A program made the translations under genes and the position numbers. DNA of 64,000 bases from Erythrobacter sp. (GTDB lineage: Bacteria; Pseudomonadota; Alphaproteobacteria; Sphingomonadales; Sphingomonadaceae), in the NCBI GenBank assembly GCA_009993635.1, contig JAACTC010000005.1, positions 620,001 to 684,000 of the forward strand. Reading direction: 5' to 3'. Below, in pieces: positions 1-64,000 of this stretch; positions within the stretch are counted from its first letter, which is position 1; each line of letters opens with the position of its first letter. The notes beneath the pieces were generated by a model, which did no database searches, was not told where the DNA came from, and was given only the letters and a program-made list of their open reading frames with translations.

Positions 1-821
1 GGCTCGATGCTGGTCATGCCCACCGCCTGCAGCACGCTGAGGTGCTTGATGTACTCATCGCCAAAGGTCATCCAGAAGCGCGCACGCTCCAGCTCGGGCA
101 CGAACTTGGCGAGGCTTTCCAGCTCTTCGTGATACATCATGTAGGCGTTCTTCGGGCCGACTTCCTCGAAGTCGAATTCGGTCTTCACCTGCATCGCGGG
201 AGTTTCCACCCACTCGCCGTTTTCCCAGTGGCGGGCAGGCGCGGTCACTTCGCGGATGTTGATTTCCGGGTTGAAATTGGTCGCAAAGGCCTGCCCGTGA
301 TCGCCGCCATTGCAGTCCAGAATATCGAGCTGGCGGATGGTCTTGAGCTTGTGTTTCTTGAGCCACATCGTGAACACCGATGTCACACCCGGATCGAAGC
401 CCGAGCCGAGCAATGCGGTCAGCCCCGCGTCCTTGAAGCGGTCGTGATAGGCCCACTGCCAGTGATATTCGAACTTCGCCTCGTCCTTGGGCTCGTAGTT
501 CGCGGTGTCGAGGTAATCGACACCCGCTTCGAGGCAGGCGTCCATGATCGGCAGATCCTGATAGGGAAGCGCCAGATTGACGACCAGTTTCGGTTCGATC
601 TTCCTGATCAGGTTGATCATTGCGGGCACTTCCTCGGCATCGATCTCGTAGGTCGAGACATCCACGCCAGTGCGCTCCTTCACCGAGGCAGCAATCGCAT
701 CGCACTTCGATTTCGTGCGGCTGGCGAGGTGGATGTCGCTGAAAATGCCCTTGTTCATCGCCATCTTGTGGACGCAGACCGAGCTGACGCCCCCTGCCCC
801 GATCACCAGTACCTTCGCCAT
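1..821 (-). CDS. Saccharopine dehydrogenase / carboxynorspermidine synthase family protein (3' end outside window)
   Basis: Reading the minus strand from the ATG at 821 gives MAKVLVIGAGGVSSVCVHKM, an N-terminal Rossmann GxGxxS/G dinucleotide-binding loop. It continues open to the window edge (about 273 residues), so the C-terminus is missing. Later segments such as NLALPYQDLPIMDACLEAG and LGSGFDPGVTSVF are typical of the saccharopine-dehydrogenase-like family whose bacterial members act as carboxynorspermidine synthase (NADPH-dependent condensation of aspartate semialdehyde with a diamine in polyamine synthesis). An AAAGGA ribosome site lies about 6 bases before the ATG. The usual partner, carboxynorspermidine decarboxylase, would lie past the left edge and cannot be seen. 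The family call is firm; the exact substrate is inferred. Confidence 0.85.
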   Translation of the reverse strand, partial: MAKVLVIGAGGVSSVCVHKMAMNKGIFSDIHLASRTKSKCDAIAASVKERTGVDVSTYEIDAEEVPAMINLIRKIEPKLVVNLALPYQDLPIMDACLEAGVDYLDTANYEPKDEAKFEYHWQWAYHDRFKDAGLTALLGSGFDPGVTSVFTMWLKKHKLKTIRQLDILDCNGGDHGQAFATNFNPEINIREVTAPARHWENGEWVETPAMQVKTEFDFEEVGPKNAYMMYHEELESLAKFVPELERARFWMTFGDEYIKHLSVLQAVGMTSIE

Positions 822-1045
822 GTGTATTCCTTTCGAATTCGAATCTTTGCGCGCGCACTTACCCAAACGGGCGCGCGGCACCAAATGATCCGCGTTGCAC
901 CCTTTCCTAATCGGGTCGACCCGCTCTATCGGAGGCGCATGATCGGTCTGCCCTCACAACGCGATAGCCACACAATGCGCCGCCAGCGGGCAGGCGGACT
1001 TTTCAGCCTTGGACACTGTGTCAGGTGTGTCAGGACCATGGGACA

Positions 1046-2011
1046 ATGGGTGCAGGCGTGAGCGATATGCGCAGCCCCACCCGCGATGGCGTACTGGCCG
1101 CAGCGCGCAGTATTGCGCAGATCCTGCCGCCTACCCCGCTGCTGCCGGTGGAGATCGAAGGCGTTCGCTGCCGGGTGAAGGCTGAGTGCCTGCAACCGAT
1201 CGGCGCGTTCAAGATACGCGGCGGCTGGTGGCGGCTTTCCAACCTGACCGAGGAAGAGCGCAAACGCGGCGTGGTCGCGGTGTCCAGCGGCAATCATGCG
1301 CAGGGCGTTGCCTGGGCGGCGAAGACGCTCGGCATCAAGGCCGCGATCGTGATGCCCCGCAATGCGCCCAAGGTGAAGCTGGAGGCGACCGAGGCACTCG
1401 GAGCGGAGATCATCCTGTATGATCGCCCCGGTGAGGATCGCGACGAGGTCGCCGCGCGCGAGATCGCGAGGCGCGGTGCAGTGCTGGTCCACGCCTTTGC
1501 CGATCCGTGGGTGATAGAGGGGCAAGGCAGCGCGGGGATCGAGATTACGCAGCAGCTGGGCAAGCAGCCGCCGATGATCCTCGCCTGCTGTGGCGGCGGC
1601 GGGCTTGCCGCCGGGCTCGCCCTCGCCTGCCCGGAAAGCGCGGTAGTCCCGGTCGAGCCTTATGGGTGGGACATGGTCGGCCAGGCCCTCGCCAAAGGGG
1701 AGATCGTTCAGGTCGCGGATGATGCGCCGCAAACCATCTGCGACGCGCTTCAGCCGCCAGCGACCAAGCCGATCAACCTCGATGTGCTGCGCGACCGCGC
1801 GCATTCCGGCGTCACCGTGACCGACGACGAGGTGCGCGAGGCGCAGCGTTTCGCCTTCGCGCGGCTGGGCCTCGTCACGGAACCGGGCGGCGCGGCAGCT
1901 CTTGCGGCAGCCCTTGCCGGTAAGCTAGCGATGGAAGCCGACACCACGATCATGGTCACCGGTCGCAATACGGACCCCGCCGCATTCGCCGCCACGATCG
2001 ATCCGCGCTGA
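1046..2011 (+). CDS. PLP-dependent threonine/serine dehydratase-like enzyme
   Basis: Fold-type II PLP enzyme of the threonine dehydratase / serine racemase group, about 320 residues. The PLP lysine motif is seen as GAFKIRGG, followed by SSGNHAQGVAWAA (substrate and phosphate region) and a glycine-rich CCGGGGLAAG loop that binds the PLP phosphate. There is no C-terminal ACT regulatory domain, so it resembles short catabolic or racemase-like members rather than biosynthetic IlvA. The start is uncertain. ATG 1046 has AGGA 10 bases upstream; GTG 1058 and ATG 1067 are in-frame alternatives, and 1067 gives an N-terminus close to the start of the conserved fold. It stands alone, 27 bases before btaA. 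The substrate is not determined by sequence alone. Confidence 0.85.
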   Translation: MGAGVSDMRSPTRDGVLAAARSIAQILPPTPLLPVEIEGVRCRVKAECLQPIGAFKIRGGWWRLSNLTEEERKRGVVAVSSGNHAQGVAWAAKTLGIKAAIVMPRNAPKVKLEATEALGAEIILYDRPGEDRDEVAAREIARRGAVLVHAFADPWVIEGQGSAGIEITQQLGKQPPMILACCGGGGLAAGLALACPESAVVPVEPYGWDMVGQALAKGEIVQVADDAPQTICDALQPPATKPINLDVLRDRAHSGVTVTDDEVREAQRFAFARLGLVTEPGGAAALAAALAGKLAMEADTTIMVTGRNTDPAAFAATIDPR

Positions 2012-2038
2012 AAACCGCGCACACAACGGAGTACCCCG

Positions 2039-3253
2039 ATGCCGCAAGGCGAAGCCCACATTATCGACCGTTCGGTCGTCCGCAAAAGCTCCGGCCTGAA
2101 GGATACGCTGCTCGACAAGGCCTTTGCCACCGCGTTTCGCGGGCTGGTCTATGCCCAGATCTGGGAAGACCCCGTGGTCGACATGGAAGGCCTGCAGATC
2201 AACGAGGACAGCCGCGTGCTGTGTATTGCCAGCGGCAGCTGCAACGCGCTGAGCTACCTCACTGCCAACCCCGCGGCGATCACCGCGGTCGATCTCAACC
2301 GTGCGCATATCGCGCTCGGCCGGTTGAAGATCGCGGCGATCAACGCGCTGCCCAATTACGACCTGTTCCGCCGCTTCTTCGCGCATTCCGATTACAAGGA
2401 AAATGTGGCGATCTACAAGGATCGCATCGCCCCGCTGCTGGACGATGAAAGCCGCAAATACTGGGAAGGCCGCGATATTCGCGGGCGTCGCCGGATCACC
2501 CAGTTCCAGCGCGGGATCTACAAGCAAGGGCTGCTCGGCAACTTCATCGGCATGGCCCACCTGTTCGCCAAGCTGTACGGCGTGGACCTGCGCAAGGTGC
2601 TGGAAGCGCCCACCGTGGAAGAACAGCGCGAGGTGTTCGAGAACGAGCTGGCGCCGGTGTTCGACAAGAAGTTCGTGCGCTGGGTGACCAACCAGCCCGC
2701 ATCGCTGTTCGGCCTCGGCATTCCGCCCGCGCAGTACGACGCGCTCGCGGGCGACGAGAAGATGGCCGAAGTGCTGCGCAAGCGGCTCGAAAAGCTGGCC
2801 TGCGATTTCGACGTGAAGGACAACTACTTCGCCTGGCAGGCGTTCAATCGCGGCTATTCGAAAGACGAAGACGCACCGCTGCCGCCCTATCTCCAGCGCG
2901 AGAATTACGCAGACCTGCGCGAACGGGTCGCCAAGCTGAGTGTGCAGCGCGCGAACCTTTCCGAATTCCTCTCGTCGCAACCTGCGATGAGCCTCGACCG
3001 ATACGTCTTCCTCGACGCGCAGGACTGGATGGACGACATCCAGCTGACAAACCTGTGGCGCGAAGTGACCCGCACCGCTCGCAACGGCGCGCGCGTGCTG
3101 TTCCGTACCGCTGCCGAACCCAGCCTGCTGCCGGGCCGCGTGCCGAACGAAATCCTCGATAAGTGGACCTATCACGAAGAGCTGTCGAAGGATCTGACGC
3201 AGCGTGATCGCAGCTCGATCTACGGCGGCGTCCACCTCTACGAGCTCGCCTGA
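2039..3253 (+). CDS. btaA: BtaA-like S-adenosylmethionine:diacylglycerol 3-amino-3-carboxypropyltransferase (DUF3419)
   Basis: The 404-residue protein matches the BtaA family. This enzyme moves the 3-amino-3-carboxypropyl group of SAM to diacylglycerol, the first step of the betaine lipid DGTS. Recognised features are the N-terminal LVYAQIWEDPVVD segment, a SAM-binding loop VLCIASGSCNALSYL followed by AVDLNRAH, the FQRGIYKQGLLG segment, and near the C-terminus FLDAQDWMDD and RVLFRTAAEPSLLPGRV. The stop overlaps the start of the next gene by one base (TGATG), and that gene is a BtaB-like methyltransferase, so the pair forms a complete two-enzyme betaine lipid module. In bacteria such lipids often replace phospholipids under phosphate limitation. 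No Pho box was identified upstream. Confidence 0.9.
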   Translation: MPQGEAHIIDRSVVRKSSGLKDTLLDKAFATAFRGLVYAQIWEDPVVDMEGLQINEDSRVLCIASGSCNALSYLTANPAAITAVDLNRAHIALGRLKIAAINALPNYDLFRRFFAHSDYKENVAIYKDRIAPLLDDESRKYWEGRDIRGRRRITQFQRGIYKQGLLGNFIGMAHLFAKLYGVDLRKVLEAPTVEEQREVFENELAPVFDKKFVRWVTNQPASLFGLGIPPAQYDALAGDEKMAEVLRKRLEKLACDFDVKDNYFAWQAFNRGYSKDEDAPLPPYLQRENYADLRERVAKLSVQRANLSEFLSSQPAMSLDRYVFLDAQDWMDDIQLTNLWREVTRTARNGARVLFRTAAEPSLLPGRVPNEILDKWTYHEELSKDLTQRDRSSIYGGVHLYELA

Positions 3254-3918
3254 TGGCAAAGAAGCCGGGGCAGGTACGCGATCACGCGGCGCTGATGGAT
3301 TCGATCTATCGCGGCCAGAAGTACATCTACGACGCCACGCGCAAATATTACCTGTTCGGGCGCGACGATCTGATCCGCGGGCTCGACTGCCAGCCGGGCG
3401 ACGCGGTGCTGGAGATCGCCTGCGGCACGGGGCGCAACCTTGCCAAGGTGCAGCACGCCTACCCGGGCACCCGGCTGTTCGGCATCGATATTTCGGCCGA
3501 AATGCTCAAGACCGCGGCGGGCAAGCTCGGCACCAGCGCGATCCTTGCGCCTGCCGATGCGCGCCAGTTCGATGCGCGCGCGATGCTGGGGCGGCCGACA
3601 TTCGAACGCGTGATCCTGTCCTACTCGATCTCGATGATCCCCGACTGGGATCGCGCGCTGTGCCATGCGGCGAAGCTGGTGGCGCCGGGCGGATCGCTGC
3701 ATGTCGTGGACTTCGGCAGCTACAGCGCGCGGCCGGGCCTTGGTCCGAAAATCCTCAGATGGTGGCTCGAACAATTCCATGTGTCCCCCCGGCTCGACCT
3801 GCCCATGGTCGCCGAAGACCTCGGCTCGGGGCCGGGCTGGCGGCGAGAAGGGCGCGACGGAATGGGCGGCTATTACCGGCTCGAACGGCTCTATCGCGAG
3901 CAGCCGCAGCCCGATTGA
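3253..3918 (+). CDS. btaB: BtaB-like SAM-dependent N-methyltransferase
   Basis: The 221-residue class I methyltransferase shows motif I VLEIACGTGRNL and an acidic motif II after LFGIDISAEML. The N-terminal HAALMDSIYRGQKYIYDATRKYY segment is typical of BtaB. BtaB methylates the amino group of diacylglyceryl-homoserine three times to make DGTS. Its start codon overlaps the btaA stop, implying translational coupling and a joint pathway. The sequence supports the methyltransferase call directly; the lipid substrate is inferred from similarity and from adjacency to btaA. Confidence 0.88.
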   Translation: MAKKPGQVRDHAALMDSIYRGQKYIYDATRKYYLFGRDDLIRGLDCQPGDAVLEIACGTGRNLAKVQHAYPGTRLFGIDISAEMLKTAAGKLGTSAILAPADARQFDARAMLGRPTFERVILSYSISMIPDWDRALCHAAKLVAPGGSLHVVDFGSYSARPGLGPKILRWWLEQFHVSPRLDLPMVAEDLGSGPGWRREGRDGMGGYYRLERLYREQPQPD

Positions 3919-3977
3919 CGATGCCGAAAGGCGAATGTAGGTTTTGATAGAAAACTGGTTTTGGGGGAGAGAAAACG

Positions 3978-4415
3978 ATGCAGGCTCAAATGTTGGCGCC
4001 CGCTGCGGTATTGGTCGCCTGGTCGCTGGTGATGCTGGTCTGGATGGCGCTCACGCGCTTTCCGGCGATGAAGAAGGCGCAGGTCGGCTTCGGTAAGTCG
4101 AAGCCTGGCGGCCGGGGTCAGGATCTGGACGGCGTGGTACCCGACAAGGTGCAGTGGAAATCTCACAATTACGCGCACCTGATGGAACAGCCGACGCTGT
4201 TCTACGCCGTGGTGGTGATCCTCGCGCTGGTCGCGCCCAGCCCGCTGGCGATCCTGCTGGCGTGGATTTACGTGGCGATCCGCATCGTCCATTCGATCTG
4301 GCAGGCGACGGTGAACATCGTGATGGTTCGCTTCCTCCTGTTTATCGCATCCACAATCGCCCTGGTCGCCCTTTCGATCATGGCCTTAATCGCAACACTC
4401 GGAGCGCCCGCATGA
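3978..4415 (+). CDS. MAPEG-family membrane protein (first of a tandem pair)
   Basis: The 145-residue protein has about four hydrophobic segments: roughly 8-26, a central one near 77-96, then 100-118 and 122-141. The loop VQWKSHNYAHLMEQPTLFYA has the arrangement seen in MAPEG (membrane-associated eicosanoid/glutathione) proteins of bacteria. A GGGGGAGA-like ribosome site lies just before ATG 3978. The 3' end overlaps the next gene by four bases (ATGA), and that gene is a clear paralogue. The enzymatic role of bacterial MAPEG proteins is usually unknown, and no substrate can be named. Confidence 0.8.
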   Translation: MQAQMLAPAAVLVAWSLVMLVWMALTRFPAMKKAQVGFGKSKPGGRGQDLDGVVPDKVQWKSHNYAHLMEQPTLFYAVVVILALVAPSPLAILLAWIYVAIRIVHSIWQATVNIVMVRFLLFIASTIALVALSIMALIATLGAPA

Positions 4416-4849
4416 TCGGCATGGACATCCTGCAACCCGTCGTCGCCCTGATGATCTGGACGATGATCGTCTGGGTCTGGATGTACGCGACCCGCATCCC
4501 CGCGATGCAGAAGAACCCGGATATCGACACCAAAAACCTGCGCGGCGGGGCCGGTTTCGATCTCGACCGGCTGCTGCCCGACCGGGTCCAGTGGAAGGCG
4601 CACAACTACAACCATCTGCACGAACAGCCGACCGTGTTCTACGCGGTCGCGATCGTGCTCGCGATCATCGGCGCGGGCGATGGCATTCCGGCGCTGCTGG
4701 CGTGGATCTACACCGGCCTGCGGGTCATCCACACGCTGGTGCAGGTAACCGCGAACAAGGTGATGGTGCGGTTCGTGCTGTTCGCGATTTCCAGCTTCGT
4801 GCTGATGGCGCTGATCGGTTTCGCAGCGGCGCGGGTGTTCGGCAGCTAG
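4412..4849 (+). CDS. MAPEG-family membrane protein (second of a tandem pair)
   Basis: The 145-residue paralogue of the preceding gene shares the layout: N-terminal membrane segment, RIPAMQK loop, then VQWKAHNYNHLHEQPTVFYA, then three hydrophobic helices. The start is ATG 4412, overlapping the upstream stop. A longer open frame extends upstream but only as a shadow of the first MAPEG gene. The two genes appear to come from tandem duplication and may form hetero-oligomers (MAPEG proteins are trimers). It ends four bases before the convergent trxB stop. Function unknown. Confidence 0.8.
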   Translation: MIGMDILQPVVALMIWTMIVWVWMYATRIPAMQKNPDIDTKNLRGGAGFDLDRLLPDRVQWKAHNYNHLHEQPTVFYAVAIVLAIIGAGDGIPALLAWIYTGLRVIHTLVQVTANKVMVRFVLFAISSFVLMALIGFAAARVFGS

Positions 4850-4853
4850 GCCG

Positions 4854-5837
4854 TCACTCCGCCGCTTCGACTTCCTCAACGTGGCCGTCCAGCTCGATTT
4901 CGAGGCCTGACAGGAACCGCTCCGCATCCAGCGCGGCCATGCAGCCGGTGCCGGCCGCGGTCACCGCCTGGCGGTAGGTGTGGTCCATCACATCGCCGCA
5001 GGCGAACACGCCGGGGATCTCGGTGCGCGGAGTGCCGGGCTCGACCATCAGGTAGCCGCCGTCGTCGGTCGGCAGCTGGCCGGTGAACAGCTCGGTCGCA
5101 GGGGCATGGCCGATGGCGACGAACGCGCCGTCGACTTCGAGCGTGCTCTCCTCGCCGGTCTGCGTGTCCTTCAGCACGAGGTGATGCAGCGCGCCGTTCT
5201 CACCCGGCTCGAACCGTTCGACCGCCTTGTTCCACAGCGGGGTAATCTTGTCGGATTTGAACAGGCGATCCTGCAGGATCTTCTCGGCGCGCAGCTCGTC
5301 GCGGCGATGGATCAGCGTAACGTCGTCCGAATGGTTGGTGAGGTACAGGGCTTCCTCGACCGCGGTGTTGCCGCCGCCAATCACCGCGACCTTCTTGCCG
5401 CGATAGAAGAACCCGTCGCAGGTCGCGCAGGCGGACACGCCCTTGCCGCCCAGTTCCTGCTCGCCCGGCACGCCGAGCCATTTGGCGGAGGCGCCGGTGG
5501 CGATCACCACCGTGTCGCCGATGTACTCGTCGCCGCTATCGCCCACCGCGCGAAACGGGGAGCCGTTCCTGAGATCGATCTCCACGATCGTATCCCAGTG
5601 CATCTTCGTGCCGACATGCTCTGCCTGCGCGCGCATCTGGTCCATCAGCCACGGCCCCTGGACGACGTCCGCGAAGCCGGGGTAGTTCTCGACATCGGTG
5701 GTGATGGTCAGCTGCCCGCCCGGTTGCAGTCCCTGAACCATGATCGGTTCCAGCATGGCGCGCGCGCCATAGATCGCGGCGCTGTAGCCCGCGGGTCCGG
5801 ATCCGATGATGAGCATCTTGGTGCGGTGCGTCGCCAT
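4854..5837 (-). CDS. trxB: Thioredoxin-disulfide reductase
   Basis: The 327-residue flavoprotein uses NADPH to reduce thioredoxin in the cytoplasm. The FAD-binding GSGPAGYSAAIYGARA motif is at the N-terminus. The redox-active CATC motif sits in SACATCDGFFYRGK, the NADPH-binding GGGNTAVEEALYL follows, and the second FAD motif GVFACGDVMDHTYRQA is near the C-terminus. The length matches low-molecular-weight bacterial TrxR. The acidic tail (EIELDGHVEEVEAAE) extends slightly beyond the core. It is transcribed toward the MAPEG pair. Confidence 0.97.
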   Translation of the reverse strand: MATHRTKMLIIGSGPAGYSAAIYGARAMLEPIMVQGLQPGGQLTITTDVENYPGFADVVQGPWLMDQMRAQAEHVGTKMHWDTIVEIDLRNGSPFRAVGDSGDEYIGDTVVIATGASAKWLGVPGEQELGGKGVSACATCDGFFYRGKKVAVIGGGNTAVEEALYLTNHSDDVTLIHRRDELRAEKILQDRLFKSDKITPLWNKAVERFEPGENGALHHLVLKDTQTGEESTLEVDGAFVAIGHAPATELFTGQLPTDDGGYLMVEPGTPRTEIPGVFACGDVMDHTYRQAVTAAGTGCMAALDAERFLSGLEIELDGHVEEVEAAE

Positions 5838-5900
5838 GTGCGAAGCTCTCCTGTCAGTCTGAAGTCTTGGGATCGAATATGGGGATCGAGGCGCGCAGAG

Positions 5901-6683
5901 TCACGCCACGAAGCGTGCCTGCAGAGCATCCCGCAAGGTGTCATCCACACCAATCGCCTGGTCGAGGAATGCGTCCAGCGATCCCCAGTTGTCGTCCACC
6001 ACCGCGAAGAAGCGGTCGAAATAGGCTTCGCGCACCTCCATCAACTCGGCCACGACATCGCGCGGCAGCGGGCCAAGCCGCGCCTCTATCCCCGGGAGCG
6101 ACTGCCTTTCGAGGATTTCGTAAGTCGGTGCATCATTGGTGCGCAGGAACTCGGCCAGCATGTCGGCGCGCGATACGCCGAGGATGTGGTGCAGCAGTGC
6201 CGCCGCTATCCCCGTGCGATCCTTGCCTGCAAAGCAGTGGACCAGGCTGGCACCGTCGCGTTCGGCCAGCGCGCGAAGATATTGACCGAAAATCGTCTGC
6301 ATCGCCGCGTTGCGCGGCATCCGGCTGTAGACGCCCAGCATCCGCTCTTGCGCCGCTTCCTTGGTCAGCGCCAGCTTCTCCTGCGGCTCGTGCGGCGGGC
6401 GCGAGCTGGTTTCGCCATCGTAGAACACGACCTCGCCGTCCCACAGGTCGGGGCGGCGGCACGGATGCCGCTCCCGCTCGGCATTGCCGCGCAGGTCGAT
6501 CACGGTGCGGATGCCCAGTTCGGCAAAGGTCCGCAGATCGTCTTCGCTCGCTTCGCAATGCTGGCCCGAACGATAGAGCAGCCCGGTAACGACGCGGCCC
6601 CCGCCCTGCGTCGGATAGCCGCCGTAATCGCGGAAATTGTGAATGCCTTCGGTGGCGAGGAAGGTCGCTGCTGGTTCGGTCAT
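5901..6683 (-). CDS. Tyrosine-protein phosphatase (Y_phosphatase3 / dual-specificity-like)
   Basis: The protein has about 260 residues. The catalytic P-loop HCFAGKDRTGIAAALL fits the CX5R signature of cysteine phosphatases and is of the HCxxGKDRTG type found in bacterial Y_phosphatase3 proteins. The N-terminal GIHNFRDYGGYPTQGGG and RSGQHCEAS segments are also characteristic. These enzymes dephosphorylate phosphotyrosine and sometimes phosphoinositides; the physiological substrate here is unknown. ATG 6683 was chosen; an in-frame GTG two codons earlier (6689) is an alternative. It lies downstream of, and in the same direction as, the CitE-like gene with a 63-base gap. Confidence 0.88.
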   Translation of the reverse strand: MTEPAATFLATEGIHNFRDYGGYPTQGGGRVVTGLLYRSGQHCEASEDDLRTFAELGIRTVIDLRGNAERERHPCRRPDLWDGEVVFYDGETSSRPPHEPQEKLALTKEAAQERMLGVYSRMPRNAAMQTIFGQYLRALAERDGASLVHCFAGKDRTGIAAALLHHILGVSRADMLAEFLRTNDAPTYEILERQSLPGIEARLGPLPRDVVAELMEVREAYFDRFFAVVDDNWGSLDAFLDQAIGVDDTLRDALQARFVA

Positions 6684-6746
6684 CGGCACCCGGTGGCAGG
6701 GACTGGCGCACCACGCAACCGGCTAGGCGGGCAGAGCCGCCCGAAA

Positions 6747-7661
6747 TCAGCCGCCGGCGAGCTCGATCAGGGTATGCGCCTGCTTGAGATGCGGGATGTC
6801 GATCATCTCGCCATCGAGTTGCAGCGCCCCGGAACCGGGATTGCCTTCGAACAGGGCGACGATCCTGCGGGCGCGGGCGAGCTCATCCTCCGACGGAGTG
6901 AAAGCGCGGTTGATCGGCTCGATCTGCGCCGGGTGGATCGCCATCATCCCGCGAAAGCCGAGGCGGCGGGCATCCTGCGCGGTTCGCGCCAGCCGGTCGA
7001 GATCGCGGAAATTCGGGTCGATCGTCTCTACCGGGGCGATCCCCGCCGCATTGGCCCCGGCAAGGCATAGCGTGCGGGCAAGCGCAAAGGGCTCCAGCAG
7101 CTGGCCGTTCTCGTCGCGATTGGCGGCCGCGCCGAACGCGGCGGCAAGGTCTTCCGCCCCCCAAGTAAGTGCATCGAGCCGCGGCACGCCCGCGTAGTCC
7201 CCCAGGCGAAACAGTGCAGGCGCGGTCTCGGTTGCGACGACGATCAGGCGGATCGATTCAGCCTCGACCCCGGCCGACGCCTCCAGCGCGGTGAGGTAGT
7301 GCCCCAGCTGCAGCGCCTCATCGGGTGTCGCCTTGGGCAGCATGATCCCGTCGGGCCGATGCGGCACGACGGCGACGAGATCGGCGAGCGTATGTGAGGT
7401 GTCGAGCGGATTGATCCGCACCCACAGCGGCTTGCCACGACCGCCTTGTGCCAGCGCATCCGCGACGAGCGCGCGCGCATCATCCTTGGCGCTCTCCGCA
7501 ACCGAGTCTTCCAGATCGAGGATGATGAGATCGGCATCTCCGCCCAGCGCCTTTTCCAGCTTGCGCTGCGAATCGCCGGGCACGAACAGCAGCGAACGCG
7601 CCGCCCACGGGTGGATCTTCGCGGAAGATACCGCGGCGGCAGACGGGGTTCTGGTAATCAT
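6747..7661 (-). CDS. HpcH/HpaI aldolase / CitE-like lyase (CoA ester lyase)
   Basis: The 304-residue TIM-barrel protein of the citrate lyase beta subunit-like family contains ARSLLFVPGDSQRKLEKAL, LIILDLEDSVAE with the metal-binding acidic residues, WVRINPLD, GIMLPKA and GFRGMMAIHPAQIEPIN. Members cleave or form C-C bonds of CoA esters (malyl-CoA, citramalyl-CoA, citryl-CoA). No citrate lyase alpha, gamma or accessory genes are adjacent, so a stand-alone CitE-like role such as citramalyl-CoA or malyl-CoA lyase or thioesterase is more likely than citrate fermentation. The substrate is not determined. Confidence 0.85.
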   Translation of the reverse strand: MITRTPSAAAVSSAKIHPWAARSLLFVPGDSQRKLEKALGGDADLIILDLEDSVAESAKDDARALVADALAQGGRGKPLWVRINPLDTSHTLADLVAVVPHRPDGIMLPKATPDEALQLGHYLTALEASAGVEAESIRLIVVATETAPALFRLGDYAGVPRLDALTWGAEDLAAAFGAAANRDENGQLLEPFALARTLCLAGANAAGIAPVETIDPNFRDLDRLARTAQDARRLGFRGMMAIHPAQIEPINRAFTPSEDELARARRIVALFEGNPGSGALQLDGEMIDIPHLKQAHTLIELAGG

Positions 7662-7690
7662 TCCCCTGCCCTAGCGCGCGGGCGGCGATC

Positions 7691-8017
7691 TCACCAGAGA
7701 CGACACTTCACGCTGATGTCGCGCGCGATGGCCTTGCGCTGGCGCGGATGGGCGCGATCGGAAGACGACCAGTCGATCTGGTAATCGATCGATTCGTAAA
7801 TCGTGGTGCGCGGCGTCCATGAATCCGCGCATGCCATGCGCGCGGCCATCTCTACCTTCCGCGCCAGCTCGCGCCGGGCTTCATCGGAACTGTTGAAAAA
7901 GCCCGATTCCACTCCGCTATCCAGCTGCACCAGAACTGCGCGTTCGGCTTGTTCCGCCTGCGCCGGCCCTGCGATTGCGATGGCCAAGGTGGCGGCCATG
8001 ACGATTTTCCGGTTCAT
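7691..8017 (-). CDS. Small exported protein, UrcA-like
   Basis: The 108-residue protein starts at ATG 8017 with a signal peptide (MNRKIVMAATLAIAIAGPAQA). The mature part includes a helical stretch with basic and small residues (EARRELARKVEMAARMAC) and ends in a conserved-looking cysteine motif (VKCRLW). The pattern of a helix followed by AARxxC resembles the UrcA family common in Sphingomonadales and Caulobacterales, whose function is not established. The two cysteines could form a periplasmic disulfide. The family call is moderate; exported small protein is firm. Confidence 0.65.
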   Translation of the reverse strand: MNRKIVMAATLAIAIAGPAQAEQAERAVLVQLDSGVESGFFNSSDEARRELARKVEMAARMACADSWTPRTTIYESIDYQIDWSSSDRAHPRQRKAIARDISVKCRLW

Positions 8018-8334
8018 CCCCCGACTCCCCCAACAGCGCCCTCTTATCCATGGCGCAGACACAGCGTCGCAAGTTCACCGAAAACCGTCAAGTCGGGGCG
8101 GCGGTTGTGGCGCAGAGCGGGACCGCCGAGCCCACCTGCCCGAAGGCTGACCGGCCCCTTGCAGTGCTTCGACCAGCCAAACGAAGATTTCGGAAGCCAA
8201 GACGGCAATCTTGGTGTAAGGGCACGCGATCATCGTCGAATGGCGATCGCCTATTCCACCTTCCCCCTTGCACCCGATGGCCCCTCGTGGCCACGCGACG
8301 CGTTCGCGCGCGTGCTGCACCCAAGAGTATTGTC
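8018..8334. promoter_or_regulatory. Divergent intergenic region with long leader of the DEAD-box helicase gene
   Basis: These 317 bases lie between the UrcA-like gene (minus) and the helicase (plus). An open frame runs through it from ATG 8050 in phase with the helicase, but its translation is arginine/proline rich and does not resemble the helicase family N-terminus, so it is read as non-coding leader. A short inverted pair AAGATT / AATCTT occurs near 8180-8210. DEAD-box helicase mRNAs in bacteria often have long regulatory 5' leaders. No clear promoter boxes could be assigned. Confidence 0.4.
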
Positions 8335-10110
8335 TTGAATTTTCCCAATCTTCCCGAATCCCTGCAAACCGCGCTCGCAGAGCATGGCTATAGCGCGCCG
8401 ACCGATGTCCAGGCCGCCGTCCTCGAACCGGAAGCGCAGGGCCGCGATCTGCTCGTCTCCGCACAAACCGGCTCCGGCAAAACCGTCGCTTTCGGCATGG
8501 CCTTTGCGCGCGAATTGCTGCGCGACAACGGCCAGGCGCCATCGCCCGGAGCGCCGCTTGCGCTGGTCATCGCCCCGACGCGCGAGCTCGCCTTGCAGGT
8601 GAGCCGCGAACTGGGCTGGCTGTACGGCAAGGCCGGTGGCCGCATCGCCACCTGCGTGGGCGGGATGAACCCCTCGCAGGAACGCAACGCCCTGCGATCC
8701 GGAGCGACCATCGTCGTCGGCACGCCGGGCCGCCTGCGCGATCACCTGGAGCGCGGCGCGCTCAACCTCTCGGCCGTCGCGGCAGTCGTGCTCGACGAAG
8801 CCGACGAGATGCTCGACATGGGTTTTCGCGAAGAGATCGAGGCGATCCTCGATGCGACGCCCAATGATCGCCGCACCCTGCTGTTCTCCGCAACCATTCC
8901 CAAGCCGATCGAGGCGCTGGCCCGCCGCTACCAGAGCAACGCGCTGCGGATTACCACGGTCAGCAAGGATCGCGGGCACGGCGATATTTCCTATCAGGCG
9001 GTGGTCGTCTCCCCGCCCGAGGTCGAGAACGCGGTCGTAAACCTGCTGCGCTATCACGAGGCGGAAACCGCCATCCTGTTCTGCGGCACGCGCGAGAAGG
9101 TTCGGCACCTGCACGCGACCTTGCAGGAACGTGGGTTTGCCGTCGTGGCGCTGTCGGGCGAAAACACCCAGTCGGAACGCAACCAGGCGCTGCAGGCGCT
9201 GCGCGACAGGCGCGCGCGCGTGTGCGTGGCCACCGATGTCGCGGCGCGCGGGATCGATTTGCCCACGCTCAGCCTCGTCATCCATGTCGAGATTCCGCGC
9301 GATGCAGAGGCCTTGCAGCACCGTTCCGGGCGCACCGGGCGTGCGGGCCGCAAGGGCACCGCCGTGCTGGTGGTCCCCTTCTCGCGTCGCCGCCGGGTGG
9401 AAACGATGCTCCGCAATGCGAAGATCGACGCCGAGTGGACCGAGGCACCCGACCGCGAGGCGATCCGCGCGAAAGACCGCGAGCGCCTGCTCGAAACCCT
9501 GCTTCAGCCGGTCGAGATCGAAGGCGGAGACCAGGAACTGGTGGACAGCCTGCTCAGCCAGCGCAGCCCGGAAGAGCTGGCGGCCATGCTGGTGCACGCG
9601 CATCGTTCGAAATTGCCCGAGCCGGAAGAGTTGATTGCCAACTCTCCCGAGGCGCGCCGCGCCGCGCAGGCGGAACGTCACCGCCCCGGCTTCGAGGATA
9701 CGGTGTGGTTCCGGCTGGATATCGGCCGACGCCGGAATGCGGACCCGCGCTGGATCCTGCCGCTGCTCTGCCGTCGCGGGCAGATCACGCGAAACGAGAT
9801 CGGCGCGATCCGGATCGGCCCGAACGAAACCTTCGTACAGATTCCCCGCGCCATTTCGGACAAGTTCGCCGCCGCCGTCATCCGCACGGCCGGGACGGAC
9901 GAGGACGAGGAAAACATCGCGATCGAACCGTCGGCCACCGGGCCACGCGAAGTCGCGCGCGCCAACCGCAAGGGCCCTCCCGGTAAACGCCACGATGGCC
10001 CGCGCCACGATGGCAAGCCGAAGCCGCATCGCAAGAATTCCGGCGGAAAACCCTTTGGCGGCCCGAATGCGAACCGCCCTCCCAAGGGCGCAAAGAAAAA
10101 GAGCAAGTGA
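8335..10110 (+). CDS. DEAD/DEAH-box ATP-dependent RNA helicase with DbpA-type RNA-binding domain
   Basis: About 591 residues. Helicase motifs appear in order: Q-motif (GYSAPTDVQAAVL), Walker A AQTGSGKT, PTRELALQV, DEAD box VLDEADEMLDMGF, SAT, and in domain 2 FCGTREKV, ARGIDLP and HRSGRTGRAG. Near the C-terminus RRNADPRWILPLLCRRGQ begins a DbpA/CsdA-like RNA-binding module, followed by a basic tail rich in Gly, Arg, Lys and Pro. The likely role is ribosome assembly or RNA remodelling, especially in the cold. The start chosen is TTG 8335 (giving MNFPNLPESL), preceded by an AAGAG element about 9 bases upstream. Family members start at this point, and no ATG fits. Confidence 0.93.
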   Translation: MNFPNLPESLQTALAEHGYSAPTDVQAAVLEPEAQGRDLLVSAQTGSGKTVAFGMAFARELLRDNGQAPSPGAPLALVIAPTRELALQVSRELGWLYGKAGGRIATCVGGMNPSQERNALRSGATIVVGTPGRLRDHLERGALNLSAVAAVVLDEADEMLDMGFREEIEAILDATPNDRRTLLFSATIPKPIEALARRYQSNALRITTVSKDRGHGDISYQAVVVSPPEVENAVVNLLRYHEAETAILFCGTREKVRHLHATLQERGFAVVALSGENTQSERNQALQALRDRRARVCVATDVAARGIDLPTLSLVIHVEIPRDAEALQHRSGRTGRAGRKGTAVLVVPFSRRRRVETMLRNAKIDAEWTEAPDREAIRAKDRERLLETLLQPVEIEGGDQELVDSLLSQRSPEELAAMLVHAHRSKLPEPEELIANSPEARRAAQAERHRPGFEDTVWFRLDIGRRRNADPRWILPLLCRRGQITRNEIGAIRIGPNETFVQIPRAISDKFAAAVIRTAGTDEDEENIAIEPSATGPREVARANRKGPPGKRHDGPRHDGKPKPHRKNSGGKPFGGPNANRPPKGAKKKSK

Positions 10111-10116
10111 CCGGCT

Positions 10117-10139
10117 GGAGGAGGCCATGCGCCTCCTCC
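10117..10139 (+). terminator. Hairpin after the helicase gene
   Basis: A 9-base perfect stem GGAGGAGGC / GCCTCCTCC closes over a 5-base loop, seven bases after the helicase stop. No T-run follows, so it is an intrinsic-terminator-like or RNA-end-protecting hairpin rather than a textbook terminator. Confidence 0.6.
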
Positions 10140-10207
10140 GACCCAGTCCGGGGATCTCCGGCGAGCTGTCAGCAGACCCTTAAGGGGGTACCGCGGAGTC
10201 CGTCGCC

Positions 10208-10543
10208 TCAGTGCATCCGTCCCGCCAGATCGGACATGATGTACCAGGTGCCGCCCGCCATGATCGCCAGCAGGCTGACCGAGAACAGCACCAGCAGCAT
10301 ATCCTCTTCCGACTCTCCGCCAGCGAAGCTCAGGTGCAGAAAATTGCGCAGGTGCGTCACGATCTGCAGCACCGCCGCCACGCAGATGAGCACGACCTTC
10401 CAAGTCGTCGGCAGGTCCGCCAGCAGCGCGGCGAAGGCCCCCACCGTCAACAGCAGGCTGGCAACGAAACCGACCGCGTAACTCTTGATCTCGCTCGCCG
10501 CGCTATCCTGCGGATCGAGCTCTCCGGTATTGGGCTTGGTCAT
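10208..10543 (-). CDS. cyoD: Cytochrome o ubiquinol oxidase subunit IV
   Basis: The 111-residue protein has three membrane helices (about 25-46, 51-72 and 84-104). It matches CyoD in length, in its IKSYAVGFVASLLLTVGAF segment, and in QIVTHLRNFLHL before helix 3. It is the small assembly and stability subunit of the bo3 oxidase. The start ATG 10543 overlaps the cyoC stop by four bases. A longer open frame upstream is a shadow of cyoC. It is the last gene of cyoABCD. Confidence 0.93.
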   Translation of the reverse strand: MTKPNTGELDPQDSAASEIKSYAVGFVASLLLTVGAFAALLADLPTTWKVVLICVAAVLQIVTHLRNFLHLSFAGGESEEDMLLVLFSVSLLAIMAGGTWYIMSDLAGRMH

Positions 10544-11166
10544 GCGAGGGGCACCAGGAACACGAGGGAGAAAATCCCGACCCATATGAGGTCGAGGAAA
10601 TGCCAGAACACGCCCAGCATCGACAGGCGGACCTTCACCGTGTCGTCCACCCCGCGCGTCGCGATCTGCACGATCATTGTCAGGATCCACAGGATGCCGC
10701 AGCAAACGTGGAAGCCATGCAGACCCACCAGCGTCCAGTAGGAACTGAGCCAGCCACTCGCCTGCGGAATGCCGCCCTTTCCTGCCTGGGTGACGAAGTC
10801 CTTCACCTCGAACACCACGAACCCCGCGCCGAGCACTGCGCACACCAGCAGCCAGGCAATCAGTTTCGCACGCCCCTGTTCGTATTTCAGCGCCAGCGAA
10901 ACGCCCGCATAGGCGATGCCTCCGAATAGCAGGAAGCCCGTCTGCAACGCGACGCTCTTGATATCGAACAGGTCCTTCGGCCCGGGCCCGCCCGCCATCC
11001 CGATGGGATCGAGGTACGAGGCGTAGGAGGCGAAAAGGATGCCGAAGATGATGAGATCGCTCATCAGGAAAACCCAGAACCCGAACACGATGGATTCGGC
11101 CTGCTCGTGCGCTTCGCCGTGCGTTTCGCCGAGGTTCAGTCCCGGGTAGAGGGTGTTCTCGCTCAT
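10540..11166 (-). CDS. cyoC: Cytochrome o ubiquinol oxidase subunit III
   Basis: The 208-residue, five-helix membrane protein is of the heme-copper oxidase subunit III type. It contains VFGFWVFLMSDLIIFGILFA near the N-terminus and LVGLHGFHVCCGILWILTMI in the C-terminal half, both hallmarks of CyoC. Its start overlaps the cyoB stop and its stop overlaps the cyoD start, each by four bases, so the operon is translationally coupled. Confidence 0.95.
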   Translation of the reverse strand: MSENTLYPGLNLGETHGEAHEQAESIVFGFWVFLMSDLIIFGILFASYASYLDPIGMAGGPGPKDLFDIKSVALQTGFLLFGGIAYAGVSLALKYEQGRAKLIAWLLVCAVLGAGFVVFEVKDFVTQAGKGGIPQASGWLSSYWTLVGLHGFHVCCGILWILTMIVQIATRGVDDTVKVRLSMLGVFWHFLDLIWVGIFSLVFLVPLA

Positions 11167-13268
11167 CCTGCGAACTCCGTAATGTCGGGCACGCCGCGAT
11201 TGCGCTCGGTCTCCTCATCGGCCCGGGTCGCTGGCGGAAGGTTTTCCACCAGCCTGCGGAACCGCCGATCGGCCTCCGCCACCTCGGCCGCCGGTATGAT
11301 CCTCGGCTCGATGACGCGTAGCCCGCGGATCACCACGATGCCGGGGATCGCAAGGATGCTAATGATCGCGAGCCACCAGATGTGCCACACCATTGCGAAG
11401 CCAAGCGCAAAGGCGGCAATCGCGATCAGCAGCCCATGCACCGTGTTGGCGGGCATTTCGATGTCGGTATATGCGGCAGGCCCCTTCCACGGGTCGCCCG
11501 CGCGCTTCCTCTCGCCCCAGTCGTGGCGTGCCGATACCTGCGGGATGCAGGGGAAAGTCCATTCCGGCACCGGCGCAGGGGTCGACCATTCCAGCGTCGA
11601 ACCGTTCCACGGATCGCCGCCGGGCACCGCCAGCGCGACCCGGTTGCGGTAACTGGCCCAGAAGGTCCAGACGAGGCTCGCCAATGCGCACATCATCAGC
11701 ACGCCGCCGAATGCCGCAAGGTACATCCATGGCATGAAGTCCGGATTCTGAAACGTGGGCGAGCGGCGCGGCATGCCCATCAGGCCCAGCACGTAAAGCG
11801 GCATGAAGGTGAATACGAAGCCGCCGACGAACAGCAAGGCGGTGCGCCGCCCCCATGTCTCGCTCAGGCGGAAACCGAAGGCCTTGGGAAACCAGTAGTG
11901 GATGCCCGCCAGCATGCCGTAGAGCACGCCGGGAATGATCACGTTGTGGAAGTGCGCCACCAGGAAGGTCGAATTGTGCACTTGGTAGTCGATCGACGGA
12001 TTGGCGAGGATGATGCCCGACAGCCCGCCGATCACGAACAGCAGGAAGAACCCGGTCAGGTACACGATCGGCGCGGTGATCCGCACCCTGCCCCGCCACA
12101 TCGTCGCCATCCAGTCGTAGATCTTCACGCCAGTGGGGATGCCGATGATCATGGTGGCGATGCCGAAGGCGATGTTGACGCCTGCACTCTGCCCCATGGT
12201 GAAGAAGTGATGCAGCCATACGGTGAAGCTGATCACTGCGATGCTCATGCTGGCGATCACCAGCGAGGTATAGCCGTAAAGCCGCTTGCCCGAGAAGGTG
12301 GAGCTGATCTCCGAGAACACGCCGAAGGCAGGCAGGATCAGGATGTAGACTTCCGGGTGGCCGAACATCCAGAAAATGTTGGCGTAATTCATCATGTTGC
12401 CGCCCGAGGCATTGGTGAAGAAATGGAAATCGGCATAGCGATCGAGCGCCAGCATCGCGCTCGAGACGGTGAGCGCAGGCATCGCGTAGATCAGCATGAT
12501 GGCGACGCACAGGCTGGTCCAGCAGAACAGCGGCATCCGCATCAGGTGCATGCCCGGCGCGCGATGCTTGAAGATGGTGACAGCGAAGTTCATCCCCGTC
12601 AGCGTCGATCCCATGCCCGATATCAGGATCGCCCACAGCCAGTAATCGACGCCTTCGCCGGGGCTGAATATCTTGCCGGTGTAAGGCGGATACATAGTCC
12701 ATCCGCCGGTGCCGAACTGGCCGACCAGCAGCGAGATCATCACCAGCGCGGCGCCCGCTGCAGTCAGCCCCAGGCTCACCTGGTTGAGCACCGGAAACGC
12801 CATGTCGCGCGCGCCGAGCTGCTGGGTCATGACGAAGTTGATCAGTCCGATCAGCAGCGGCATCGCGACAAAGAAGATCATGATCGTGCCGTGCGTGCTG
12901 AACAGCTCCGCGAAGTGATCGGGCGCAACGAGGCCGCTCTCCTGAGCGGACAGCGTGCCGAGCGCGGTCGCCTGATGGGCACGCATCACGAAGCCTTCGA
13001 TGATACCCCGCGTCAGCATGACGAGCGCCAGCGCAATGTACATGATGCCGATCTTTTTCGCGTCGGGCGAGGTCAGCCAATTGCGGTAGAGCGGCCCCCA
13101 CCAGCGCATGTAAGTCAGCAACGCTAGCCCTGCGATCGCGCCAAGAACCAGCACGCTTGCCGCCCCGGCGCCGATGATCGTGCTGGAATCGGGATGCTGA
13201 AACGCGTCGGTGTAGGGCGTCACGTTCCAGTTGAGATTGCCGAAAATCGGGCTGGTCCCGCCGCTCAT
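11163..13268 (-). CDS. cyoB: Cytochrome o ubiquinol oxidase subunit I (heme-copper catalytic subunit)
   Basis: The 701-residue subunit oxidises ubiquinol and reduces oxygen to water while pumping protons. Visible conserved parts are FSTHGTIMIFFVAMP (low-spin heme ligand His), FGHPEVYILILPAFG (CuB His with its cross-linked Tyr), WLHHFFTMG (two CuB His) and VAHFHNVIIPGVLYG (high-spin and low-spin heme His). The N-terminal GNLNWNVTPYTDA and the long C-terminal extension of about 100 residues match CyoB rather than cytochrome c oxidase CtaD. It is slightly longer than the E. coli protein (663), mostly at the C-terminus. Confidence 0.97.
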   Translation of the reverse strand: MSGGTSPIFGNLNWNVTPYTDAFQHPDSSTIIGAGAASVLVLGAIAGLALLTYMRWWGPLYRNWLTSPDAKKIGIMYIALALVMLTRGIIEGFVMRAHQATALGTLSAQESGLVAPDHFAELFSTHGTIMIFFVAMPLLIGLINFVMTQQLGARDMAFPVLNQVSLGLTAAGAALVMISLLVGQFGTGGWTMYPPYTGKIFSPGEGVDYWLWAILISGMGSTLTGMNFAVTIFKHRAPGMHLMRMPLFCWTSLCVAIMLIYAMPALTVSSAMLALDRYADFHFFTNASGGNMMNYANIFWMFGHPEVYILILPAFGVFSEISSTFSGKRLYGYTSLVIASMSIAVISFTVWLHHFFTMGQSAGVNIAFGIATMIIGIPTGVKIYDWMATMWRGRVRITAPIVYLTGFFLLFVIGGLSGIILANPSIDYQVHNSTFLVAHFHNVIIPGVLYGMLAGIHYWFPKAFGFRLSETWGRRTALLFVGGFVFTFMPLYVLGLMGMPRRSPTFQNPDFMPWMYLAAFGGVLMMCALASLVWTFWASYRNRVALAVPGGDPWNGSTLEWSTPAPVPEWTFPCIPQVSARHDWGERKRAGDPWKGPAAYTDIEMPANTVHGLLIAIAAFALGFAMVWHIWWLAIISILAIPGIVVIRGLRVIEPRIIPAAEVAEADRRFRRLVENLPPATRADEETERNRGVPDITEFAG

Positions 13269-14233
13269 TGCCCCGCCCCCCCCGCATCGCTTTCGGGCAG
13301 GCCGGTACCGCCCCAGTGCCCCGCTACCGTCCCAGCACCGTGCCTGCCGCCATCGCCGTGACCATGATATTTTGCGACGATCTGTTCAAAGGCATCGCGC
13401 TCTCCCAACATCATGCGGATCGGCTCGGCACGTTTCTCCAGCCCCAGATCGGCCCGTGCATCTGCCAGAACGGATCGACGACGCAGCGTCGCATAGGTAT
13501 CTTCGTCCAGCGTCAGCCCGTCCGTCTCGCGGGCGGCCCAGGCGGCGTAGTCGGCAGGCTCAAGCGCGCGGACGATGAATTTCTGGCGGCCGAACCCGGC
13601 CCCGTTGAACTGTGTGTTCTCGCCCTCGGCCTCACCCGCCTGGGTGGCGGCGAAATTCAGCTTCGTCGTCATTCCGGGCATCGCGTAGATCTGGCCGGTG
13701 AGCGGCGCGATCAGCAGGCTCTGCATTACGGTATCGGTCGTCAGCGTCAGTTCCACCGGGCGTCCCACGGGCACCGCAAGCTCGCCCACGGTTGCGACGC
13801 CCTCTTCCGGGTAGATGAACAGCCATTTCCAATCGAGGCCGATGGCCTGCACCTGCAGGGGTTCGGGGCCGAGCGGCTGGTAGGGGTCAAGCTTGTCGGT
13901 GGAATACCAGAGCCAGCTGGCCAGCACGATCACGATCAGTACGGGCACGCCCCAGAGTACATATTCGAGCTTGCCGGAGAATTCCCATTCGGGCGAATAG
14001 TGGCCGCGCGGACGCGAATAGCGATAGCGCCACAGGATGAAGGGCACCCCCACCAGAACCGGCAGGATCACGAGCATGGTGATCCCGACGACGCGCAGCA
14101 GGTGGGTGAACTGCTCCTGCGCGACCGGCCCCATCGGCTGCAGGAAGCTCTGCTGAAGCGTTTCGGACGCCATCGCGGCATCCGCAGCGAACCACGCCAG
14201 CAAACAGCCCGCAGCCAATCTCACCCCCGACAT
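13265..14233 (-). CDS. cyoA: Cytochrome o ubiquinol oxidase subunit II
   Basis: About 322 residues from ATG 14233. An N-terminal signal sequence (to about AMA-SETLQQ) is followed by two membrane helices and a periplasmic cupredoxin-fold domain. Segments such as LQVQAIGLDWKWLFIYPEEG and TGQIYAMPGMTTKLNF are typical. The periplasmic domain has no cysteine, so the CuA site of cytochrome c oxidases is absent, as expected for a quinol oxidase. The C-terminal tail is Gly/His rich (YHGHGDGGRHGAG). It is the first gene of cyoABCD; the promoter presumably lies in the 85 bases upstream. Confidence 0.95.
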   Translation of the reverse strand: MSGVRLAAGCLLAWFAADAAMASETLQQSFLQPMGPVAQEQFTHLLRVVGITMLVILPVLVGVPFILWRYRYSRPRGHYSPEWEFSGKLEYVLWGVPVLIVIVLASWLWYSTDKLDPYQPLGPEPLQVQAIGLDWKWLFIYPEEGVATVGELAVPVGRPVELTLTTDTVMQSLLIAPLTGQIYAMPGMTTKLNFAATQAGEAEGENTQFNGAGFGRQKFIVRALEPADYAAWAARETDGLTLDEDTYATLRRRSVLADARADLGLEKRAEPIRMMLGERDAFEQIVAKYHGHGDGGRHGAGTVAGHWGGTGLPESDAGGAGQ

Positions 14234-14318
14234 AGTTCCCACTTCAACTGGATGCTCCCCCGGACGGGGAAAGATCAGCGCGAGGGCGCCGCCGGTAATT
14301 CCGCCAGCGCCCCGCAAA

Positions 14319-14738
14319 TTATTCGGCGTCTGCCGCAGGTGCGCCGGAGGAAAGCTTGCGTTCGATCTGCACGGCCACTTCCTGCACGCCAGCCATGTCG
14401 TTGGCTTCGTATGCGTCGCGCGCGGACTGAAGATCTTCCATCAGCTGTTCGCGGGAATCCGCGGGAAAATCGTCGATGTTCTGGTTGATCAGCTCGCCCA
14501 GATCATTGAGCGCAAGCCGCGTCTCGTTGACGTCCAGATCGCCCGAAGCGATGTTCGAGGCCAGTTCCGAAGCCTCGGACTGCGCCTGCTCGGGGGTTGC
14601 GGGCCGGCCTTCGAAGCCCGGCTGTTCGAGCGTCGCCTCTTCGGTCCGGCTTTCCTGATCCGATTCCGGATTGCCGCAGGCCGTCACGGCGAACAGCAGC
14701 GGCAGCACCAGTGCGGCATTCTTCAGATTGTGCTTCAT
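14319..14738 (-). CDS. Small lipoprotein of unknown function
   Basis: The 139-residue protein has a lipoprotein signal (MKHNLKNAALVLPLLFAVTAC, lipobox ending at Cys21). The mature part is highly acidic and helical, rich in Glu, Ala, Gln and Asp (SEASELASNIASGDLDVNE, REQLMEDLQSARDAYEAND). No family was recognised. It lies between the PoxB-like gene (71 bases upstream, same strand) and cyoA (85 bases downstream), so it may be co-transcribed with either. It could be a periplasmic scaffold or helix-bundle lipoprotein; no function is assigned. Confidence 0.75.
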   Translation of the reverse strand: MKHNLKNAALVLPLLFAVTACGNPESDQESRTEEATLEQPGFEGRPATPEQAQSEASELASNIASGDLDVNETRLALNDLGELINQNIDDFPADSREQLMEDLQSARDAYEANDMAGVQEVAVQIERKLSSGAPAADAE

Positions 14739-14809
14739 CGTCGTTTCTCTCTCGTTTTGCGAGGCTCCCCTCGCATGGGGATTGCGGTGTTCCCTAACAA
14801 AGGTTGGGA

Positions 14810-16525
14810 TCACCGCAAGAAGTTGTTCCGCAACAGGTCCACGACCTCCTTGGTCCGCCCATCGAGCACGGCCTTCACCCCGAACATGGCGGTCGCGGCA
14901 ACCTGCGAAACCTCCACCTTGGGTGGCATGACCAGTTCCATCTGATTGACGTGGACATCCAGCAGGGCGGGCCCCGTGTGGCGCAGCCAGGCGTCCATCG
15001 CCGGTTCCAGCTCCACGGAATTCTCGACATGCCATCCGGCAAATCCGCAGGCTTCGGCCAGCTTTGCGAAGTCCGGATTGTGCAGCCCGGTGAAGTGGTC
15101 GACCAGACCTTCGACGCGCTGCTCCATCTCCACGAAGCCGAGCGTGTTGTTGTGGAAGACCACCAGCTTGAGCGGGATGTCTTCCTGCACCAGCGTCAGC
15201 AGGTCACCCATCAGCATGGTCAGCCCGCCATCCCCGCACATCGCGATGACCTGACGATCCGGATAAGCCAGCTTCGCGCCCATTGCCTGCGGCATCCCGC
15301 TCGCCATGGTGCCGTGCAGAAGGCTGTTGAGGAAGCGGCGCTTGCCGTTGGCCTTCAGGTGCCGCAGCATCCAGACCATCGCGGTGCCCACATCGGACAC
15401 GAAGATCGCATCGTCCGCCGCCTTTTCATCCAGCATGTTGGCGACGAACTGCGGGTGGATCAGATCGGGATCGTGCTCGTCCCCCTCATGGTCGTAGCCC
15501 TTCAGGTCTTCGGCCCACTGCTTGAGGTGCGACCGCAGGTGGCTGTCGTCCGTCTTGGCCGCGACCATCGGGGTCAGCGCGGTGAAGGTGGTTTTGGCAT
15601 CGCCGACCAGCCCCATGTTGATCGCCGACCGGCGGCCCAGATGCGTGGGATCAATATCGATCTGCACGATCTTCTTCGCCTCGGGGTAGAACTGCGTATA
15701 GGCAAAATCACAGCCCAGCGTGATGACCAGATCGGCGTCTTCCAGCGCCTCGACGCCCGCCTTGTTGCCCAGAATGCCGTTCACGCCGACATTGTAGGGG
15801 TTGTCGGGTTCGAGGAATTCCTTCGCGCGGGTGGTGTGCACCATCGGTGCCTTCACCTTTTCGCAGAAGGCCATAATCTCCTCACGCGCGTCGCGCGCGC
15901 CGATCCCGGCATAGACCGACACCTTGCTGGCGGCATCGACCATCGCGGCCAGCTGTGCCATCTCCGCATCGTTCGGGCGGCTGACCGGCTGCGGGCGGTA
16001 GACCTCCCAGTCCATCGCATCCTCGTCGCTTTCGGTGAACATGTCGCCATTGACGATCACGACCGCGACGCCCCGCTTGGTCAGCGCAGCCTGCGCCGCC
16101 TTGGTCACGATCCGGCGCGCCTGCGAGGGGTGCGAGATGTATTCGCAGAAGTGCGAGTGCTGTTCGTAAATCTTCTTCTGGTCGACCTCCTGCGGGAAGT
16201 TGAAGCCTGTTTCGGTGCGCGCGACGTCAGACGCGATCAGCACCACGGGCGCACCGTTGCGGTGGCTTTCGTATATGCCGTTGACGAAGTGGAGCGAGCC
16301 CGGCCCGCAAGTCCCCGCACAGACCGAAAGTTCGCCGGTCATGTAGGATTCCCCGCCAGCCGCGAAGGCGCCGACTTCCTCGTGGCGGACGGTGATCCAG
16401 CGAAGGTCGCTCTTGGCGACGGCGTTGGTGAAATGATTGATCGTATCGCCGGGAATCCCGTAAACCCGCTTTGCCCCAGCTTTCTGCAGGGCATCAACGA
16501 CGATTTCCGCCACCTTTTTCGACAT
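14810..16525 (-). CDS. poxB: Thiamine-diphosphate enzyme, pyruvate oxidase (PoxB)-like
   Basis: The 571-residue ThDP/FAD enzyme has the N-terminal PYR domain with VYGIPGDTINHF and the catalytic Glu in RHEEVGAFAAGGES. CAGTCGPGSLHFVNGIYE is very close in pattern to PoxB. The central FAD-type domain follows, then the ThDP-binding CGDGGLTMLMGDLLTLVQ ... NN motif (GDG-x-NN). PoxB decarboxylates pyruvate to acetate and CO2 and passes electrons to ubiquinone at the membrane. Location next to the cyo quinol oxidase supports a quinone-linked role. Other members of this family act on different 2-oxo acids, so the substrate remains an inference. Confidence 0.85.
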   Translation of the reverse strand: MSKKVAEIVVDALQKAGAKRVYGIPGDTINHFTNAVAKSDLRWITVRHEEVGAFAAGGESYMTGELSVCAGTCGPGSLHFVNGIYESHRNGAPVVLIASDVARTETGFNFPQEVDQKKIYEQHSHFCEYISHPSQARRIVTKAAQAALTKRGVAVVIVNGDMFTESDEDAMDWEVYRPQPVSRPNDAEMAQLAAMVDAASKVSVYAGIGARDAREEIMAFCEKVKAPMVHTTRAKEFLEPDNPYNVGVNGILGNKAGVEALEDADLVITLGCDFAYTQFYPEAKKIVQIDIDPTHLGRRSAINMGLVGDAKTTFTALTPMVAAKTDDSHLRSHLKQWAEDLKGYDHEGDEHDPDLIHPQFVANMLDEKAADDAIFVSDVGTAMVWMLRHLKANGKRRFLNSLLHGTMASGMPQAMGAKLAYPDRQVIAMCGDGGLTMLMGDLLTLVQEDIPLKLVVFHNNTLGFVEMEQRVEGLVDHFTGLHNPDFAKLAEACGFAGWHVENSVELEPAMDAWLRHTGPALLDVHVNQMELVMPPKVEVSQVAATAMFGVKAVLDGRTKEVVDLLRNNFLR

Positions 16526-16748
16526 CTTTTTTCCCTCGCTTTCATGTCCGGCGCCATGGACCCGGCGCTAGAATCCTATCTCTTTTGCGGCGTCGACCTG
16601 CATCGGCATAGCAAACGCCGTGCAGCGCAGGCAGCAACGCAAACTGCGCGGCCAGAAGCAGCGATACGACCTCTACCAAAGAGAGCGTGACCCTGCCCGT
16701 CTCGTTCATGCCCGATCGTCCGTACCGAGGTGCAACAGCCCGCCCATG

Positions 16749-17555
16749 CTAAGCCGGTCGGCGGGCATGGATCGCGCCGTCCTTAAGCACCATGCAGGTG
16801 CCGCGGGCCAGCGGCTCCCAGCCTTCCGGATCGAGCGGGACCGAGGCGAAAAGGTGCAGCGGGCCGGAGATTTCCTCGATGCTGGCACCCGAAGTCTCCC
16901 AACCGCGCCCGCGATGGCTTTCGTCGAAACTGCGAATATTCAGCCCCGGTTCGCGCGGTTCTGTCAGCCCGCCTTCGGTCTCGAAACGCCGCCGGTCGGC
17001 GTGAACGAACAGGTATTCGCCATCGAAGAACAGGAAGTTGGAGCTGCCCAGTTCGCGCATCTCGGCGGCGAAGCGCGCGAAGACATCGAGCCGCGCCCCG
17101 GTATCCGTCGCGCCCGCCCGGCTCAACCTGTCCAGCAGCATGAGGAACGCCAGTTCGGAATCGGTGTCGCCGATCCGCTGCGGGATGAAGGCGCGCGCAT
17201 CTTCGCGATCCTCGATCCCGGGCAGGTCGCCATTATGCGCAAACGCGTTGCGCCTGCCATGCACCACGCGATCGAAAGGATGGGTGTTCGCCAGCGCAGG
17301 TTCGCCAGCCGAAGCCCTGCGCACATGCGCCATCAGGTGCCTGCATGGACGTTCGTTGCGGACGACCATGCGCGTCAGTTCGCTGGTCGCGGCAGGGTCC
17401 GGTTCGCGAAAAAGGTAGGCATCGCGGTCTTGCGCGAACAGGATGCCCCAACCGTCGCGGTTGCGATGCTTTTCGCCACCTTCCGCTGCGAACAGATCGA
17501 GTTCGTAGCGGACCGTGTGCGGTTCCGACGCACTCATCGCAAAGAGTTCACACAT
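16749..17555 (-). CDS. Class II glutamine amidotransferase (YafJ/EgtC-like)
   Basis: The 268-residue protein starts Met-Cys (MCELFAMSASEP), exposing the N-terminal nucleophile Cys2 of Ntn-type glutaminases. RNRDGWGILF, LMAHVRRASAG, NTHPF and AFAHNGDLPG are the substrate-binding and oxyanion elements of the GATase_4 family. Such proteins release ammonia from glutamine or act as Ntn amidohydrolases (as in EgtC). It is six bases downstream of an MscS gene that itself overlaps a glutamate-synthase-like gene, which suggests a possible ammonia donor role. That link is inference. Confidence 0.87.
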   Translation of the reverse strand: MCELFAMSASEPHTVRYELDLFAAEGGEKHRNRDGWGILFAQDRDAYLFREPDPAATSELTRMVVRNERPCRHLMAHVRRASAGEPALANTHPFDRVVHGRRNAFAHNGDLPGIEDREDARAFIPQRIGDTDSELAFLMLLDRLSRAGATDTGARLDVFARFAAEMRELGSSNFLFFDGEYLFVHADRRRFETEGGLTEPREPGLNIRSFDESHRGRGWETSGASIEEISGPLHLFASVPLDPEGWEPLARGTCMVLKDGAIHARRPA

Positions 17556-17561
17556 CGGGTT

Positions 17562-18530
17562 TCAATCCTGCTCGTCCTTTGGTGTCGGTTCGGCATCGGC
17601 AGGGGCAGTGGTGGCCAAAGTCCCGCTCATCACCACGTTCTGGTACGCGTAGGGTATTTCGATCCCGGCCGCGTCGAAGCGGCACTTGATCTGTTCGAGC
17701 AGGTCATGCTCGGCGCCCATGGCCGTCGCCGAATCGGTGCACCATGCCCGCAGCGAAAGGTCCACGCTGGATGGGCCGAGGTTCACCACCGGGCAGCCCA
17801 CCACCTCCACCACATCATCATGCGCATGTGCCAGTTCCAGCACGATCGCGCGCGCCTTCGCAATGTCCGAATCGTACCCGATGGAAATCGTCGGCGTCAT
17901 CATCACCCGCAGATCGACCGACGACAGGTTGATCATGATCGTGTTGGCGATCGTCCCGTTCGACAACACGATGCGCCGGTTATCGAAGGTGCACAACACG
18001 GTGTAGCCAAGCGACAGATCTTCGACGATACCGGTTTCCAGCCCCGTGGGCGTGCTCAATTGCAGCCGGTCTCCGCGGCGGAACGGCTTGTAGATGACCA
18101 GGCTGATGCCCGACACAAGATTGCCCAGCGTCGACTGGGCCGCAAACCCGATCACCACCGACACGATGCTGACGCCCGCCAGCAGGGATGTCGTCAGTTT
18201 GTTGAGCGCAGGCACGGTGTGGCAGAATAACAGCGCCAGGATGACCCACATGATGAATGTCGCCAGGTTCGAGATGAAGCTCAGCGTCATCCGGTCGAGA
18301 TGTTCGTTCGGATCGTGATCGATCAGCGTACGGATCGCGCGGCGAAGCAGTCTGGTCAGCACCAGGCCGAAGATCAGGAACAGGACGCCCAGCGCCACCG
18401 CACCCCACAGGTGGTTGGGGTCGATGTAGTGCGTCAGTTCCGCCACCGCCTTCGGGGAATCCGATGCGGCGGGGCTTGGCGTCGCCGAAGGGGTCGCGTC
18501 CCCCTTGGCGTTAAGGAACGGCGTGATCAT
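17562..18530 (-). CDS. Mechanosensitive ion channel, MscS family
   Basis: The 322-residue protein has an N-terminal Pro/Ala/Ser-rich region, then three membrane segments. The third includes the pore helix region SLLAGVSIVSVVIGFAAQSTLGNLVSGISLVIY. It is followed by the beta domain (FRRGDRLQLSTPTGLETGIVEDLSLGYTVLCT) and a cytoplasmic domain ending near KCRFDAAGIEIPYAYQNVV, all characteristic of small-conductance MscS. It protects against hypo-osmotic shock. Its start overlaps the upstream gene stop by four bases (ATGA), so it is the middle gene of a three-gene operon. Confidence 0.92.
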   Translation of the reverse strand: MITPFLNAKGDATPSATPSPAASDSPKAVAELTHYIDPNHLWGAVALGVLFLIFGLVLTRLLRRAIRTLIDHDPNEHLDRMTLSFISNLATFIMWVILALLFCHTVPALNKLTTSLLAGVSIVSVVIGFAAQSTLGNLVSGISLVIYKPFRRGDRLQLSTPTGLETGIVEDLSLGYTVLCTFDNRRIVLSNGTIANTIMINLSSVDLRVMMTPTISIGYDSDIAKARAIVLELAHAHDDVVEVVGCPVVNLGPSSVDLSLRAWCTDSATAMGAEHDLLEQIKCRFDAAGIEIPYAYQNVVMSGTLATTAPADAEPTPKDEQD

Positions 18531-20170
18531 GCGTTCGGCTTGAATGAATCCGGGTTAGCCATGCTCCAGTATTCCGCGAAAGGCGTATCGTCGGGTTCAT
18601 GCAGCAGCTTGCCCGGCTCAACCTCGTGGACGACCTGCGACCAGGGAACCATCTCCGCATTGTTCTTCCACTGGCGCAGATGGCGCGGCGTGAACTCGTC
18701 GGGCGATTCAAGGCCGCAGGCGACGACGATGTCGTGCAGGCTGTCCAGCGTCTTCGACTGGAAATTCGCCACACGCTGGGCCTTTTCTGGGATCACGAGG
18801 CCCCGTTGGCGCGCAGGCGAGCTGGTCGCAACGCCGGTCGGGCAGGTGCCGGTGTGGCAGCGCAGCGATTGCACGCAGCCGAGCGAGAACATGAACGCGC
18901 GCGCCGCGTTGCACCAGTTCGCGCCCAGCGCCGCATTCATCGCGATGGACGATCCGGAAAACACCTTCTCCGATGCTGCCAGCTTGATTGTGTCCTTCAA
19001 CCCCGTGCCGATCAGGGCGTTGTTAGCATAGTAGAGCCCGATGCGCAGCGGCAGGCCGACATGGTCGGACAGTTCGAGCGGCGCCGCACCCGTGCCGCCT
19101 CCGCCGCCATCGACCACGATGAAGTCGAGCGTGATGCCGCTGTCGAGCATCGCCTTGCAGATCGCGAACACCTCGTGCGGCATGCCGACGCACAGCTTGA
19201 TGCCGACCGGCTTGCCGCCCGAAAGCTCGCGCATCCTGGCGGCGAATTCCAGCATTTCGCGCGGGGTCGAGAACGCGGAGTGCCCCGGGGGCGAGAGGCA
19301 GTCCTCATGCGCCGGAACCTGCCGGGTCTCGGCAATCTCGTCCGTCACCTTGGCGGCAGGCAGCAACCCACCATGGCCCGGCTTGGCACCCTGGCTCAGC
19401 TTGATCTCGGTCATTTTGACCTGGTCGTGTTGCGCCTTGTCGCGGAAGCTTTCCGGATCGAAATTGCCGTCCTTGTCGCGCGCGCCGAAATAGCCCGAAC
19501 CCAGCTCCCATACGACGTCGCCGCCATGCTTAAGGTGGTACTTGGACAGCCCCCCTTCGCCCGTATCATGATAGAAATCGCCGATCTTCGCGCCCATGTT
19601 GAGCGCCTCGATCGCGTGGTTGCCAAGCGCGCCGAAGCTCATCGCGCTGATATTCAGCCGCGCGGCATCATAGGGCTTGCTGCACTGATCGGTCCCGACA
19701 TGAACCCGCGTGCGCTTGGGCGCCTTGGGGTTGGGATTTATCGAGTGGCACAGCGCCTCGTATTCTTCGGAATAGACATCTAGCTCGGTACCGAAGGGGT
19801 GCGCGTCTTCCTGCTTCTTGGCGCGGGCGTAGACCAGCGAGCGCGACACCCGATCGAAGGGCCTGCCTTCCAGCGGACCTTCCACGATGTAGCTGCGCAG
19901 GAAGGGGCGCAGATCCTCGAACAGCCAACGGAACCGGGCGGTCAGCGGGTAATTGCGCCTCAGCGAATGGGTCGACTGAATCATGTCCCACACGGCAATC
20001 AGCAGCAGCGGCAGAAACAGGATCAGCCCCCAGAAGAAGCCGCTCGACACGTAAATCCCGAGTGCGACGAGTGCGATGGTCAGGACAAGCGGGACCCAAA
20101 AACCGAGATATCGTTCCAATCCGTTGTCGCCGAACAATCCTCGCACCAGAAATTCCTCATCTGCTAACAT
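18527..20170 (-). CDS. Membrane-anchored FMN-binding glutamate synthase-like protein
   Basis: The 547-residue protein has two hydrophobic segments near the N-terminus (about 22-44 and 46-62), followed by a glutamate synthase central/FMN barrel. Visible parts include ARLNISAMSFGALGNHAIEALN, KLSQGAKPGHGGLLPAAKV, IVVDGGGGGTGAAPLE and the iron-sulfur cysteine cluster CVQSLRCHTGTCPTGVA. It lacks the N-terminal class II glutaminase domain and the C-terminal beta-helix of full GltB (about 1500 residues). This is the GltB2 or FMN-glutamate-synthase-family form, whose donor and physiological role are poorly defined. It heads an operon with mscS and a class II amidotransferase. Confidence 0.88.
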   Translation of the reverse strand: MLADEEFLVRGLFGDNGLERYLGFWVPLVLTIALVALGIYVSSGFFWGLILFLPLLLIAVWDMIQSTHSLRRNYPLTARFRWLFEDLRPFLRSYIVEGPLEGRPFDRVSRSLVYARAKKQEDAHPFGTELDVYSEEYEALCHSINPNPKAPKRTRVHVGTDQCSKPYDAARLNISAMSFGALGNHAIEALNMGAKIGDFYHDTGEGGLSKYHLKHGGDVVWELGSGYFGARDKDGNFDPESFRDKAQHDQVKMTEIKLSQGAKPGHGGLLPAAKVTDEIAETRQVPAHEDCLSPPGHSAFSTPREMLEFAARMRELSGGKPVGIKLCVGMPHEVFAICKAMLDSGITLDFIVVDGGGGGTGAAPLELSDHVGLPLRIGLYYANNALIGTGLKDTIKLAASEKVFSGSSIAMNAALGANWCNAARAFMFSLGCVQSLRCHTGTCPTGVATSSPARQRGLVIPEKAQRVANFQSKTLDSLHDIVVACGLESPDEFTPRHLRQWKNNAEMVPWSQVVHEVEPGKLLHEPDDTPFAEYWSMANPDSFKPNA

Positions 20171-20294
20171 TTGTCACTCTCGGGTAACCGCGAGCAGCGA
20201 GCGGGTAAAGCGCGATAAGGCCGGAAGTTCCTGCGAGATTTTACAGTCAGAGCGTCAATGCATCCATGGCGACGGGCCGATGCACCCGGCCCCG

Positions 20295-20323
20295 CGGTCC
20301 GCGCTGATTGGGTGCGCGGACCG
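20295..20323. other. Perfect inverted repeat (possible terminator of the globin transcript)
   Basis: A 10-base arm CGGTCCGCGC and its exact complement GCGCGGACCG are separated by nine bases. It sits between the 3' end of the globin gene (transcribed leftward) and the upstream region of the glutamate-synthase-like gene. There is no T-run on either side. It may end or stabilise the globin transcript, or be an operator for the downstream operon. Confidence 0.5.
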
Positions 20324-20385
20324 AGTGCGCTGTTCCCCACCCGGCGGCCCGAGTGCGGGCAGGCTACGATCTGCCCGTCAACGGA

Positions 20386-20913
20386 CTACCGTTCGACGAT
20401 TTCGTCACTCATCGGAGCCAGCTTGGCGAGGAAGCGGTTTTGCGCGGCAAAGCCGACTCCTTCCTCGCGCATCGCGGTCTGCAGGTTCTCGACGATTGCG
20501 TTCATTTCCGGCTTTCGAGAGCCGAGCCCCTGGTGCGCGCTGCGCATGTCGCGCCCGGTATAGTCGCAGCCCGCGTTGAGGATATAGCAGAACTGTTCGA
20601 AGATCGTCCGGCGGAAGCGGACATGGTCGTGCCCTTCGAAGATGGCGGCAATGCGGGGATCGGAGATCGAAAGGTCGGCAAACCGATCGGCGATCCGCCG
20701 GATGCCCTCGCGTCCGCCAAACTGCTCTGCCATGCCGGTGCCGCTGAATGGCTTCGCTCCGGCATTGTCGTTGCTCTGATCATAGGGATCGACCGGCAAT
20801 TCTCCGGTTACCGGGTCGCGCTCTTCCACCTCGACGCCGAATTCCTTGTCCCAATCGACGTCCGCTTCGGGAGCCTGTTGCATCAGCAAGAGGGCAATCG
20901 CTACAGTCAGCAT
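20386..20913 (-). CDS. Group I truncated hemoglobin-like protein, probably exported
   Basis: The 175-residue protein opens with a short hydrophobic stretch (MLTVAIALLLMQQA) consistent with a signal peptide. An acidic linker follows, then a truncated globin domain (about 62-170): FGGREGIRRIADRFADLSISDP, EQFCYILNAGCDYTGRDM, and RSAHQGLG with the proximal heme His at about 127. By position the helix B10 residue, usually Tyr in this family, appears to be Ala79. It is encoded 11 bases after the DUF3034 gene, so the two are probably co-transcribed, and is divergent from a cupredoxin and GGDEF-EAL pair. It likely binds heme and a gas or redox ligand in the periplasm; the ligand is unknown. Export depends on a weak signal peptide and is moderate in confidence. 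Confidence 0.8.
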   Translation of the reverse strand: MLTVAIALLLMQQAPEADVDWDKEFGVEVEERDPVTGELPVDPYDQSNDNAGAKPFSGTGMAEQFGGREGIRRIADRFADLSISDPRIAAIFEGHDHVRFRRTIFEQFCYILNAGCDYTGRDMRSAHQGLGSRKPEMNAIVENLQTAMREEGVGFAAQNRFLAKLAPMSDEIVER

Positions 20914-20924
20914 GGTTCGAACTC

Positions 20925-21938
20925 CTAGAATGCGAATTGTGCTTGAAGAAACAGGCCGCGCTGATCCTCGAACGTCGCGATTGAGCCGAGATCGGCGTAG
21001 GCGGTGGTCAGCGTGACAGCGTCGGTGACGGCATAGGCGGCGAATATGTCGAACCAGTTGTCCTCGCCCAGCCCCAGATTGTCGGGCTTGGTCCGGAACT
21101 CGGCGCCCGCGACGAAACGGCGGGAGAGCTGGTAGGCGAGCGATACTTCGAACTGGAGCGAATAGTCGGAGTCGGTTGCCGAGCCAAAGCCTAGCAGGCC
21201 GTTCTGATTACCCTTGGTCAAACGCGCGGTCGTGTTCACCAGCACGCTGTGCGAGAGGAACAGCTTGGTCGCACTCAGCGTGAAGTCGAGACCTTGGTCC
21301 TGTGCCGCGCCCACCGCAGCCGCGATTGGCCCGTCGAGCGCGCGCTTGTACTGCACGCCGGCCGAGATCTGGGGCATCAGCGGGTCGCCATAGACCACAT
21401 CGCCAGCGAGCCTGACCTTCGCCCCGAAGACGTCCTGATTGAGCACGTAGCCCTTGCCGATGCCAAGCGCGGTTCCGACGTCCTGTGTGTCGAAATTCTG
21501 CCGGGCATAGGACAGCTCGACCCGGTCCGCGATACCCAACGCCACGCCAAAACTGGTCCACTGGTAATCGGGCAGTGCGATGAACGTCGCGTGGGTTTGC
21601 ACCCCCAGCCCTCTGTCCGACTGCCGTCCCCCGATCGTTGCCCAGCTGGCGATACCGCCGCCGCTGCCGCCCTCGATGGGGGAGGCCGCGTTGGTCAGAA
21701 GAAGCTTGGCATTGTAGTTCGCAGGCGGCGGCGGATCGCCGTCTGTGTCCGTCCCCACGGAGGGTCCGACCATCGAGGAGTCCGCCCGTAGGCTTCGGAC
21801 CGGCCTAAGCTCGTCAGCGGGTTCCCCGATGCAATCATCACAGCCCCCTCCGCCCAGACTTTCGGCCTGGAGCGCGGAGGGCATCAATGCGCAAGTGATT
21901 AGCAGCGTTGCGTTTCGCATGAGACGAGCGTTTTTCAT
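20925..21938 (-). CDS. DUF3034 family outer-membrane-like protein
   Basis: The 337-residue protein from ATG 21938 has a signal peptide cleaved near ALMPSALQA. A Cys motif (CDDC) and a low-complexity linker follow, then the DUF3034 domain: AKLLLTNAASPIEGGSGGG, YQWTSFGVALGIADRVELSY, QDVFGAKVRLAGDVVYGD, RRFVAGAEFRTKPDNLG. Alternating hydrophobic strands and a terminal phenylalanine (QAQFAF) point to an outer-membrane beta-barrel. The family function is unknown. It shares an 87-base divergent promoter region with the cupredoxin/GGDEF-EAL operon and is followed by the globin gene. An extended upstream open frame is a shadow of the divergent gene. Confidence 0.85.
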   Translation of the reverse strand: MKNARLMRNATLLITCALMPSALQAESLGGGGCDDCIGEPADELRPVRSLRADSSMVGPSVGTDTDGDPPPPANYNAKLLLTNAASPIEGGSGGGIASWATIGGRQSDRGLGVQTHATFIALPDYQWTSFGVALGIADRVELSYARQNFDTQDVGTALGIGKGYVLNQDVFGAKVRLAGDVVYGDPLMPQISAGVQYKRALDGPIAAAVGAAQDQGLDFTLSATKLFLSHSVLVNTTARLTKGNQNGLLGFGSATDSDYSLQFEVSLAYQLSRRFVAGAEFRTKPDNLGLGEDNWFDIFAAYAVTDAVTLTTAYADLGSIATFEDQRGLFLQAQFAF

Positions 21939-22025
21939 AGGAAGCGCTTGGCAGGCGGTGGTTATCAACCCGTAAATCACGCGGTGGCCTTTTCTTAAGA
22001 GTTGGCCGTCTAGCGCCCCTACGTA

Positions 22026-22637
22026 ATGAAACGTATTCTCTGCTTTATCGCCATCTTCGCCGCGGTGCCCGCATCCTGGGCCTGGGCGACAGCCTCCGAA
22101 GATATCAGGATCCAGATCGTCGATCAGCGCGGAATGCCGGTGCGCGATGCCGTGGTCGAACTGGCAGGCGATCGCACCCATTCCGGCCCGATCCGTTTCC
22201 CCTGGCGCATGGCGGTGGCACAGCGCAACGAGACGTTCGTCCCCGGCACGCTGATCGTCCCGAAGGGAAGCACGGTCGCATTTCCCAATCTCGACCGGGT
22301 GCGCCACTCGATCTACAGCTTTTCCAAGCCCGCTCGGTTCGAGATAGAGCTTTACGGGCGCGACCAGACGCGCAGCCAGAATTTTCCCGCGAGCGGGACG
22401 GTATCGATCGGCTGCAAGATCCACGACAACATGCGTGGCTATCTGCGGGTCGTAGAGACCCCTTTTGCAGGTAAGACCGACGCGAACGGTTACGTCACGC
22501 TGAGCGGCGTCCCGACCGGCAACGTGTCCGCAACCGTCTGGCATCCCTCGCTCCGTGGGCCGAACAACGAACGCAACGGCTTTCTGTCGATCAAGCCCAG
22601 CCAGAACGTCCAGCGGGTTACGGTCACACTGCGATGA
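22026..22637 (+). CDS. Periplasmic cupredoxin-like protein (annotated elsewhere as methylamine utilization protein)
   Basis: The 203-residue protein has a signal peptide (MKRILCFIAIFAAVPASWAWATA). A beta-sandwich with a cupredoxin pattern follows: VPKGSTVAFPNLDRVRHSIYSFS supplies His94, and GCKIHDNMRGYL supplies Cys130, His133 and Met136, a plausible type 1 copper ligand set. A C-terminal carboxypeptidase-regulatory-like tail (KTDANGYVTLSGVPTGN) ends the protein. Similar proteins are often called methylamine utilization proteins, but no methylamine dehydrogenase genes are present here. It overlaps the GGDEF-EAL gene by four bases, suggesting it works with that receptor. Copper binding is inferred. 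Confidence 0.82.
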   Translation: MKRILCFIAIFAAVPASWAWATASEDIRIQIVDQRGMPVRDAVVELAGDRTHSGPIRFPWRMAVAQRNETFVPGTLIVPKGSTVAFPNLDRVRHSIYSFSKPARFEIELYGRDQTRSQNFPASGTVSIGCKIHDNMRGYLRVVETPFAGKTDANGYVTLSGVPTGNVSATVWHPSLRGPNNERNGFLSIKPSQNVQRVTVTLR

Positions 22638-24946
22638 GGGCTAAAAACGCCCTGAAACGCCTGCCTGGCCTGCGCTTCGCCTCGCTGCGGGATCGGATCT
22701 CGCTGCTGTATGCCGGACTGTTCGCGGCAGTGCTGGTCACCATGATGTTTCTGGTCAACGCGGGGATCGAGAGGTTCGGCGAAGCCAACGCAACGCTTGA
22801 ACTTTCTGCAAATGCCCGGGTGTTCGACGAACTGGTCGATCTGCGCGCGCGGCAGATGCAGGGGGCAGCCAATGTCCTCTCGCGCGATTTCGGATTTCGC
22901 GAGGCAGTTGCCACGGGTGATGCGCCCACCGTATCCAGCGCCCTGCGATCGTTGCGGAAGCGTTCGGGCACGTCGGCTGCATTCGTCGTCGGGTTCGATG
23001 GATCGCTGGTCACGGATGGATCGCGAGGAATACCGTCTGCAGATGCCTTGTGGTCCGCATTGGACGAAGGACGCGAAAAAGGCGTCGTGCAGATCAACGG
23101 CCGCCCTGCGCTGGCCGCCGCGTCGCCGATCGAAGTCCCGGATCTGGTCGGCTGGCTGGTGCTTGCCCAACCGCTCGACCAGGCGGAGATGAGTCGGCTT
23201 TCCGATCTCGCGCCGGTCGACATCGATGGCTACGTCCAATCGCAGGACAGGTTGCCGGCACGGCTCGCCTCCGCTCCGCACGGGCAAGTGGTCAAGAGCG
23301 GCGATGCCGCGCAGAACCTCTATCATCTCTCCACCCTGCCCGCCCTGCAGGAGGGGCTGGAGCCGCGCCTGGTGCTGCGCCACTCGCTGGGTGCGGCCCT
23401 GCTGCAGTACAATGCTCTGAAACTGCTGCTGGTGATGGTATCGCTCGCAGGCCTCGCGCTGGCGATCATTCTCGGCAGGCGGGTCGCGCGCGGGATCACC
23501 GGCCCGCTTTCGCGACTGGACGAGGCCGTTCGCCGCTTCGCACAGGGCGAAGGCAGGGTCGCGGTGCCTGAAACCGATGACGAGGTCGGCCGACTGGGCG
23601 CCAGCTTCAACCGCATGGTCGGCGCGATCGAAGAACGCGAACAGAAGATCATCCATGTCGGCCTGCACGACGGGCTGACCAATCTCCCCAACCGCAAGCT
23701 GTTCGTCGAACAGCTCGACCAGGCGCTGTCCAGGCGGCAGGATGGGGAGAGGGTGCTGGTCGCCTACTGCGACCTCGACGATTTCAAGGTGATCAACGAC
23801 GCCTTCGGCCATCCGGCGGGCGACGCCCTGCTGTGCGCGGTGGCCGATAATCTGCGCAACGAATTGCGCGATGCGCAGATCGCGCGCCTGGGGGGCGATG
23901 AATTCGCAATCCTGCTGGTGGAACACGACGAATCGGCCAGCCTGCTGCCCGTTGCCAAGCGCATTCGCGACGCCCTCGTGCGCCCGGTCGACGTGCAGGG
24001 CAGCGCCATCGAAGGGTCGGCCAGCATCGGAATCGCAGTGGCACCGGCAGATGGGGTCACCGGGGTGGATCTCGTCAAGCATGCCGACCTGGCGCTCTAC
24101 CGCGCCAAGAAGGGCGGCAAGTCTGACTTTCATTTCTTCGAGCCCTCGCTTGATGAGGAGGCGCGCCAGCGGCGCGAAATGGAAGCGGACCTGCGACTGG
24201 CGATCAACCACGGGCAGTTCGAACTTTTCTTCCAGCCGCTCTGCTCGCTCACAGATGGGGGGATCAGAGGGTTCGAGGCGCTGCTGCGCTGGAACCACCC
24301 GGAAAAGGGCAGGATAAGCCCGGGCGTATTCATTCCTCTCGCGGAAGAGACGGGCCTCATCATGCAGTTGGGAGACTGGATCGTGCGCGAAGCCTGTCGC
24401 GCGGCAGCCACCTGGCCCGAAGACTATTCGGTCGCGGTTAACATCTCGCCCAAGCAGTTCGGTGCGCCGGGTCTCGCGGCCACCATCACGCAGGCCTTCA
24501 CGCAGGCCGGGCTGTCGCCGCGCCGGCTCGAGCTGGAAATCACCGAAAGCATCTTCATCGCCGACGTGGACCGGACGCTTTCCACCCTGCATTCGCTCCG
24601 CGAGCTGGGCGTGCGCATCTCCCTCGACGATTTCGGCACCGGCTACAGCTCGCTCAGCTATCTCCGCAGCTTCCCGTTCGACAAGGTAAAGATCGACCAG
24701 AGCTTCGTGCGCGATCTCGACAGCGCGGGGAACAATGGCCACGCGCTGATCCGCGCGATCACCACGCTTGCCGATGCGCTGGGCATGGAGACGCTCGCAG
24801 AGGGGGTCGAAAGCCCGGCCCAGCTTGAAATCCTGCGCGCCGAAGGCTGCGGAAACGTCCAGGGCTTCCTGCTCGGAAAACCCATGCCGCTGGCGAATGT
24901 CGAAGAGTTTCTCTCTCGCGGCAGCCGCGACAGCAAGGTCGCGTGA
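22634..24946 (+). CDS. Transmembrane GGDEF-EAL protein (c-di-GMP cyclase/phosphodiesterase) with periplasmic sensor
   Basis: The 770-residue protein has a first membrane helix (about 22-43), a periplasmic region of about 215 residues and a second helix (about 262-281). A HAMP domain (about 282-335), a GGDEF domain (motif GGDEF at 420-424, preceded by HDGLTNLPNRK) and an EAL domain (FEALLRWNHP at about 547, later DDFGTGYSSLSYL and KIDQSFVRDL) follow. Both active-site motifs are intact, so it may make and break c-di-GMP. The periplasmic part looks like a Cache-type or unrecognised sensor. Co-transcription with the cupredoxin gene suggests the signal comes from the periplasm. Confidence 0.93.
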   Translation: MRAKNALKRLPGLRFASLRDRISLLYAGLFAAVLVTMMFLVNAGIERFGEANATLELSANARVFDELVDLRARQMQGAANVLSRDFGFREAVATGDAPTVSSALRSLRKRSGTSAAFVVGFDGSLVTDGSRGIPSADALWSALDEGREKGVVQINGRPALAAASPIEVPDLVGWLVLAQPLDQAEMSRLSDLAPVDIDGYVQSQDRLPARLASAPHGQVVKSGDAAQNLYHLSTLPALQEGLEPRLVLRHSLGAALLQYNALKLLLVMVSLAGLALAIILGRRVARGITGPLSRLDEAVRRFAQGEGRVAVPETDDEVGRLGASFNRMVGAIEEREQKIIHVGLHDGLTNLPNRKLFVEQLDQALSRRQDGERVLVAYCDLDDFKVINDAFGHPAGDALLCAVADNLRNELRDAQIARLGGDEFAILLVEHDESASLLPVAKRIRDALVRPVDVQGSAIEGSASIGIAVAPADGVTGVDLVKHADLALYRAKKGGKSDFHFFEPSLDEEARQRREMEADLRLAINHGQFELFFQPLCSLTDGGIRGFEALLRWNHPEKGRISPGVFIPLAEETGLIMQLGDWIVREACRAAATWPEDYSVAVNISPKQFGAPGLAATITQAFTQAGLSPRRLELEITESIFIADVDRTLSTLHSLRELGVRISLDDFGTGYSSLSYLRSFPFDKVKIDQSFVRDLDSAGNNGHALIRAITTLADALGMETLAEGVESPAQLEILRAEGCGNVQGFLLGKPMPLANVEEFLSRGSRDSKVA

Positions 24947-25013
24947 ACGGCTGCGACACCGCGAAAGGCGGTCGGAAACCGCTCTGGGAAACCGGACATC
25001 GCGCTGGAAGAAT

Positions 25014-25090
25014 TGGTAGCGGAGGAGGGACTCGAACCCCCGACACGCGGATTATGATTCCGCTGCTCTAACCACCTGAGCTACTCCGCC
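25014..25090 (-). tRNA. tRNA-Met (anticodon CAU, elongator)
   Basis: A 77-base cloverleaf reads on the minus strand. The acceptor stem GGCGGAG pairs with CTCCGCT (first pair G-U), the anticodon stem GCGGA/TCCGC encloses ATCATAA, and the T arm contains GGTTCGAGTCC. CCA is encoded. The paired G1 acceptor end excludes initiator tRNA. The body matches the elongator Met pattern of alphaproteobacteria better than Ile2(CAU), though lysidine-modified Ile2 cannot be excluded by anticodon alone. Confidence 0.93.
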
Positions 25091-25204
25091 CCAAGCTTGC
25101 CATACCAGGTACGGCACGAGGCCTGCCGGAGCGGTTAGCTCGCCGGCAGGCGGCGCTCTTAGGGTGCGGGCGCGCGGCGGTCAAGGCAGGTTCCACACGC
25201 TTTG

Positions 25205-25771
25205 TCAGGCGCGTGCGGTGCCTCGGAAATTTACCTCGCTAACCGCGTCCCACGGGCCGCCCCTGTAGCGATGGAGGCCAAGCCCGCGAAAGCGGAAGGG
25301 CTGCGGTTCGACCTCGCCCGCAAGATCGCCCTGCAGAGCGAGCGCCTCGCGCTTGGAGACCTTGTTCTGCACCGTCACGTGCAGCCGTTTGCCGCCCTGG
25401 TCCTGCGGGGTGAGCATTCCGTGGAAATGATCGGCGAGCATCGCGCGCAGGCGCAGCATCCCCTCGCTCTCGAGCCTTATCGCAGTGCCGCCGCCAAGCG
25501 ACCTGATCCCCAGAATGCGGGCATCTACCGGTGCGAATTCACGCGCCAACTGCCGCATGTGCCGAACCACCTCGGCCTCGCAGAAACCGGGCAGTGCGTG
25601 AAACAGCGTGACATGCGCGGCCAGGTAATTGCGCTCCGGCGGAAAATGCGCTGTGCGCAGCGCGGTCGCCCAGGATTGCAAATCGTCGGGCAGTTGCGCG
25701 GTCAGGATCAGCGGCGCATCCGCGGGCGAGATACCTACATCTCCCCCCGGTCGCGCCGCAGCTTGTACCAT
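25205..25771 (-). CDS. 2'-5' RNA ligase family protein (2H phosphoesterase)
   Basis: The 188-residue protein carries two HxT motifs, HVTLFHAL in the N-terminal half and LHVTVQNK in the C-terminal half, the catalytic pair of the 2H phosphoesterase superfamily. Members hydrolyse 2',3'-cyclic phosphates or act on 2'-5' linked RNA; the substrate here is unknown. The start at 25771 lies inside the end of mltG (37-base overlap), and no start codon was seen after the mltG stop that keeps the fold intact. It is therefore translationally linked to mltG. Confidence 0.82.
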   Translation of the reverse strand: MVQAAARPGGDVGISPADAPLILTAQLPDDLQSWATALRTAHFPPERNYLAAHVTLFHALPGFCEAEVVRHMRQLAREFAPVDARILGIRSLGGGTAIRLESEGMLRLRAMLADHFHGMLTPQDQGGKRLHVTVQNKVSKREALALQGDLAGEVEPQPFRFRGLGLHRYRGGPWDAVSEVNFRGTARA

Positions 25772-26700
25772 TCGGCGACGTTCGCGTTGTGCTCTTCCAG
25801 CGTTTCGGCGAATTCGTGCCCGCCGGTCCCATCGGCGACCATGTACAGCGCATCGGTCTCTGCCGGATTGAGCACGGCGGCAATCGATTCGCGGCCCGGA
25901 TTTGTAATCGGCCCCACCGGCAATCCGACGCGGGTATAGGTGTTGTATCCGTTCACCGAGGCGATTTCGGATCGGCGAATGCGACGCCCCAGCGGCTTTC
26001 CCTTGGTGATCGGGTAGATGATCGTCGGGTCCGCCTGCAGCAGCATCCCATCCTTCACCCGGTTGGAATAGAGCCCCGCGACCATCCGGCGTTCACGGGC
26101 CACGCCCGTTTCCTTCTCCACGATGGAGGCGAGCGTCACTGCGTCCTGAATATTGTCGACCGCGATGTCGTCCGCCCGCTTGGGCCATGCCTCTGCCAGG
26201 TAGTTGCGCATCGCCGCCTGCATCCGGGCGAGGACGGCTGCGCGGTCTTCGCCACGTTCGAAATCATAAGTGTCGGGCAGAACGCTGCCTTCCTTGGGCA
26301 CCGGAATTTCACCGGTCAGCAGGTCTTCGGCCATCAGCGTTTCGTAGACGAGGATCGAGGGCATCCCTTCGGGAATGGTGACGAAGCGGCGGATGACCTC
26401 GCCATGCTGCAGCGTGTCGAGGATGCTCGCCGGGCTGGCACCGCGCGGCAGCAGGAACTCGCCCGCCTTGATGGGATCGTCCCCGCCGAGCACCTTCGCG
26501 CGCAGCAGAAACGCGTCCTGACTGGCGATCAGCCCCTGTTCCTGAAGCTGACCGGCAACGGAGGTAAGCGTCGAGCCGGAGCGGACAATGAACGACGTCT
26601 CATCGCGCGAAGGCCCCTCCCCATACCAGCCCCAGGCAAACCAGCTGCCCGAAAGCGCGATGGCAATCAGGACCAGAGCGGCCAGCGCGCGGATCATCAA
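25735..26700 (-). CDS. mltG: Endolytic murein transglycosylase
   Basis: The 321-residue inner-membrane protein has an N-terminal helix (about 3-24), then a LysM-like region (SFIVRSGSTLTSVAGQLQEQG). The YceG catalytic domain follows, with the active-site Glu in ASIVEKETGVARER and the conserved DPTIIYPITKGKPLGRRI and SVNGYNTYTRVGLPVGPITNPG segments. It cleaves nascent glycan strands and probably terminates peptidoglycan chains. The start overlaps the fabF stop by four bases, so fabF-mltG-2H gene form one unit, an order common in alphaproteobacteria. Confidence 0.94.
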   Translation of the reverse strand: MMIRALAALVLIAIALSGSWFAWGWYGEGPSRDETSFIVRSGSTLTSVAGQLQEQGLIASQDAFLLRAKVLGGDDPIKAGEFLLPRGASPASILDTLQHGEVIRRFVTIPEGMPSILVYETLMAEDLLTGEIPVPKEGSVLPDTYDFERGEDRAAVLARMQAAMRNYLAEAWPKRADDIAVDNIQDAVTLASIVEKETGVARERRMVAGLYSNRVKDGMLLQADPTIIYPITKGKPLGRRIRRSEIASVNGYNTYTRVGLPVGPITNPGRESIAAVLNPAETDALYMVADGTGGHEFAETLEEHNANVAEWYKLRRDRGEM

Positions 26701-27956
26701 GCGATCTTCGACATCACGAGGCTGGCATTGGTGCCACCGAAGCCGAAGCTGTTGTTGAGCACGGCATTCACTTCGCGCTTCTTGGCGGTGTGCGGCACCA
26801 GATCGACGCCCTCGGTGCCATCATCGGGATCGTCAAGATTGAGCGTGGGCGGCACAATCTGGTCACGAATGGCGAGGATGCAGAAAATGCTCTCCACCGC
26901 GCCCGCGCCGCCCAGAAGGTGGCCGATGGCGGACTTTGTGCTCGACATGGACGCGCCGCCCAGATCGTCCCCGAACACGCGCTTGGCCGCCGCGAGCTCG
27001 ATCGTGTCGGCCATGGTCGAGGTGCCGTGGGCGTTGATGTAGTCGATATCGCCCGGCTCGAGCCCTGCCTTGCGCAGCGCCATCCGCATCGAGAGTTCTG
27101 CGCCCTTGCCTTCGGGATGCGGCGCGGTGACGTGGTAGGCATCGCCCGAGAGGCCATAGCCGACCACCTCGGCGTAGATCTTTGCGCCGCGCGCCTTGGC
27201 GTGCTCGTATTCTTCCAGCACCACGACACCCGCACCCTCGCCCAGCACGAAGCCTTCGCGGTTGCGATCATAGGGGCGGCTGGCCTGTTCGGGACGGTCG
27301 TTGTAGCCGGTGTTGAGCGCGCGCGCCTGCGCGAAGCCGGCAATGCCGAGCGGGTTGATGGTCGATTCCGAACCGCCTGCCAGCATGATGTCGGCGTCGT
27401 CGTCGCGAATCATCCGTGCCGCATCCCCGATCGAATGCGCACCGGTGGAGCACGCGGTGACAACGGCATGGTTCGGCCCCATCAGGCCGTAGCGGATCGA
27501 TACCTGCCCGCTGATGAGGTTGATGATGCGCCCGTGGACGAAGTGCGGGCTGACGCGGCCCGGACCACGCTCGTGCAGGTTGATCGATTCCTGTTCGATC
27601 CCCGGCAGGCCGCCGATCCCGGCACCGATCGAAACGCCGGTGCGTTCCTTCGTCGCCTGGTCCATTTCGGTGAGGCCAGCATCCTCCATCGCCTGCCCGG
27701 CCGCATCGAGGCCATAGACGATGAACGGATCGACCTGGCGCTGGATCTTGCTGTCGACGCGCTTGTCTGGGTCGAATCCCCACTCGTGATCCTTGCCCTT
27801 CACCTCGCAGGCGATGGTCGCCTTCTGGTTGGAGGCATCGAAACGGGTGATCGGGCCGGCCCCGCTCTTGCCCGCAATCAGGTTTTCCCACGAGGTCTCG
27901 ACATCGCCGCCCAGCGGGGTGACGAGGCCAAGTCCGGTTACGACAACGCGGCGCAT
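26697..27956 (-). CDS. fabF: Beta-ketoacyl-ACP synthase II
   Basis: The 419-residue condensing enzyme elongates fatty acids by joining acyl groups with malonyl-ACP. The catalytic Cys is in [15 protein letters not shown]; the two His are in [11 protein letters not shown] and [16 protein letters not shown]. The N-terminus [17 protein letters not shown] is typical, so ATG 27956 is used rather than the longer open frame. It lies 108 bases after acpP, the usual fatty acid pairing, and overlaps mltG. Confidence 0.97.
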
Positions 27957-28064
27957 ACTTCTCTCCAAAAACAGCACAGGCCCGGCCCGCTTACCGGGTC
28001 GGGCCTGCAAATGGCGGCGACAACGCGCCGCCGCAAGAACATTGCGGGCTTAGCCCCTTGGGAC

Positions 28065-28301
28065 TTAGCCCTTGTGCTCTTCGATGTACTTGGTGGCATC
28101 GCCGACCGTGCTGATCTTCTCAGCCGCGTCGTCGGGGATTTCCACACCGAATTCTTCTTCGAACGCCATCACCAGCTCGACGATGTCGAGGCTGTCCGCG
28201 CCCAGATCGTCGATGAAGCTGGCGTCCTGCTTCACCTTGTCGGCTTCGACGCCCAGGTGTTCGACGACAATCTTCTGTACGCGGTCGGCGGTATCGCTCA
28301 T
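28065..28301 (-). CDS. acpP: Acyl carrier protein
   Basis: The 78-residue acidic protein has the 4'-phosphopantetheine attachment serine in [19 protein letters not shown]. It carries growing acyl chains for fatty acid synthesis. The start ATG 28301 has a GAGAGGC ribosome site about 8 bases upstream. It is followed by fabF on the same strand. Confidence 0.97.
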
Positions 28302-28472
28302 TACTGTGCCTCTCAGGTGTTCGTGAATTGAATTGGCGTTTGCCCTAATCAACGCCGCGCACGCTGGCAAGTGCCCGTGCGCATCGATCGAGCACCGCTT
28401 TCATCCGCGCCGGTAGCACCGAAAAGGCCGCTTGGTGACGCGACGCGCTGGCTTCTGACCTCGCATATCCGG

Positions 28473-28518
28473 CAAGATTGCCCGATCAGCGTCGCTTTGC
28501 GACGAAACGGCGATCTTG
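28473..28518 (+). promoter_or_regulatory. Nested hairpin in the leader of the DUF2383 gene
   Basis: Outer arms CAAGATTGCC (28473-28482) and GGCGATCTTG (28509-28518) pair with one G-U, and enclose an inner perfect hairpin CGTCGC-TTT-GCGACG (28490-28504). It lies 73 bases before the DUF2383 start codon, between divergent genes. It may be a structured 5' leader element, a binding site or an end of a short RNA. No known riboswitch class was recognised. Confidence 0.45.
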
Positions 28519-28590
28519 TGGGCTGGGACAAGGATAGAAAGCCTGTCTGGTCGGTTGAGATACCATAACCAATATAGGAACTTATTCAAA

Positions 28591-29019
28591 ATGACCGACA
28601 CACTCAAAAGCCTCACCGAGACGACTTACGATTCTGTCGAGGGATATCGCAGGGCGGCTGAAAAAGCCGATAGCCCTGCGCTCAAAACCGCACTCAATCA
28701 GCGCCGCGAAAAGCGAGAGAAAACGCTCGGCACGCTAAATGCGGAGCTGACGCGCCAGGGCGCTGATGCAGTCTCGAGCGGCACGGCGCAGGGCGCGGCC
28801 CACCGCATGTGGGTCGATATAACCGACATGTTCGAACGCGGCGACGAAGCGGCAGCCGAACGTGTCGAGGAAGGTGAAGACCATCTTGCAGGCGAGTTCA
28901 AGAACGCGTTGGACGGCCAGGATCTCGACCCCGCAGAACGCGAAATCGTGCAGACCTGCTATAACGAAATCTCCGCCGGCGAGCGGTTCGGAGACATCAT
29001 CGAAAAGCAGTACGATTGA
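28591..29019 (+). CDS. DUF2383 / PA2169-family four-helix-bundle protein
   Basis: The 142-residue acidic helical protein fits the ferritin-like PA2169 (DUF2383) family. It starts LKSLTETTYDSVEGYRRAAEKA, has repeated helical segments with Glu and Lys, and ends ERFGDIIEKQYD. These proteins are commonly stress-associated; the metal-binding state and function are unknown. ATG 28591 has AGGA 12 bases upstream. The GC content just before it is lower than in neighbouring genes, consistent with a promoter. It converges on aspS across a strong terminator. Confidence 0.82.
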   Translation: MTDTLKSLTETTYDSVEGYRRAAEKADSPALKTALNQRREKREKTLGTLNAELTRQGADAVSSGTAQGAAHRMWVDITDMFERGDEAAAERVEEGEDHLAGEFKNALDGQDLDPAEREIVQTCYNEISAGERFGDIIEKQYD

Positions 29020-29040
29020 TCAGATCGGAAGCAAATGCAG

Positions 29041-29070
29041 AACGGCGTGCGGAGTGATCCGCACGCCGTT
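29041..29070. terminator. Bidirectional intrinsic terminator
   Basis: A 13-base perfect stem AACGGCGTGCGGA / TCCGCACGCCGTT closes over the four-base loop GTGA. It has A residues on the left edge and T residues on the right. It sits between the convergent DUF2383 gene and aspS and can serve both. Confidence 0.88.
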
Positions 29071-29080
29071 TTCGTAGGCT

Positions 29081-30901
29081 TCAGGCGTCGCCCGCGCGAT
29101 CGACCCGGGTTGCCTCGGCGCTGTCCGGCTTGGGCTGCTCGACCGTGCGAATGCTGAGTTCGCGCAGCTGCTTCGGCGACACGACCGAGGGCGCGCCCAT
29201 CATCAGGTCCTGCGCGCGCTGGTTCATCGGGAAGGCGATGACTTCGCGGATGTTCGGCTCGTCGGCCAGCAGCATCACGATGCGGTCGATCCCCGGGGCC
29301 GAGCCGCCATGCGGCGGCGCGCCGAGCTTGAACGCCTCGATCATGCCGCTGAAGTTCGCGTCGACATCTTCCTTCGAATAGCCCGCGACCTCGAACGCCT
29401 TGTACATGATGTCAGGCCGGTGGTTCCGGATCGCGCCCGAACTCAGTTCGTAGCCGTTGCACACGATGTCGTACTGCCACGCCTTGATCTCGAGCGGGTC
29501 CTGGTTTTCCAGCGCCTCCATCTCGCCCTGCGGCATCGAGAAGGGGTTGTGGCTGAAATCGACGCGCTTCAGTTCCTCGTCGTATTCGAACATCGGGAAG
29601 TCGACGATCCAGCAGAACTTGAAGCAGTCCGGTTCGATCAGTTCGAGCGTTTCGCCAACGCGGGTGCGCGCGGCACCGGCCAGCTTGGCCGCTTCCTTGG
29701 GCTTGCCCGCCGCGAAGAACAGGCCGTCGTTCTCGCCGAGGCCCAGCTCGTCGTAGATCTTCTGCATGTTCTCGGAGCCGTGGTTCTTGGCGATTGGTCC
29801 GCCGAACTCGCCCTGCTTGCGGGTGACGTAGCCGAGGCCCGAATACCCTTCGCGCCGCGCCCAGTCGTTCATTTCGTCGAAGAACTTGCGGCTCTTTTCG
29901 TTGGTGTTCGGCGCGGGGATAGCGCGCACGATACCGCCACCGCCGACGATCTTCTCGAAGATACCGAATCCGCTCTTCTCGAAGTGATGCGACACGTCGG
30001 AAATCAGGATCGGGTTGCGCAGGTCGGGCTTGTCGCTGCCGTATTTCAGCATCGCTTCGGCATAGGGGATGCGCGGGAATTCGCCCGCGGGCGTCACGCT
30101 TTTGCCGCCGGAGAACTCCTCGAACACGCCTGCGAGCACAGGCTCGATCGTGTTGAACACGTCTTCCTGCGTGACGAAGCTCATTTCGAAGTCGAGCTGG
30201 TAGAATTCGGGGCTGCGGTCGGCCCGCAGGTCTTCGTCGCGGAAGCATGGCGCGATCTGGAAATAGCGGTCGAAACCGGCGACCATCAGCAGCTGCTTGA
30301 ACATCTGCGGCGCCTGCGGAAGCGCGTAGAACCGACCCGGATGCAGGCGGCTGGGCACCAGATAGTCGCGCGCGCCCTCGGGGCTGGATGCGCCCAGGAT
30401 CGGCGTCTGGAATTCGGAGAAACCCTGGTCGATCATCCGGCGGCGCAGGCTGGTGATGACCTTGTTGCGCAGCATGATATTCTTGTGAACGCGCTCTCGG
30501 CGAAGGTCGACGAAGCGGTATTTCAGGCGGATATCTTCGGGATATTCCTGTTCGCCAGCGACGGGCAGCGGCAGCTCCTCGGCGGCGGACTGCACGGTAG
30601 CCGACTTGGCGAACACCTCGATATCGCCGGTCGGCAGGTTGGCGTTGCGCGTTTCCTGCGACCGCGCCTTCACGACGCCGTCGATGGTAATGACGCTTTC
30701 GGATTTCAGCGAATCCAGCAAGCCCAGCGCCTCGCTATCCTCGTCCGCCACGATTTGCGTAATCCCGTAATGATCGCGCAGGTCGATGAAAAGGACACCG
30801 CCATGATCGCGCTTGCGGTGGACCCAGCCGGACAGGCGAACGGTCTCGCCAACGTCGCTTTCGCGAAGCTGTGCGCAGTTATGGGTGCGATAGGCGTGCA
30901 T
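29081..30901 (-). CDS. aspS: Aspartyl-tRNA synthetase (probably non-discriminating)
   Basis: The 606-residue class IIb synthetase has an N-terminal anticodon-binding OB fold ([22 protein letters not shown]). A catalytic core follows with motif 2 [20 protein letters not shown] and motif 3 [13 protein letters not shown], and an inserted GAD domain lies between. His33 in the RDHGG segment matches the signature of synthetases that charge both tRNA-Asp and tRNA-Asn, whereas E. coli has Leu there. If so, Asn-tRNA is made by GatCAB; this is inference. It is a single gene flanked by a terminator at its 3' end. Confidence 0.96.
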
Positions 30902-31088
30902 GGTGGAACTTTCCGGTTCGGGGATTAGGCGCTAGGGGCGTGGCCAGAGCTCAATGGCGAACGCCGCGAAAGCATGCGCGCGCTAACAGGCGAATGGCCC
31001 GGTTTTGTCAAGCCGGGCGCGCTTCATTCCATGGGCCGATACAGCCCGAGGGCGGCACTCCGCCCCGCTAGGGAAAGACCGAAGACCG

Positions 31089-32267
31089 ATGAAAATTCAT
31101 GACCTTATCACGACTACCGACCGCCTGGCCGAACTGTGCGAGCGGTTCGCCGACAATGACTTCGTCTGTGTCGACACCGAATTCATGCGCGAAAACACCT
31201 ACTGGCCGGAACTCTGTCTGATCCAGATCGGTGACGAGAACGAAGCGGCGGCGATCGACCCCCTTGCCGACGGGATCGACCTCAAGCCGCTGCTCGACCT
31301 GCTGACCGAGAACGAAGATGTGCTGAAAATCTTCCACGCGGGCAGCCAGGATGTGGAGATTTTCTACAACCTCACCGGCAAGACGCCGCACCCGATCTTC
31401 GACACGCAGATCGCGATGATGGCGATCAGCCAGTCCGAACAGATCGGCTATGCCAATCTGGTGGAACACTGGCTGGACAAGACGATCGACAAGGGCGCGC
31501 GCTTCACCGACTGGAGCCGACGCCCGCTCACCGACCGCCAGCTGGAATATGCCATCGGCGATGTGACCTATCTCGCGAAGATCTTCCCCAAAATCCTCAA
31601 GAAGCTGATGAAGACCGATCGCGGCGCGTGGCTCGATGCGGAGATGGAAAAGCTCGCCGATCCGGAGAATTACGCGATCGAGCCCGACAAGGCGTGGAAG
31701 CGTATCCGCGCACAGGGCCGCAATCCGCAGGTGCTGGGGCGGCTGAAGGCGCTCGCCGCGTGGCGCGAAGACGAGGCGCAGCACAAGAATATTCCGCGCG
31801 GCAGGATCATGCGCGACGAAACGCTGGCCGATATCGCATCGCATCCGCCCAAGAAGCAGGCGGACCTGGCCAAGGTGCGCGGCCTCTCCAATGCCTGGAA
31901 GGACAACGAAATCGGCAATCGGCTGATGGACGTGCTGGAGAATGCCAGGCCCCTGCCCGACGACGAGATGCCCGCTCGCACCAATCGCGGCGCACCGCTG
32001 GGCAAGGAAGGCGCGCTGGTGGCCGACCTGCTCAAGCTTCTGCTCAAGATCCGCGCGCGCGAGATCGACGTTGCGCCGCGCCTGCTGACCCGCTCGGGCG
32101 AGCTCGAGCAACTGGCCGCTGGCGTGCGCGATCTGCCGATCCTCGAAGGCTGGCGGCGCGAAGTCTTTGGCCGCGATGCGCTCGATCTGGTGGAGGGAAA
32201 GCTCGCCTTCGCGGTCGAGAACGGCAAGCTCAAGATGACGCATATTGATGACGAAGTGGAGGATTGA
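31089..32267 (+). CDS. rnd: Ribonuclease D
   Basis: The 392-residue 3'-5' exoribonuclease acts in tRNA 3' maturation. DEDDy exonuclease motifs are present: VCVDTEFMREN (Exo I, DxE), IFHAGSQDVEIF (Exo II) and LEYAIGDVTYL (Exo III with Tyr). An HRDC domain is in the C-terminal half (RLKALAAWREDEAQHKNIPRGRIMRDETL). ATG 31089 follows a GAAAGACCGAAGACC leader. The long open frame starting earlier has no support. Confidence 0.95.
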   Translation: MKIHDLITTTDRLAELCERFADNDFVCVDTEFMRENTYWPELCLIQIGDENEAAAIDPLADGIDLKPLLDLLTENEDVLKIFHAGSQDVEIFYNLTGKTPHPIFDTQIAMMAISQSEQIGYANLVEHWLDKTIDKGARFTDWSRRPLTDRQLEYAIGDVTYLAKIFPKILKKLMKTDRGAWLDAEMEKLADPENYAIEPDKAWKRIRAQGRNPQVLGRLKALAAWREDEAQHKNIPRGRIMRDETLADIASHPPKKQADLAKVRGLSNAWKDNEIGNRLMDVLENARPLPDDEMPARTNRGAPLGKEGALVADLLKLLLKIRAREIDVAPRLLTRSGELEQLAAGVRDLPILEGWRREVFGRDALDLVEGKLAFAVENGKLKMTHIDDEVED

Positions 32268-32277
32268 AGAACTCACA

Positions 32278-32369
32278 CCGCTCATCCTGAGCTTGTCGAA
32301 GGATCGCATTTTTTTTTAGCGCCGCTCGAGAAAGGAAGAACGGCCCTTCGACAGGCTCAGGGCGAGCGG
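32278..32369. repeat. REP-like imperfect inverted repeat (copy 1)
   Basis: A 25-base arm (32278-32302, core CCTGAGCTTGTCGAAGG) is matched, with three mismatches, by its complement at 32345-32369 (core CCTTCGACAGGCTCAGGG). The loop contains a run of nine T. It lies between rnd and oxyR. A diverged copy with the same TGAGCCTGTCGAA core occurs at 46101-46175. Confidence 0.8.
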
Positions 32370-32386
32370 GTCAGGGTCATCATTCT

Positions 32387-33283
32387 ATGTCCACCTACCT
32401 GCCCACTATCCGCCAGCTGCAATATCTGGTTGCGCTGCACGAGCACGGCCATTTCGGCCGCGCCGCCGAGGCCAGCTTCGTATCGCAGTCGACCCTTTCT
32501 GCCGGCATCCGCGAGCTGGAAACGCTGCTTGATGTGACGCTGGTAGAGCGAAGCCGCCGCGTGGTGCGCTTCACGCCGCTGGGCAATCAGGTGGTGGAGA
32601 AGGCACACGCGCTGCTGCGGCAGGCGGAAGACCTGTCCGATCTGGTCCGCGCGGCGGGCCAGCCGCTGACCGGCAAGCTGCGGATGAGCGTGATCCCCAC
32701 GATCGCGCCTTTCCTGCTCCCCCGCATTCTGCCGCGGCTGCGCAGCGAGCGGCCCGAGCTCGAACTGTTCCTGCGCGAGGAAACCAGCAGCGACGCGGTC
32801 GAATCGCTGCATCATGGCCGCGTCGATTGCGTATTGCTCGCCCTGCCCTTCCCCACCGGCGAGGTGGAGCAGGAGGTGATTTCAAAGGATCGCTTCTTCG
32901 TCGCCTATCCCGGGGACGAACCACGCGACCTGCCCAAGCAGATTCTGCCCGGAATGATCGAGGACGGCCGGTTGCTGTTGCTGGAAGATGGGCATTGCCT
33001 GAAGGAACACGCGCTGGCCGCGTGCAACCGCCCCGAATTGCGCGGCGCGACCAGCATGATCGGCACCAGCCTGCACACGCTCGTGCAGATGGTCGATAAC
33101 GGCCTGGGGGTCACGATGCTTCCGGAAATGGCGCTGGATGCAGGCATTCTGAATGGAACCAACGTGATCGCGAGGCCGCTCGATTCGCCTGCAGCTACGC
33201 GGGACATCGCGCTGATCTGGCGCAAGAACTCTCCGCGAGAGAGCGATTTCAAGCTGTTGGCAGGCGAATTGCGCGCCGGCTAG
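32387..33283 (+). CDS. oxyR: Hydrogen peroxide-sensing LysR-family regulator
   Basis: The 298-residue LysR-type protein has an N-terminal winged helix (LQYLVALHEHGHFGRAAEASFVSQSTLSAGIRELE) and an effector domain. The segment DGHCLKEHALAAC places Cys204 and Cys213 nine residues apart, as in the disulfide-forming pair of OxyR (Cys199/Cys208 in E. coli). It should therefore sense peroxide and activate antioxidant genes. No catalase or peroxidase gene is adjacent in this window. Its stop overlaps the stop of the convergent acyltransferase at a CTAG palindrome. Confidence 0.92.
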   Translation: MSTYLPTIRQLQYLVALHEHGHFGRAAEASFVSQSTLSAGIRELETLLDVTLVERSRRVVRFTPLGNQVVEKAHALLRQAEDLSDLVRAAGQPLTGKLRMSVIPTIAPFLLPRILPRLRSERPELELFLREETSSDAVESLHHGRVDCVLLALPFPTGEVEQEVISKDRFFVAYPGDEPRDLPKQILPGMIEDGRLLLLEDGHCLKEHALAACNRPELRGATSMIGTSLHTLVQMVDNGLGVTMLPEMALDAGILNGTNVIARPLDSPAATRDIALIWRKNSPRESDFKLLAGELRAG

Positions 33284-34365
33284 CTGGCGGACGCATCGTC
33301 TGGCTGCCGCGGCCGCGTGGCCATAGCCACCGCCGAAGGGCGCGGGAACGGCTTGATTGTCTCCACCCATTTGCCAACCACTGCCGCGAAAACCAGGATC
33401 GATAGCACCGCGATTACCGCCATATAGGATGCTTCGTCGATTCCGTAGAACAGAAGCAGCATGGGAAAATGGACGACGTAAAGAGAGTAGGAAAAGCTCG
33501 CCGTAGCAACGATCGAGCGTGAGTGAAATAGCCGTTTCGACTGCAGCGTTTCGGCCATGTGGATGGTAAACCACACACTGAACAGTACTTGGAATAGGCG
33601 CGTTGTCCAGAACCAGAGATCCGGGATCGCGATTATCAGCACTAGCCCGCCTATGGGTAATAGCGCACTGACCAGCATAAGGCGCCGGTTTGCCCAGCCC
33701 AGCATGTCTGAGGCGTGCAGAACCGATACGCCGAAGCCGGAAAGCCAGCACGCCCCCCACACGACAAACCACGGATCGGCAACGAATAGCAAGGGAAAGA
33801 GGGCAAGGCCGACCCAACCTATTCGCTTTCCAGTCATGCCCAAAAAAAGCAAAGCCGCCCCGAAATAAAACCACACTTCGTATGCTAGCGACCAGAGCGG
33901 GCCGTTCGCAGATACGGTCGGGCCGAGGATCCCGTTCAGGAACAGCGCCGTTCGCAAGAACCCGTCGAGTGAGATGCTCTCGCGGATTGTCGGAGTCAGG
34001 TACTCGCGGGTTCCCGACTGGAACACCATCGGGGCAATCGCCCAGCAGGCCCAAGTCACGAACAGCGCGAAGATGAAGGTGGGGATGATCCGGTTGAACC
34101 GTGCCGCGCCATATTCTTTCCAAACGAACACCCCCTCGCGCGTGTTCTTTGCGAGCGATTTGTGGATGAAAAAGCCGCTTAGGCCGAAGAATGCCATCAC
34201 CGCCGCGCCTGCCAAAGCCGGGAAGATAATTTCACCCTCGAAATAAAGGGGAACGGCGTGTCCAAGAAGAACGACGATCGCCGCACCGCCGCGCCACATG
34301 TCGAAATAACGTGACTGTTCTAGGCCGATCCGCCGGTTCGCGAACAGATTGGGCTTCATGGTCAT
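33280..34365 (-). CDS. Acyltransferase 3 family membrane protein (OafA-like)
   Basis: The 361-residue protein has about ten hydrophobic segments and the family features YFDMWRGGAAIVVLLGHAVPLYFEG (catalytic His region), FFGLSGFFIHKSL, RFNRIIPTF and GPLWSLAYEVWFYFGAALLF. Such enzymes O-acetylate or O-acylate polysaccharides, lipids or antibiotics. The start ATG 34365 has GAGAGGAG seven bases upstream. Base composition and codon choice look less GC-rich than in surrounding genes, and it is flanked on one side by intact oxyR and on the other by an oxyR 3' remnant in direct orientation. It is therefore probably a later insertion. Substrate unknown. Confidence 0.87.
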   Translation of the reverse strand: MTMKPNLFANRRIGLEQSRYFDMWRGGAAIVVLLGHAVPLYFEGEIIFPALAGAAVMAFFGLSGFFIHKSLAKNTREGVFVWKEYGAARFNRIIPTFIFALFVTWACWAIAPMVFQSGTREYLTPTIRESISLDGFLRTALFLNGILGPTVSANGPLWSLAYEVWFYFGAALLFLGMTGKRIGWVGLALFPLLFVADPWFVVWGACWLSGFGVSVLHASDMLGWANRRLMLVSALLPIGGLVLIIAIPDLWFWTTRLFQVLFSVWFTIHMAETLQSKRLFHSRSIVATASFSYSLYVVHFPMLLLFYGIDEASYMAVIAVLSILVFAAVVGKWVETIKPFPRPSAVAMATRPRQPDDASAS

Positions 34366-34449
34366 GCAGTGGCTCCTCTCAGGCCCCTGACCAGCAGATG
34401 GCAAGTTCCTCCCATTGAGGACGCCTTACGAAAAAAGCCATTCCAGTGC

Positions 34450-34650
34450 CAGTGGATACCGAATTTGGCAAAGAATCTGAGCCAATCGGCAACAGGCCCC
34501 GCTCGACCATGCCACCTGAACTGCTCGGGACGCCGGCATTCTGAACCGCACCAGGAAAATTGATTGTCCGCAAGACGTGTCGGTGGTGACGCGAGATATT
34601 GCATCAATCTGACAAAAGAGTTCACCCTGAGAGAGCAACGTCGAGCATCC
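34450..34650 (+). pseudogene. Decayed 3' fragment of an oxyR-like gene
   Basis: Plus-strand translation pieces align with the C-terminal part of the intact OxyR at 32387-33283. IPNLAKNL and EPIGNRPRSTMPPEL correspond to IGTSLHTL and QMVDNGLGVTMLPEM. After a frameshift, DAGILNRT corresponds to DAGILNGT, and VTRDIASI-stop-QKSSP corresponds to ATRDIALIWRKNSP. Frameshifts and stops make it non-functional. The copy lies about 1.1 kb from the intact gene in the same orientation, with the acyltransferase between them. Confidence 0.75.
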
Positions 34651-34683
34651 CTCTGAAGAGCTGCGCCCTTTCGACGTACGGCG

Positions 34684-35190
34684 TTGCGAGCGCCGATCAA
34701 TGCGTCGTTCCTCGATCTTGAGCTGCTCGGCCACCTCAATCCGATCAACGGAATGCCCGAACGCCCCGGCTGCTTTGGCACGATGGTGGCCGCGCTGCGG
34801 GAAGAGAAGCTGGAGCGTCAACTGGGCCGCATCAAGTGGGTGGTGGCGAAAAACCGGGTCCGCGCGGCGGAAAAGCGCCATATGAACCGGATCGACGAGG
34901 CGTTGGAGCGGCTGGCGGTCACCCATGATTTTCGCATCGGAGACGGGCTGAGCGAAAGACTGGCCTTTCGCGAACTGTTCCAGTTCGGCCTGACCCATCT
35001 CGATCTTGGTCTGATCCCCGAAATGGTGAAGCCGCAAGCGGCCAGCACGCAGGAAATCGCGCGCCTGATCGATAGCCTTGGAGTAAGGATGCCGACGTAT
35101 GCGGGCGGTCAGGATTGCCCCCGGTCGGCGGCTCGGGTGCTCAGACGGACGCGGGCTGATTTCCGTGCCGCGCTTAATGCGGCGATCTGA
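34684..35190 (+). pseudogene. MipZ/ParA-like ATPase fragment lacking the N-terminal P-loop half
   Basis: The open frame from TTG 34684 gives 168 residues matching the C-terminal half of MipZ, the division-plane regulator. Recognisable parts are APINASFLDLELLGHLNPI, RQLGRIKWVVAKNRVR, FRIGDGLSERLAFRELFQFGL and ARLIDSLGVRMP. The Walker A and switch region of MipZ (about 100 residues) is absent: in frame, a stop lies 30 bases upstream and the DNA before that is the oxyR remnant. It is therefore a headless fragment, presumably a partial duplicate with a functional mipZ elsewhere. Expression as a partial protein cannot be ruled out. Confidence 0.75.
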
Positions 35191-35199
35191 AGCTTCGCG

Positions 35200-36339
35200 T
35201 CAGGCGCCGGCCAGTACGATCTGGTTGCGCCCGCCTTCCTTGGCCCGATAGAGTGCTTCGTCTGCCGCAACCAGCGCGTCGCGCGGGTCTGCAAATCGGG
35301 ACACATCGGCGATCCCGCCGGAAAATGTCACGATCCCGAAGGGTTTTTCGGTGCGCCGGTTGATCATTCGGCGCTGCGCCAGCTCCTCACGCGCTCCATC
35401 GAGCCTGACGAACGCATCTTCCGGGCTCATGCCACGATAGAGCAGAACGAACTCTTCGCCGCCGTGGCGTGCGATGAAGCAGTTTTCGCGGCACAGGCCG
35501 GAAAGGCTTTCGGCAACTTCGCGGATGATCCTGTCACCGGCATCATGGCCATGCGTGTCGTTGATCGCCTTGAACCGGTCAATGTCGCAGAACGCGACGC
35601 TGAGAGGGTCGCCCGTTTCGAGCGCCTCCGAATGATAGGCCTGCAAAACCTCCTCGAACGCCCGGCGGTTGGGCAGGCCGGTCAGGTAGTCGACCTCCGC
35701 GTCGCGCCTTGCGCGGTCCAGATTCCTGCGCAGCGCGGCGGTTTCCGCCTCGCTCGCCCGCAATTCCTCTTCGGTCTGGCGCGACCGGTCGAGCATCGCC
35801 TTGGCGAAATCCGCGATCTGGGCAATCACCGCCTCGGTGTCCGGCGCTGCCTGCAAGCCATCGACCCGGCGTTCCAGCTCGTCGCCATAATCGGAAGTGG
35901 CCTTGCGCACGCTGCGCGTCGCTTGCGATAGATCGTCGATTCCGCGCTCCAGCTTCCTTGCCAGATCCTCGATCGAGCGGTTGTCGCTCGCCGCAGTGCC
36001 TTCGGTCTTTTCCTCAAGCCATTCCTGAGTCACCGATTCGCCGCTTTCGCGTCGGCGGGCGATGCTGCGGGTCAGGACCGGGTTGTCGCCTGCGCACGCC
36101 TCGTGGGCGGCCAGCAGCGTCGAGGGCACGACCTCGAGATCGTGCTCTAACAGGAAGTCGCGGATATTGTTCAGCAAACGGCGACGGGTGCGCAGATCGG
36201 TCTTGATCGGAGGCGACACGGATTGAACATCTGCGTCCTCCAGATGGTGCGCGCGGCTGCGCAGCAGGCCCAATCGCTGGAGGATTCCAGCCGAGGGTTC
36301 TTCAGGCTCTTGCGCCTCGAATGCCAGGTTCGTCGCCAT
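35200..36339 (-). CDS. Diguanylate cyclase (soluble GGDEF protein)
   Basis: The 379-residue protein has no membrane segment. The first 180 residues are helical and charged, without a recognised sensor. A coiled-coil (about 185-220, RQTEEELRASEAETAALRRN) leads into a GGDEF domain with VDYLTGLPNRRAFEEVL and the active-site motif HGGEEFVLL (GGEEF variant, active in many cyclases). It synthesises c-di-GMP. It ends ten bases from the mipZ fragment, which is convergent. Confidence 0.92.
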   Translation of the reverse strand: MATNLAFEAQEPEEPSAGILQRLGLLRSRAHHLEDADVQSVSPPIKTDLRTRRRLLNNIRDFLLEHDLEVVPSTLLAAHEACAGDNPVLTRSIARRRESGESVTQEWLEEKTEGTAASDNRSIEDLARKLERGIDDLSQATRSVRKATSDYGDELERRVDGLQAAPDTEAVIAQIADFAKAMLDRSRQTEEELRASEAETAALRRNLDRARRDAEVDYLTGLPNRRAFEEVLQAYHSEALETGDPLSVAFCDIDRFKAINDTHGHDAGDRIIREVAESLSGLCRENCFIARHGGEEFVLLYRGMSPEDAFVRLDGAREELAQRRMINRRTEKPFGIVTFSGGIADVSRFADPRDALVAADEALYRAKEGGRNQIVLAGA

Positions 36340-36408
36340 GCCTTCTGATAGCGCGAGAACCTTTACTTACTGATAAAAGAAATGCCGCCTACTGGTACAA
36401 GATCGCGA

Positions 36409-36990
36409 TCAGGAATCCATGTGCTGCAACCCGACCCGCAGATAGCCGTAGCCGGTGATGCAGGTGAGGACCGCAGCGATCCAGAGCGATACCAGTCCGA
36501 TCACACGGATCGCCTCGATTTCCGGCAGTGCCCCGGCCAGGATCAGCAGACCCAGTGCGACCATCTGCAAGGTGGTCTTCCATTTGGCGAGCCGCGTGAC
36601 GGGCACTGAAACCTGAATCCCACCAAGGAATTCGCGCAGGCCCGACACGATGATCTCGCGCATCAGGATGATCAGACCCGCGATCACGTGCAGATCGCCC
36701 AGCATCGGGCCGCTTAGGCCGCCCTTGGCAGTCAGGATCAGGATCACTGCGGCCACCATGATCTTGTCCGCAATCGGATCGAGAAACTGGCCCAGCTTCG
36801 AAACCGTGCCGCGCGACCGCGCCAGCGCGCCGTCGAAATAGTCGGTCACCGCAGCGGCCGCGTAAAGCGCAAGGCCCACTGCATAGCCAAGCTGCCAATC
36901 GGGCCACCACAGGAACAGCACCAGCAGCGGGACTGCGAATATGCGCGAGAGCGTGAGAAGGTTGGGCAATGTCAGCATCGCGCGGTCCAT
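36409..36990 (-). CDS. pgsA: CDP-diacylglycerol-glycerol-3-phosphate 3-phosphatidyltransferase
   Basis: The 193-residue membrane protein makes phosphatidylglycerophosphate. The CDP-alcohol phosphatidyltransferase signature is complete: YFDGALARSRGTVSKLGQFL followed by DPIADK (DG-x2-AR-x8-G-x3-D-x3-D). About five membrane helices follow the N-terminal LPNLLTLSRIFAVPLLVLF. The start could be ATG 36990 (MDRAMLTLPN) or ATG 36978; neither has a strong ribosome site. It is divergent from an LplT-like transporter, a lipid-related neighbour. Confidence 0.93.
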   Translation of the reverse strand: MDRAMLTLPNLLTLSRIFAVPLLVLFLWWPDWQLGYAVGLALYAAAAVTDYFDGALARSRGTVSKLGQFLDPIADKIMVAAVILILTAKGGLSGPMLGDLHVIAGLIILMREIIVSGLREFLGGIQVSVPVTRLAKWKTTLQMVALGLLILAGALPEIEAIRVIGLVSLWIAAVLTCITGYGYLRVGLQHMDS

Positions 36991-37102
36991 GCCTGAAACA
37001 GAGGCGCAACCCAAGAAAAAGCGATGTCGGCCCTTTGCGCCGCGCGCTCGCCTGTTCTAACGCGATGGCCGATCGGTGCTACGCCGCGCCGCGGAGTTAT
37101 GT

Positions 37103-38416
37103 ATGACAACGTTGAGACTGCTGCGACGGCGGCGCTTCCTGCCGCTGTTCTGCACCCAGGTGCTCAATGCGTTCAACGACAACCTCTACAAGACCGCGAT
37201 GGTGCTTTTCGTGGTCTATGCGGTCTACAGCGATCCGGACGCGGAGACCAAGTTCAGCGCCATTGCATCGGCGATGTTCATCGGCCCCTTCATCGTGGTC
37301 TCGGCGATTTCCGGGCAGCTTGCCGATATGCGCGACAAGGCGCGAATCATTCGAACCGTGAAGCTGTGCGAGATCGGCCTGATGTCGCTCGGCGCGCTGG
37401 GGCTGTTCCTCGCGTGGAAGGGCATCCTGGTCCACAGCGTCGCCATTCCGCTGATGCTGTTCGCGCTGCTCCTGGCGGGGCTGCAATCCACCTTCCTCGG
37501 CCCGATCAAATATTCGATCCTGCCGCAGCATCTGGCGAAGAACGAAGTGCTCGCCGGCACCGGCCTGGTCGAGGCGGGCACCTATCTGTCGATCCTGTGC
37601 GGCACGATCCTGGCGGGCTGGATACCGATCGAAGCCGCGATGGTGCTGATCCTGATCACGGCGCTGGTCGGCTATCAGGTGAGCCGCAAGATCCCCGCCG
37701 CCCCGCCCGTCGGGAAGATCGAGCCGATCGACTGGAACATTGCCCGTTCCTCGGCAGGGCTGGTGCGGTTTATCAGGCGGGACCGGGTGATCTATCTCGC
37801 CACCATATCGATCAGCGTTTTCTGGACGGTGGGCGCGATCCTGTTCATCCAGTTCCCGCCGCTGGCCAAGAATGTCATCTATGCGAGCAAGGAAGTCGCC
37901 ACGCTATTCATCGTGATGTTTTCCATCGGCATCGCCATCGGCTCGGTGCTGATCAATCACCTGCTCAAGGGTGTGGTATCTGCCCGCTATGCGCCAGTCA
38001 GCGTGGTGGTGATGGGGCTGTTCATCGTGCTGTTCTACCTGCTGGTGCGGCAATGGCCGACGGGGTTCGAGGGCGATCTGCTGACAGTGCCGGAATTTCT
38101 GGCCTACCCGCTCGGCTGGGCGCTGATGGTCACATTGCTGCTGATTTCCATGGCCGGGGGCGTATTCGTGGTGCCGTTGTACGCCTTTCTCACCACGCGC
38201 GTCGCTGGGGACAAGGCATCGCGCACGATCGCGGCGACGAACATGATCAGCTCAAGCTTCATGGTCGGCGGCGCGGTACTGGCGATCGGGATGACCGCGA
38301 TCGGGCTTGCGATCGAGGAGCAGCTGCTGGCCAGCACATTGCTGTGCCTGCTGACCAGCTGGATGGCGCGCAAGCTCTATCAGGCGGAAGACCTTCCGAC
38401 CGTGCTGGGCGACTAG
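37103..38416 (+). CDS. MFS transporter, lysophospholipid transporter LplT-like
   Basis: The 437-residue transporter has about twelve membrane segments and opens with RFLPLFCTQVLNAFNDNLYKTAMVLFVVY, the FNDN pattern seen in LplT and the MFS part of Aas-type fusions. FLGPIKYSILPQHL and VEAGTYLSILCGTILAG are also characteristic. LplT flips lysophospholipids inward for re-acylation. No acyltransferase (Aas) domain is fused here, and no adjacent PlsC-type gene is seen. CGGAG lies eight bases before ATG 37103. The specific substrate is inferred. Confidence 0.85.
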   Translation: MTTLRLLRRRRFLPLFCTQVLNAFNDNLYKTAMVLFVVYAVYSDPDAETKFSAIASAMFIGPFIVVSAISGQLADMRDKARIIRTVKLCEIGLMSLGALGLFLAWKGILVHSVAIPLMLFALLLAGLQSTFLGPIKYSILPQHLAKNEVLAGTGLVEAGTYLSILCGTILAGWIPIEAAMVLILITALVGYQVSRKIPAAPPVGKIEPIDWNIARSSAGLVRFIRRDRVIYLATISISVFWTVGAILFIQFPPLAKNVIYASKEVATLFIVMFSIGIAIGSVLINHLLKGVVSARYAPVSVVVMGLFIVLFYLLVRQWPTGFEGDLLTVPEFLAYPLGWALMVTLLLISMAGGVFVVPLYAFLTTRVAGDKASRTIAATNMISSSFMVGGAVLAIGMTAIGLAIEEQLLASTLLCLLTSWMARKLYQAEDLPTVLGD

Positions 38417-38429
38417 GCCGGTCGCACTG

Positions 38430-38621
38430 TCAGAAAATGAAGACCAGCGCGCCGACCAGGCACGCGACATACGCCCCCAGAAATCCGACCCAGTCGTTGC
38501 GCGACCATGACCAGCGCGCCGCACGGACCATCCGGTCTCGCCGCAACTCGGGCCTCACCATCAGCGTTGCGCGGAAGGGGTGGCGGGCGGATTCGTCGGT
38601 GAGGACCAAAGAGCGTCTCAT
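38430..38621 (-). CDS. Small membrane protein of unknown function
   Basis: The 63-residue protein has a basic N-terminal part (several Arg) and one C-terminal membrane helix (DWVGFLGAYVACLVGALVFIF). No Shine-Dalgarno is visible. It lies convergent to the MFS gene with a 13-base gap. Its hydrophobic end and codon pattern favour a real gene, but the evidence is limited. Confidence 0.5.
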   Translation of the reverse strand: MRRSLVLTDESARHPFRATLMVRPELRRDRMVRAARWSWSRNDWVGFLGAYVACLVGALVFIF

Positions 38622-38754
38622 GGAGAGCGTGTTTAACTTTTCGGTAAGGATTGGCGAGCGCGCGGTTCGCGCCGTCTAGTCGTGAGACACTGCCGCGGCG
38701 TAATCCTTAACGCGCGCATTCGATTGCCCGGCGCGCGCGTGCGCTTTATGGGCC

Positions 38755-40440
38755 ATGCCCATGGCAGACAGCACCACTCCAGAGGCCGCGCGCCTCCTCG
38801 TCGATTGCCTGGCCGAACAGGGCTGCGATCGCATCTTCACCGTTCCGGGCGAAAGCTTTCTCCCGGTACTCGATGCGCTGGTCGACCGGCCGCAAATCGA
38901 TGTGGTGACCTGCCGGCAGGAGGGCGGCGTCGCCTTCATGGCGTGCGCCGATGGAGCGATGAGCGCCGCCGACCGCCTGCGACCCGGCGTGGCCTTCGTG
39001 ACCCGTGGCCCCGGCGCGACCAATGCCAGCATCGGCGTGCACGTGGCGCATCAGGACAGCCAGCCGATGATCCTGTTCATCGGCGACGTCGCGCGCGGCA
39101 TGCGCGACCGCGAGGGATTTCAGGAAATCGACTTTCCCGCATTCTTTGCGCCGATCTGCAAGTGGGCCGCGAGGATCGACCGGGCAGACCGCATTCCGGA
39201 ATATATCGCGCGCGCATATGCCACCGCGACCTCCGGCCGACCCGGCCCGGTGGTGCTCGCCCTGCCCGAAGACATGCTTTACGACGCGACCGACGCGGTG
39301 CCGCGTGCTGAGGTCGCACGCCCCGCACAGGCGCCCTGCCCCGATGCGATGCAGGCGATGATGGCGCTGATCGGCGATGCCGCTGCGCCGCTCGCGATCA
39401 TCGGCGGCGCTGGCTGGAACGCAAAATCGCGTGAATACTTCCAGCTGTTTGCCGAACGCCTCGGCATGCCGGTGGCGACCGCGTTTCGTCGACAGGATGC
39501 GATCGCTCCCTCTTCCCCGGTCTATGCGGGCAATCTGGGGTACGGCCCCAATCCGAAGCTGGTCGAACGGGTGAAGGCGGCGGATCTGCTGCTGGTGGTC
39601 GGCGCACGTCTGGGCGAGGCGACGACCGATGGTTACCAGGTACCGCCTCTGACCGATAAGGATCGCACGCTGATCCACATCCATCCCGATCCCGAAGAAC
39701 TGGGCAGCGTGTATCCCGCCCAGCTCGCCATCTGCGCCAGCATGGACGAATTCGCCGAAAGCGCGGCGCTATGGGCGGGTGAGGATCCGATCACGTTCGA
39801 TGCCGGCGCACAGGCGCACAGGGAATGGGAAGAATGGGCGACCGCCACGCCGAGCGACACCTACCCGCTCGACCTGGCGGCCTGCGTGCAATTCATGCGC
39901 GACACGCTGCCCGCCGACACGATTATCTGCAACGGCGCGGGCAATTATGCCGGATGGTGGCACCGCTACTGGCGGTATGAGGGATATCCCACCCAGATCG
40001 CGCCCACCTGCGGCGCGATGGGGTATGGCCTGCCCGCCGCCGTCGCAGCGGCGAAACGCTACCCCGAGCGGACTGTGGTTGCCGTTGCAGGTGATGGCGA
40101 TTTCCTGATGAACGGACAGGAACTGGCGAGTGCGGCGCAGGCCGGATGCGACATGATCGTCGTCGTGGTCGACAATGGCGGTTACGGCACGATCCGGATG
40201 CACCAGGAACGCGAGTTTCCGTCTCGCATTTCCGCTACCCGGCTGGACAATCCCGACTTCGCCGCACTTGCCGCCAGCTATGGCGCGTGGAGCGTCACCG
40301 CGGATACGACGCAGGCTTTCCGCGACGCGCTGATCGATGCACAGGGGCGTTCGGGCCTGCGGCTGATCCATACGGTGATCGACATCGAACAGCTTGCGGC
40401 GAGTGGCGCGACCGTGAGCGGGCTTCGCGCCAAGGCCTGA
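38755..40440 (+). CDS. Thiamine-diphosphate-dependent enzyme (acetolactate synthase large-subunit-like)
   Basis: The 561-residue ThDP enzyme has the PYR domain IFTVPGESFLPVLDAL with the catalytic Glu in CRQEGGVAFMACADG, a central domain (LAIIGGAGWNAKSREYF), and the PP domain with the ThDP motif VAGDGDFLMNGQEL. Fold and length match acetolactate synthase, glyoxylate carboligase, benzoylformate decarboxylase and related enzymes. There is no adjacent ilvN small subunit and no ilvC, so a biosynthetic acetolactate synthase role is unlikely; the substrate is unknown. ATG 38761 is an alternative start. Confidence 0.85.
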   Translation: MPMADSTTPEAARLLVDCLAEQGCDRIFTVPGESFLPVLDALVDRPQIDVVTCRQEGGVAFMACADGAMSAADRLRPGVAFVTRGPGATNASIGVHVAHQDSQPMILFIGDVARGMRDREGFQEIDFPAFFAPICKWAARIDRADRIPEYIARAYATATSGRPGPVVLALPEDMLYDATDAVPRAEVARPAQAPCPDAMQAMMALIGDAAAPLAIIGGAGWNAKSREYFQLFAERLGMPVATAFRRQDAIAPSSPVYAGNLGYGPNPKLVERVKAADLLLVVGARLGEATTDGYQVPPLTDKDRTLIHIHPDPEELGSVYPAQLAICASMDEFAESAALWAGEDPITFDAGAQAHREWEEWATATPSDTYPLDLAACVQFMRDTLPADTIICNGAGNYAGWWHRYWRYEGYPTQIAPTCGAMGYGLPAAVAAAKRYPERTVVAVAGDGDFLMNGQELASAAQAGCDMIVVVVDNGGYGTIRMHQEREFPSRISATRLDNPDFAALAASYGAWSVTADTTQAFRDALIDAQGRSGLRLIHTVIDIEQLAASGATVSGLRAKA

Positions 40441-40456
40441 CCGCCTGAGCGCATGC

Positions 40457-40492
40457 AAAAGGGGCGGCACCGCGTTGGTACCGCCCCCTTCT
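40457..40492. terminator. Bidirectional intrinsic terminator
   Basis: An imperfect palindrome pairs AAGGGGCGGCACC with GGTACCGCCCCCTT around the loop GCGTT. It has A residues on the left and TTCTT on the right. It separates the convergent ThDP enzyme gene and csbD. Confidence 0.82.
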
Positions 40493-40511
40493 TGTACGTC
40501 TCAGGTAAGGA

Positions 40512-40682
40512 TCAGATGTCGTCGCCAAGCGCACCTTCGACTTCGCCCTTGGTCTGCTGGGCCTTGCCCTTGACTTCCTGACCGCGGCCTTCGGCGCGGG
40601 TTTCGGGGTCGTTCGACTTCTGCTTCATTTCACCGACGGCTTCGTTGACATTGCCTTCGATCTTGCTCTTGAGTTCACCCAT
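40512..40682 (-). CDS. CsbD family stress protein
   Basis: The 56-residue, hydrophilic, Lys/Glu/Gly-rich protein (MGELKSKIEGNVNEAVGEMK, GRGQEVKGKAQQTKGEVEGA) matches the CsbD family, small stress-induced proteins of unknown function. GGAGAGC lies before ATG 40682. An EcfG-type promoter about 50 bases upstream supports control by the alphaproteobacterial general stress response. Confidence 0.9.
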   Translation of the reverse strand: MGELKSKIEGNVNEAVGEMKQKSNDPETRAEGRGQEVKGKAQQTKGEVEGALGDDI

Positions 40683-40731
40683 GACAGCTCTCCATTTCAG
40701 TGCTTCGGCGTGATTGCCGATGTAAAAAAGA

Positions 40732-40757
40732 AACGGGGATACAGGGGTTTGCGTTCC
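40732..40757 (-). promoter_or_regulatory. EcfG-type (general stress response sigma factor) promoter of csbD
   Basis: On the minus strand GGAAC (40757-40753) is followed after exactly 17 bases by CGTT (40735-40732). This is the consensus -35/-10 arrangement of EcfG-dependent promoters in alphaproteobacteria. The -10 element lies about 50 bases before the csbD start codon. Confidence 0.72.
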
Positions 40758-40805
40758 CGGCTGAGGCAGGAATAAGCCGAAGCGAGTGCGGCTTGCGACC
40801 AGCAA

Positions 40806-41228
40806 TCAAACCCCGGCCATCGCCAGCACGACAGACCATTCGTCCGGCTTGATCTCGCAAACCGAAAGGCGCGACAGCTTGACCAGCTGCATCTCCGCCA
40901 GCCTGGGCTCGGCCTTCACCTCTTTCAGGGTCACGGTATTGGGCAGTTTGGTCTTCGGTTTGACCCGCACCGCAGCCCATTTGCCCGTTTCGTCGGTCGG
41001 ATCGGTCATGCCCGCCTCCACGATCTCGACGATACCGACGATCTCGCGGCCGATGTTGGAGTGATAGAAGAATGCCTGGTCGCCCACCTCCATCGCCGCG
41101 AGATTGTTCTTGGCCAGATGGTTGCGCACACCGTCCCAGACGCCGCTACCGTCGCGTTCCAGGTCGTCCCACCCGTAAACGTCGGGCTCCGATTTCATCA
41201 GCCAGTAGCGCAAGGCGAAATTCTCCAT
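40806..41228 (-). CDS. EVE domain protein
   Basis: The 140-residue protein is a single EVE domain. It has ALRYWLMKSEPDVYGWDDLERDGSGVWDGVRNHLAKNNL near the N-terminus, then DQAFFYHSNIGREIVGIVEIVEAG and a C-terminal LSRLSVCEIKPDEWSVVL. EVE domains belong to the PUA-like fold and bind modified nucleic acid bases; the physiological role of the stand-alone bacterial form is unsettled. The start ATG 41228 fits family length; a longer open frame upstream is not supported. Confidence 0.9.
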   Translation of the reverse strand: MENFALRYWLMKSEPDVYGWDDLERDGSGVWDGVRNHLAKNNLAAMEVGDQAFFYHSNIGREIVGIVEIVEAGMTDPTDETGKWAAVRVKPKTKLPNTVTLKEVKAEPRLAEMQLVKLSRLSVCEIKPDEWSVVLAMAGV

Positions 41229-41445
41229 TTTCTTTGTGTGTTCGGGGTTCGATGGCTCCGTAGACGGGCCTTTCCCCAACCCGCAGCGTGGGGCGAAGTG
41301 TCGAATTTTTCTGCATTTTGCAATTCGGCGACTTAAAATTCGCCAGTTTTGCCGTGGGGTGTTTACCTGATTTTCAGCCAATTTCGGCAGATAGGGGTTA
41401 CCAAATTGCCGAAAACACCAATCGGGATCGAGATTGCGACGCCCA

Positions 41446-43122
41446 ATGGCGAACGAGAACGAAAATTCGGGGGGCCTCCAAAAGGCACAGCGGGATATCG
41501 TGACGCTCGGCGTTGCGACCGCGGCGATACTTCTTTTCGTTGGCATCGGCGGAACGGTCATGCCGCAAGTCGCGCAGCATCTGCTGTATGCCGACGCCCA
41601 GCCGCCCGATAGCGCCCTTGTAAACGCGCTTCTGCTCAACATCGCCCTGATCATCTTCGGCTGGCGGCGCTATGTGGACCTGCGCAAGGAAATCGAGCAG
41701 CGGCGCGAAGCCGAAGAGAAAGCCCATCATCTGTCGCAGATCGACCCGTTGACGGGCTGCTAGAACCGGCGCTGCGCGACCGAGAAGCTGATGACCGCCA
41801 TCTCCGCGATGGGCGAAAACGGCGCCGCGGCCGCCTTCGTGATGATCGATCTTGATGGCTTCAAGGAAATCAACGACACCAACGGCCATCAGGCCGGTGA
41901 CGAGGTGCTGCTCGCCATCGCGGCGCGATTGAAGAGCATCGCGCCCGAGGGCGCGAGCGTCGCGCGTCTGGGTGGTGACGAGTTTGCGGTGATCCTTCCC
42001 ACACTGGCAGCGAACACCGATACGGTCGAAAACTGGGCCAGCAGCATGATCGCCGAGGTCGCCCAGCCGATCGAAACCGATATCGGCCCGCTGGCGGTGA
42101 CCATTTCCGCCGGGATCGCCGTGCAGGATCGCGGCGATGCAGTAGGGGAACTGGAATCCGCGGCGCGCAACCTGATGCACCGCGCCGATCTGGCGATGTA
42201 TCACGCCAAGAAAGAAGGCCGAAACCGCTACTGCTGGTTCAACGAGGCGATGGAGATCGAGGCGCAGGTACGCCGCGAGATGGAGGCCGCCATTCGCAGC
42301 GGCCTGGAACGCGGCGAGTTTTCGCCCCATTATGAACAGCAGATCGACCTGGAGACCGGCAAACTCGTCGGCTTCGAAATGCTAGCGCGCTGGCATTCGC
42401 CGGATCTCGGCTTCGTCAGCCCTGAAATCTTCATTCCCGTCGCGGAGAATTGCGGGCTGATCGGCCCGCTTTCCGAATCGCTTATCCGGCGCGCGTTAAG
42501 CGATGCGCAGAGCTGGCATCCCAGCCTGACTCTCTCGGTCAACATATCGCCCATGCAGCTGCGTGATCCGTGGTTTCCGCAAAAACTGCTCAAGTTGCTG
42601 ATCAACAGCGAATTTCCACCTGCCCGGCTCGACGTCGAGATTTCCGAAAAATGCCTGCGCGAGAATCTCTCCGCGGTGCAGACGATGATCGTCAGCCTCA
42701 AGAATCTGGGCGTGCGGGTAAGTCTGGACGATTTCGGCACCGGCTTTGCCAGCCTCACCCAGCTACGCACCCTGCCCTTCGACCGGGTGAAGATCGATCG
42801 CAGCTTCGTGGGCGAACTGCGCAGGGTTGCAGAAGCTGCGGTGGGTGCAGAACAGCATCGCGAGCATCAGGATCACATCGTCAGCACGCTCGTCTCGCTC
42901 GGCCAGGGGCTGCAGATCCCGGTCACCGCAGAAGGCGTGGAGGACGATTCGATCCTCGAAACGCTGCGGTCGATGGGTGAAATGAAGGGTCAGGGCTACC
43001 TTTACGGCAAGCCGGAGGATGCCGCCGCGGTCATAAAGCGGCTCAGCGAACTCGACATGCTCGCCGAACGTGCGAGAACTTCCCCTTCGAACGATCCGGA
43101 CGAGCAACGGAAATCCGCCTGA
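41446..43122 (+). pseudogene. GGDEF-EAL gene interrupted by one in-frame amber codon
   Basis: Two open frames in the same phase, 41446-41763 and 41791-43122, make one GGDEF-EAL protein split by TAG at 41761-41763. The first part has two membrane helices and a coiled-coil and ends QIDPLTGC. The codon after the stop begins NRRCATEKLM, so the intact sequence would read DPLTGC-Leu-NRR, the conserved start of a GGDEF domain. The second part keeps GGDEF (RLGGDEFAVIL) and an EAL domain with EML at the first motif (GFEMLARWHSPD). One T-to-A change explains the break. The downstream part could restart at ATG 41791, 27 bases after the stop. Confidence 0.85.
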
Positions 43123-43161
43123 CCTTGCCGTAGGCGACGGGCCGCCATAAGTGCGGACGCG

Positions 43162-43971
43162 ATGCGGATTTCCTTCGTCAAGATGCATGGACTGGGTAAC
43201 GACTTCGCGATCCTCGATGGGCGCGATGGTGCGCTGCCGAACCTGTCGTCCGCGCAGGTGTGTGCGCTGGCCGATCGCCATCGCGGCATCGGCTTCGACC
43301 AGCTGATCGTGCTCGCGCCTTCCGATCGGGCGGACATGACCATGCGGATATACAACGCCGATGGCGGCGAGGTGCAGGCGTGCGGCAATGCCACCCGCGC
43401 GGTGTCCGTGCTGCACGGCGCGCCGGCCAGCATCGCCACCGCGGGCGGGATCATCCATGCGCGCCCTGGCCAGAACATGGCCGAGGTCGCGATGGGCGTT
43501 CCCCGTTTCGAATGGCAGGACATCCCGCTAGCCTACGCGATGGACACGCGCGAGATGCCGGTGGGCTGGGACATGCTCGAACGGCCCGGCGCGGCAAATG
43601 TGGGCAATCCCCACGTCGTGTTTCTCGTGGACGATCTCGCCGCCGTTCCGCTGGAGACGCTGGGGCCCGAGATCGAGCACGATTCACTCTTCCCCGAGCG
43701 TATCAATGTCAATGTCGCCCAGATTTTGGCGCGCGATGAGATCCGACTGCGCGTGTGGGAACGCGGCGCAGGCCTCACGCTAGCCTGCGGGACCGGCGCG
43801 TGCGCCACTGCAGCGGTCGCCTTTCGTCGGGGGCTGGTCGATCCCGAAGTGCGGGTCCACCTGCCCGGCGGCACGCTGACCATCCGGCACGACGAGGAAG
43901 GCGGCATCCACATGGCAGGCCCGGCGAGCGAGAGCTATCGCGGCAGCTTGGAACTGGACGATTTCGCTTGA
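43162..43971 (+). CDS. dapF: Diaminopimelate epimerase
   Basis: The 269-residue PLP-independent epimerase converts LL- to meso-diaminopimelate for lysine and peptidoglycan. The two catalytic cysteines are in VQACGNATRAV and LACGTGACATA. FVKMHGLGNDFAILDG and ERGAGLT are typical. Its TGA overlaps the TTG start of mtaB, forming the start of the dapF-mtaB-ftsY-ispZ block. Confidence 0.96.
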   Translation: MRISFVKMHGLGNDFAILDGRDGALPNLSSAQVCALADRHRGIGFDQLIVLAPSDRADMTMRIYNADGGEVQACGNATRAVSVLHGAPASIATAGGIIHARPGQNMAEVAMGVPRFEWQDIPLAYAMDTREMPVGWDMLERPGAANVGNPHVVFLVDDLAAVPLETLGPEIEHDSLFPERINVNVAQILARDEIRLRVWERGAGLTLACGTGACATAAVAFRRGLVDPEVRVHLPGGTLTIRHDEEGGIHMAGPASESYRGSLELDDFA

Positions 43972-45143
43972 GCATCGACCGCGTCATATCGCTTGGCTGC
44001 CGCCTCAACCATGCCGAGAGCGAGCGTATCGCCGCGCTGGTGGAGGCTGAGCCGGACCTGGTTGTGGTCAATTCCTGCTCGGTCACGCGAGAGGCGGTGC
44101 GCCATACGCGGCAGGCGATCCGCCGTGCGCGCAAGGCACATCCCGATGCGCGCCTGCTGGTGACCGGCTGCGCGGCAGAGACCGAACGCGATGCCCTGGG
44201 CGCAATGGCGGAAGTGGACGGCTTCGTCGCCAATGCCGCGAAACTCGATGCGCGCAGCTGGAACGTGGCCGAACCGAAGGTGCCGCTGCGCCAGCAGGGC
44301 ACCCGCGCGTTCGTCGGCGTGCAGAACGGCTGCGATCATGCCTGCACTTTTTGCAGCATCCCTGCCGGCCGCGGCGTGAGCCGATCCGATCCAGTCGCCA
44401 CCGTGCTTCACGCGGTCGAAACCCGGCTGCTGGAGGGCGCGCGCGAAGTCGTGCTGACCGGAGTGGACCTGACCAGCTGGGGCCACGATCTCCCCGGCGA
44501 ACCGGGGTTGGGCATGCTTGTCGCCGCGATCCTCGATGAATTCCCCCAGTTATCGCGCCTGCGCCTGTCATCGGTCGACGGGATCGAGATCGACGGTGGG
44601 TTGTTCGATCTGATCGCGACAGAGCCCCGGGTGATGCCGCACCTGCACCTCTCATTGCAACACGGCAGCGACCTGATCCTGAAGCGGATGAAGCGGCGCC
44701 ACAGCCGCGCGCAGGCAATCGACCTGGTCTCGCGGCTGAAGGATCGGCGGCCCGAAATCGCCATCGGGGCAGACCTGATCGCGGGCTTCCCCACCGAAAC
44801 CGACGCCCACCATGCGGATAACCTGTCGATCATCGAGCAATGCGGGATCGTTCACGGTCATATCTTCCCCTACTCGCCGCGCGATGGGACGCCCGCCGCA
44901 CGGATGCCGCGGGTGGATCGCGCCACAGTCAAATCACGCGCCGCCGATCTGCGCGCTGCGGTGCGCACCATCCGCGATCAATGGCTGGAAAGCCTGCTGA
45001 ACGAAGAGCACGCCGTGCTCGCGGAAAAGGACGGCAGCGGCTATACTCCGCACTTCGCCCGCGTGGCCCTCCCCGAAAAGGCCGCGCCGGGCAGCATCGT
45101 GAACCTCACCCCCACCCGTATCATCGAAGGAATGCTCGCATGA
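43968..45143 (+). CDS. mtaB: tRNA threonylcarbamoyladenosine methylthiotransferase (MtaB)
   Basis: The 391-residue radical SAM enzyme adds a methylthio group to t6A37 of tRNA. The N-terminal methylthiotransferase domain supplies three Fe-S cysteines (SLGCRLNHAESER, VVNSCSVT, VTGCAAE), and the radical SAM domain has CDHACTFCSIP (CX3CX2C). A TRAM-like C-terminus ends the protein. The start is TTG 43968, giving MSIDRVISLGCRLN. The larger open frame reading back into dapF is a shadow. Coupled to dapF and ftsY by four-base overlaps. Confidence 0.93.
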   Translation: MSIDRVISLGCRLNHAESERIAALVEAEPDLVVVNSCSVTREAVRHTRQAIRRARKAHPDARLLVTGCAAETERDALGAMAEVDGFVANAAKLDARSWNVAEPKVPLRQQGTRAFVGVQNGCDHACTFCSIPAGRGVSRSDPVATVLHAVETRLLEGAREVVLTGVDLTSWGHDLPGEPGLGMLVAAILDEFPQLSRLRLSSVDGIEIDGGLFDLIATEPRVMPHLHLSLQHGSDLILKRMKRRHSRAQAIDLVSRLKDRRPEIAIGADLIAGFPTETDAHHADNLSIIEQCGIVHGHIFPYSPRDGTPAARMPRVDRATVKSRAADLRAAVRTIRDQWLESLLNEEHAVLAEKDGSGYTPHFARVALPEKAAPGSIVNLTPTRIIEGMLA

Positions 45144-46084
45144 GCGACGAGAGCGCCTCCTCCAGCTGGAGCGACCGCCTGCTGGGCGGCTTTCGCAAGA
45201 CTTCCGACCGCCTGACCGAAAATATCGCTCCGGTCGGCCAGGCGCGCGGCAACACCCGGCTCGACGATGCGACGCTCGACGAGATCGAGGATGCGCTGAT
45301 CATGTCGGACCTCGGCCCCGAAGCCGCGGGCCGCGTGCGCGAGGCGCTGCGCGAACAGCGGTTCGGCAACGAGATTACCGAGCGGCAGTTGCGCGAGGCG
45401 GTGGCAGAGGAGATCGCCGCGATCCTGCGCCCCGTCGCCAAGCCGCTGGAAGTCACCGCCTTTCCACGCCCGCAAGTGGTGCTGGTAATCGGCGTCAACG
45501 GCAGTGGCAAGACCACCACCATCGCCAAGCTGGCGCACCTGTTCATGGAAGACGATTACGAGGTGATGCTGGCCGCAGGCGATACCTTCCGCGCGGCGGC
45601 CATCGGGCAGCTCCAGACCTGGGCGGATCGTGTCGGCGTGCCGCTGGTGCGCGGGCCGGAGGGCGGCGACCCGGCCAGCATCGTGTTCGACGCAGTCAAG
45701 CGTGGGACGGACGAGGGCACCGATGTGCTGGTGGTCGACACCGCCGGCCGGTTGCAGAACAAGCGTGAATTGATGGACGAGCTGGCCAAAATCCGGAAAG
45801 TTCTGGGCCGTCTGAACCCCGAGGCGCCGCACGATGTCGTGCTGGTGCTCGATGCCACCAATGGCCAGAACGCGCTCAGCCAGATCGATGTGTTTCAGGA
45901 AGTCGCTGGTGTGACCGGCCTGATCATGACCAAGCTGGATGGCACCGCTCGCGGCGGGGTTCTGGTCGCCGCAGCGCAGAAATACGGCCTGCCGATCCAT
46001 GCCATCGGGGTGGGCGAACAGCTCGACGATCTTCGCCCGTTCGATCCCGATCTGGTCGCGCGGGTGATTGCGGGGGTGGCGTAA
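45140..46084 (+). CDS. ftsY: Signal recognition particle receptor FtsY
   Basis: The 314-residue SRP GTPase has an N domain followed by a G domain with G1 GVNGSGKTTTIAKLA, DTFRAAA, G3 DTAGRLQNK and G4 TKLDGTARGG. It receives ribosome-SRP complexes at the membrane. The acidic A domain of E. coli FtsY is missing, as in many alphaproteobacteria. ATG 45140 overlaps the mtaB stop. Confidence 0.96.
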   Translation: MSDESASSSWSDRLLGGFRKTSDRLTENIAPVGQARGNTRLDDATLDEIEDALIMSDLGPEAAGRVREALREQRFGNEITERQLREAVAEEIAAILRPVAKPLEVTAFPRPQVVLVIGVNGSGKTTTIAKLAHLFMEDDYEVMLAAGDTFRAAAIGQLQTWADRVGVPLVRGPEGGDPASIVFDAVKRGTDEGTDVLVVDTAGRLQNKRELMDELAKIRKVLGRLNPEAPHDVVLVLDATNGQNALSQIDVFQEVAGVTGLIMTKLDGTARGGVLVAAAQKYGLPIHAIGVGEQLDDLRPFDPDLVARVIAGVA

Positions 46085-46100
46085 ACCCTTGCGCTTCCCA

Positions 46101-46175
46101 TGCGGTTCGTGGTGAGCCTGTCGAACCGCGAACGTGGGCGCCAGGTTCGCCCCTCGACAGGCCCAGGACGAACGG
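46101..46175. repeat. REP-like imperfect inverted repeat (copy 2)
   Basis: The left arm contains GGTTCGTGGTGAGCCTGTCG and the right arm, at 46151-46175, contains CCCTCGACAGGCCCAGGACG. They pair imperfectly and share the TGAGCCTGTCGA core with the repeat at 32278-32369. It lies between ftsY and ispZ in the only gap of that block. Confidence 0.7.
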
Positions 46176-46179
46176 AAGC

Positions 46180-46848
46180 ATGACAGTAGAGACCCCCCAA
46201 ACCACCGAAGCGCAACCGAAACCCAAATCGGGCTGGCTCAACGTCGCGATCGATTATGGCCCGCTGATCGTGTTTCTGGTCTCGTTCTACCTGTTCCGGC
46301 CCGATGGCGAGGATTCGGTCGGCACCCTGCTGGCCATCATGAAATCGACCGGGGCGTTTATCGTGGCGGCGATCGCGGCGCTGATCGCGAGCAAGCTGAT
46401 CACCGGGCAAGTGTCGAAGATGCTGATGCTCTCGACCGTGCTGATCGTCGGCTTCGGCGGGATGACGATCCTGCTGCGCGATCCCTTCTACGTGCAGGTC
46501 AAGCCGACCGTGCTCTACGCTTTCTTCGGCATCGTGCTGCTGGTCGGCTGGCTGCGCGGCAAGGCATTCCTGCAATGGCTGCTGGAGGCCGCGTTCGAAG
46601 GCTTGAGCCAGGAAGGCTGGCTCAAACTGTCGCGCAACTGGGGCTTTTTCTTCCTGTTCCTGGCCGTGCTGAACGAGGTGCTGCGCTACAACCTGAGCTT
46701 CGAGAGCTGGCTGTGGGCCAAGCTGTGGGTGTTCATGGGCCTGAGCCTGGTCTTCACCCTCAGCCAGCTGCCCATGCTGCTGAAGCATGGCCTCGATCCA
46801 GAGCGTAAGGAAGGCCTGGTGGAGGAAGAACCGCCTACCGGGGCCTAA
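46180..46848 (+). CDS. ispZ: Inner membrane-spanning protein YciB (IspZ, septation protein A)
   Basis: The 222-residue protein has about five membrane helices. The family segments IDYGPLIVFLVSFYLF, KPTVLYAFFGIVLLVGW, LSRNWGFFFLFLAVLNEVL and WLWAKLWVFMGLSLVFTLSQ are all present. YciB affects cell envelope and division; its exact role is unsettled. Its stop overlaps the convergent antiporter stop by four bases. Confidence 0.93.
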   Translation: MTVETPQTTEAQPKPKSGWLNVAIDYGPLIVFLVSFYLFRPDGEDSVGTLLAIMKSTGAFIVAAIAALIASKLITGQVSKMLMLSTVLIVGFGGMTILLRDPFYVQVKPTVLYAFFGIVLLVGWLRGKAFLQWLLEAAFEGLSQEGWLKLSRNWGFFFLFLAVLNEVLRYNLSFESWLWAKLWVFMGLSLVFTLSQLPMLLKHGLDPERKEGLVEEEPPTGA

Positions 46849-48074
46849 GGCCGGGCATCGTCATTCGCTTCAGGTAAATCCTGCGTCGCAAGCAGGCCCA
46901 GCCGATTGGCCAGCCAGTTGATCGTGGGGCCCTGGATGATGCTGGACAGGAGAACCACGAAGAACACGATGTTGAAGATCGCAAAGGCGCTCGGCACGCC
47001 CGCAACGATGGGGAAGGTGGCGAGCACGATGGGCACTGCCCCTCGCAGCCCGGCCCACGACACGAACAGCTTCGCGCGCCAGCCGAACTGACGGAACGGC
47101 GCGAGGCACACGAACACGCTCAGCGGGCGGGCGATGAACATCAGGATGAATGTTATGGCGAGGCCCGGCGCAATCACGCCCGTCAGGTTCGACGGCGTGA
47201 TAAGCAGCCCCAGCGTCAGGAACATCACCACCTGCGCGAGCCACGCCAGCCCGTCCTGAAAGGTTGAGACGATCATTTTCGCCAGATAGGTACGGTTGCC
47301 CGCGACAAGCCCGGCCACATACGCGGCGAGGAAGCCGTTGCCCCCCAGAACCGAAGCCAGGCCATAAGCGATCAAGGCAGCGGCAATGGATATCACGAAA
47401 GCCAGCCCGCCGTGGCGGTATTGCGATCGTTTCAGGATTTCCGGCAGCAGGTAGCCCGCGCCGAAACCCACCGCCGCGCCCAGCACCATCTGCAGCACGA
47501 ATTGCGGCACCAGAGTGATCGGAGAAAAGTCAGGCACGGTGATGAACATCAGCGCCGCCCCGACGAGGAAGATCGCCATCGGATCGTTTGAGCCCGATTC
47601 CACCTCGATCAGCGCGGGAACGTCGCCATGCAGGTCCAGACCGGTGGACCGCAGGATGGCGAAGACGGCGGCGGCATCGGTTGAGGCCACGATCGCGCCC
47701 AGCAGAAAGCCCTGATACGGGCTGAAGCCAAGCAGCAGCACCGCAGCGAGCGCCATGATCCCTGCGCTGATCAGGACTCCAATGGTGGCGAGCACCAGCG
47801 CCGGTGTGGCCACACGCCGCACATCGCGCCAGTCTGTGTCGATACCGCCCGAAAACAGGATGAAGATGAGGCAGGCGATCCCCACGCCCTGCGTAAGAAG
47901 GTAGTCGTCGAACGCGATTCCGCCGGGCCCATCAACCCCGGCGAGCATGCCCAGACACAGGAACCCGATCAGCGCCGGAAGGCCAAAGCGACTCGACAGA
48001 GAGCCCGCAAAGACCGTCGCAAGCAGAAGGATGCCCAGAACGAGAAGGGCGACTTCGGGGCTAACGCTCAGCAT
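46845..48074 (-). CDS. CPA1-family potassium/proton or sodium/proton antiporter (NhaP2-like)
   Basis: The 409-residue protein has about twelve membrane helices. ALIEVESGSNDPMAIFLVGAAL contains the ND ion-binding pair of CPA1 antiporters, and GIACLIFILFSGGIDTD is the earlier conserved helix. SWAGLRGAVPIVLATFPI is also family-typical. The TrkA-C and CorC_HlyC domains of full-length NhaP2 are absent, leaving only the transport unit. It is followed on its upstream side by kup on the same strand, so both affect potassium balance. Ion specificity is inferred. Confidence 0.87.
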   Translation of the reverse strand: MLSVSPEVALLVLGILLLATVFAGSLSSRFGLPALIGFLCLGMLAGVDGPGGIAFDDYLLTQGVGIACLIFILFSGGIDTDWRDVRRVATPALVLATIGVLISAGIMALAAVLLLGFSPYQGFLLGAIVASTDAAAVFAILRSTGLDLHGDVPALIEVESGSNDPMAIFLVGAALMFITVPDFSPITLVPQFVLQMVLGAAVGFGAGYLLPEILKRSQYRHGGLAFVISIAAALIAYGLASVLGGNGFLAAYVAGLVAGNRTYLAKMIVSTFQDGLAWLAQVVMFLTLGLLITPSNLTGVIAPGLAITFILMFIARPLSVFVCLAPFRQFGWRAKLFVSWAGLRGAVPIVLATFPIVAGVPSAFAIFNIVFFVVLLSSIIQGPTINWLANRLGLLATQDLPEANDDARP

Positions 48075-48143
48075 GTGCCCCTGAGATACGAGCAGCGGCT
48101 AGGTGACAAGGGAAACCTCGCCCTTATGCGCCGATCTCGGGCA

Positions 48144-48162
48144 TTCGACCGGATTGGTCGAA
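48144..48162. other. Short inverted repeat between kup and the antiporter gene
   Basis: TTCGACC and GGTCGAA pair perfectly around the five-base loop GGATT in the 144-base gap between the two minus-strand genes. It may be a weak terminator for kup or an operator for the antiporter gene. Nothing else is seen in the gap. Confidence 0.4.
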
Positions 48163-48218
48163 AATCGGGCTCCACACGCGAAGGCAGAGCATTTTGCGCG
48201 CGATCCTGCTCAGGAGTC

Positions 48219-50147
48219 CTAGATCCGCACCTGCGAACCGAGCTCCACTACCCGGTTGGTCGGCAGGCTGAAGAATTCCATCGCGCTGGCTGCGTTGCGC
48301 AGCATCCAGCTGAAGATCTTCTCCCGCCACACGGGCATCCCGGGCTTGTCGCCCGGTAGCAAAGTCTGGCGGCTAAGGAAGAAGCTCGTGTCCATCATGT
48401 CGAACTTACCGCCGCAGCGGCTCATGTGCTTCAGGCCTTCGGGCACATTGGTTTCGTCCATGAAGCCGTAATGGAGCACCGCGCGGTAGAAGCCGTCACC
48501 GATTTCAGTGAACTGGCACCGCTGCTCGGGATCGACGTAGGGCACATCCTGAATCTCGACCGTCAGGATCACTACGCGTTCGTGCAGCACCTTGTTATGC
48601 TTGATGTTGTGCAGCAGCGCGGAGGGCACGCCCGCAGTGCTCGATGCCATGAAGACGGCCGTGCCGGGCACCCGCGTGGCGCTGTTCTGCGCGGACTTGG
48701 CGAAAATCTCGATCGGCAGCGCAACCTCGCTCATCCGCTCGCGCATGAGCTTGCGACCGCGCGACCATGTGGTGAGCAACAGGAAGGCGAAACCACCGAC
48801 GACCAGCGGGAACCACCCGCCCGAAGGCACCTTGGGCAGGTTCGCCGCAAAATAGGCACCATCGACGAACACGAACAGCAGCAACACCGGGATCGCGAAG
48901 AACCACTTCCATCGCCACACGGTCAGCAGCAGCACGCCCATCAGCAAGGTGTCGATGAACATCGCCCCCGTCACGGCGATACCATAGGCGCTCGCAAGGT
49001 TGCTCGACGACTGGAACATCAGAACGAGCAGGATGACCGAGACCATCAGCACGTTGTTGACGAAGGGAATGTAGATTTGCCCGCGTTCGGTCGCGCTGGT
49101 GTGTTCGGTGGAAAGGCGGGGAATGAAACCCAGCTGGATCGCCTGATGGGTGATCGAGAACGCGCCCGAAATCACCGCCTGACTGGCGATGAACGTGGCC
49201 GCGGTGGCCAGGATAACCAGTGGTAGGCGCAGCACCTCGGGCGCCATGACGAAGAAGGGGCTCTTCATCGCCTCCAGCGTTTCTGCCGGGTCCATCGCGG
49301 CGATCATCGCCCCCTGCCCGAAATAGTTGAGCAGCAGGCACGGCATGACGAAGCCGAACCAGCTGAGCCGCATCGGGCCTCGTCCGAAATGGCCCATATC
49401 GGAATACAGCGCCTCGGACCCTGTCACGGCCAGCACCACCGAACCCAGTGCAAGGAAGGCGACGTATCCGTCTGTCAGGAAGAACTGCACCGCGTACCAC
49501 GGATTCAGCGCCTGCAGGATATAGGGGTTCTGTACGATTTGGATCGTGCCCAGAACCGCGATCACGCTGAAATAGACGATCATTATGGGCGCGAACAGCT
49601 TGCCCACGGCGGCGGTGCCGCGCCGCTGGATCAGGAACAGGCCGACCAGCAGGACCAGCGCGATGGGAATCACCAGTGGCTCCAGCCCGGTATTCACCAC
49701 GGTAAGCCCTTCGACCGCGGAAAGCACGGAGATCGCGGGCGTGATCATGCTGTCGCCGTAGAACAGCGCAGTCGCGAACACGCCGAGCACGACCGTCAGG
49801 AAACCCCACCGCGACTTGCCGATATAGCGCGACAGCAGCGCGACCAGCGCCAGCGTGCCGCCCTGCCCCTTGTTGTCCGCACGCATAAGGATGGTGACGT
49901 ACTGGATCGAGACGATGAGCGTCATCGACCAGAAGATCAGGCTGACCACACCATAGATGTGCAGCTTGTCGATCGTCAGGCTGTGTTCGCCCAGAAAGGT
50001 TTCACGAAACGCATAGAGAGGGCTGGTGCCGATATCGCCGAAGACGACGCCGATCGCACCGACCGCGAGCGCGGCCTTTGGGCCCGAAGAATGCGAGCTA
50101 GTGAATTTTTCCGGCGCCAGTCCGGGTTGGACGGAGGCTTCGCTCAT
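48219..50147 (-). CDS. kup: KUP-family potassium uptake protein
   Basis: The 642-residue transporter has the signature [19 protein letters not shown] in its first helix, twelve membrane helices, and [18 protein letters not shown] in the cytoplasmic loop. A C-terminal cytoplasmic domain of about 180 residues ends the protein. It moves K+ with protons at low affinity and acidic pH. The start ATG 50147 is preferred over a longer open frame that lacks family support. Confidence 0.95.
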
Positions 50148-50267
50148 AAGATCATCGCGATGGTCAACCTGCTGCGGCCACGGTGGCAACGCGCTGACGC
50201 GTTTTGCCGAAGCGACGCGCGCCGGTAGCAGTGCCTGTGTGCAAGTGCAACACGGCGCTGGCCGCGC

Positions 50268-50960
50268 TTACGGCGCGGGCGCGGCCTCCGGCGGAGGCAT
50301 GGTCGGCGCAGGCGTACGTTCGCTCTCGCTCAAAACCCGCATGACCCCGTCGAGTCGCTCCAGCTGCTGCGCGACATACTCGCGGCCCAGCGCATCCTCG
50401 TCGGATTCAGCCAGGGCCTGCGCCCAAAACTCGCGCGCTTCGGCCAGAGCGCCCGATCGCATCGCCACGATGCCGCGGAAATAGCCCGGGGCCGGATTCC
50501 CCGGCGACGTGGCCCGCGCACGCTCGAACGCAAAGCCTACCGCAGGGGTAACCTGCCCGCGCGTCTGTTCCGTCAGCGCGAGCGCCAGCGCGAGCCATGC
50601 TTCGCCATCCTGCGGATTCTCGTTCACCCCGTTGCGCAGCAGGCCAGCCGCATCCCTGTGCTGCCCACGCCGGGAAAAACCGTCTGCCGTCACCACGAAG
50701 CGCGAGGGCATGATCCCCTCTACATTGTAGAACGCGCGCCGCGCGTCGATCAGCGTCTCCGAAGTGGGCGAGACATCCACGACCATCTGGCGCGGGGAGC
50801 CCGGCTGTCCGGGAGAGCCTTGCCAGGCATAGCCCGCCAGCGCGAAGACCAGCGCCGAGGCGAACAGAGTCCATACCCGGCGTGCATCGCCCGCCAGCAA
50901 CAGGCCCGCACCAAGCGCGAGCAAGGTCATCACGCCGATAGCGATCCACGTTCCGCTCAT
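50268..50960 (-). CDS. ccmI: Cytochrome c maturation protein CcmI-like (TPR protein)
   Basis: The 230-residue protein has two N-terminal membrane segments and a TPR-containing periplasmic part (RRGQHRDAAGLLRNGVNENPQDGEAWLALALAL). In the cytochrome c maturation system CcmI/CycH presents apocytochrome to the heme lyase. It is short compared with two-domain CcmI proteins. It is the last gene of the ccm run and overlaps ccmH by four bases. Confidence 0.83.
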   Translation of the reverse strand: MSGTWIAIGVMTLLALGAGLLLAGDARRVWTLFASALVFALAGYAWQGSPGQPGSPRQMVVDVSPTSETLIDARRAFYNVEGIMPSRFVVTADGFSRRGQHRDAAGLLRNGVNENPQDGEAWLALALALTEQTRGQVTPAVGFAFERARATSPGNPAPGYFRGIVAMRSGALAEAREFWAQALAESDEDALGREYVAQQLERLDGVMRVLSESERTPAPTMPPPEAAPAP

Positions 50961-51355
50961 TCGCCACGCCTCCCCAGACGACGCACCAGCACCACGCCTG
51001 CGAGCAGTATGAAAAGCACCGGCAGCGCGAATAGTGGCCAGGTCGCGGCGTCGAAGCCGGGCCGGTACGTCACGTAGTCGCCATAACGTTCAACCAGCCA
51101 GGCGCGCACCTCGTCCGGGCTTTCGCCCGCTGCGATGCGGCTGCGCACCTGGTGGCGCATGTCGCCCGCCATCGGTGCGTCGCTGTCGGCGATGGATTGC
51201 GACTGGCAGGTAAGGCAGCGCAACTCTTCCATCAGGGCCTGCGCAGCGGCCTCTGCCTGCGGATCGGCGAGCTGGGTATTCGCCAGCGGGGCGGACGAAA
51301 CCGCCTGACCCGCTCCGGGCGCGGCGATCGCCAGCAGGGCGGCGGCCAGCATCAT
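50957..51355 (-). CDS. ccmH: Cytochrome c maturation protein CcmH
   Basis: The 132-residue protein has a signal peptide, the redox motif EELRCLTCQSQSIADSDAPMA (LRCxxCQ), and VERYGDYVTYRP, then a C-terminal membrane helix. It reduces apocytochrome heme-binding cysteines for attachment. ATG 51355 overlaps the ccmG stop. Confidence 0.95.
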   Translation of the reverse strand: MMLAAALLAIAAPGAGQAVSSAPLANTQLADPQAEAAAQALMEELRCLTCQSQSIADSDAPMAGDMRHQVRSRIAAGESPDEVRAWLVERYGDYVTYRPGFDAATWPLFALPVLFILLAGVVLVRRLGRRGE

Positions 51356-51879
51356 TGCGCCTGCTCCCACTCGGCATACAGCGCGTCGACATCGCTTTCG
51401 CGAATATCGCCGATATGCTGGTAGCGGATCACGCCCTTGCCATCGATCACGAAGGTTTCAGGGACGCCCGAAGACCCGACGGCAAGTTGAAGTTCGGCAA
51501 TATCGTCACGCGCGACAGCTTCGTAGGGGTCGCCGTAGGTTTCGAGAAACTTGGCGATCGCCTCCGGCTCGTCACGAATGGCGACGCCAACGATAGGCAC
51601 GCCGCGGTCTGCCAGTTCCATCAACTGGGGCGCTTCTGCGATGCACGGCACGCACCATGTCGCCCACACGTTGAGCAACCGCGGCTTGCCGTCGGCGAAC
51701 ATGCCCGACGCGACGCGCGGGGCCTCGTCGGTCGCGCCCGGCAGGTCGAATGCGGGGAGCGGCTTGCCAATCATCGTGCTGCGGACGAATTCATCCTTTG
51801 GCTGGGTCAGCTGGTAAGTCGCCAGGCCGAGAAAAAGGACCAGCAGTGCGAATGGAAGGATCAGCCACAACCGTTTCAT
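51352..51879 (-). CDS. ccmG: Thiol:disulfide interchange protein CcmG/DsbE
   Basis: The 175-residue membrane-anchored thioredoxin has an N-terminal helix, active site VWATWCVPCIAEAP, and GSSGVPETFVIDGKG with the conserved cis-proline. It reduces apocytochrome or CcmH thiols. It overlaps ccmF by four bases. Confidence 0.95.
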   Translation of the reverse strand: MKRLWLILPFALLVLFLGLATYQLTQPKDEFVRSTMIGKPLPAFDLPGATDEAPRVASGMFADGKPRLLNVWATWCVPCIAEAPQLMELADRGVPIVGVAIRDEPEAIAKFLETYGDPYEAVARDDIAELQLAVGSSGVPETFVIDGKGVIRYQHIGDIRESDVDALYAEWEQAQ

Positions 51880-53825
51880 GCGGCGTCCCTTTCTGCCCGG
51901 CGCCGGGCGAATTCCTCGCGGATTTTGCGGCGTCGGACGCTGGAGCGCAGATGGCCGAATATCGACAGCACCCCGCCCAGTGCGATCAGGATGCCGCCAT
52001 ACCAGATCAGCGTGACGAACGGCTTCCACCACAGGCGCAGCTGCCAGCGGCCATCGCCCGCAGCCTCGCCCAGGATGCCGTATAGCTGCCCATTCCACAG
52101 GGTGAGCAGCGCAGCTTCGCTGGTGCCCTGAAAGGGCTGCGTGAAATAACGGGCCTGCGGGCGCAGCAGGGTGTCCACACCGTTGCCGGTGACCGCGATC
52201 TTGCCTTCGAGCGCAGTCCAGTTCGGCCCGGCAACAGGCTCGACCGATTCAAGCCGGGCAAGGAAGGGGCCGATCTCCACCTGATCGCCGGTTCGCACCG
52301 CGACCAGACGCTCGACCGAAAAGGCGCTTTCGCTCGCCATCCCGCACAGGCTCACCGCCAGTCCGAAATGCGCCAGCATCGATCCCCACAGCGCCAGCGG
52401 CACGCGGCGCAACTGGCGACCGCGCAGCGGCAGCCAGCTTGCCAGCGCAAGCGCCGCGGCAAGCGCCAGCCCGATGGTCGCGAGCACGCCTGCGCCGGTG
52501 AACAGCACCAGCACCGAGACGCTGCCGGCAAGGATCGCGCAAACTATCGCAAGGGGCACTGCCACGCGCGAGAGGCTGTCGCGCTTCCAGCGCAGCAGCG
52601 GGCCGATCAGCAGCACAAGGAACATCGGAACCGCGAAAATCGCCGTCACCGGATTGTAGTAGGGTGGGCCGATCGACACGCGGGTGCCGAAAGCCTCCGC
52701 AAGCAGCGGATAAAGCGTGCCCAGCAGCACGACCGCCAAAATCGCGCTCAACATCACGTTGTTGACCACCAGCGCGCCCTCGCGGCTGACCATGGCGAAC
52801 CGCTTGCCCTCTGCCAGCGAACCTGCGCGCAGGGCGAAGAGCGCGAACGCTCCGCCGATGTAAATCGTCAGCAGCACCAGGATGAACGCCCCTCGTTCCG
52901 GATCGACTGCAAAGGCATGAACGCTGGTAAGGATGCCCGACCGCACCAGGAAGGTGCCAACCATGCTCATGGAAAAGGCGACCACGCCCAGCAGGATGGT
53001 CCACGTGCGCAGCGCGTCCCGCGCCGCCAGGACGCTGACCGAATGGAGCAGTGCGGTCGCCGCCAGCCACGGCATCAGCGATGCATTCTCGACCGGGTCC
53101 CAGAACCACCAGCCTCCCCAGCCCAGCTCGTAATAGGCCCAATAGCTGCCCGCCGCGATGCCCAGCGTCAGCGCAACCCATGCGGCGAGCACCCATGGCC
53201 GCATGACCCGTGCCAGCTCCGGCCCGGCCTGCCTGGTGATGAGCGCGGCAACGACGAAGCTGAACGCGACCGACAGGCCGACATAGCCGAGATAAAGCGT
53301 CGGCGGATGCATCGCGAGGCCGATGTCCTGAAGCAGCGGGTTGAGCCCCGCCCCTATTTCGGCGGGCGGATCGAGCCGCGCGAAGGGGTTCGAACTCAGC
53401 AGCAGGAAGCCGAAGAAACCCAGCGCCACGAAGCCCTGCGCCGCCAGTGCCGCCTTCATGAAGCGGTCGTCCATGCGTTTCTCGAACAAGGCGACCAAGG
53501 CGCTGCAGAGGCCCAGGATCGTGACCCATAGCAGCATGGAGCCTTCGTGGTTCCCCCATGCACCCGAGATGCGGTAGATCAGCGGCTTGTCCGGATTGCT
53601 GTTGGCAGCGACCAGCGCGACGGAGAAATCGGTCACCGCGAAGACGCGCAGCAGGCAGGCGAAGGAGATCACCAGCAACAGGCTCTGGACGATCGCGGCC
53701 GGACGCGCGAGCGCACCCACCGCAGAATCCGCGCCCCCGCCCACGCCGATTGCGCCCGACACGAATTGCAGCACGCAAAGGCCCGCGGCGAGCCACAGGG
53801 CGGCGAGACCGAGTTCGGCGATCAT
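51876..53825 (-). CDS. ccmF: Heme lyase CcmF
   Basis: The 649-residue protein has about fifteen membrane helices and the WWD domain (ELGWGGWWFWDPVENASLMPW) that handles heme. It includes ISGAWGNHEGSMLLWV and AMHPPTLYLGYVGLSVAF with conserved His. It attaches heme from CcmE to apocytochrome c. The length matches the family. Confidence 0.96.
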   Translation of the reverse strand: MIAELGLAALWLAAGLCVLQFVSGAIGVGGGADSAVGALARPAAIVQSLLLVISFACLLRVFAVTDFSVALVAANSNPDKPLIYRISGAWGNHEGSMLLWVTILGLCSALVALFEKRMDDRFMKAALAAQGFVALGFFGFLLLSSNPFARLDPPAEIGAGLNPLLQDIGLAMHPPTLYLGYVGLSVAFSFVVAALITRQAGPELARVMRPWVLAAWVALTLGIAAGSYWAYYELGWGGWWFWDPVENASLMPWLAATALLHSVSVLAARDALRTWTILLGVVAFSMSMVGTFLVRSGILTSVHAFAVDPERGAFILVLLTIYIGGAFALFALRAGSLAEGKRFAMVSREGALVVNNVMLSAILAVVLLGTLYPLLAEAFGTRVSIGPPYYNPVTAIFAVPMFLVLLIGPLLRWKRDSLSRVAVPLAIVCAILAGSVSVLVLFTGAGVLATIGLALAAALALASWLPLRGRQLRRVPLALWGSMLAHFGLAVSLCGMASESAFSVERLVAVRTGDQVEIGPFLARLESVEPVAGPNWTALEGKIAVTGNGVDTLLRPQARYFTQPFQGTSEAALLTLWNGQLYGILGEAAGDGRWQLRLWWKPFVTLIWYGGILIALGGVLSIFGHLRSSVRRRKIREEFARRRAERDAA

Positions 53826-54292
53826 GTCGTGCCCGCGGTGCTTTCTTCGAGGGTTCTGCGCGCAGCGTCGTCGGTCAGCCCTTCAAGCTCGCGCGGGGTG
53901 TAGTTCTCGTCATGCTTGGCGAGCAGGGTTTCCGCCTGGAACGTGCCGTCCTGCGTCAAGCGTCCGTTGGCGATCACGCCCGATCCTTCCACGAAAAGAT
54001 CGGGCACGATGCCCTGATAGCGCACCGGGATAGTGTCGCCGTGCCGGCCCTCGACCATGAAGGCGATCGTCACACCGTCGGGCAGCTGGCGCAGCGTGCC
54101 GGGTTCGACGACCCCGCCCAGCCGGATCGCCCGGCCGGGTTCGGGCGGCCGCTCGGCAATATCTTCGGGCAGGTAGAAATAGTCCGCCTGGCTACGCAGT
54201 CCCCACGCGGCCAGCATCCCCGCGGCGATCAGCACCAGGAGGGCGACCAGCACCAGCACGAGGCGCTGATGTTTGGGGGCCAGCACGCTCAT
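53822..54292 (-). CDS. ccmE: Heme chaperone CcmE
   Basis: The 156-residue periplasmic protein is anchored by one N-terminal helix. The covalent heme-binding His is in LLAKHDENYTPREL, the diagnostic HxxxY motif. It carries heme from CcmC to CcmF. Both ends overlap its neighbours by four bases. Confidence 0.97.
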   Translation of the reverse strand: MSVLAPKHQRLVLVLVALLVLIAAGMLAAWGLRSQADYFYLPEDIAERPPEPGRAIRLGGVVEPGTLRQLPDGVTIAFMVEGRHGDTIPVRYQGIVPDLFVEGSGVIANGRLTQDGTFQAETLLAKHDENYTPRELEGLTDDAARRTLEESTAGTT

Positions 54293-54456
54293 GCCTCACG
54301 CCCCGTCTGGCGGGCTCTCGTACGTGCCGCGTCGCGCGCACGCTCGGCCCGGCGCATCCGTACCCAGCTGAGGATCAGCAGGGCGGCGATGGCCGGGATC
54401 GCGATCGCGTAGGCACCGATCACGTAGTCCCACTGGGAAAGTGCTTCACGCATCAT
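54289..54456 (-). CDS. ccmD: Heme exporter accessory protein CcmD
   Basis: The 55-residue protein has one membrane helix (YVIGAYAIAIPAIAALLILSW) and a charged cytoplasmic tail rich in Arg. The position between ccmC and ccmE and the length fit CcmD, which releases holo-CcmE. The start is ATG 54456 overlapping the ccmC stop (ATGATG). Confidence 0.9.
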   Translation of the reverse strand: MMREALSQWDYVIGAYAIAIPAIAALLILSWVRMRRAERARDAARTRARQTGREA

Positions 54457-55181
54457 GCCGCTTCGGCCTCCATCGCGCGTCGGCGCAGGCGCGCCTCCGC
54501 CTGCGCTTCTGCCAGCAAAGCGCGCATGTTCATCAGCGTCGTCGCCGCGAACAGGCAAGTAAAGCCGAGCAGCGCGATCAGCATGGGCCACAGGAACACG
54601 CCGTCGATGCTGCTGCCACCGGTGGTTATGCTGGGTGGCTGGTGCAGCGAATTCCACCACACGACCGACCGGTTGATGATCGGGATGTTAACCGCGCCGA
54701 CCAGCCCAAAAATGGCGGGCAGCCGGGCCGATGCGCCTTCGCGCTCTACCGCCTGCGACAAAGCGATATAGGCGAGGTAGAGGAAAAAGAGCACCAGCAT
54801 GCTGGTCAGCCGTCCGTCCCACACCCACCACGTGCCCCAAGTGGGCCGACCCCAGATCGATCCGGTGACGAGGCACAGCGCGGTAAAGACCACGCCGGGC
54901 ACCGCCGCCGCGCGCGCGGCCAGCGCCGCAAGCGGGTGGCGCCAGACGATATAGGCGAGGCTGGACCCGGCAATGGTCATCCAGCCGGCCATGCCCAGCC
55001 AGGCAGTGGGAACGTGGATGAAGATGATCCGCACCGTCTCGCCCATCAGGCGATCGGGCGGCACCACGATCAGCCCCCACGTAATCGCCCCCACCGAGGC
55101 GACGATGCCCACGGCGAGGAGAATCGGGGTCAACCTTTTGGCGAGGTCGAGAAACCGGCGGGGATTGGCAAAACCATGCAT
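54453..55181 (-). CDS. ccmC: Heme exporter membrane protein CcmC
   Basis: The 242-residue protein has six helices and the tryptophan-rich motif WGTWWVWDGRLTSMLVLF, which binds heme for delivery to CcmE. IFIHVPTAWLGMAGW and NRSVVWWNSLHQP hold the conserved His. ccmA and ccmB, which usually precede ccmC, are not adjacent: the upstream gene is a dehydrogenase. They may lie elsewhere. Confidence 0.96.
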   Translation of the reverse strand: MHGFANPRRFLDLAKRLTPILLAVGIVASVGAITWGLIVVPPDRLMGETVRIIFIHVPTAWLGMAGWMTIAGSSLAYIVWRHPLAALAARAAAVPGVVFTALCLVTGSIWGRPTWGTWWVWDGRLTSMLVLFFLYLAYIALSQAVEREGASARLPAIFGLVGAVNIPIINRSVVWWNSLHQPPSITTGGSSIDGVFLWPMLIALLGFTCLFAATTLMNMRALLAEAQAEARLRRRAMEAEAA

Positions 55182-55250
55182 GATTGTCTGCTGCCAGCTA
55201 TGCCGCCGGGCCGATCGTCACGCAAGGGAATCCGCAGGATTTTGCGCTGG

Positions 55251-56315
55251 CTATTCGCGCCCGATCAGCGCCTGCGCCATGGCATCGGCCACCCGGTCAG
55301 GGGAGGAGCCCTTGGCTTCGCTATCCTGCCAGATCTGCGTCAGCCGATCGGGGATCAGCGCGATCCGCTTGCGAACCTCGTTGATGTCGCAGGGCGCATT
55401 GTCGCGGCGGCAAAGATATTCCATCGTCACGCTGATGATGCCACCGGCGTTGATCACGTAATCCGGCGCGTAGAGAATGCCGCGATCGGCCAGCATCGCA
55501 CCGTTTTCTTCGCGCGCCAGCTGATTGTTCGCGCCGCCTGCCACGATCTTACAATCGAGCCGGGCGATGCCCTCTTCGTCGAGGATCGCGCCCAGCGCAT
55601 TGGGGCTGAAGACGTCGCACCCGACCGACATGATCGCGTCGGGAGAAACCACATCCGCTCCCAGTTCCTGACCCAGGGCCTGCGCATGATCGGTGGAAAT
55701 ATCCGCCAAGGTCAGCTTCGCGCCATCCTTGGCAAGCAGGCGGGCAACCCCACCGCCCACGCTGCCGATGCCCTGCATGGCGACATGAACGCCCTCTACG
55801 CTTTCGACACCCAGCTTGTGCTGCACTGCGGCCTTGATGCCCAGATAGATGCCGAGCGCAGTGAACGGACCGGGATTGCCGCCCGCTTCGCCTTCGGCAA
55901 CCGGCAGGCCGGATACGTAATCGGTCCGCTGGTTGACCGCGACCATGTCTGCCACCGTAATGCCGACGTCTTCGGCGGTGACATACTTGCCGCCCAGCCC
56001 TTGCACGGCATCGCCGAAGGCGGCGAACAGATCGGGCGTCTTCCGGCGATCTTCGTCCGCCAGGATCACCGCCTTGCCGCCGCCCATCGGCAGACCGGCC
56101 ATCGCGTTCTTGTAGCTCATCCCGCGGCTGAGGCGCAGCGCGTCGCGCATCGCGGCTACTGGCTGTGCGTAGTGCCAGAAGCGCGTGCCGCCGGCAGCCG
56201 GGCCGAGGTGGGTGGAATGCAGCGCAATGATCGCAGTCAGCCCCCGGGCTTCGTCACGAACGAAGTGAACGACCTCGTGGTCGTCGAAATCGGGATCGGT
56301 CCAGAACGCGTTCAT
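55251..56315 (-). CDS. Leucine dehydrogenase-like Glu/Leu/Phe/Val dehydrogenase
   Basis: The 354-residue NAD-dependent amino acid dehydrogenase has a GGTRFWHY segment and the catalytic Lys in GMSYKNAMAGLPMGGGKAVI. The NAD-binding GIGSVGGGVARLL loop and VVAGGANNQLA motif follow. It deaminates branched-chain or aromatic amino acids; length and motif spacing favour leucine dehydrogenase, but substrate is not proven. The gene begins 63 bases after tRNA-His on the same strand. Confidence 0.9.
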   Translation of the reverse strand: MNAFWTDPDFDDHEVVHFVRDEARGLTAIIALHSTHLGPAAGGTRFWHYAQPVAAMRDALRLSRGMSYKNAMAGLPMGGGKAVILADEDRRKTPDLFAAFGDAVQGLGGKYVTAEDVGITVADMVAVNQRTDYVSGLPVAEGEAGGNPGPFTALGIYLGIKAAVQHKLGVESVEGVHVAMQGIGSVGGGVARLLAKDGAKLTLADISTDHAQALGQELGADVVSPDAIMSVGCDVFSPNALGAILDEEGIARLDCKIVAGGANNQLAREENGAMLADRGILYAPDYVINAGGIISVTMEYLCRRDNAPCDINEVRKRIALIPDRLTQIWQDSEAKGSSPDRVADAMAQALIGRE

Positions 56316-56377
56316 CGGCTTACGCAATGCCCCCAGGGCCAGTGTTACGGGCTGACCGGGGCCAACAAACGGGGAAA

Positions 56378-56455
56378 TGGGGCGATCGAGGGGTCTCGAA
56401 CCCCCGACCTCCGGTACCACAAACCGGCGCTCTAACCAACTGAGCTACGATCGCC
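56378..56455 (-). tRNA. tRNA-His (anticodon GUG)
   Basis: A cloverleaf reads on the minus strand. GCGATCG pairs with CGATCGC, and an extra G at -1 faces discriminator C73, the identity pair of tRNA-His. The anticodon stem CCGGT/ACCGG holds TTGTGGT, and the T arm has GGTTCGAGACC. CCA is encoded. Confidence 0.94.
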
Positions 56456-56560
56456 ATATACCCCGGCGCAGCCACGCCAGGCGGGTGGCAGTTACGCGCA
56501 CGAATCGCCGCGTCAAGTGCGGAACGCGAGCGCGATATTCGCTTGCACGTGAGAGTGCAA

Positions 56561-57280
56561 ATGGAAACCAAAAAACCGAATCCCAAGGCGTTTCACGCAG
56601 GATTGTTACGCGGCTTGCAAATCGCGTTCGCAATCGCGCATGAGATGCGCATGCGCGATCCCGGCGAATCCGATGCAAGCGAACTGGCGGCCAAAGGCAT
56701 GCAGCGCCTGCCCTTCCCCAAGCTGGATCTGCTGCAGATGCGCCGGTTTCTCGATCCGGCTTTCTGCGTGGAGCTGATCGCAATGATCGACGCCAAGCGG
56801 CGCCCCTCCACGCTCGCCGATTTCGATGGCGACATTTATTTCCGCACTAGCGAGACCTGCGACCTGCCGCTAGACGATCCGCGCACGCACAGGCTGGATG
56901 CGATGCTGGCGGACCTATCGGGAATCGATCCCGCGCATGGCGAACCCTTGCAGGGCCAACGCTATGCGGTGGGTCAGGAATTCAAGGCGCATTGCGACTA
57001 TTTCAATCCCGATGGGCAGGACTGGGAAAAATACTGCTCGGTCGCGGGCCAGCGCACCTGGACCTTCATGATCTACCTCAACGAGCCGGAGGCGGGCGGC
57101 GCGACCCGCTTCAAGGTGATCAAAAAGAGCTTTCAGCCCGAAACCGGCAAGCTTGTATGCTGGAACAACCGCAGGCACGACCAGAGCGTGAACCCCAACA
57201 CGATGCATCATGGCATGAAGGTGCGCAAAGGCACCAAATACGTGATTACGAAGTGGTATCGCGAGCGGCCGTGGGGGTGA
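56561..57280 (+). CDS. 2-oxoglutarate/Fe(II)-dependent prolyl 4-hydroxylase-like oxygenase
   Basis: The 239-residue protein has a double-stranded beta-helix core near the C-terminus. The iron ligands are HCD (about 144-146) and a distal His (about 216-217), and a basic residue in KYVITKWYRERPW likely binds 2-oxoglutarate. TWTFMIYLNEPEAGGATRF is typical of prolyl 4-hydroxylase alpha-subunit homologues. The target is unknown. ATG 56561 has GAGAG five bases upstream; an earlier TTG at 56543 and a GTG at 56549 are possible. It is followed by an overlapping small gene (GTGA). Confidence 0.87.
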   Translation: METKKPNPKAFHAGLLRGLQIAFAIAHEMRMRDPGESDASELAAKGMQRLPFPKLDLLQMRRFLDPAFCVELIAMIDAKRRPSTLADFDGDIYFRTSETCDLPLDDPRTHRLDAMLADLSGIDPAHGEPLQGQRYAVGQEFKAHCDYFNPDGQDWEKYCSVAGQRTWTFMIYLNEPEAGGATRFKVIKKSFQPETGKLVCWNNRRHDQSVNPNTMHHGMKVRKGTKYVITKWYRERPWG

Positions 57281-57651
57281 GGAGAGGCCTGACGATCTCG
57301 GCGCTGGGTGTTGCAGGAATTGCGGCCCTGGTGGCGCTGACATGGCCCGCCGCACCTTTCGCACTCGCGGCCCTCGCTTCGGAAAAGCCCCCCGAAATTC
57401 TGATGGACTTCGATTATCCCGAACGCATGGAATCAGCCGCCTTTGCCAACCGATTCAAGGCCGGCACGGGCGAGACCGAATTGAGCAACTGGTTGAAACG
57501 CAACGGCTTCGAGATCGCGACCCAGTCATCCGCCAAGCGAAGATACGAAGGCGTGCCATGTGCCTACACCTACCATGTCGAATGGCAGAGTGAGGGCGGA
57601 ATCCTTCGACGTGACGCGACCGCCCGCTTGGCAGGGTACGGTTGCCTATAG
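57277..57651 (+). CDS. Small protein with N-terminal membrane/signal segment, unknown function
   Basis: The protein has about 124 residues from GTG 57277, overlapping the oxygenase stop by four bases. An N-terminal hydrophobic stretch (SALGVAGIAALVALTWPAAPFALAA) is followed by a mixed domain with two cysteines (GVPCAYTYHVEW, GYGCL). No family was recognised. Coupling to the oxygenase suggests a shared role. It ends just before a terminator. Confidence 0.62.
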   Translation: MRRGLTISALGVAGIAALVALTWPAAPFALAALASEKPPEILMDFDYPERMESAAFANRFKAGTGETELSNWLKRNGFEIATQSSAKRRYEGVPCAYTYHVEWQSEGGILRRDATARLAGYGCL

Positions 57652-57653
57652 AA

Positions 57654-57679
57654 AAGGGCGGCCCCGTCGGACCGCCCTT
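57654..57679. terminator. Bidirectional terminator between the small gene and rpmE
   Basis: AAGGGCGG and CCGCCCTT form a stem, with further imperfect pairing, around a central CCCCGTCGGA. It has A residues on the left and T residues on the right. It separates convergent genes. Confidence 0.75.
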
Positions 57680-57715
57680 CCCTCGCGGCACGAGGCCGCA
57701 AAGCGTGTAAACGCG

Positions 57716-57940
57716 TTATTTCTTGAGGCTGAGCCCGCCGAAGCGCTTGTTGAACGCGGCCACGCGGCCACCTTCCTGAAGCTGCTGCTTGCCGCCGGTC
57801 CATGCCGGGTGGCTGGTCGGGTCGATTTCCAGCGTCAGCGTGTCGCCTTCCTTGCCCCAGGTAGAGCGGGTCTGGAATTCGGTACCATCGGTCATCTTGA
57901 CGTTGATGGTGTGGTAATCGGGGTGACCTTCGGCCTTCAT
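57716..57940 (-). CDS. rpmE: 50S ribosomal protein L31
   Basis: The 74-residue protein ([20 protein letters not shown] ... [12 protein letters not shown]) is of the L31 type. It has no CxxC zinc-binding cysteines, so it is the zinc-independent form. It follows the fabZ end of the envelope block on the same strand but with a 131-base gap. Confidence 0.95.
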
Positions 57941-58071
57941 GTCATGTCTCCATAGCCTCGGACCGGTTCCGACCGGTCCAGCTGTCTGAATCTAGGAAAG
58001 GCGCGCGGATAGTCCCATCGCGCGCGCTTGGCAAGCGAAACTCCCATCCCATCAGCGGGACGGGAGAATCC

Positions 58072-58554
58072 TTATTCCGGCGGGTCCGCGATCATCGCGG
58101 TGAACTCGCACTCGCAGGTGGTCTTGCCGTTCACGCTCGCCTTGCCGGTAAACTTGTAGACCCGGCTGCGCTTCTGCAGAAACGAGACCTTGAGATCGAG
58201 CAGGCAGCCCGGCGTCACGGGCGCACGGAACTTCGCTCCGTCGATCCCCATGAAATAGACCAGCTTGCCCGTGCCCGCCAGTTCCAGCGTCTCGATCCCG
58301 AGGATCGCGGCGGCCTGCGCCAGCGCCTCGATCTGCAGGACGCCGGGCATGATCGGCGCGCCGGGAAAGTGACCCTGGAAGAATTCCTCGTTGAAGGTCA
58401 CCGCCTTCACTGCGTGAATTTCCTCGCCCAGCGTCACGTTCTCGACCCGGTCGACCAGCAACAGGGGGTAGCGATGCGGCAGTGCCTTCAGGACCTGCCG
58501 AATATCCATCGCCCGCACTTCTCCCGTCTCGGAATCCTGCATCTCGAGACTCAA
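58072..58554 (-). CDS. fabZ: 3-hydroxyacyl-ACP dehydratase FabZ
   Basis: The 160-residue hot-dog-fold dehydratase has the catalytic His in [18 protein letters not shown] and the upstream [13 protein letters not shown]. It removes water from 3-hydroxyacyl-ACP in fatty acid synthesis. It lies one base after the ompH stop in the dxr-rseP-bamA-ompH-fabZ order typical of proteobacteria; lpxD, often present between, is absent. Confidence 0.96.
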
Positions 58555-58555
58555 C

Positions 58556-59242
58556 TCAGCGGCCGGTCGGCTGCGCCTGCGGCTGGGCCGACTGCTGCGA
58601 TGCAGCGGCCTGCTGCATCGCCTGCTGCTGCGCCAGGCCGAGCATGATCTCGTTCATGCGCTGCTGAAGCGCAACGGTTTCCTGGGCCGGGCGCCATTCG
58701 GCCGGCGGCGTCGACGAAACCGTGGGCATACGCTGATCGAGCGCCGCGACGATATCGCCCGTCACATCGGCGCTATCGGGTGCGTACTGGATAACATCCG
58801 GGGTCAGCAGAAACTGGATCTGCTTCTGCTGGATCACCTGCCGCGAGGCATTGGCGTAATCGGCCAGCAGCTGTTCGATCGCATAGGCCTGCGCACGCGC
58901 GATCGGCTGGTATGCCTGGCCGATCTGCTGTTCCTTCTGGCGGATTTGCGTGATCACGTTGGGCTGAGCATTCGCCTCCGCCTCGGTGACCTGGCCATCC
59001 GAATTCGAATCCAGGCTCTGCTGAAGCGTGTTCAGTTCCTGGCGCAGGGTGGTGACCTGCTGAATCTGCGACTGATAGGTCTCGTTGATCTGCTTGTACG
59101 CGTCGAGCCGCGCCTGGCTGTTGAAGATCACCGCTTCGGGATTGCTGATCGCAACACCGTTGACCTGCGCGGCGGCAGGAACGGCAGCGAGCGTCGCGCC
59201 GATTGCAGTCGCCAGGGCGAGCGTGGTTTTGGCAAGTTTCAT
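58556..59242 (-). CDS. OmpH/Skp-family periplasmic chaperone with an EF-hand loop
   Basis: The 228-residue protein has a signal peptide (to AAAQ), then a mostly helical Gln-rich coiled-coil domain like Skp, which carries unfolded outer-membrane proteins. Residues 78-89 ([12 protein letters not shown]) match the EF-hand calcium loop at positions 1, 3, 5, 6, 8, 9 and 12, located where the Skp tentacle turns. The Gln/Ala-rich C-terminus is low complexity. It overlaps the bamA stop by one base and is the natural partner of BamA. Confidence 0.88.
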
Positions 59243-61938
59243 CAGAATTGCGTCCCTACATTGAATGAAATGGCTTTGACGTCGTCACCCTCGACCTTGC
59301 GGATCACGTGGGAGAAATCGACACGGAACGGCCCGAACGGCGAATTCCAGTCCACCCCGATGCCGACCGAGATACGCGGCGAGGCACTGTTGCCCACGAA
59401 CACTTCTTGGAAAGGTGCGATCGTCAGATTTGCGGGCGCCAGCGGATTGCCGTCGGCGTCGGTTGAGTTGGTGGTCAATGCTCCGTCAGCGGTCTCGTAC
59501 AGCAAGTTGCCGTTGGTGTCACTGCGCTGATACTCGATGCCGCCGGGGAACGGGCTGCTCTGCAATTGCGGCGTTTCCACCCCGAACAGCGCACCGACAT
59601 CGAGGAATACCGACGGACGGAGGCCGAATTCGCGGGCACCCGCCCCCAGCGGGATTTCCAGCTCGGCCCGGCCCAGATAATAGGCATTGCCGCCGATTGC
59701 GTCGTCGCCACCACGCTCGCGGTCGTCGACCACCAGCGCGTTGCCATCGCCATCATTGACGATCGGCTGGCGCAGCACGCGCGGGCCAACGCCACGTATG
59801 TCGAAACCACGGAACTGTGGTTCGCCAAGGAAGAAGCGATCGGTCAGCAACACATCGTCGCGCCCCGGTCCGCGGTCCTCCAGACCCTTGATATAGCCGC
59901 CTTCAGCCTGCAGCGAGAAGATGAAGCCGCCCGATACCGGCCAGTATTTCGCCGCCTGACCGCGCGCACGGACGTACTTCACATCACCGCCAAGGCCCGC
60001 AAAATCGAGACCCATCGAGAAGCGTTCGCCCTGGGTCGGCCGGTAATAGCTGTTGGTCGTGTTGTAGACGTAGTTAAGGCCAAGGATCGAACTGGTGCGG
60101 CTGCCGAGCGTGTCGCAGATGAACCGCGAAGCCAGCAGCGGCTCGCATTCGCGAACCCCGTCATTGTCGAAATCGTTGAAGAACTGGTTCTCGTCGATCG
60201 TTACCTTGTCGAAGTTGAGCGTGTAGCTGAACAGGACCGAAGAATACTCGGTCAGCGGCACGCCAAGCCGCACCGAACCGCCGGTCGTAACCTTTGCATA
60301 GCGCGTCTGGTCGCGGTTGTTCAGGTTGAAGCTGTTCACGTCGCGGCGATAGATATCCGCGCCCAGCGAGAGATTGCGATCGAACACGTAGGGCTCGGTG
60401 AAGCTGAGGTTCACTGAGTTCGAGAACCGCGAAACCTGGGCCGATGCGCCGATGGTCTGGCCACGCCCGCGGAAGTTGCGCTGGCGGATCGAACCCGAGA
60501 ACAGGAAGCTTTCGATCGACGAGAAGCCAGCGGAAAGCTGCAGTTCGCCGGTCGGTTGCTCTTCCACGTTCGCTTCGAGAATAATGCGATCGGGATCGGC
60601 GGTCTCGGCCTGTTCGACCTCGAATCCTTCCTGGAAATACCCGAGCGAGTTGATGCGCGCGGACGTACGGTCGATTGCCAGCGAGTTGAACGCATCGCCT
60701 TCGGCAGAGCGGAACTCGCGGCGGATCACCTTGTCCTGCGTCAGCGTGTTGCCGTTCACATCGATCCGTTCGATGTAGACGCGCGGCGCCTCGCTGATGG
60801 CCATCGTGATGTCCATCGTCAGGTCTTCGGGGTTGCGGCGGAACTCGGGGCGCACATCGGCGAAAGCATAGCCGAAGCGACCGGCGAGCTCGGTCAGTTC
60901 CTCGACCGTATCCTCGATCCGTTGCGCATCGTACCAGTCGCCTTCCTTGATCGTCAGGCCACGGGTCAAAGCTTCACCGTCGAAGTCGCGGATCTGGCTG
61001 GTCACCTCGACATCGCCGAATTTGTAGCGTTCGCCTTCCTCGACCACGTAGGTGATGATGAAGTCGCGCTTGTCGGGGGTCAGCTCGGCCACCGCCGACA
61101 CGACGCGGAAGTCGACATATCCCTGCGTCAGGTAGAATTCGCGCAGCTTCTGCTGGTCGAAGGCCAGCCGGTCGGGGTCGTAGCTGGTATTGCCGCTGAG
61201 AAAGCTGAAGAGCCCGGTCTGCTTGGTGACCATCTCGCCTTTCAGCTTACCGTCGGAAAACTCGTCGTTCCCGATGATGTTGATCTGCTGGACGCGTGAT
61301 TTGGGGCCTTCGGTAATCTCGAACACCAGATCCACGCGGTTCTGGCTCAGTTGCACGGTTTTGGGTTCGACCGTGGCGGCGAAGCGGCCCTGCCGCTTAT
61401 AGAGTTCGATGATCCGGGCCACGTCGGCGCGGACCTTGGAACGGGTGAAGATCTGGCGCGGCGCAAGCTTGATCTCGGGCAGGATCTTGTCGTCCTTGAG
61501 CCGCTTGTTGCCTTCCAGAATAATGCGGTTGATGACCGGGTTTTCCACCACGTCGATCACCACATTCCCGTCTTCGTTGCGGATCGTGTAGCTTTCGAAC
61601 AGTTCGGTGGCGGCCAGATCCTTCAGCGCCTGGTCGGCGGCGGCAGTCGTATAGACGTCGCCCGGCCGCAGACGGACATAGCTGAGGATGGTCTGCGGTT
61701 CGAGCCGCTGGACCCCGCGCACTGAGATCGTCTGGATGACATCCCCCTGCCGCGCGACCGGGGCGGACTGAGCCGTGCCGGCAGAAGCGGTGGTGGCGGG
61801 CTGCACAGCCTCGTCGTCCGCATCCTGCGCCCAGGCAGTGGAAGGCAGACCCGCAAGCGTGGTGCAGCCCAGCAGGGCGAGCGCGTAATTGCGGATATTG
61901 CGCGAGCGGCGCGTTGCGCCCGTTTCGATGGCCGTCAT
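59242..61938 (-). CDS. bamA: Outer membrane protein assembly factor BamA
   Basis: About 898 residues from ATG 61938: a signal peptide (to AWAQ), five POTRA repeats in the first half (ISVRGVQRLEPQTILSYVRL, IILEGNKRLKDDKILPEI, INIIGNDEFSDGKL), and a C-terminal 16-strand barrel ending FNVGTQF. FFLGEPQFRGFDIRGVGPR contains the conserved VRGF-like loop 6 motif. It inserts beta-barrel proteins into the outer membrane. Barrel loops hold calcium-type motifs (DFDNDG, DGDGN, DADGN) and a Cys pair (RECEPLLASRFIC). A longer open frame extends upstream to 62115 but lacks a signal start. Confidence 0.96.
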   Translation of the reverse strand: MTAIETGATRRSRNIRNYALALLGCTTLAGLPSTAWAQDADDEAVQPATTASAGTAQSAPVARQGDVIQTISVRGVQRLEPQTILSYVRLRPGDVYTTAAADQALKDLAATELFESYTIRNEDGNVVIDVVENPVINRIILEGNKRLKDDKILPEIKLAPRQIFTRSKVRADVARIIELYKRQGRFAATVEPKTVQLSQNRVDLVFEITEGPKSRVQQINIIGNDEFSDGKLKGEMVTKQTGLFSFLSGNTSYDPDRLAFDQQKLREFYLTQGYVDFRVVSAVAELTPDKRDFIITYVVEEGERYKFGDVEVTSQIRDFDGEALTRGLTIKEGDWYDAQRIEDTVEELTELAGRFGYAFADVRPEFRRNPEDLTMDITMAISEAPRVYIERIDVNGNTLTQDKVIRREFRSAEGDAFNSLAIDRTSARINSLGYFQEGFEVEQAETADPDRIILEANVEEQPTGELQLSAGFSSIESFLFSGSIRQRNFRGRGQTIGASAQVSRFSNSVNLSFTEPYVFDRNLSLGADIYRRDVNSFNLNNRDQTRYAKVTTGGSVRLGVPLTEYSSVLFSYTLNFDKVTIDENQFFNDFDNDGVRECEPLLASRFICDTLGSRTSSILGLNYVYNTTNSYYRPTQGERFSMGLDFAGLGGDVKYVRARGQAAKYWPVSGGFIFSLQAEGGYIKGLEDRGPGRDDVLLTDRFFLGEPQFRGFDIRGVGPRVLRQPIVNDGDGNALVVDDRERGGDDAIGGNAYYLGRAELEIPLGAGAREFGLRPSVFLDVGALFGVETPQLQSSPFPGGIEYQRSDTNGNLLYETADGALTTNSTDADGNPLAPANLTIAPFQEVFVGNSASPRISVGIGVDWNSPFGPFRVDFSHVIRKVEGDDVKAISFNVGTQF

Positions 61939-62107
61939 TGGCGAAAGTGTCCCGTCAAAATGTCTCGACCCGGATCGAGCCATGCTCTTTGTCGTATCGG
62001 CAATCCGGACCAAACGATCCGCCGCCCTGTGCCCGATACGAACGCCCCTTTCAAGCAGGTCCGATGTGCTGATGGGTCCGCCTCTCATGTCCCTGACCAG
62101 GCCAGCC

Positions 62108-63226
62108 TCAGCCAAACAGCGTGAGCGAAGCCAGGTCGTTTATCGTTACGAACAGCATCAATGCGAGCACGAGGGCCACACCGGTGCGATACGCCAGTTC
62201 CATCGCGCGGGGGCCGACCGGCTTCCGGCGGATTGCTTCCGCCGCGTAGAATGCCAGGTGACCACCGTCGAGCGCCGGGATTGGCAGCAGGTTAATGAAT
62301 GCCAAATTAAGTGAGATCAGCGCGACGAAGTTTATGAAATCGATCCAGCCCAGGCTCAGCTGTTCGCCGGAGAACTTGGCGATCTTCACCGGGCCACCCA
62401 GTTCCTGCACCGAACGCTGGCCGGTAACGATCTGCTTCAGCCCCGTGATCATCATGCTGAACGTATCGATCGACTGCTGCGCACCGCCGACCAGTGCATC
62501 GATCGGGCCGAGCTGCTGGAAGTCATATTCCGCGCCTGCGGATTCGACGCCCAGCAGGCCAATCCGCGAAACGTTTCCAAAGCGATCCTCTACCTCGTGG
62601 CTGATCGTGGTGACGTCGAAGGTCAGCATCCGGTCGCCGCGCTCGACGCCCAGCTCCATCTGCTGCGCTGGCTGCAGCATCACCTGCGACTGAAGCTCGC
62701 GAAAGCTTCCCAGCCGATCGCCGTCCAACGACACGATCCGATCGCCCACCTCGATTCCGGCATCGCGCGCGGGCGAATTCTCGCTGAAACCCGCGACGGT
62801 CAGCTGGCCTTCTGGGTCCACCGGCACCGGCCGGCCGATCATCATGAAAAAGGCTGCAAATATGCCCAGCGCGATCAGGATATTGGTCGCCGGCCCTGCA
62901 AAGACAATCAGCGCGCGCCGCCACAAGGACGCATTCTGGAATGCGCCTTCCTCGGCCGGGGCATCGGGATCGGGAATGCTTGCCGGGTTCATGTCGCCAC
63001 GAAACTGTACATAGCCGCCCAGCGGCAGCGCGGAGATGCGCCAGCGGGTGCCGTGCCTGTCGTTGAAACCGACCAGTTCCTTGCCGAAACCGATGGAAAA
63101 AGCGTCAGCCTGCACTCCCAGCCACCGCCCGACCAGCAGGTGGCCGAGTTCGTGCAGCGTAATCAGCGGCGCCAGCACCAGCAGGAAGCCGAGGATCCAC
63201 ATCCAGAAAGGTGGCTGTTCGATCAT
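62108..63226 (-). CDS. rseP: Site-2 protease RseP (RIP metalloprotease)
   Basis: The 372-residue membrane protease has the zinc motif LHELGHLLVGRWLGVQA in its first helix, the second metal motif PIPALDGGHLAFYAAEAI in the C-terminal half, and one PDZ domain (GFSENSPARDAGIEVGDRIVSLDGD). It cleaves anti-sigma factors in the envelope stress response and cleaves signal peptide remnants. It overlaps dxr by four bases and precedes bamA by 169 bases. Confidence 0.95.
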   Translation of the reverse strand: MIEQPPFWMWILGFLLVLAPLITLHELGHLLVGRWLGVQADAFSIGFGKELVGFNDRHGTRWRISALPLGGYVQFRGDMNPASIPDPDAPAEEGAFQNASLWRRALIVFAGPATNILIALGIFAAFFMMIGRPVPVDPEGQLTVAGFSENSPARDAGIEVGDRIVSLDGDRLGSFRELQSQVMLQPAQQMELGVERGDRMLTFDVTTISHEVEDRFGNVSRIGLLGVESAGAEYDFQQLGPIDALVGGAQQSIDTFSMMITGLKQIVTGQRSVQELGGPVKIAKFSGEQLSLGWIDFINFVALISLNLAFINLLPIPALDGGHLAFYAAEAIRRKPVGPRAMELAYRTGVALVLALMLFVTINDLASLTLFG

Positions 63227-64000
63227 GCGTTCTCCAGAATGGCCTGTGCCTGCCTGCGGGCAGAACTGTCGACCGTCAGCACGTCTTCGAGACTGGCGAG
63301 AGCCTGCGGACGGTTCGATCTTTCCAGGACGTCTTCCACCAGTGCCGCAATCCGCGTGAACGGGATCTGACCGGCGAGGAAAGCGGCGACGGCGATCTCG
63401 TTGGCGGCATTGAGCACCGCAGGGGTCGCCCCGCCCTCTTCACACGCGGCCCGCGCCAGCCGGGTGGCGGGAAAACGCTCTTCATCGGGTGCAAAGAAGC
63501 TGAGTTCGCCAATGGCCGCCAGGTCGAGCGGTTCGCACGGGGCCTCCATCCGCCTGGGCCACGCAAGGCACGACGCGATCGGCACGATCATGTCGGACGG
63601 GCCAAGCTGCGCGATCGTGGAGTGATCGCGGTATTCGACCATCGAGTGAATGACGCTTTGCGGGTGAACCAGGATGCGTATCCGGTCGAGCCCGACGGGG
63701 AACAGGTGATAGGCCTCAATCAGTTCAAGGCCCTTGTTGAACATCGTGGCCGAATCGACGCTGATCTTCGCGCCCATATCCCAGTTGGGATGCGCCACCG
63801 CCTGGTCGGGCGTGACGCGCTGCAATTCTTCGGCACTCAGCAAGCGCAGCGGGCCGCCGCTTGCGGTGAGCGTGATCATCCGCACGTCCGCGATATCGCT
63901 GCCCGCAAGGCTCTGGAAGATTGCGTTATGCTCGCTATCGACGGGCAGAAGCGTCGCGCCGTGGCGCTCCACCGCCTGCATCATTACCTCCCCGGCAGAG
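63223..64000 (-). CDS. dxr: 1-deoxy-D-xylulose 5-phosphate reductoisomerase (N-terminal part outside window)
   Basis: The visible C-terminal two thirds contain LLPVDSEHNAIFQSL, LTASGGPLR, HPNWDMGAKISVDSATMFNKGLE (substrate and metal binding), VHPQSVIHSMVEYRDHSTIAQLG and LNAANEIAVAAFL. This enzyme makes 2-C-methyl-D-erythritol 4-phosphate, a committed step of the MEP isoprenoid pathway. The NADPH-binding N-terminus lies past the right edge. It heads the dxr-rseP-bamA run. Confidence 0.96.
   Translation of the reverse strand, partial: SAGEVMMQAVERHGATLLPVDSEHNAIFQSLAGSDIADVRMITLTASGGPLRLLSAEELQRVTPDQAVAHPNWDMGAKISVDSATMFNKGLELIEAYHLFPVGLDRIRILVHPQSVIHSMVEYRDHSTIAQLGPSDMIVPIASCLAWPRRMEAPCEPLDLAAIGELSFFAPDEERFPATRLARAACEEGGATPAVLNAANEIAVAAFLAGQIPFTRIAALVEDVLERSNRPQALASLEDVLTVDSSARRQAQAILENA

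Follow-up and report, generated by a model that had tools for sequence, protein, structure and literature searches.

A candidate copper-gated signalling locus in Erythrobacter sp. with a cupredoxin, a GGDEF-EAL receptor, a DUF3034 barrel and a globin

The locus

The window, which is the whole 64,000-nucleotide stretch of Erythrobacter sp. DNA that was analysed, includes a divergent locus with the following features.

20386-20913, minus strand: truncated globin, 175 aa (PF01152 match, PDB profile matches, residue census)
20925-21938, minus strand: DUF3034 outer-membrane beta-barrel, 337 aa (PF11231 match, AlphaFold2 model)
21939-22025, no strand: divergent intergenic spacer of 87 bases, shared promoter region (coordinates)
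22026-22637, plus strand: cupredoxin protein, 203 aa, predicted periplasmic (AlphaFold2 model, structural matches)
22305-22307, plus strand: candidate copper ligand His94 (residue conservation)
22413-22433, plus strand: candidate copper ligand loop Cys130-x2-His133-x2-Met136 (residue conservation)
22634-24946, plus strand: inner-membrane receptor, 770 aa (Pfam domains; TM helices placed by eye)
22760-23419, plus strand: periplasmic sensor domain of the receptor (CHASE4, 31 bits)
23666-24121, plus strand: GGDEF domain (Pfam match)
24185-24883, plus strand: EAL phosphodiesterase domain (Pfam match, catalytic positions)

The globin and DUF3034 genes are 11 bases apart (20914-20924) and the cupredoxin and receptor genes overlap by 4 bases. 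The coordinates thus confirm the layout given in an earlier sequence-only reading of this DNA, with four genes, the short gap, the divergent spacer and the overlap. The DUF3034 start was set at 21938, the mechanical open reading frame extending to 22544.

No sigma-70-like site was found across 20200-25200. In the divergent spacers of 57 loci, counts of regulator boxes and their values in shuffles (in brackets) were FNR-like 3 (2.7), CueR-like 4 (3.5), a second CueR form 1 (5.4), Fur-like 0 (0) and CsoR-like 0 (0.4), and as these are not above shuffles, control of the spacer by such boxes was rejected for the 57 loci. A CtrA-like TTAA-N7-TTAA is present in one of the 57 spacers. TTAA itself is in 55 of the 57, with 22.5 in mononucleotide shuffles, a control that ignores both the AT-rich promoter and the included coding ends. 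The best spacer dyads are G+C-rich, which is perhaps due to coding bias.

The cupredoxin

The AlphaFold2 model (pLDDT 92.9) has the cupredoxin beta-sandwich fold, and matches cupredoxin structures with Z of 10.5-12.4 over residues 41..144, the best being 9cck and 6hbe (Z 12.4), with amicyanin 1mda at 11.6. The core is at about residues 59-143. Matches to 9hfj (Z 11.2 over 23..203, 76 residues aligned) and 2nsm (Z 10.6 over 25..203, 78 residues aligned) extend beyond it, and from the aligned ranges the core is apparently inserted in a transthyretin-like/CarboxypepD_reg-type domain of about residues 23-48 and 145-203. The His, Cys, His and Met ligands are kept in all 147 distinct cupredoxins that have the four columns filled, among 150 rows; in this census, as in those for EAL and globin, identical sequences were entered once. 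The cupredoxin-like call of the earlier reading, with His94, Cys130, His133 and Met136 as ligands, is well supported by the model and by the invariance of the four residues.

The ligand loop of amicyanin has the spacing C-x2-H-x2-M, and the window protein shares this loop, the fold and the four ligands with amicyanin and small cupredoxins, but differs in its apparent transthyretin-like part and its linkage to signalling genes. Membership of amicyanin is ruled out, as the score for the equivalog TIGR02657 is far under the cut-off (15.3 and 110.2 bits respectively). The window protein also does not reach the gathering cut-off of Pfam Cupredoxin_1 (12.2 vs 27 bits).

The cupredoxin tree tracks the type of barrel encoded nearby, with 16 changes vs 44.9 in shuffles for 138 sequences, a difference helped by near-copies. 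In L197 a single open reading frame comprises a histidine kinase, a hydrophobic segment and a cupredoxin domain. Di-haem CCP_MauG proteins adjoin the cupredoxins of L235 and L236. The cupredoxin was not found in any of nine same-genus genomes searched.

The receptor

The receptor has the order TM, CHASE4/dCache-like periplasmic sensor (about residues 43-262), TM, HAMP, GGDEF, EAL. All four Pfam domains score over their cut-offs (CHASE4 31 vs 26.2 bits, HAMP 37 vs 25, GGDEF 139 vs 23.8, EAL 244 vs 31.3), and the protein is thus the membrane GGDEF-EAL receptor with periplasmic sensor that had been described. The sensor domain of the window copy has zero Cys and three His. The GGDEF motif is intact in the window protein, and often degenerate among its relatives; by eye, no RxxD I-site was seen at the usual place in the window GGDEF domain. 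The EAL catalytic positions are retained in every filled row but one, which has Asp for Glu635. With EAL near-invariant and GGDEF often degenerate, the conserved output appears to be c-di-GMP breakdown.

A profile of the sensor alone picked out other outputs. Adenylate cyclases directly adjoin the cupredoxin in L193 (1e-56) and L215 (4e-57), as do a hybrid histidine kinase in L048 (8e-56) and a Ser/Thr kinase in L195 (4e-16), and a PAS histidine kinase is one gene away from it in L235 (3e-16). Because members of these loci went into the sensor and globin profiles, the searches lean towards matches there. The swaps come from a small number of loci (two with cyclases, one with a Ser/Thr kinase and two with histidine kinases by sensor profile), but they do support the cupredoxin and receptor being a sensory pair.

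The barrel and the globin

DUF3034 matches PF11231 at 296 bits (cut-off 25) over the full profile, 1-255. Its AlphaFold2 model (pLDDT 73.5) has 12 strands at residues 111-336, with residues 1-95 of low confidence, and 162 structural chains match the predicted model with Z >= 8, led by FapF (20.1), KdgM (18.5), a COG4313 channel (18.2) and NanC (18.1). The earlier description as an outer-membrane-like barrel is in good agreement with this. The outer-membrane barrel fold is common to the model and the FapF and COG4313 channels, but identity is just 10-13%. No function for DUF3034 was found in the literature searched, which excluded subscription papers and preprints; it is mentioned in a figure legend that otherwise names DUF3037, and in a table row for a Streptomyces membrane protein.

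The globin scores 34 bits with PF01152 (Bac_globin; cut-off 21), and the best matches of its profile in the PDB are group 1 HbN chains (E 3e-24). The top chains are HbN sequences that differ among themselves at pocket positions. With helix positions (F8, CD1, B10) transferred by alignment, proximal His127 (F8) and CD1 Phe92 are present in all 102 distinct globins. Group 1 truncated haemoglobins typically have a polar distal pocket with Tyr at B10. In the window globin the distal pocket is apolar (Ala79, Phe100, Ile104), and none of the 102 globins has Tyr at B10, position 79 being V in 53, L in 25, I in 14, N in 3, M in 3, T in 2, A in 1 and E in 1. Cys109 and Cys116 are both present in 96 of the 102 and both absent in 6, one never being found alone, which suggests a disulfide between them. 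The globin thus resembles HbN in its profile match, proximal His and CD1 Phe, but is unlike it in having an exported-type N-terminus, no Tyr B10, the Cys pair and a tie to DUF3034.

The signal peptide claimed for this globin stands in part. A hydrophobic stretch of 9 residues precedes the globin core in 88 of 88 globins, by a permissive criterion, one that also fits 140 of the 371 other open reading frames nearby. However the N-terminus of the window globin, MLTVAIALLLMQQAPEA, is atypical, being short and without the usual positive residues.

Conservation of the neighbourhood

Our sample was 398 genomes of the phylum, counting that of the window. DUF3034 is present in 39 of them and is adjoined by the globin in all 39, and 40 of 42 close globin relatives adjoin DUF3034. 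A cupredoxin gene lies within 4 kb of 32 of the 39 DUF3034 genes, using the 61 cupredoxin matches kept at E<=1e-20 (33 if two split matches in G551 had not been dropped). Of the other seven, G392 has no cupredoxin, G518, G436, G681, G530 and G565 have one elsewhere in the genome, and in G551 a weak split match adjoins DUF3034. The sensor is found in 51 genomes, the cupredoxin (E<=1e-20) in 56 and both in 49 (Fisher 1.5e-52, uncorrected for kinship). A cupredoxin gene is within 1 kb for 46 of 58 sensor genes and within 2.5 kb for 48, leaving 10 that are further from any. The receptor is unlinked, with a cupredoxin elsewhere, in G436, G338, G667, G466 and G450; G513, G681 and G530 have a linked pair and extra GGDEF sensor proteins without an EAL match; and in G316 and G449 the sensor occurs without any cupredoxin. 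Conversely 15 of 62 phylum cupredoxin loci (the 61, window included, plus that of G551) have no adjacent receptor on the same strand.

For a wider view we took the best 80 of 278 relatives, a set biased to near relatives. In 77 of these 80 loci a barrel lies no more than 6.5 kb from the cupredoxin, being DUF3034 in 59 and solely a second family, of about 410 aa, in 18. One locus, L061, has both families and two cupredoxin genes, and L055, L080 and L083 have no barrel. Among the 62 phylum loci a barrel is within the same distance in 49, and 13 have none that we recognise. The ~410-aa outer-membrane family thus often substitutes where DUF3034 and the globin are absent. Its loci have no globin, the combination of cupredoxin, EAL receptor and ~410-aa barrel without globin accounting for 15 of the best 80, and the globin is thus not needed for the cupredoxin-receptor pair. 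It is also missing from L099 and L103, two DUF3034 loci of a class sample. Five phylum loci (L188, L191, L216, L217 and L225) have cupredoxin and ~410-aa barrel without a local receptor, and these two proteins may thus have a separate role. De novo clustering of neighbours within 6 kb gave no further regular member, none exceeding 7 of the best 80 or 3 of 61 phylum loci (window excluded). Contig ends explain some missing neighbours.

The expectation that the neighbourhood would be conserved in other genomes is strongly upheld, in several gene orders, and the co-occurrence counts rule out chance adjacency of the four genes.

Interpretation

We think it somewhat probable that the locus encodes an envelope-spanning signalling module, in which a type 1 copper protein of the periplasm controls a membrane-bound phosphodiesterase, with barrel and globin as partners. 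The putative copper protein (22026-22637) would dock on the periplasmic domain of the inner-membrane receptor encoded next to it, whose output would then depend on the copper or redox state of the docked protein; in this sub-type the conserved output would be EAL hydrolysis of c-di-GMP. In the outer membrane the partner would be the DUF3034 barrel, which probably lets the relevant ligand or metal through. The exported globin would belong to the DUF3034 branch as a haem-bearing accessory that probably reacts with periplasmic O2, NO or peroxide and would in this way affect the copper protein's state. That the two proteins touch, that copper is bound, which way regulation runs, what the signal is and what barrel and globin do are all inferred here. 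Redox or gas sensing, with a joint role for haem and copper, may likewise be proposed. The sequence-only reading had haem and copper proteins together setting the c-di-GMP level: the copper part fits with the invariant ligands and near-invariant EAL residues, but the globin, being absent at loci with the other barrel, is not required by cupredoxin and receptor.

The barrel could instead admit or export copper, with the cupredoxin as store or chaperone and the receptor reporting its apo or holo occupancy and not its redox state. This we consider unlikely, although the nearness of barrel and cupredoxin (77 of the best 80 loci, 49 of 62), their pairing without receptor in the five phylum loci, the invariant type 1 ligands and the match of the DUF3034 model to PcoB (Z 13.1), a copper transporter according to its PDB description, are all in its favour. 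PcoB ranks under FapF, KdgM, NanC and the COG4313 channel, however, no copper-resistance gene is a regular neighbour (in the clustering above, where families were unannotated), CueR- and CsoR-like boxes are not above shuffles, and the globin is left unexplained. Alternatively the cupredoxin could pass electrons to the exported globin, for instance in NO or peroxide detoxification, the receptor being a co-regulated passenger. The tie of globin to DUF3034, mostly near a cupredoxin, and the CCP_MauG proteins of L235 and L236 would agree with this, but the sensor stays with the cupredoxin at loci with other outputs, and the 15 loci with cupredoxin, EAL receptor and ~410-aa barrel lack the globin. 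Electron donation to the globin is thus disfavoured as the core role of the cupredoxin, and we regard this explanation as quite improbable.

Least probable, with little chance of being right, is that the cupredoxin is oxidase-like and helps to bring in iron by way of the barrel, along the lines discussed for FtrB in the FtrABCD iron transporter (PMC11966278). Brucella FtrB (8vuk) does match the cupredoxin model at Z 11.4, but many cupredoxins match equally, with Z differences below 1. A large gene (a TonB-dependent receptor by Pfam in L191) and a 226-aa gene precede cupredoxin and barrel in L191 and L217, similar gene pairs were seen by eye in 3 of the best 80 loci (the L042 family), and a similar large gene adjoins the cupredoxin-less sensor receptor of L250. 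Such pairs are however a small minority of loci, and none of the 57 spacers has a Fur-like box.

Returning to the copper-gated module, we see about an even chance that it belongs to a general class of copper- or redox-gated envelope signalling, with a single family of periplasmic blue-copper proteins acting as sensory co-receptors and not electron carriers, for CHASE4/dCache receptors with at least four outputs (c-di-GMP phosphodiesterase, cyclic-nucleotide cyclase, histidine kinase and Ser/Thr kinase), and connecting these receptors to one or another of several outer-membrane barrels. If so, a blue-copper protein joins the periplasmic regulators of second-messenger enzymes, and the DUF3034 and exported globin branch gains a setting. 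Periplasmic monitoring through copper proteins, and wiring of the outer membrane to c-di-GMP, could be tested in ordinary environmental strains.

Comparison with known systems

A limited literature search, outside subscription papers and preprints, found no description of the four-gene module and, by paper title, no cupredoxin-diguanylate cyclase pair. The words 'copper', 'cupredoxin' and 'azurin' are all missing from the text of a census of stimuli for c-di-GMP published in 2022. The census also lacks 'YfiR' and 'NspS', and its silence on copper is thus weak evidence of novelty.

YfiBNR has a YfiR-type periplasmic protein, which is not known to be a cupredoxin, and OmpA-like YfiB, and NspS is PotD-like. 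The Pfam matches of the four window proteins at E<=1 include no YfiR-type or OmpA-like YfiB family, and no PotD-like polyamine-binding family, and on this basis the locus belongs to neither YfiBNR nor NspS-MbaA. The gating that we propose can still be likened, by analogy and with other protein families, to that of YfiR on YfiN.

YfiBNR of Pseudomonas aeruginosa has an outer-membrane component and a soluble periplasmic regulator that gates an inner-membrane c-di-GMP enzyme (PMC4887326), and in this it resembles our locus, but YfiN is a diguanylate cyclase, whereas here EAL is the conserved output, the regulator is of copper type and there is a globin. NspS-MbaA of Vibrio cholerae is likewise a periplasmic protein paired with a bifunctional c-di-GMP membrane receptor; there the partner binds polyamines, and the abstract text used mentions no barrel or globin (PMC5646818, PMC8967002). 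HmsC-HmsD of Yersinia pestis also links a periplasmic protein, HmsC with its disulfide-forming cysteines, to a membrane c-di-GMP enzyme. That enzyme, HmsD, is however a diguanylate cyclase, and in place of the candidate copper site described here HmsC relies on pairs of cysteines (PMC8846402).

Locus and neighbourhood

The gene layout of the sequence-only reading is borne out on rechecking of coordinates, down to the 11 bases between globin and DUF3034, the divergent spacer of 87 bases and the 4 bases shared by cupredoxin and receptor genes:

20386-20913, minus strand, globin
20925-21938, minus strand, DUF3034 barrel
22026-22637, plus strand, cupredoxin
22634-24946, plus strand, receptor with both GGDEF and EAL motifs
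25014-25090, minus strand, tRNA-Met gene, outside that layout and 67 bases past the receptor stop codon

In Pfam scans of the window proteins the bacterial globin, DUF3034 and the CHASE4-HAMP-GGDEF-EAL receptor are all over curated cut-offs, and the cupredoxin is under cut-off by sequence.

That reading proposed a heme, copper and c-di-GMP module and named a conserved neighbourhood as a check. The neighbourhood is indeed conserved, its content kept in several orders with strong genome-level co-occurrence, and the finding is real and wider than first put. A genome-collection scan with a cupredoxin alignment gave the best 80 of 278 relatives. In 71 of these the cupredoxin has an EAL-type receptor next to it, in the same orientation. 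Another 7 have as neighbour a kinase, or a receptor that is fragmentary or truncated by a contig end, and two, L044 and L064 (the latter lying at a contig end), have no adjoining receptor. In 59 of the 80 loci DUF3034 lies no more than 6.5 kb away, as does the globin in 55. Their commonest order is that of the window, with globin and DUF3034 leftward and cupredoxin and receptor rightward; other phylum genomes have cupredoxin, receptor, DUF3034 and globin all in one direction (e.g. L166, L170, L178, L181), and L067, L081 and L087 have still other arrangements. That content is kept while order changes argues for a functional link. Barrels excepted, other gene families within 6 kb of the cupredoxin reach at most 7 of 80 and 3 of 61 loci.

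Counts independent of neighbours were made in 398 genomes of the window's phylum, Pseudomonadota going by its nearest named relatives. DUF3034 is present in 39 and the cupredoxin in 80 at E<=0.001 (56 at E<=1e-20), and 51 have the receptor sensor region (E<=1e-10). Sensor and cupredoxin share 49 genomes (Fisher P 1.5e-52), DUF3034 and cupredoxin 38 (4e-38) and DUF3034 and sensor 37 (4e-38), all P values being inflated by relatedness. In this sample 46 of 58 sensors have a cupredoxin gene no more than 1 kb away, and 32 of 39 DUF3034 genes have one no more than 4 kb away. The cupredoxin is patchily distributed (0 of 9 same-genus genomes, 5 of 39 relatives overall), and in view of this the nearby tRNA-Met gene could mark an insertion site.

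Cupredoxin and receptor

The AlphaFold2 cupredoxin model (52-sequence alignment, mean pLDDT 92.9) has a cupredoxin fold over residues 41-144, with Z up to 12.4. Further structural matches, which align just 76-81 residues spread over 23-203, are to domains of transthyretin-like or related type, among them the SusC NTE domain (9hfj, Z 11.2) and carboxypeptidase N (2nsm, Z 10.6); the model thus suggests a cupredoxin inserted in such a domain. The four candidate copper ligands (His94, Cys130, His133, Met136) are present in every one of the 147 distinct cupredoxins without gaps in those columns.

Of 129 distinct receptors, five are gapped in the EAL region. In the remaining 124 the EAL glutamate, N603, D665, D666 and K686 are invariant and E635 is Asp once; E723 is unchanged wherever its column is filled (122 rows). 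We take these positions to have their usual EAL-domain roles. The exact GGDEF motif is found in only 47 of the 129. The sole invariant sensor columns in 38 sequences are D85 and R110, with no invariant Cys or His, and it is thus unlikely that the sensor itself holds a metal.

At a few loci the cupredoxin stands with a different output: a dCache_3-HAMP-adenylate/guanylate cyclase (L193, L215), a HAMP-Ser/Thr kinase with dCache_3 over and CHASE4 slightly under cut-off (L195), a dCache_3-HAMP-HisKA-HATPase-receiver-Hpt kinase (L048), or PAS-kinase-receiver histidine kinases separated from it by a CCP_MauG gene (L235, L236). The L235-type CCP_MauG family occurs in 3 of 61 phylum loci. A profile of the sensor only (receptor residues 1-283, HAMP and output domains left out) detects the L193, L215, L195, L048 and L235 receptors at E 4e-57 to 4e-16; in the L236 kinase the match is confined to residues 2-35 (E 3e-4). 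Across 171 loci it has 136 matches, of which 13 are not in the EAL-receptor set, being these six and seven fragmentary or duplicate EAL receptors.

In a separate group (L200, L201, L202) a short cupredoxin of 118-128 aa is near DUF3034 and globin, and in L200 and L201 it is followed by a histidine kinase to which the sensor profile gives no match. In L197 a single ORF (L197:3829-5955, minus strand), divergent from DUF3034-globin, carries HAMP, HisKA and HATPase and, after a hydrophobic segment, ends in a cupredoxin domain scoring 23 bits with Copper-bind (cut-off 21.2); this fusion is from a single genome and may stem from a sequencing error removing a stop. Together with these kinases, the swapping of outputs suggests that cupredoxin and receptor are one sensory unit, for which this is the strongest evidence, but the non-EAL loci are few.

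Barrels

The DUF3034 model has 12 strands over residues 111-336 (mean pLDDT 73.5, low over residues 1-95) and resembles FapF (Z 20.1), then KdgM, a COG4313 channel and NanC. In many loci lacking DUF3034 its place by the cupredoxin is taken by a family of 403-447 aa (12 proteins, mutually homologous by BLAST), which is porin-like, with weak Pfam matches to Porin_4 and BBP2, both under cut-off. No ORF is matched by both profiles. Among the best 80 of 278 relatives, 59 have DUF3034, 18 the second family alone and 3 neither; one of the 59, L061, carries both, each adjoining its own cupredoxin gene. The L061 modules are adjacent (9947-16480), the second barrel belonging to one and DUF3034 with globin to the other. 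The 62 phylum loci comprise 33 with DUF3034, 13 with the second family, 3 with a third barrel-like gene, beside cyclases, and 13 without a recognised barrel. On the cupredoxin tree (138 sequences) barrel type changes 16 times, versus 44.9 in shuffles.

In L191 and L217 a large gene (a TonB-dependent receptor by Pfam in L191) is by the cupredoxin with a 225/226-aa gene, and a pair similar by eye is near the cupredoxin in the L042 group (3 of 80). The sensor receptor of L250 also adjoins a large gene, similar at its N-terminus, and that genome gives no cupredoxin match.

In 15 of the 62 phylum loci the cupredoxin has no adjoining receptor, and L188, L191, L216, L217 and L225 have cupredoxin and barrel with no local receptor. 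Such pairs warn of a possible second role, such as metal transport.

Of 57 DUF3034-cupredoxin spacer stretches, 30 contain GTTAAC, GGTTAA or TTAACC, versus 5.8 in simple shuffles, a weak control. With regard to literature, the figure 5 legend of a retron paper (PMC12548924) has a single "DUF3034", and DUF3037 elsewhere; within that legend the former is probably a slip.

Globin

The globin is confined to DUF3034 loci in both the best 80 of 278 relatives and the 62 phylum loci. In the phylum sample all 39 DUF3034 genes have it as their same-strand neighbour (40 of 40 counting a second, broken copy in genome G392), as do those of 8 of 10 further genomes in the class sample (exceptions L099, L103). 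In the other direction, the globin profile has 42 best matches (E<=3e-33; the next best is at 8.5e-26), 40 of which adjoin DUF3034. The globin and sensor profiles were built from members of these loci, which sharpens the score gaps. The other two matches, L259 and L260, lie away from DUF3034 and have lipoprotein-like N-termini; by eye such N-termini (LSAC, LAAC, LAGC) are found in three globins of this branch, L168:7532-7963, L259 and L260.

All 102 globins have the proximal His and CD1 Phe. Position 79, presumably B10, is apolar in 96 and Tyr in none, and positions 100 and 104 are apolar in all. Cys109 and Cys116 are both present in 96 and both absent in 6, with no single Cys; this all-or-none pattern is what a structural disulfide would leave, and we predict a Cys109-Cys116 bond in a globin of an oxidising compartment.

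Proposed mechanism and known systems

The genes that travel together, the intact active and ligand sites and the predicted folds and domains are observations. In the mechanism that we propose, copper supply, redox poise or a product of the globin reaction would set the state of the copper protein, which in that state would dock onto the receptor sensor and, through HAMP, alter EAL activity in either direction. Lower c-di-GMP would favour motility over attachment.

The locus would be a variant within an already known type, that of second-messenger receptors gated by a periplasmic protein, and there is a fair chance that blue-copper co-receptors are a general class. In the features outlined in the respective papers, its architecture resembles those of YfiBNR (PMC4887326), NspS-MbaA (PMC5646818, PMC8967002) and HmsC-HmsD (PMC8846402).
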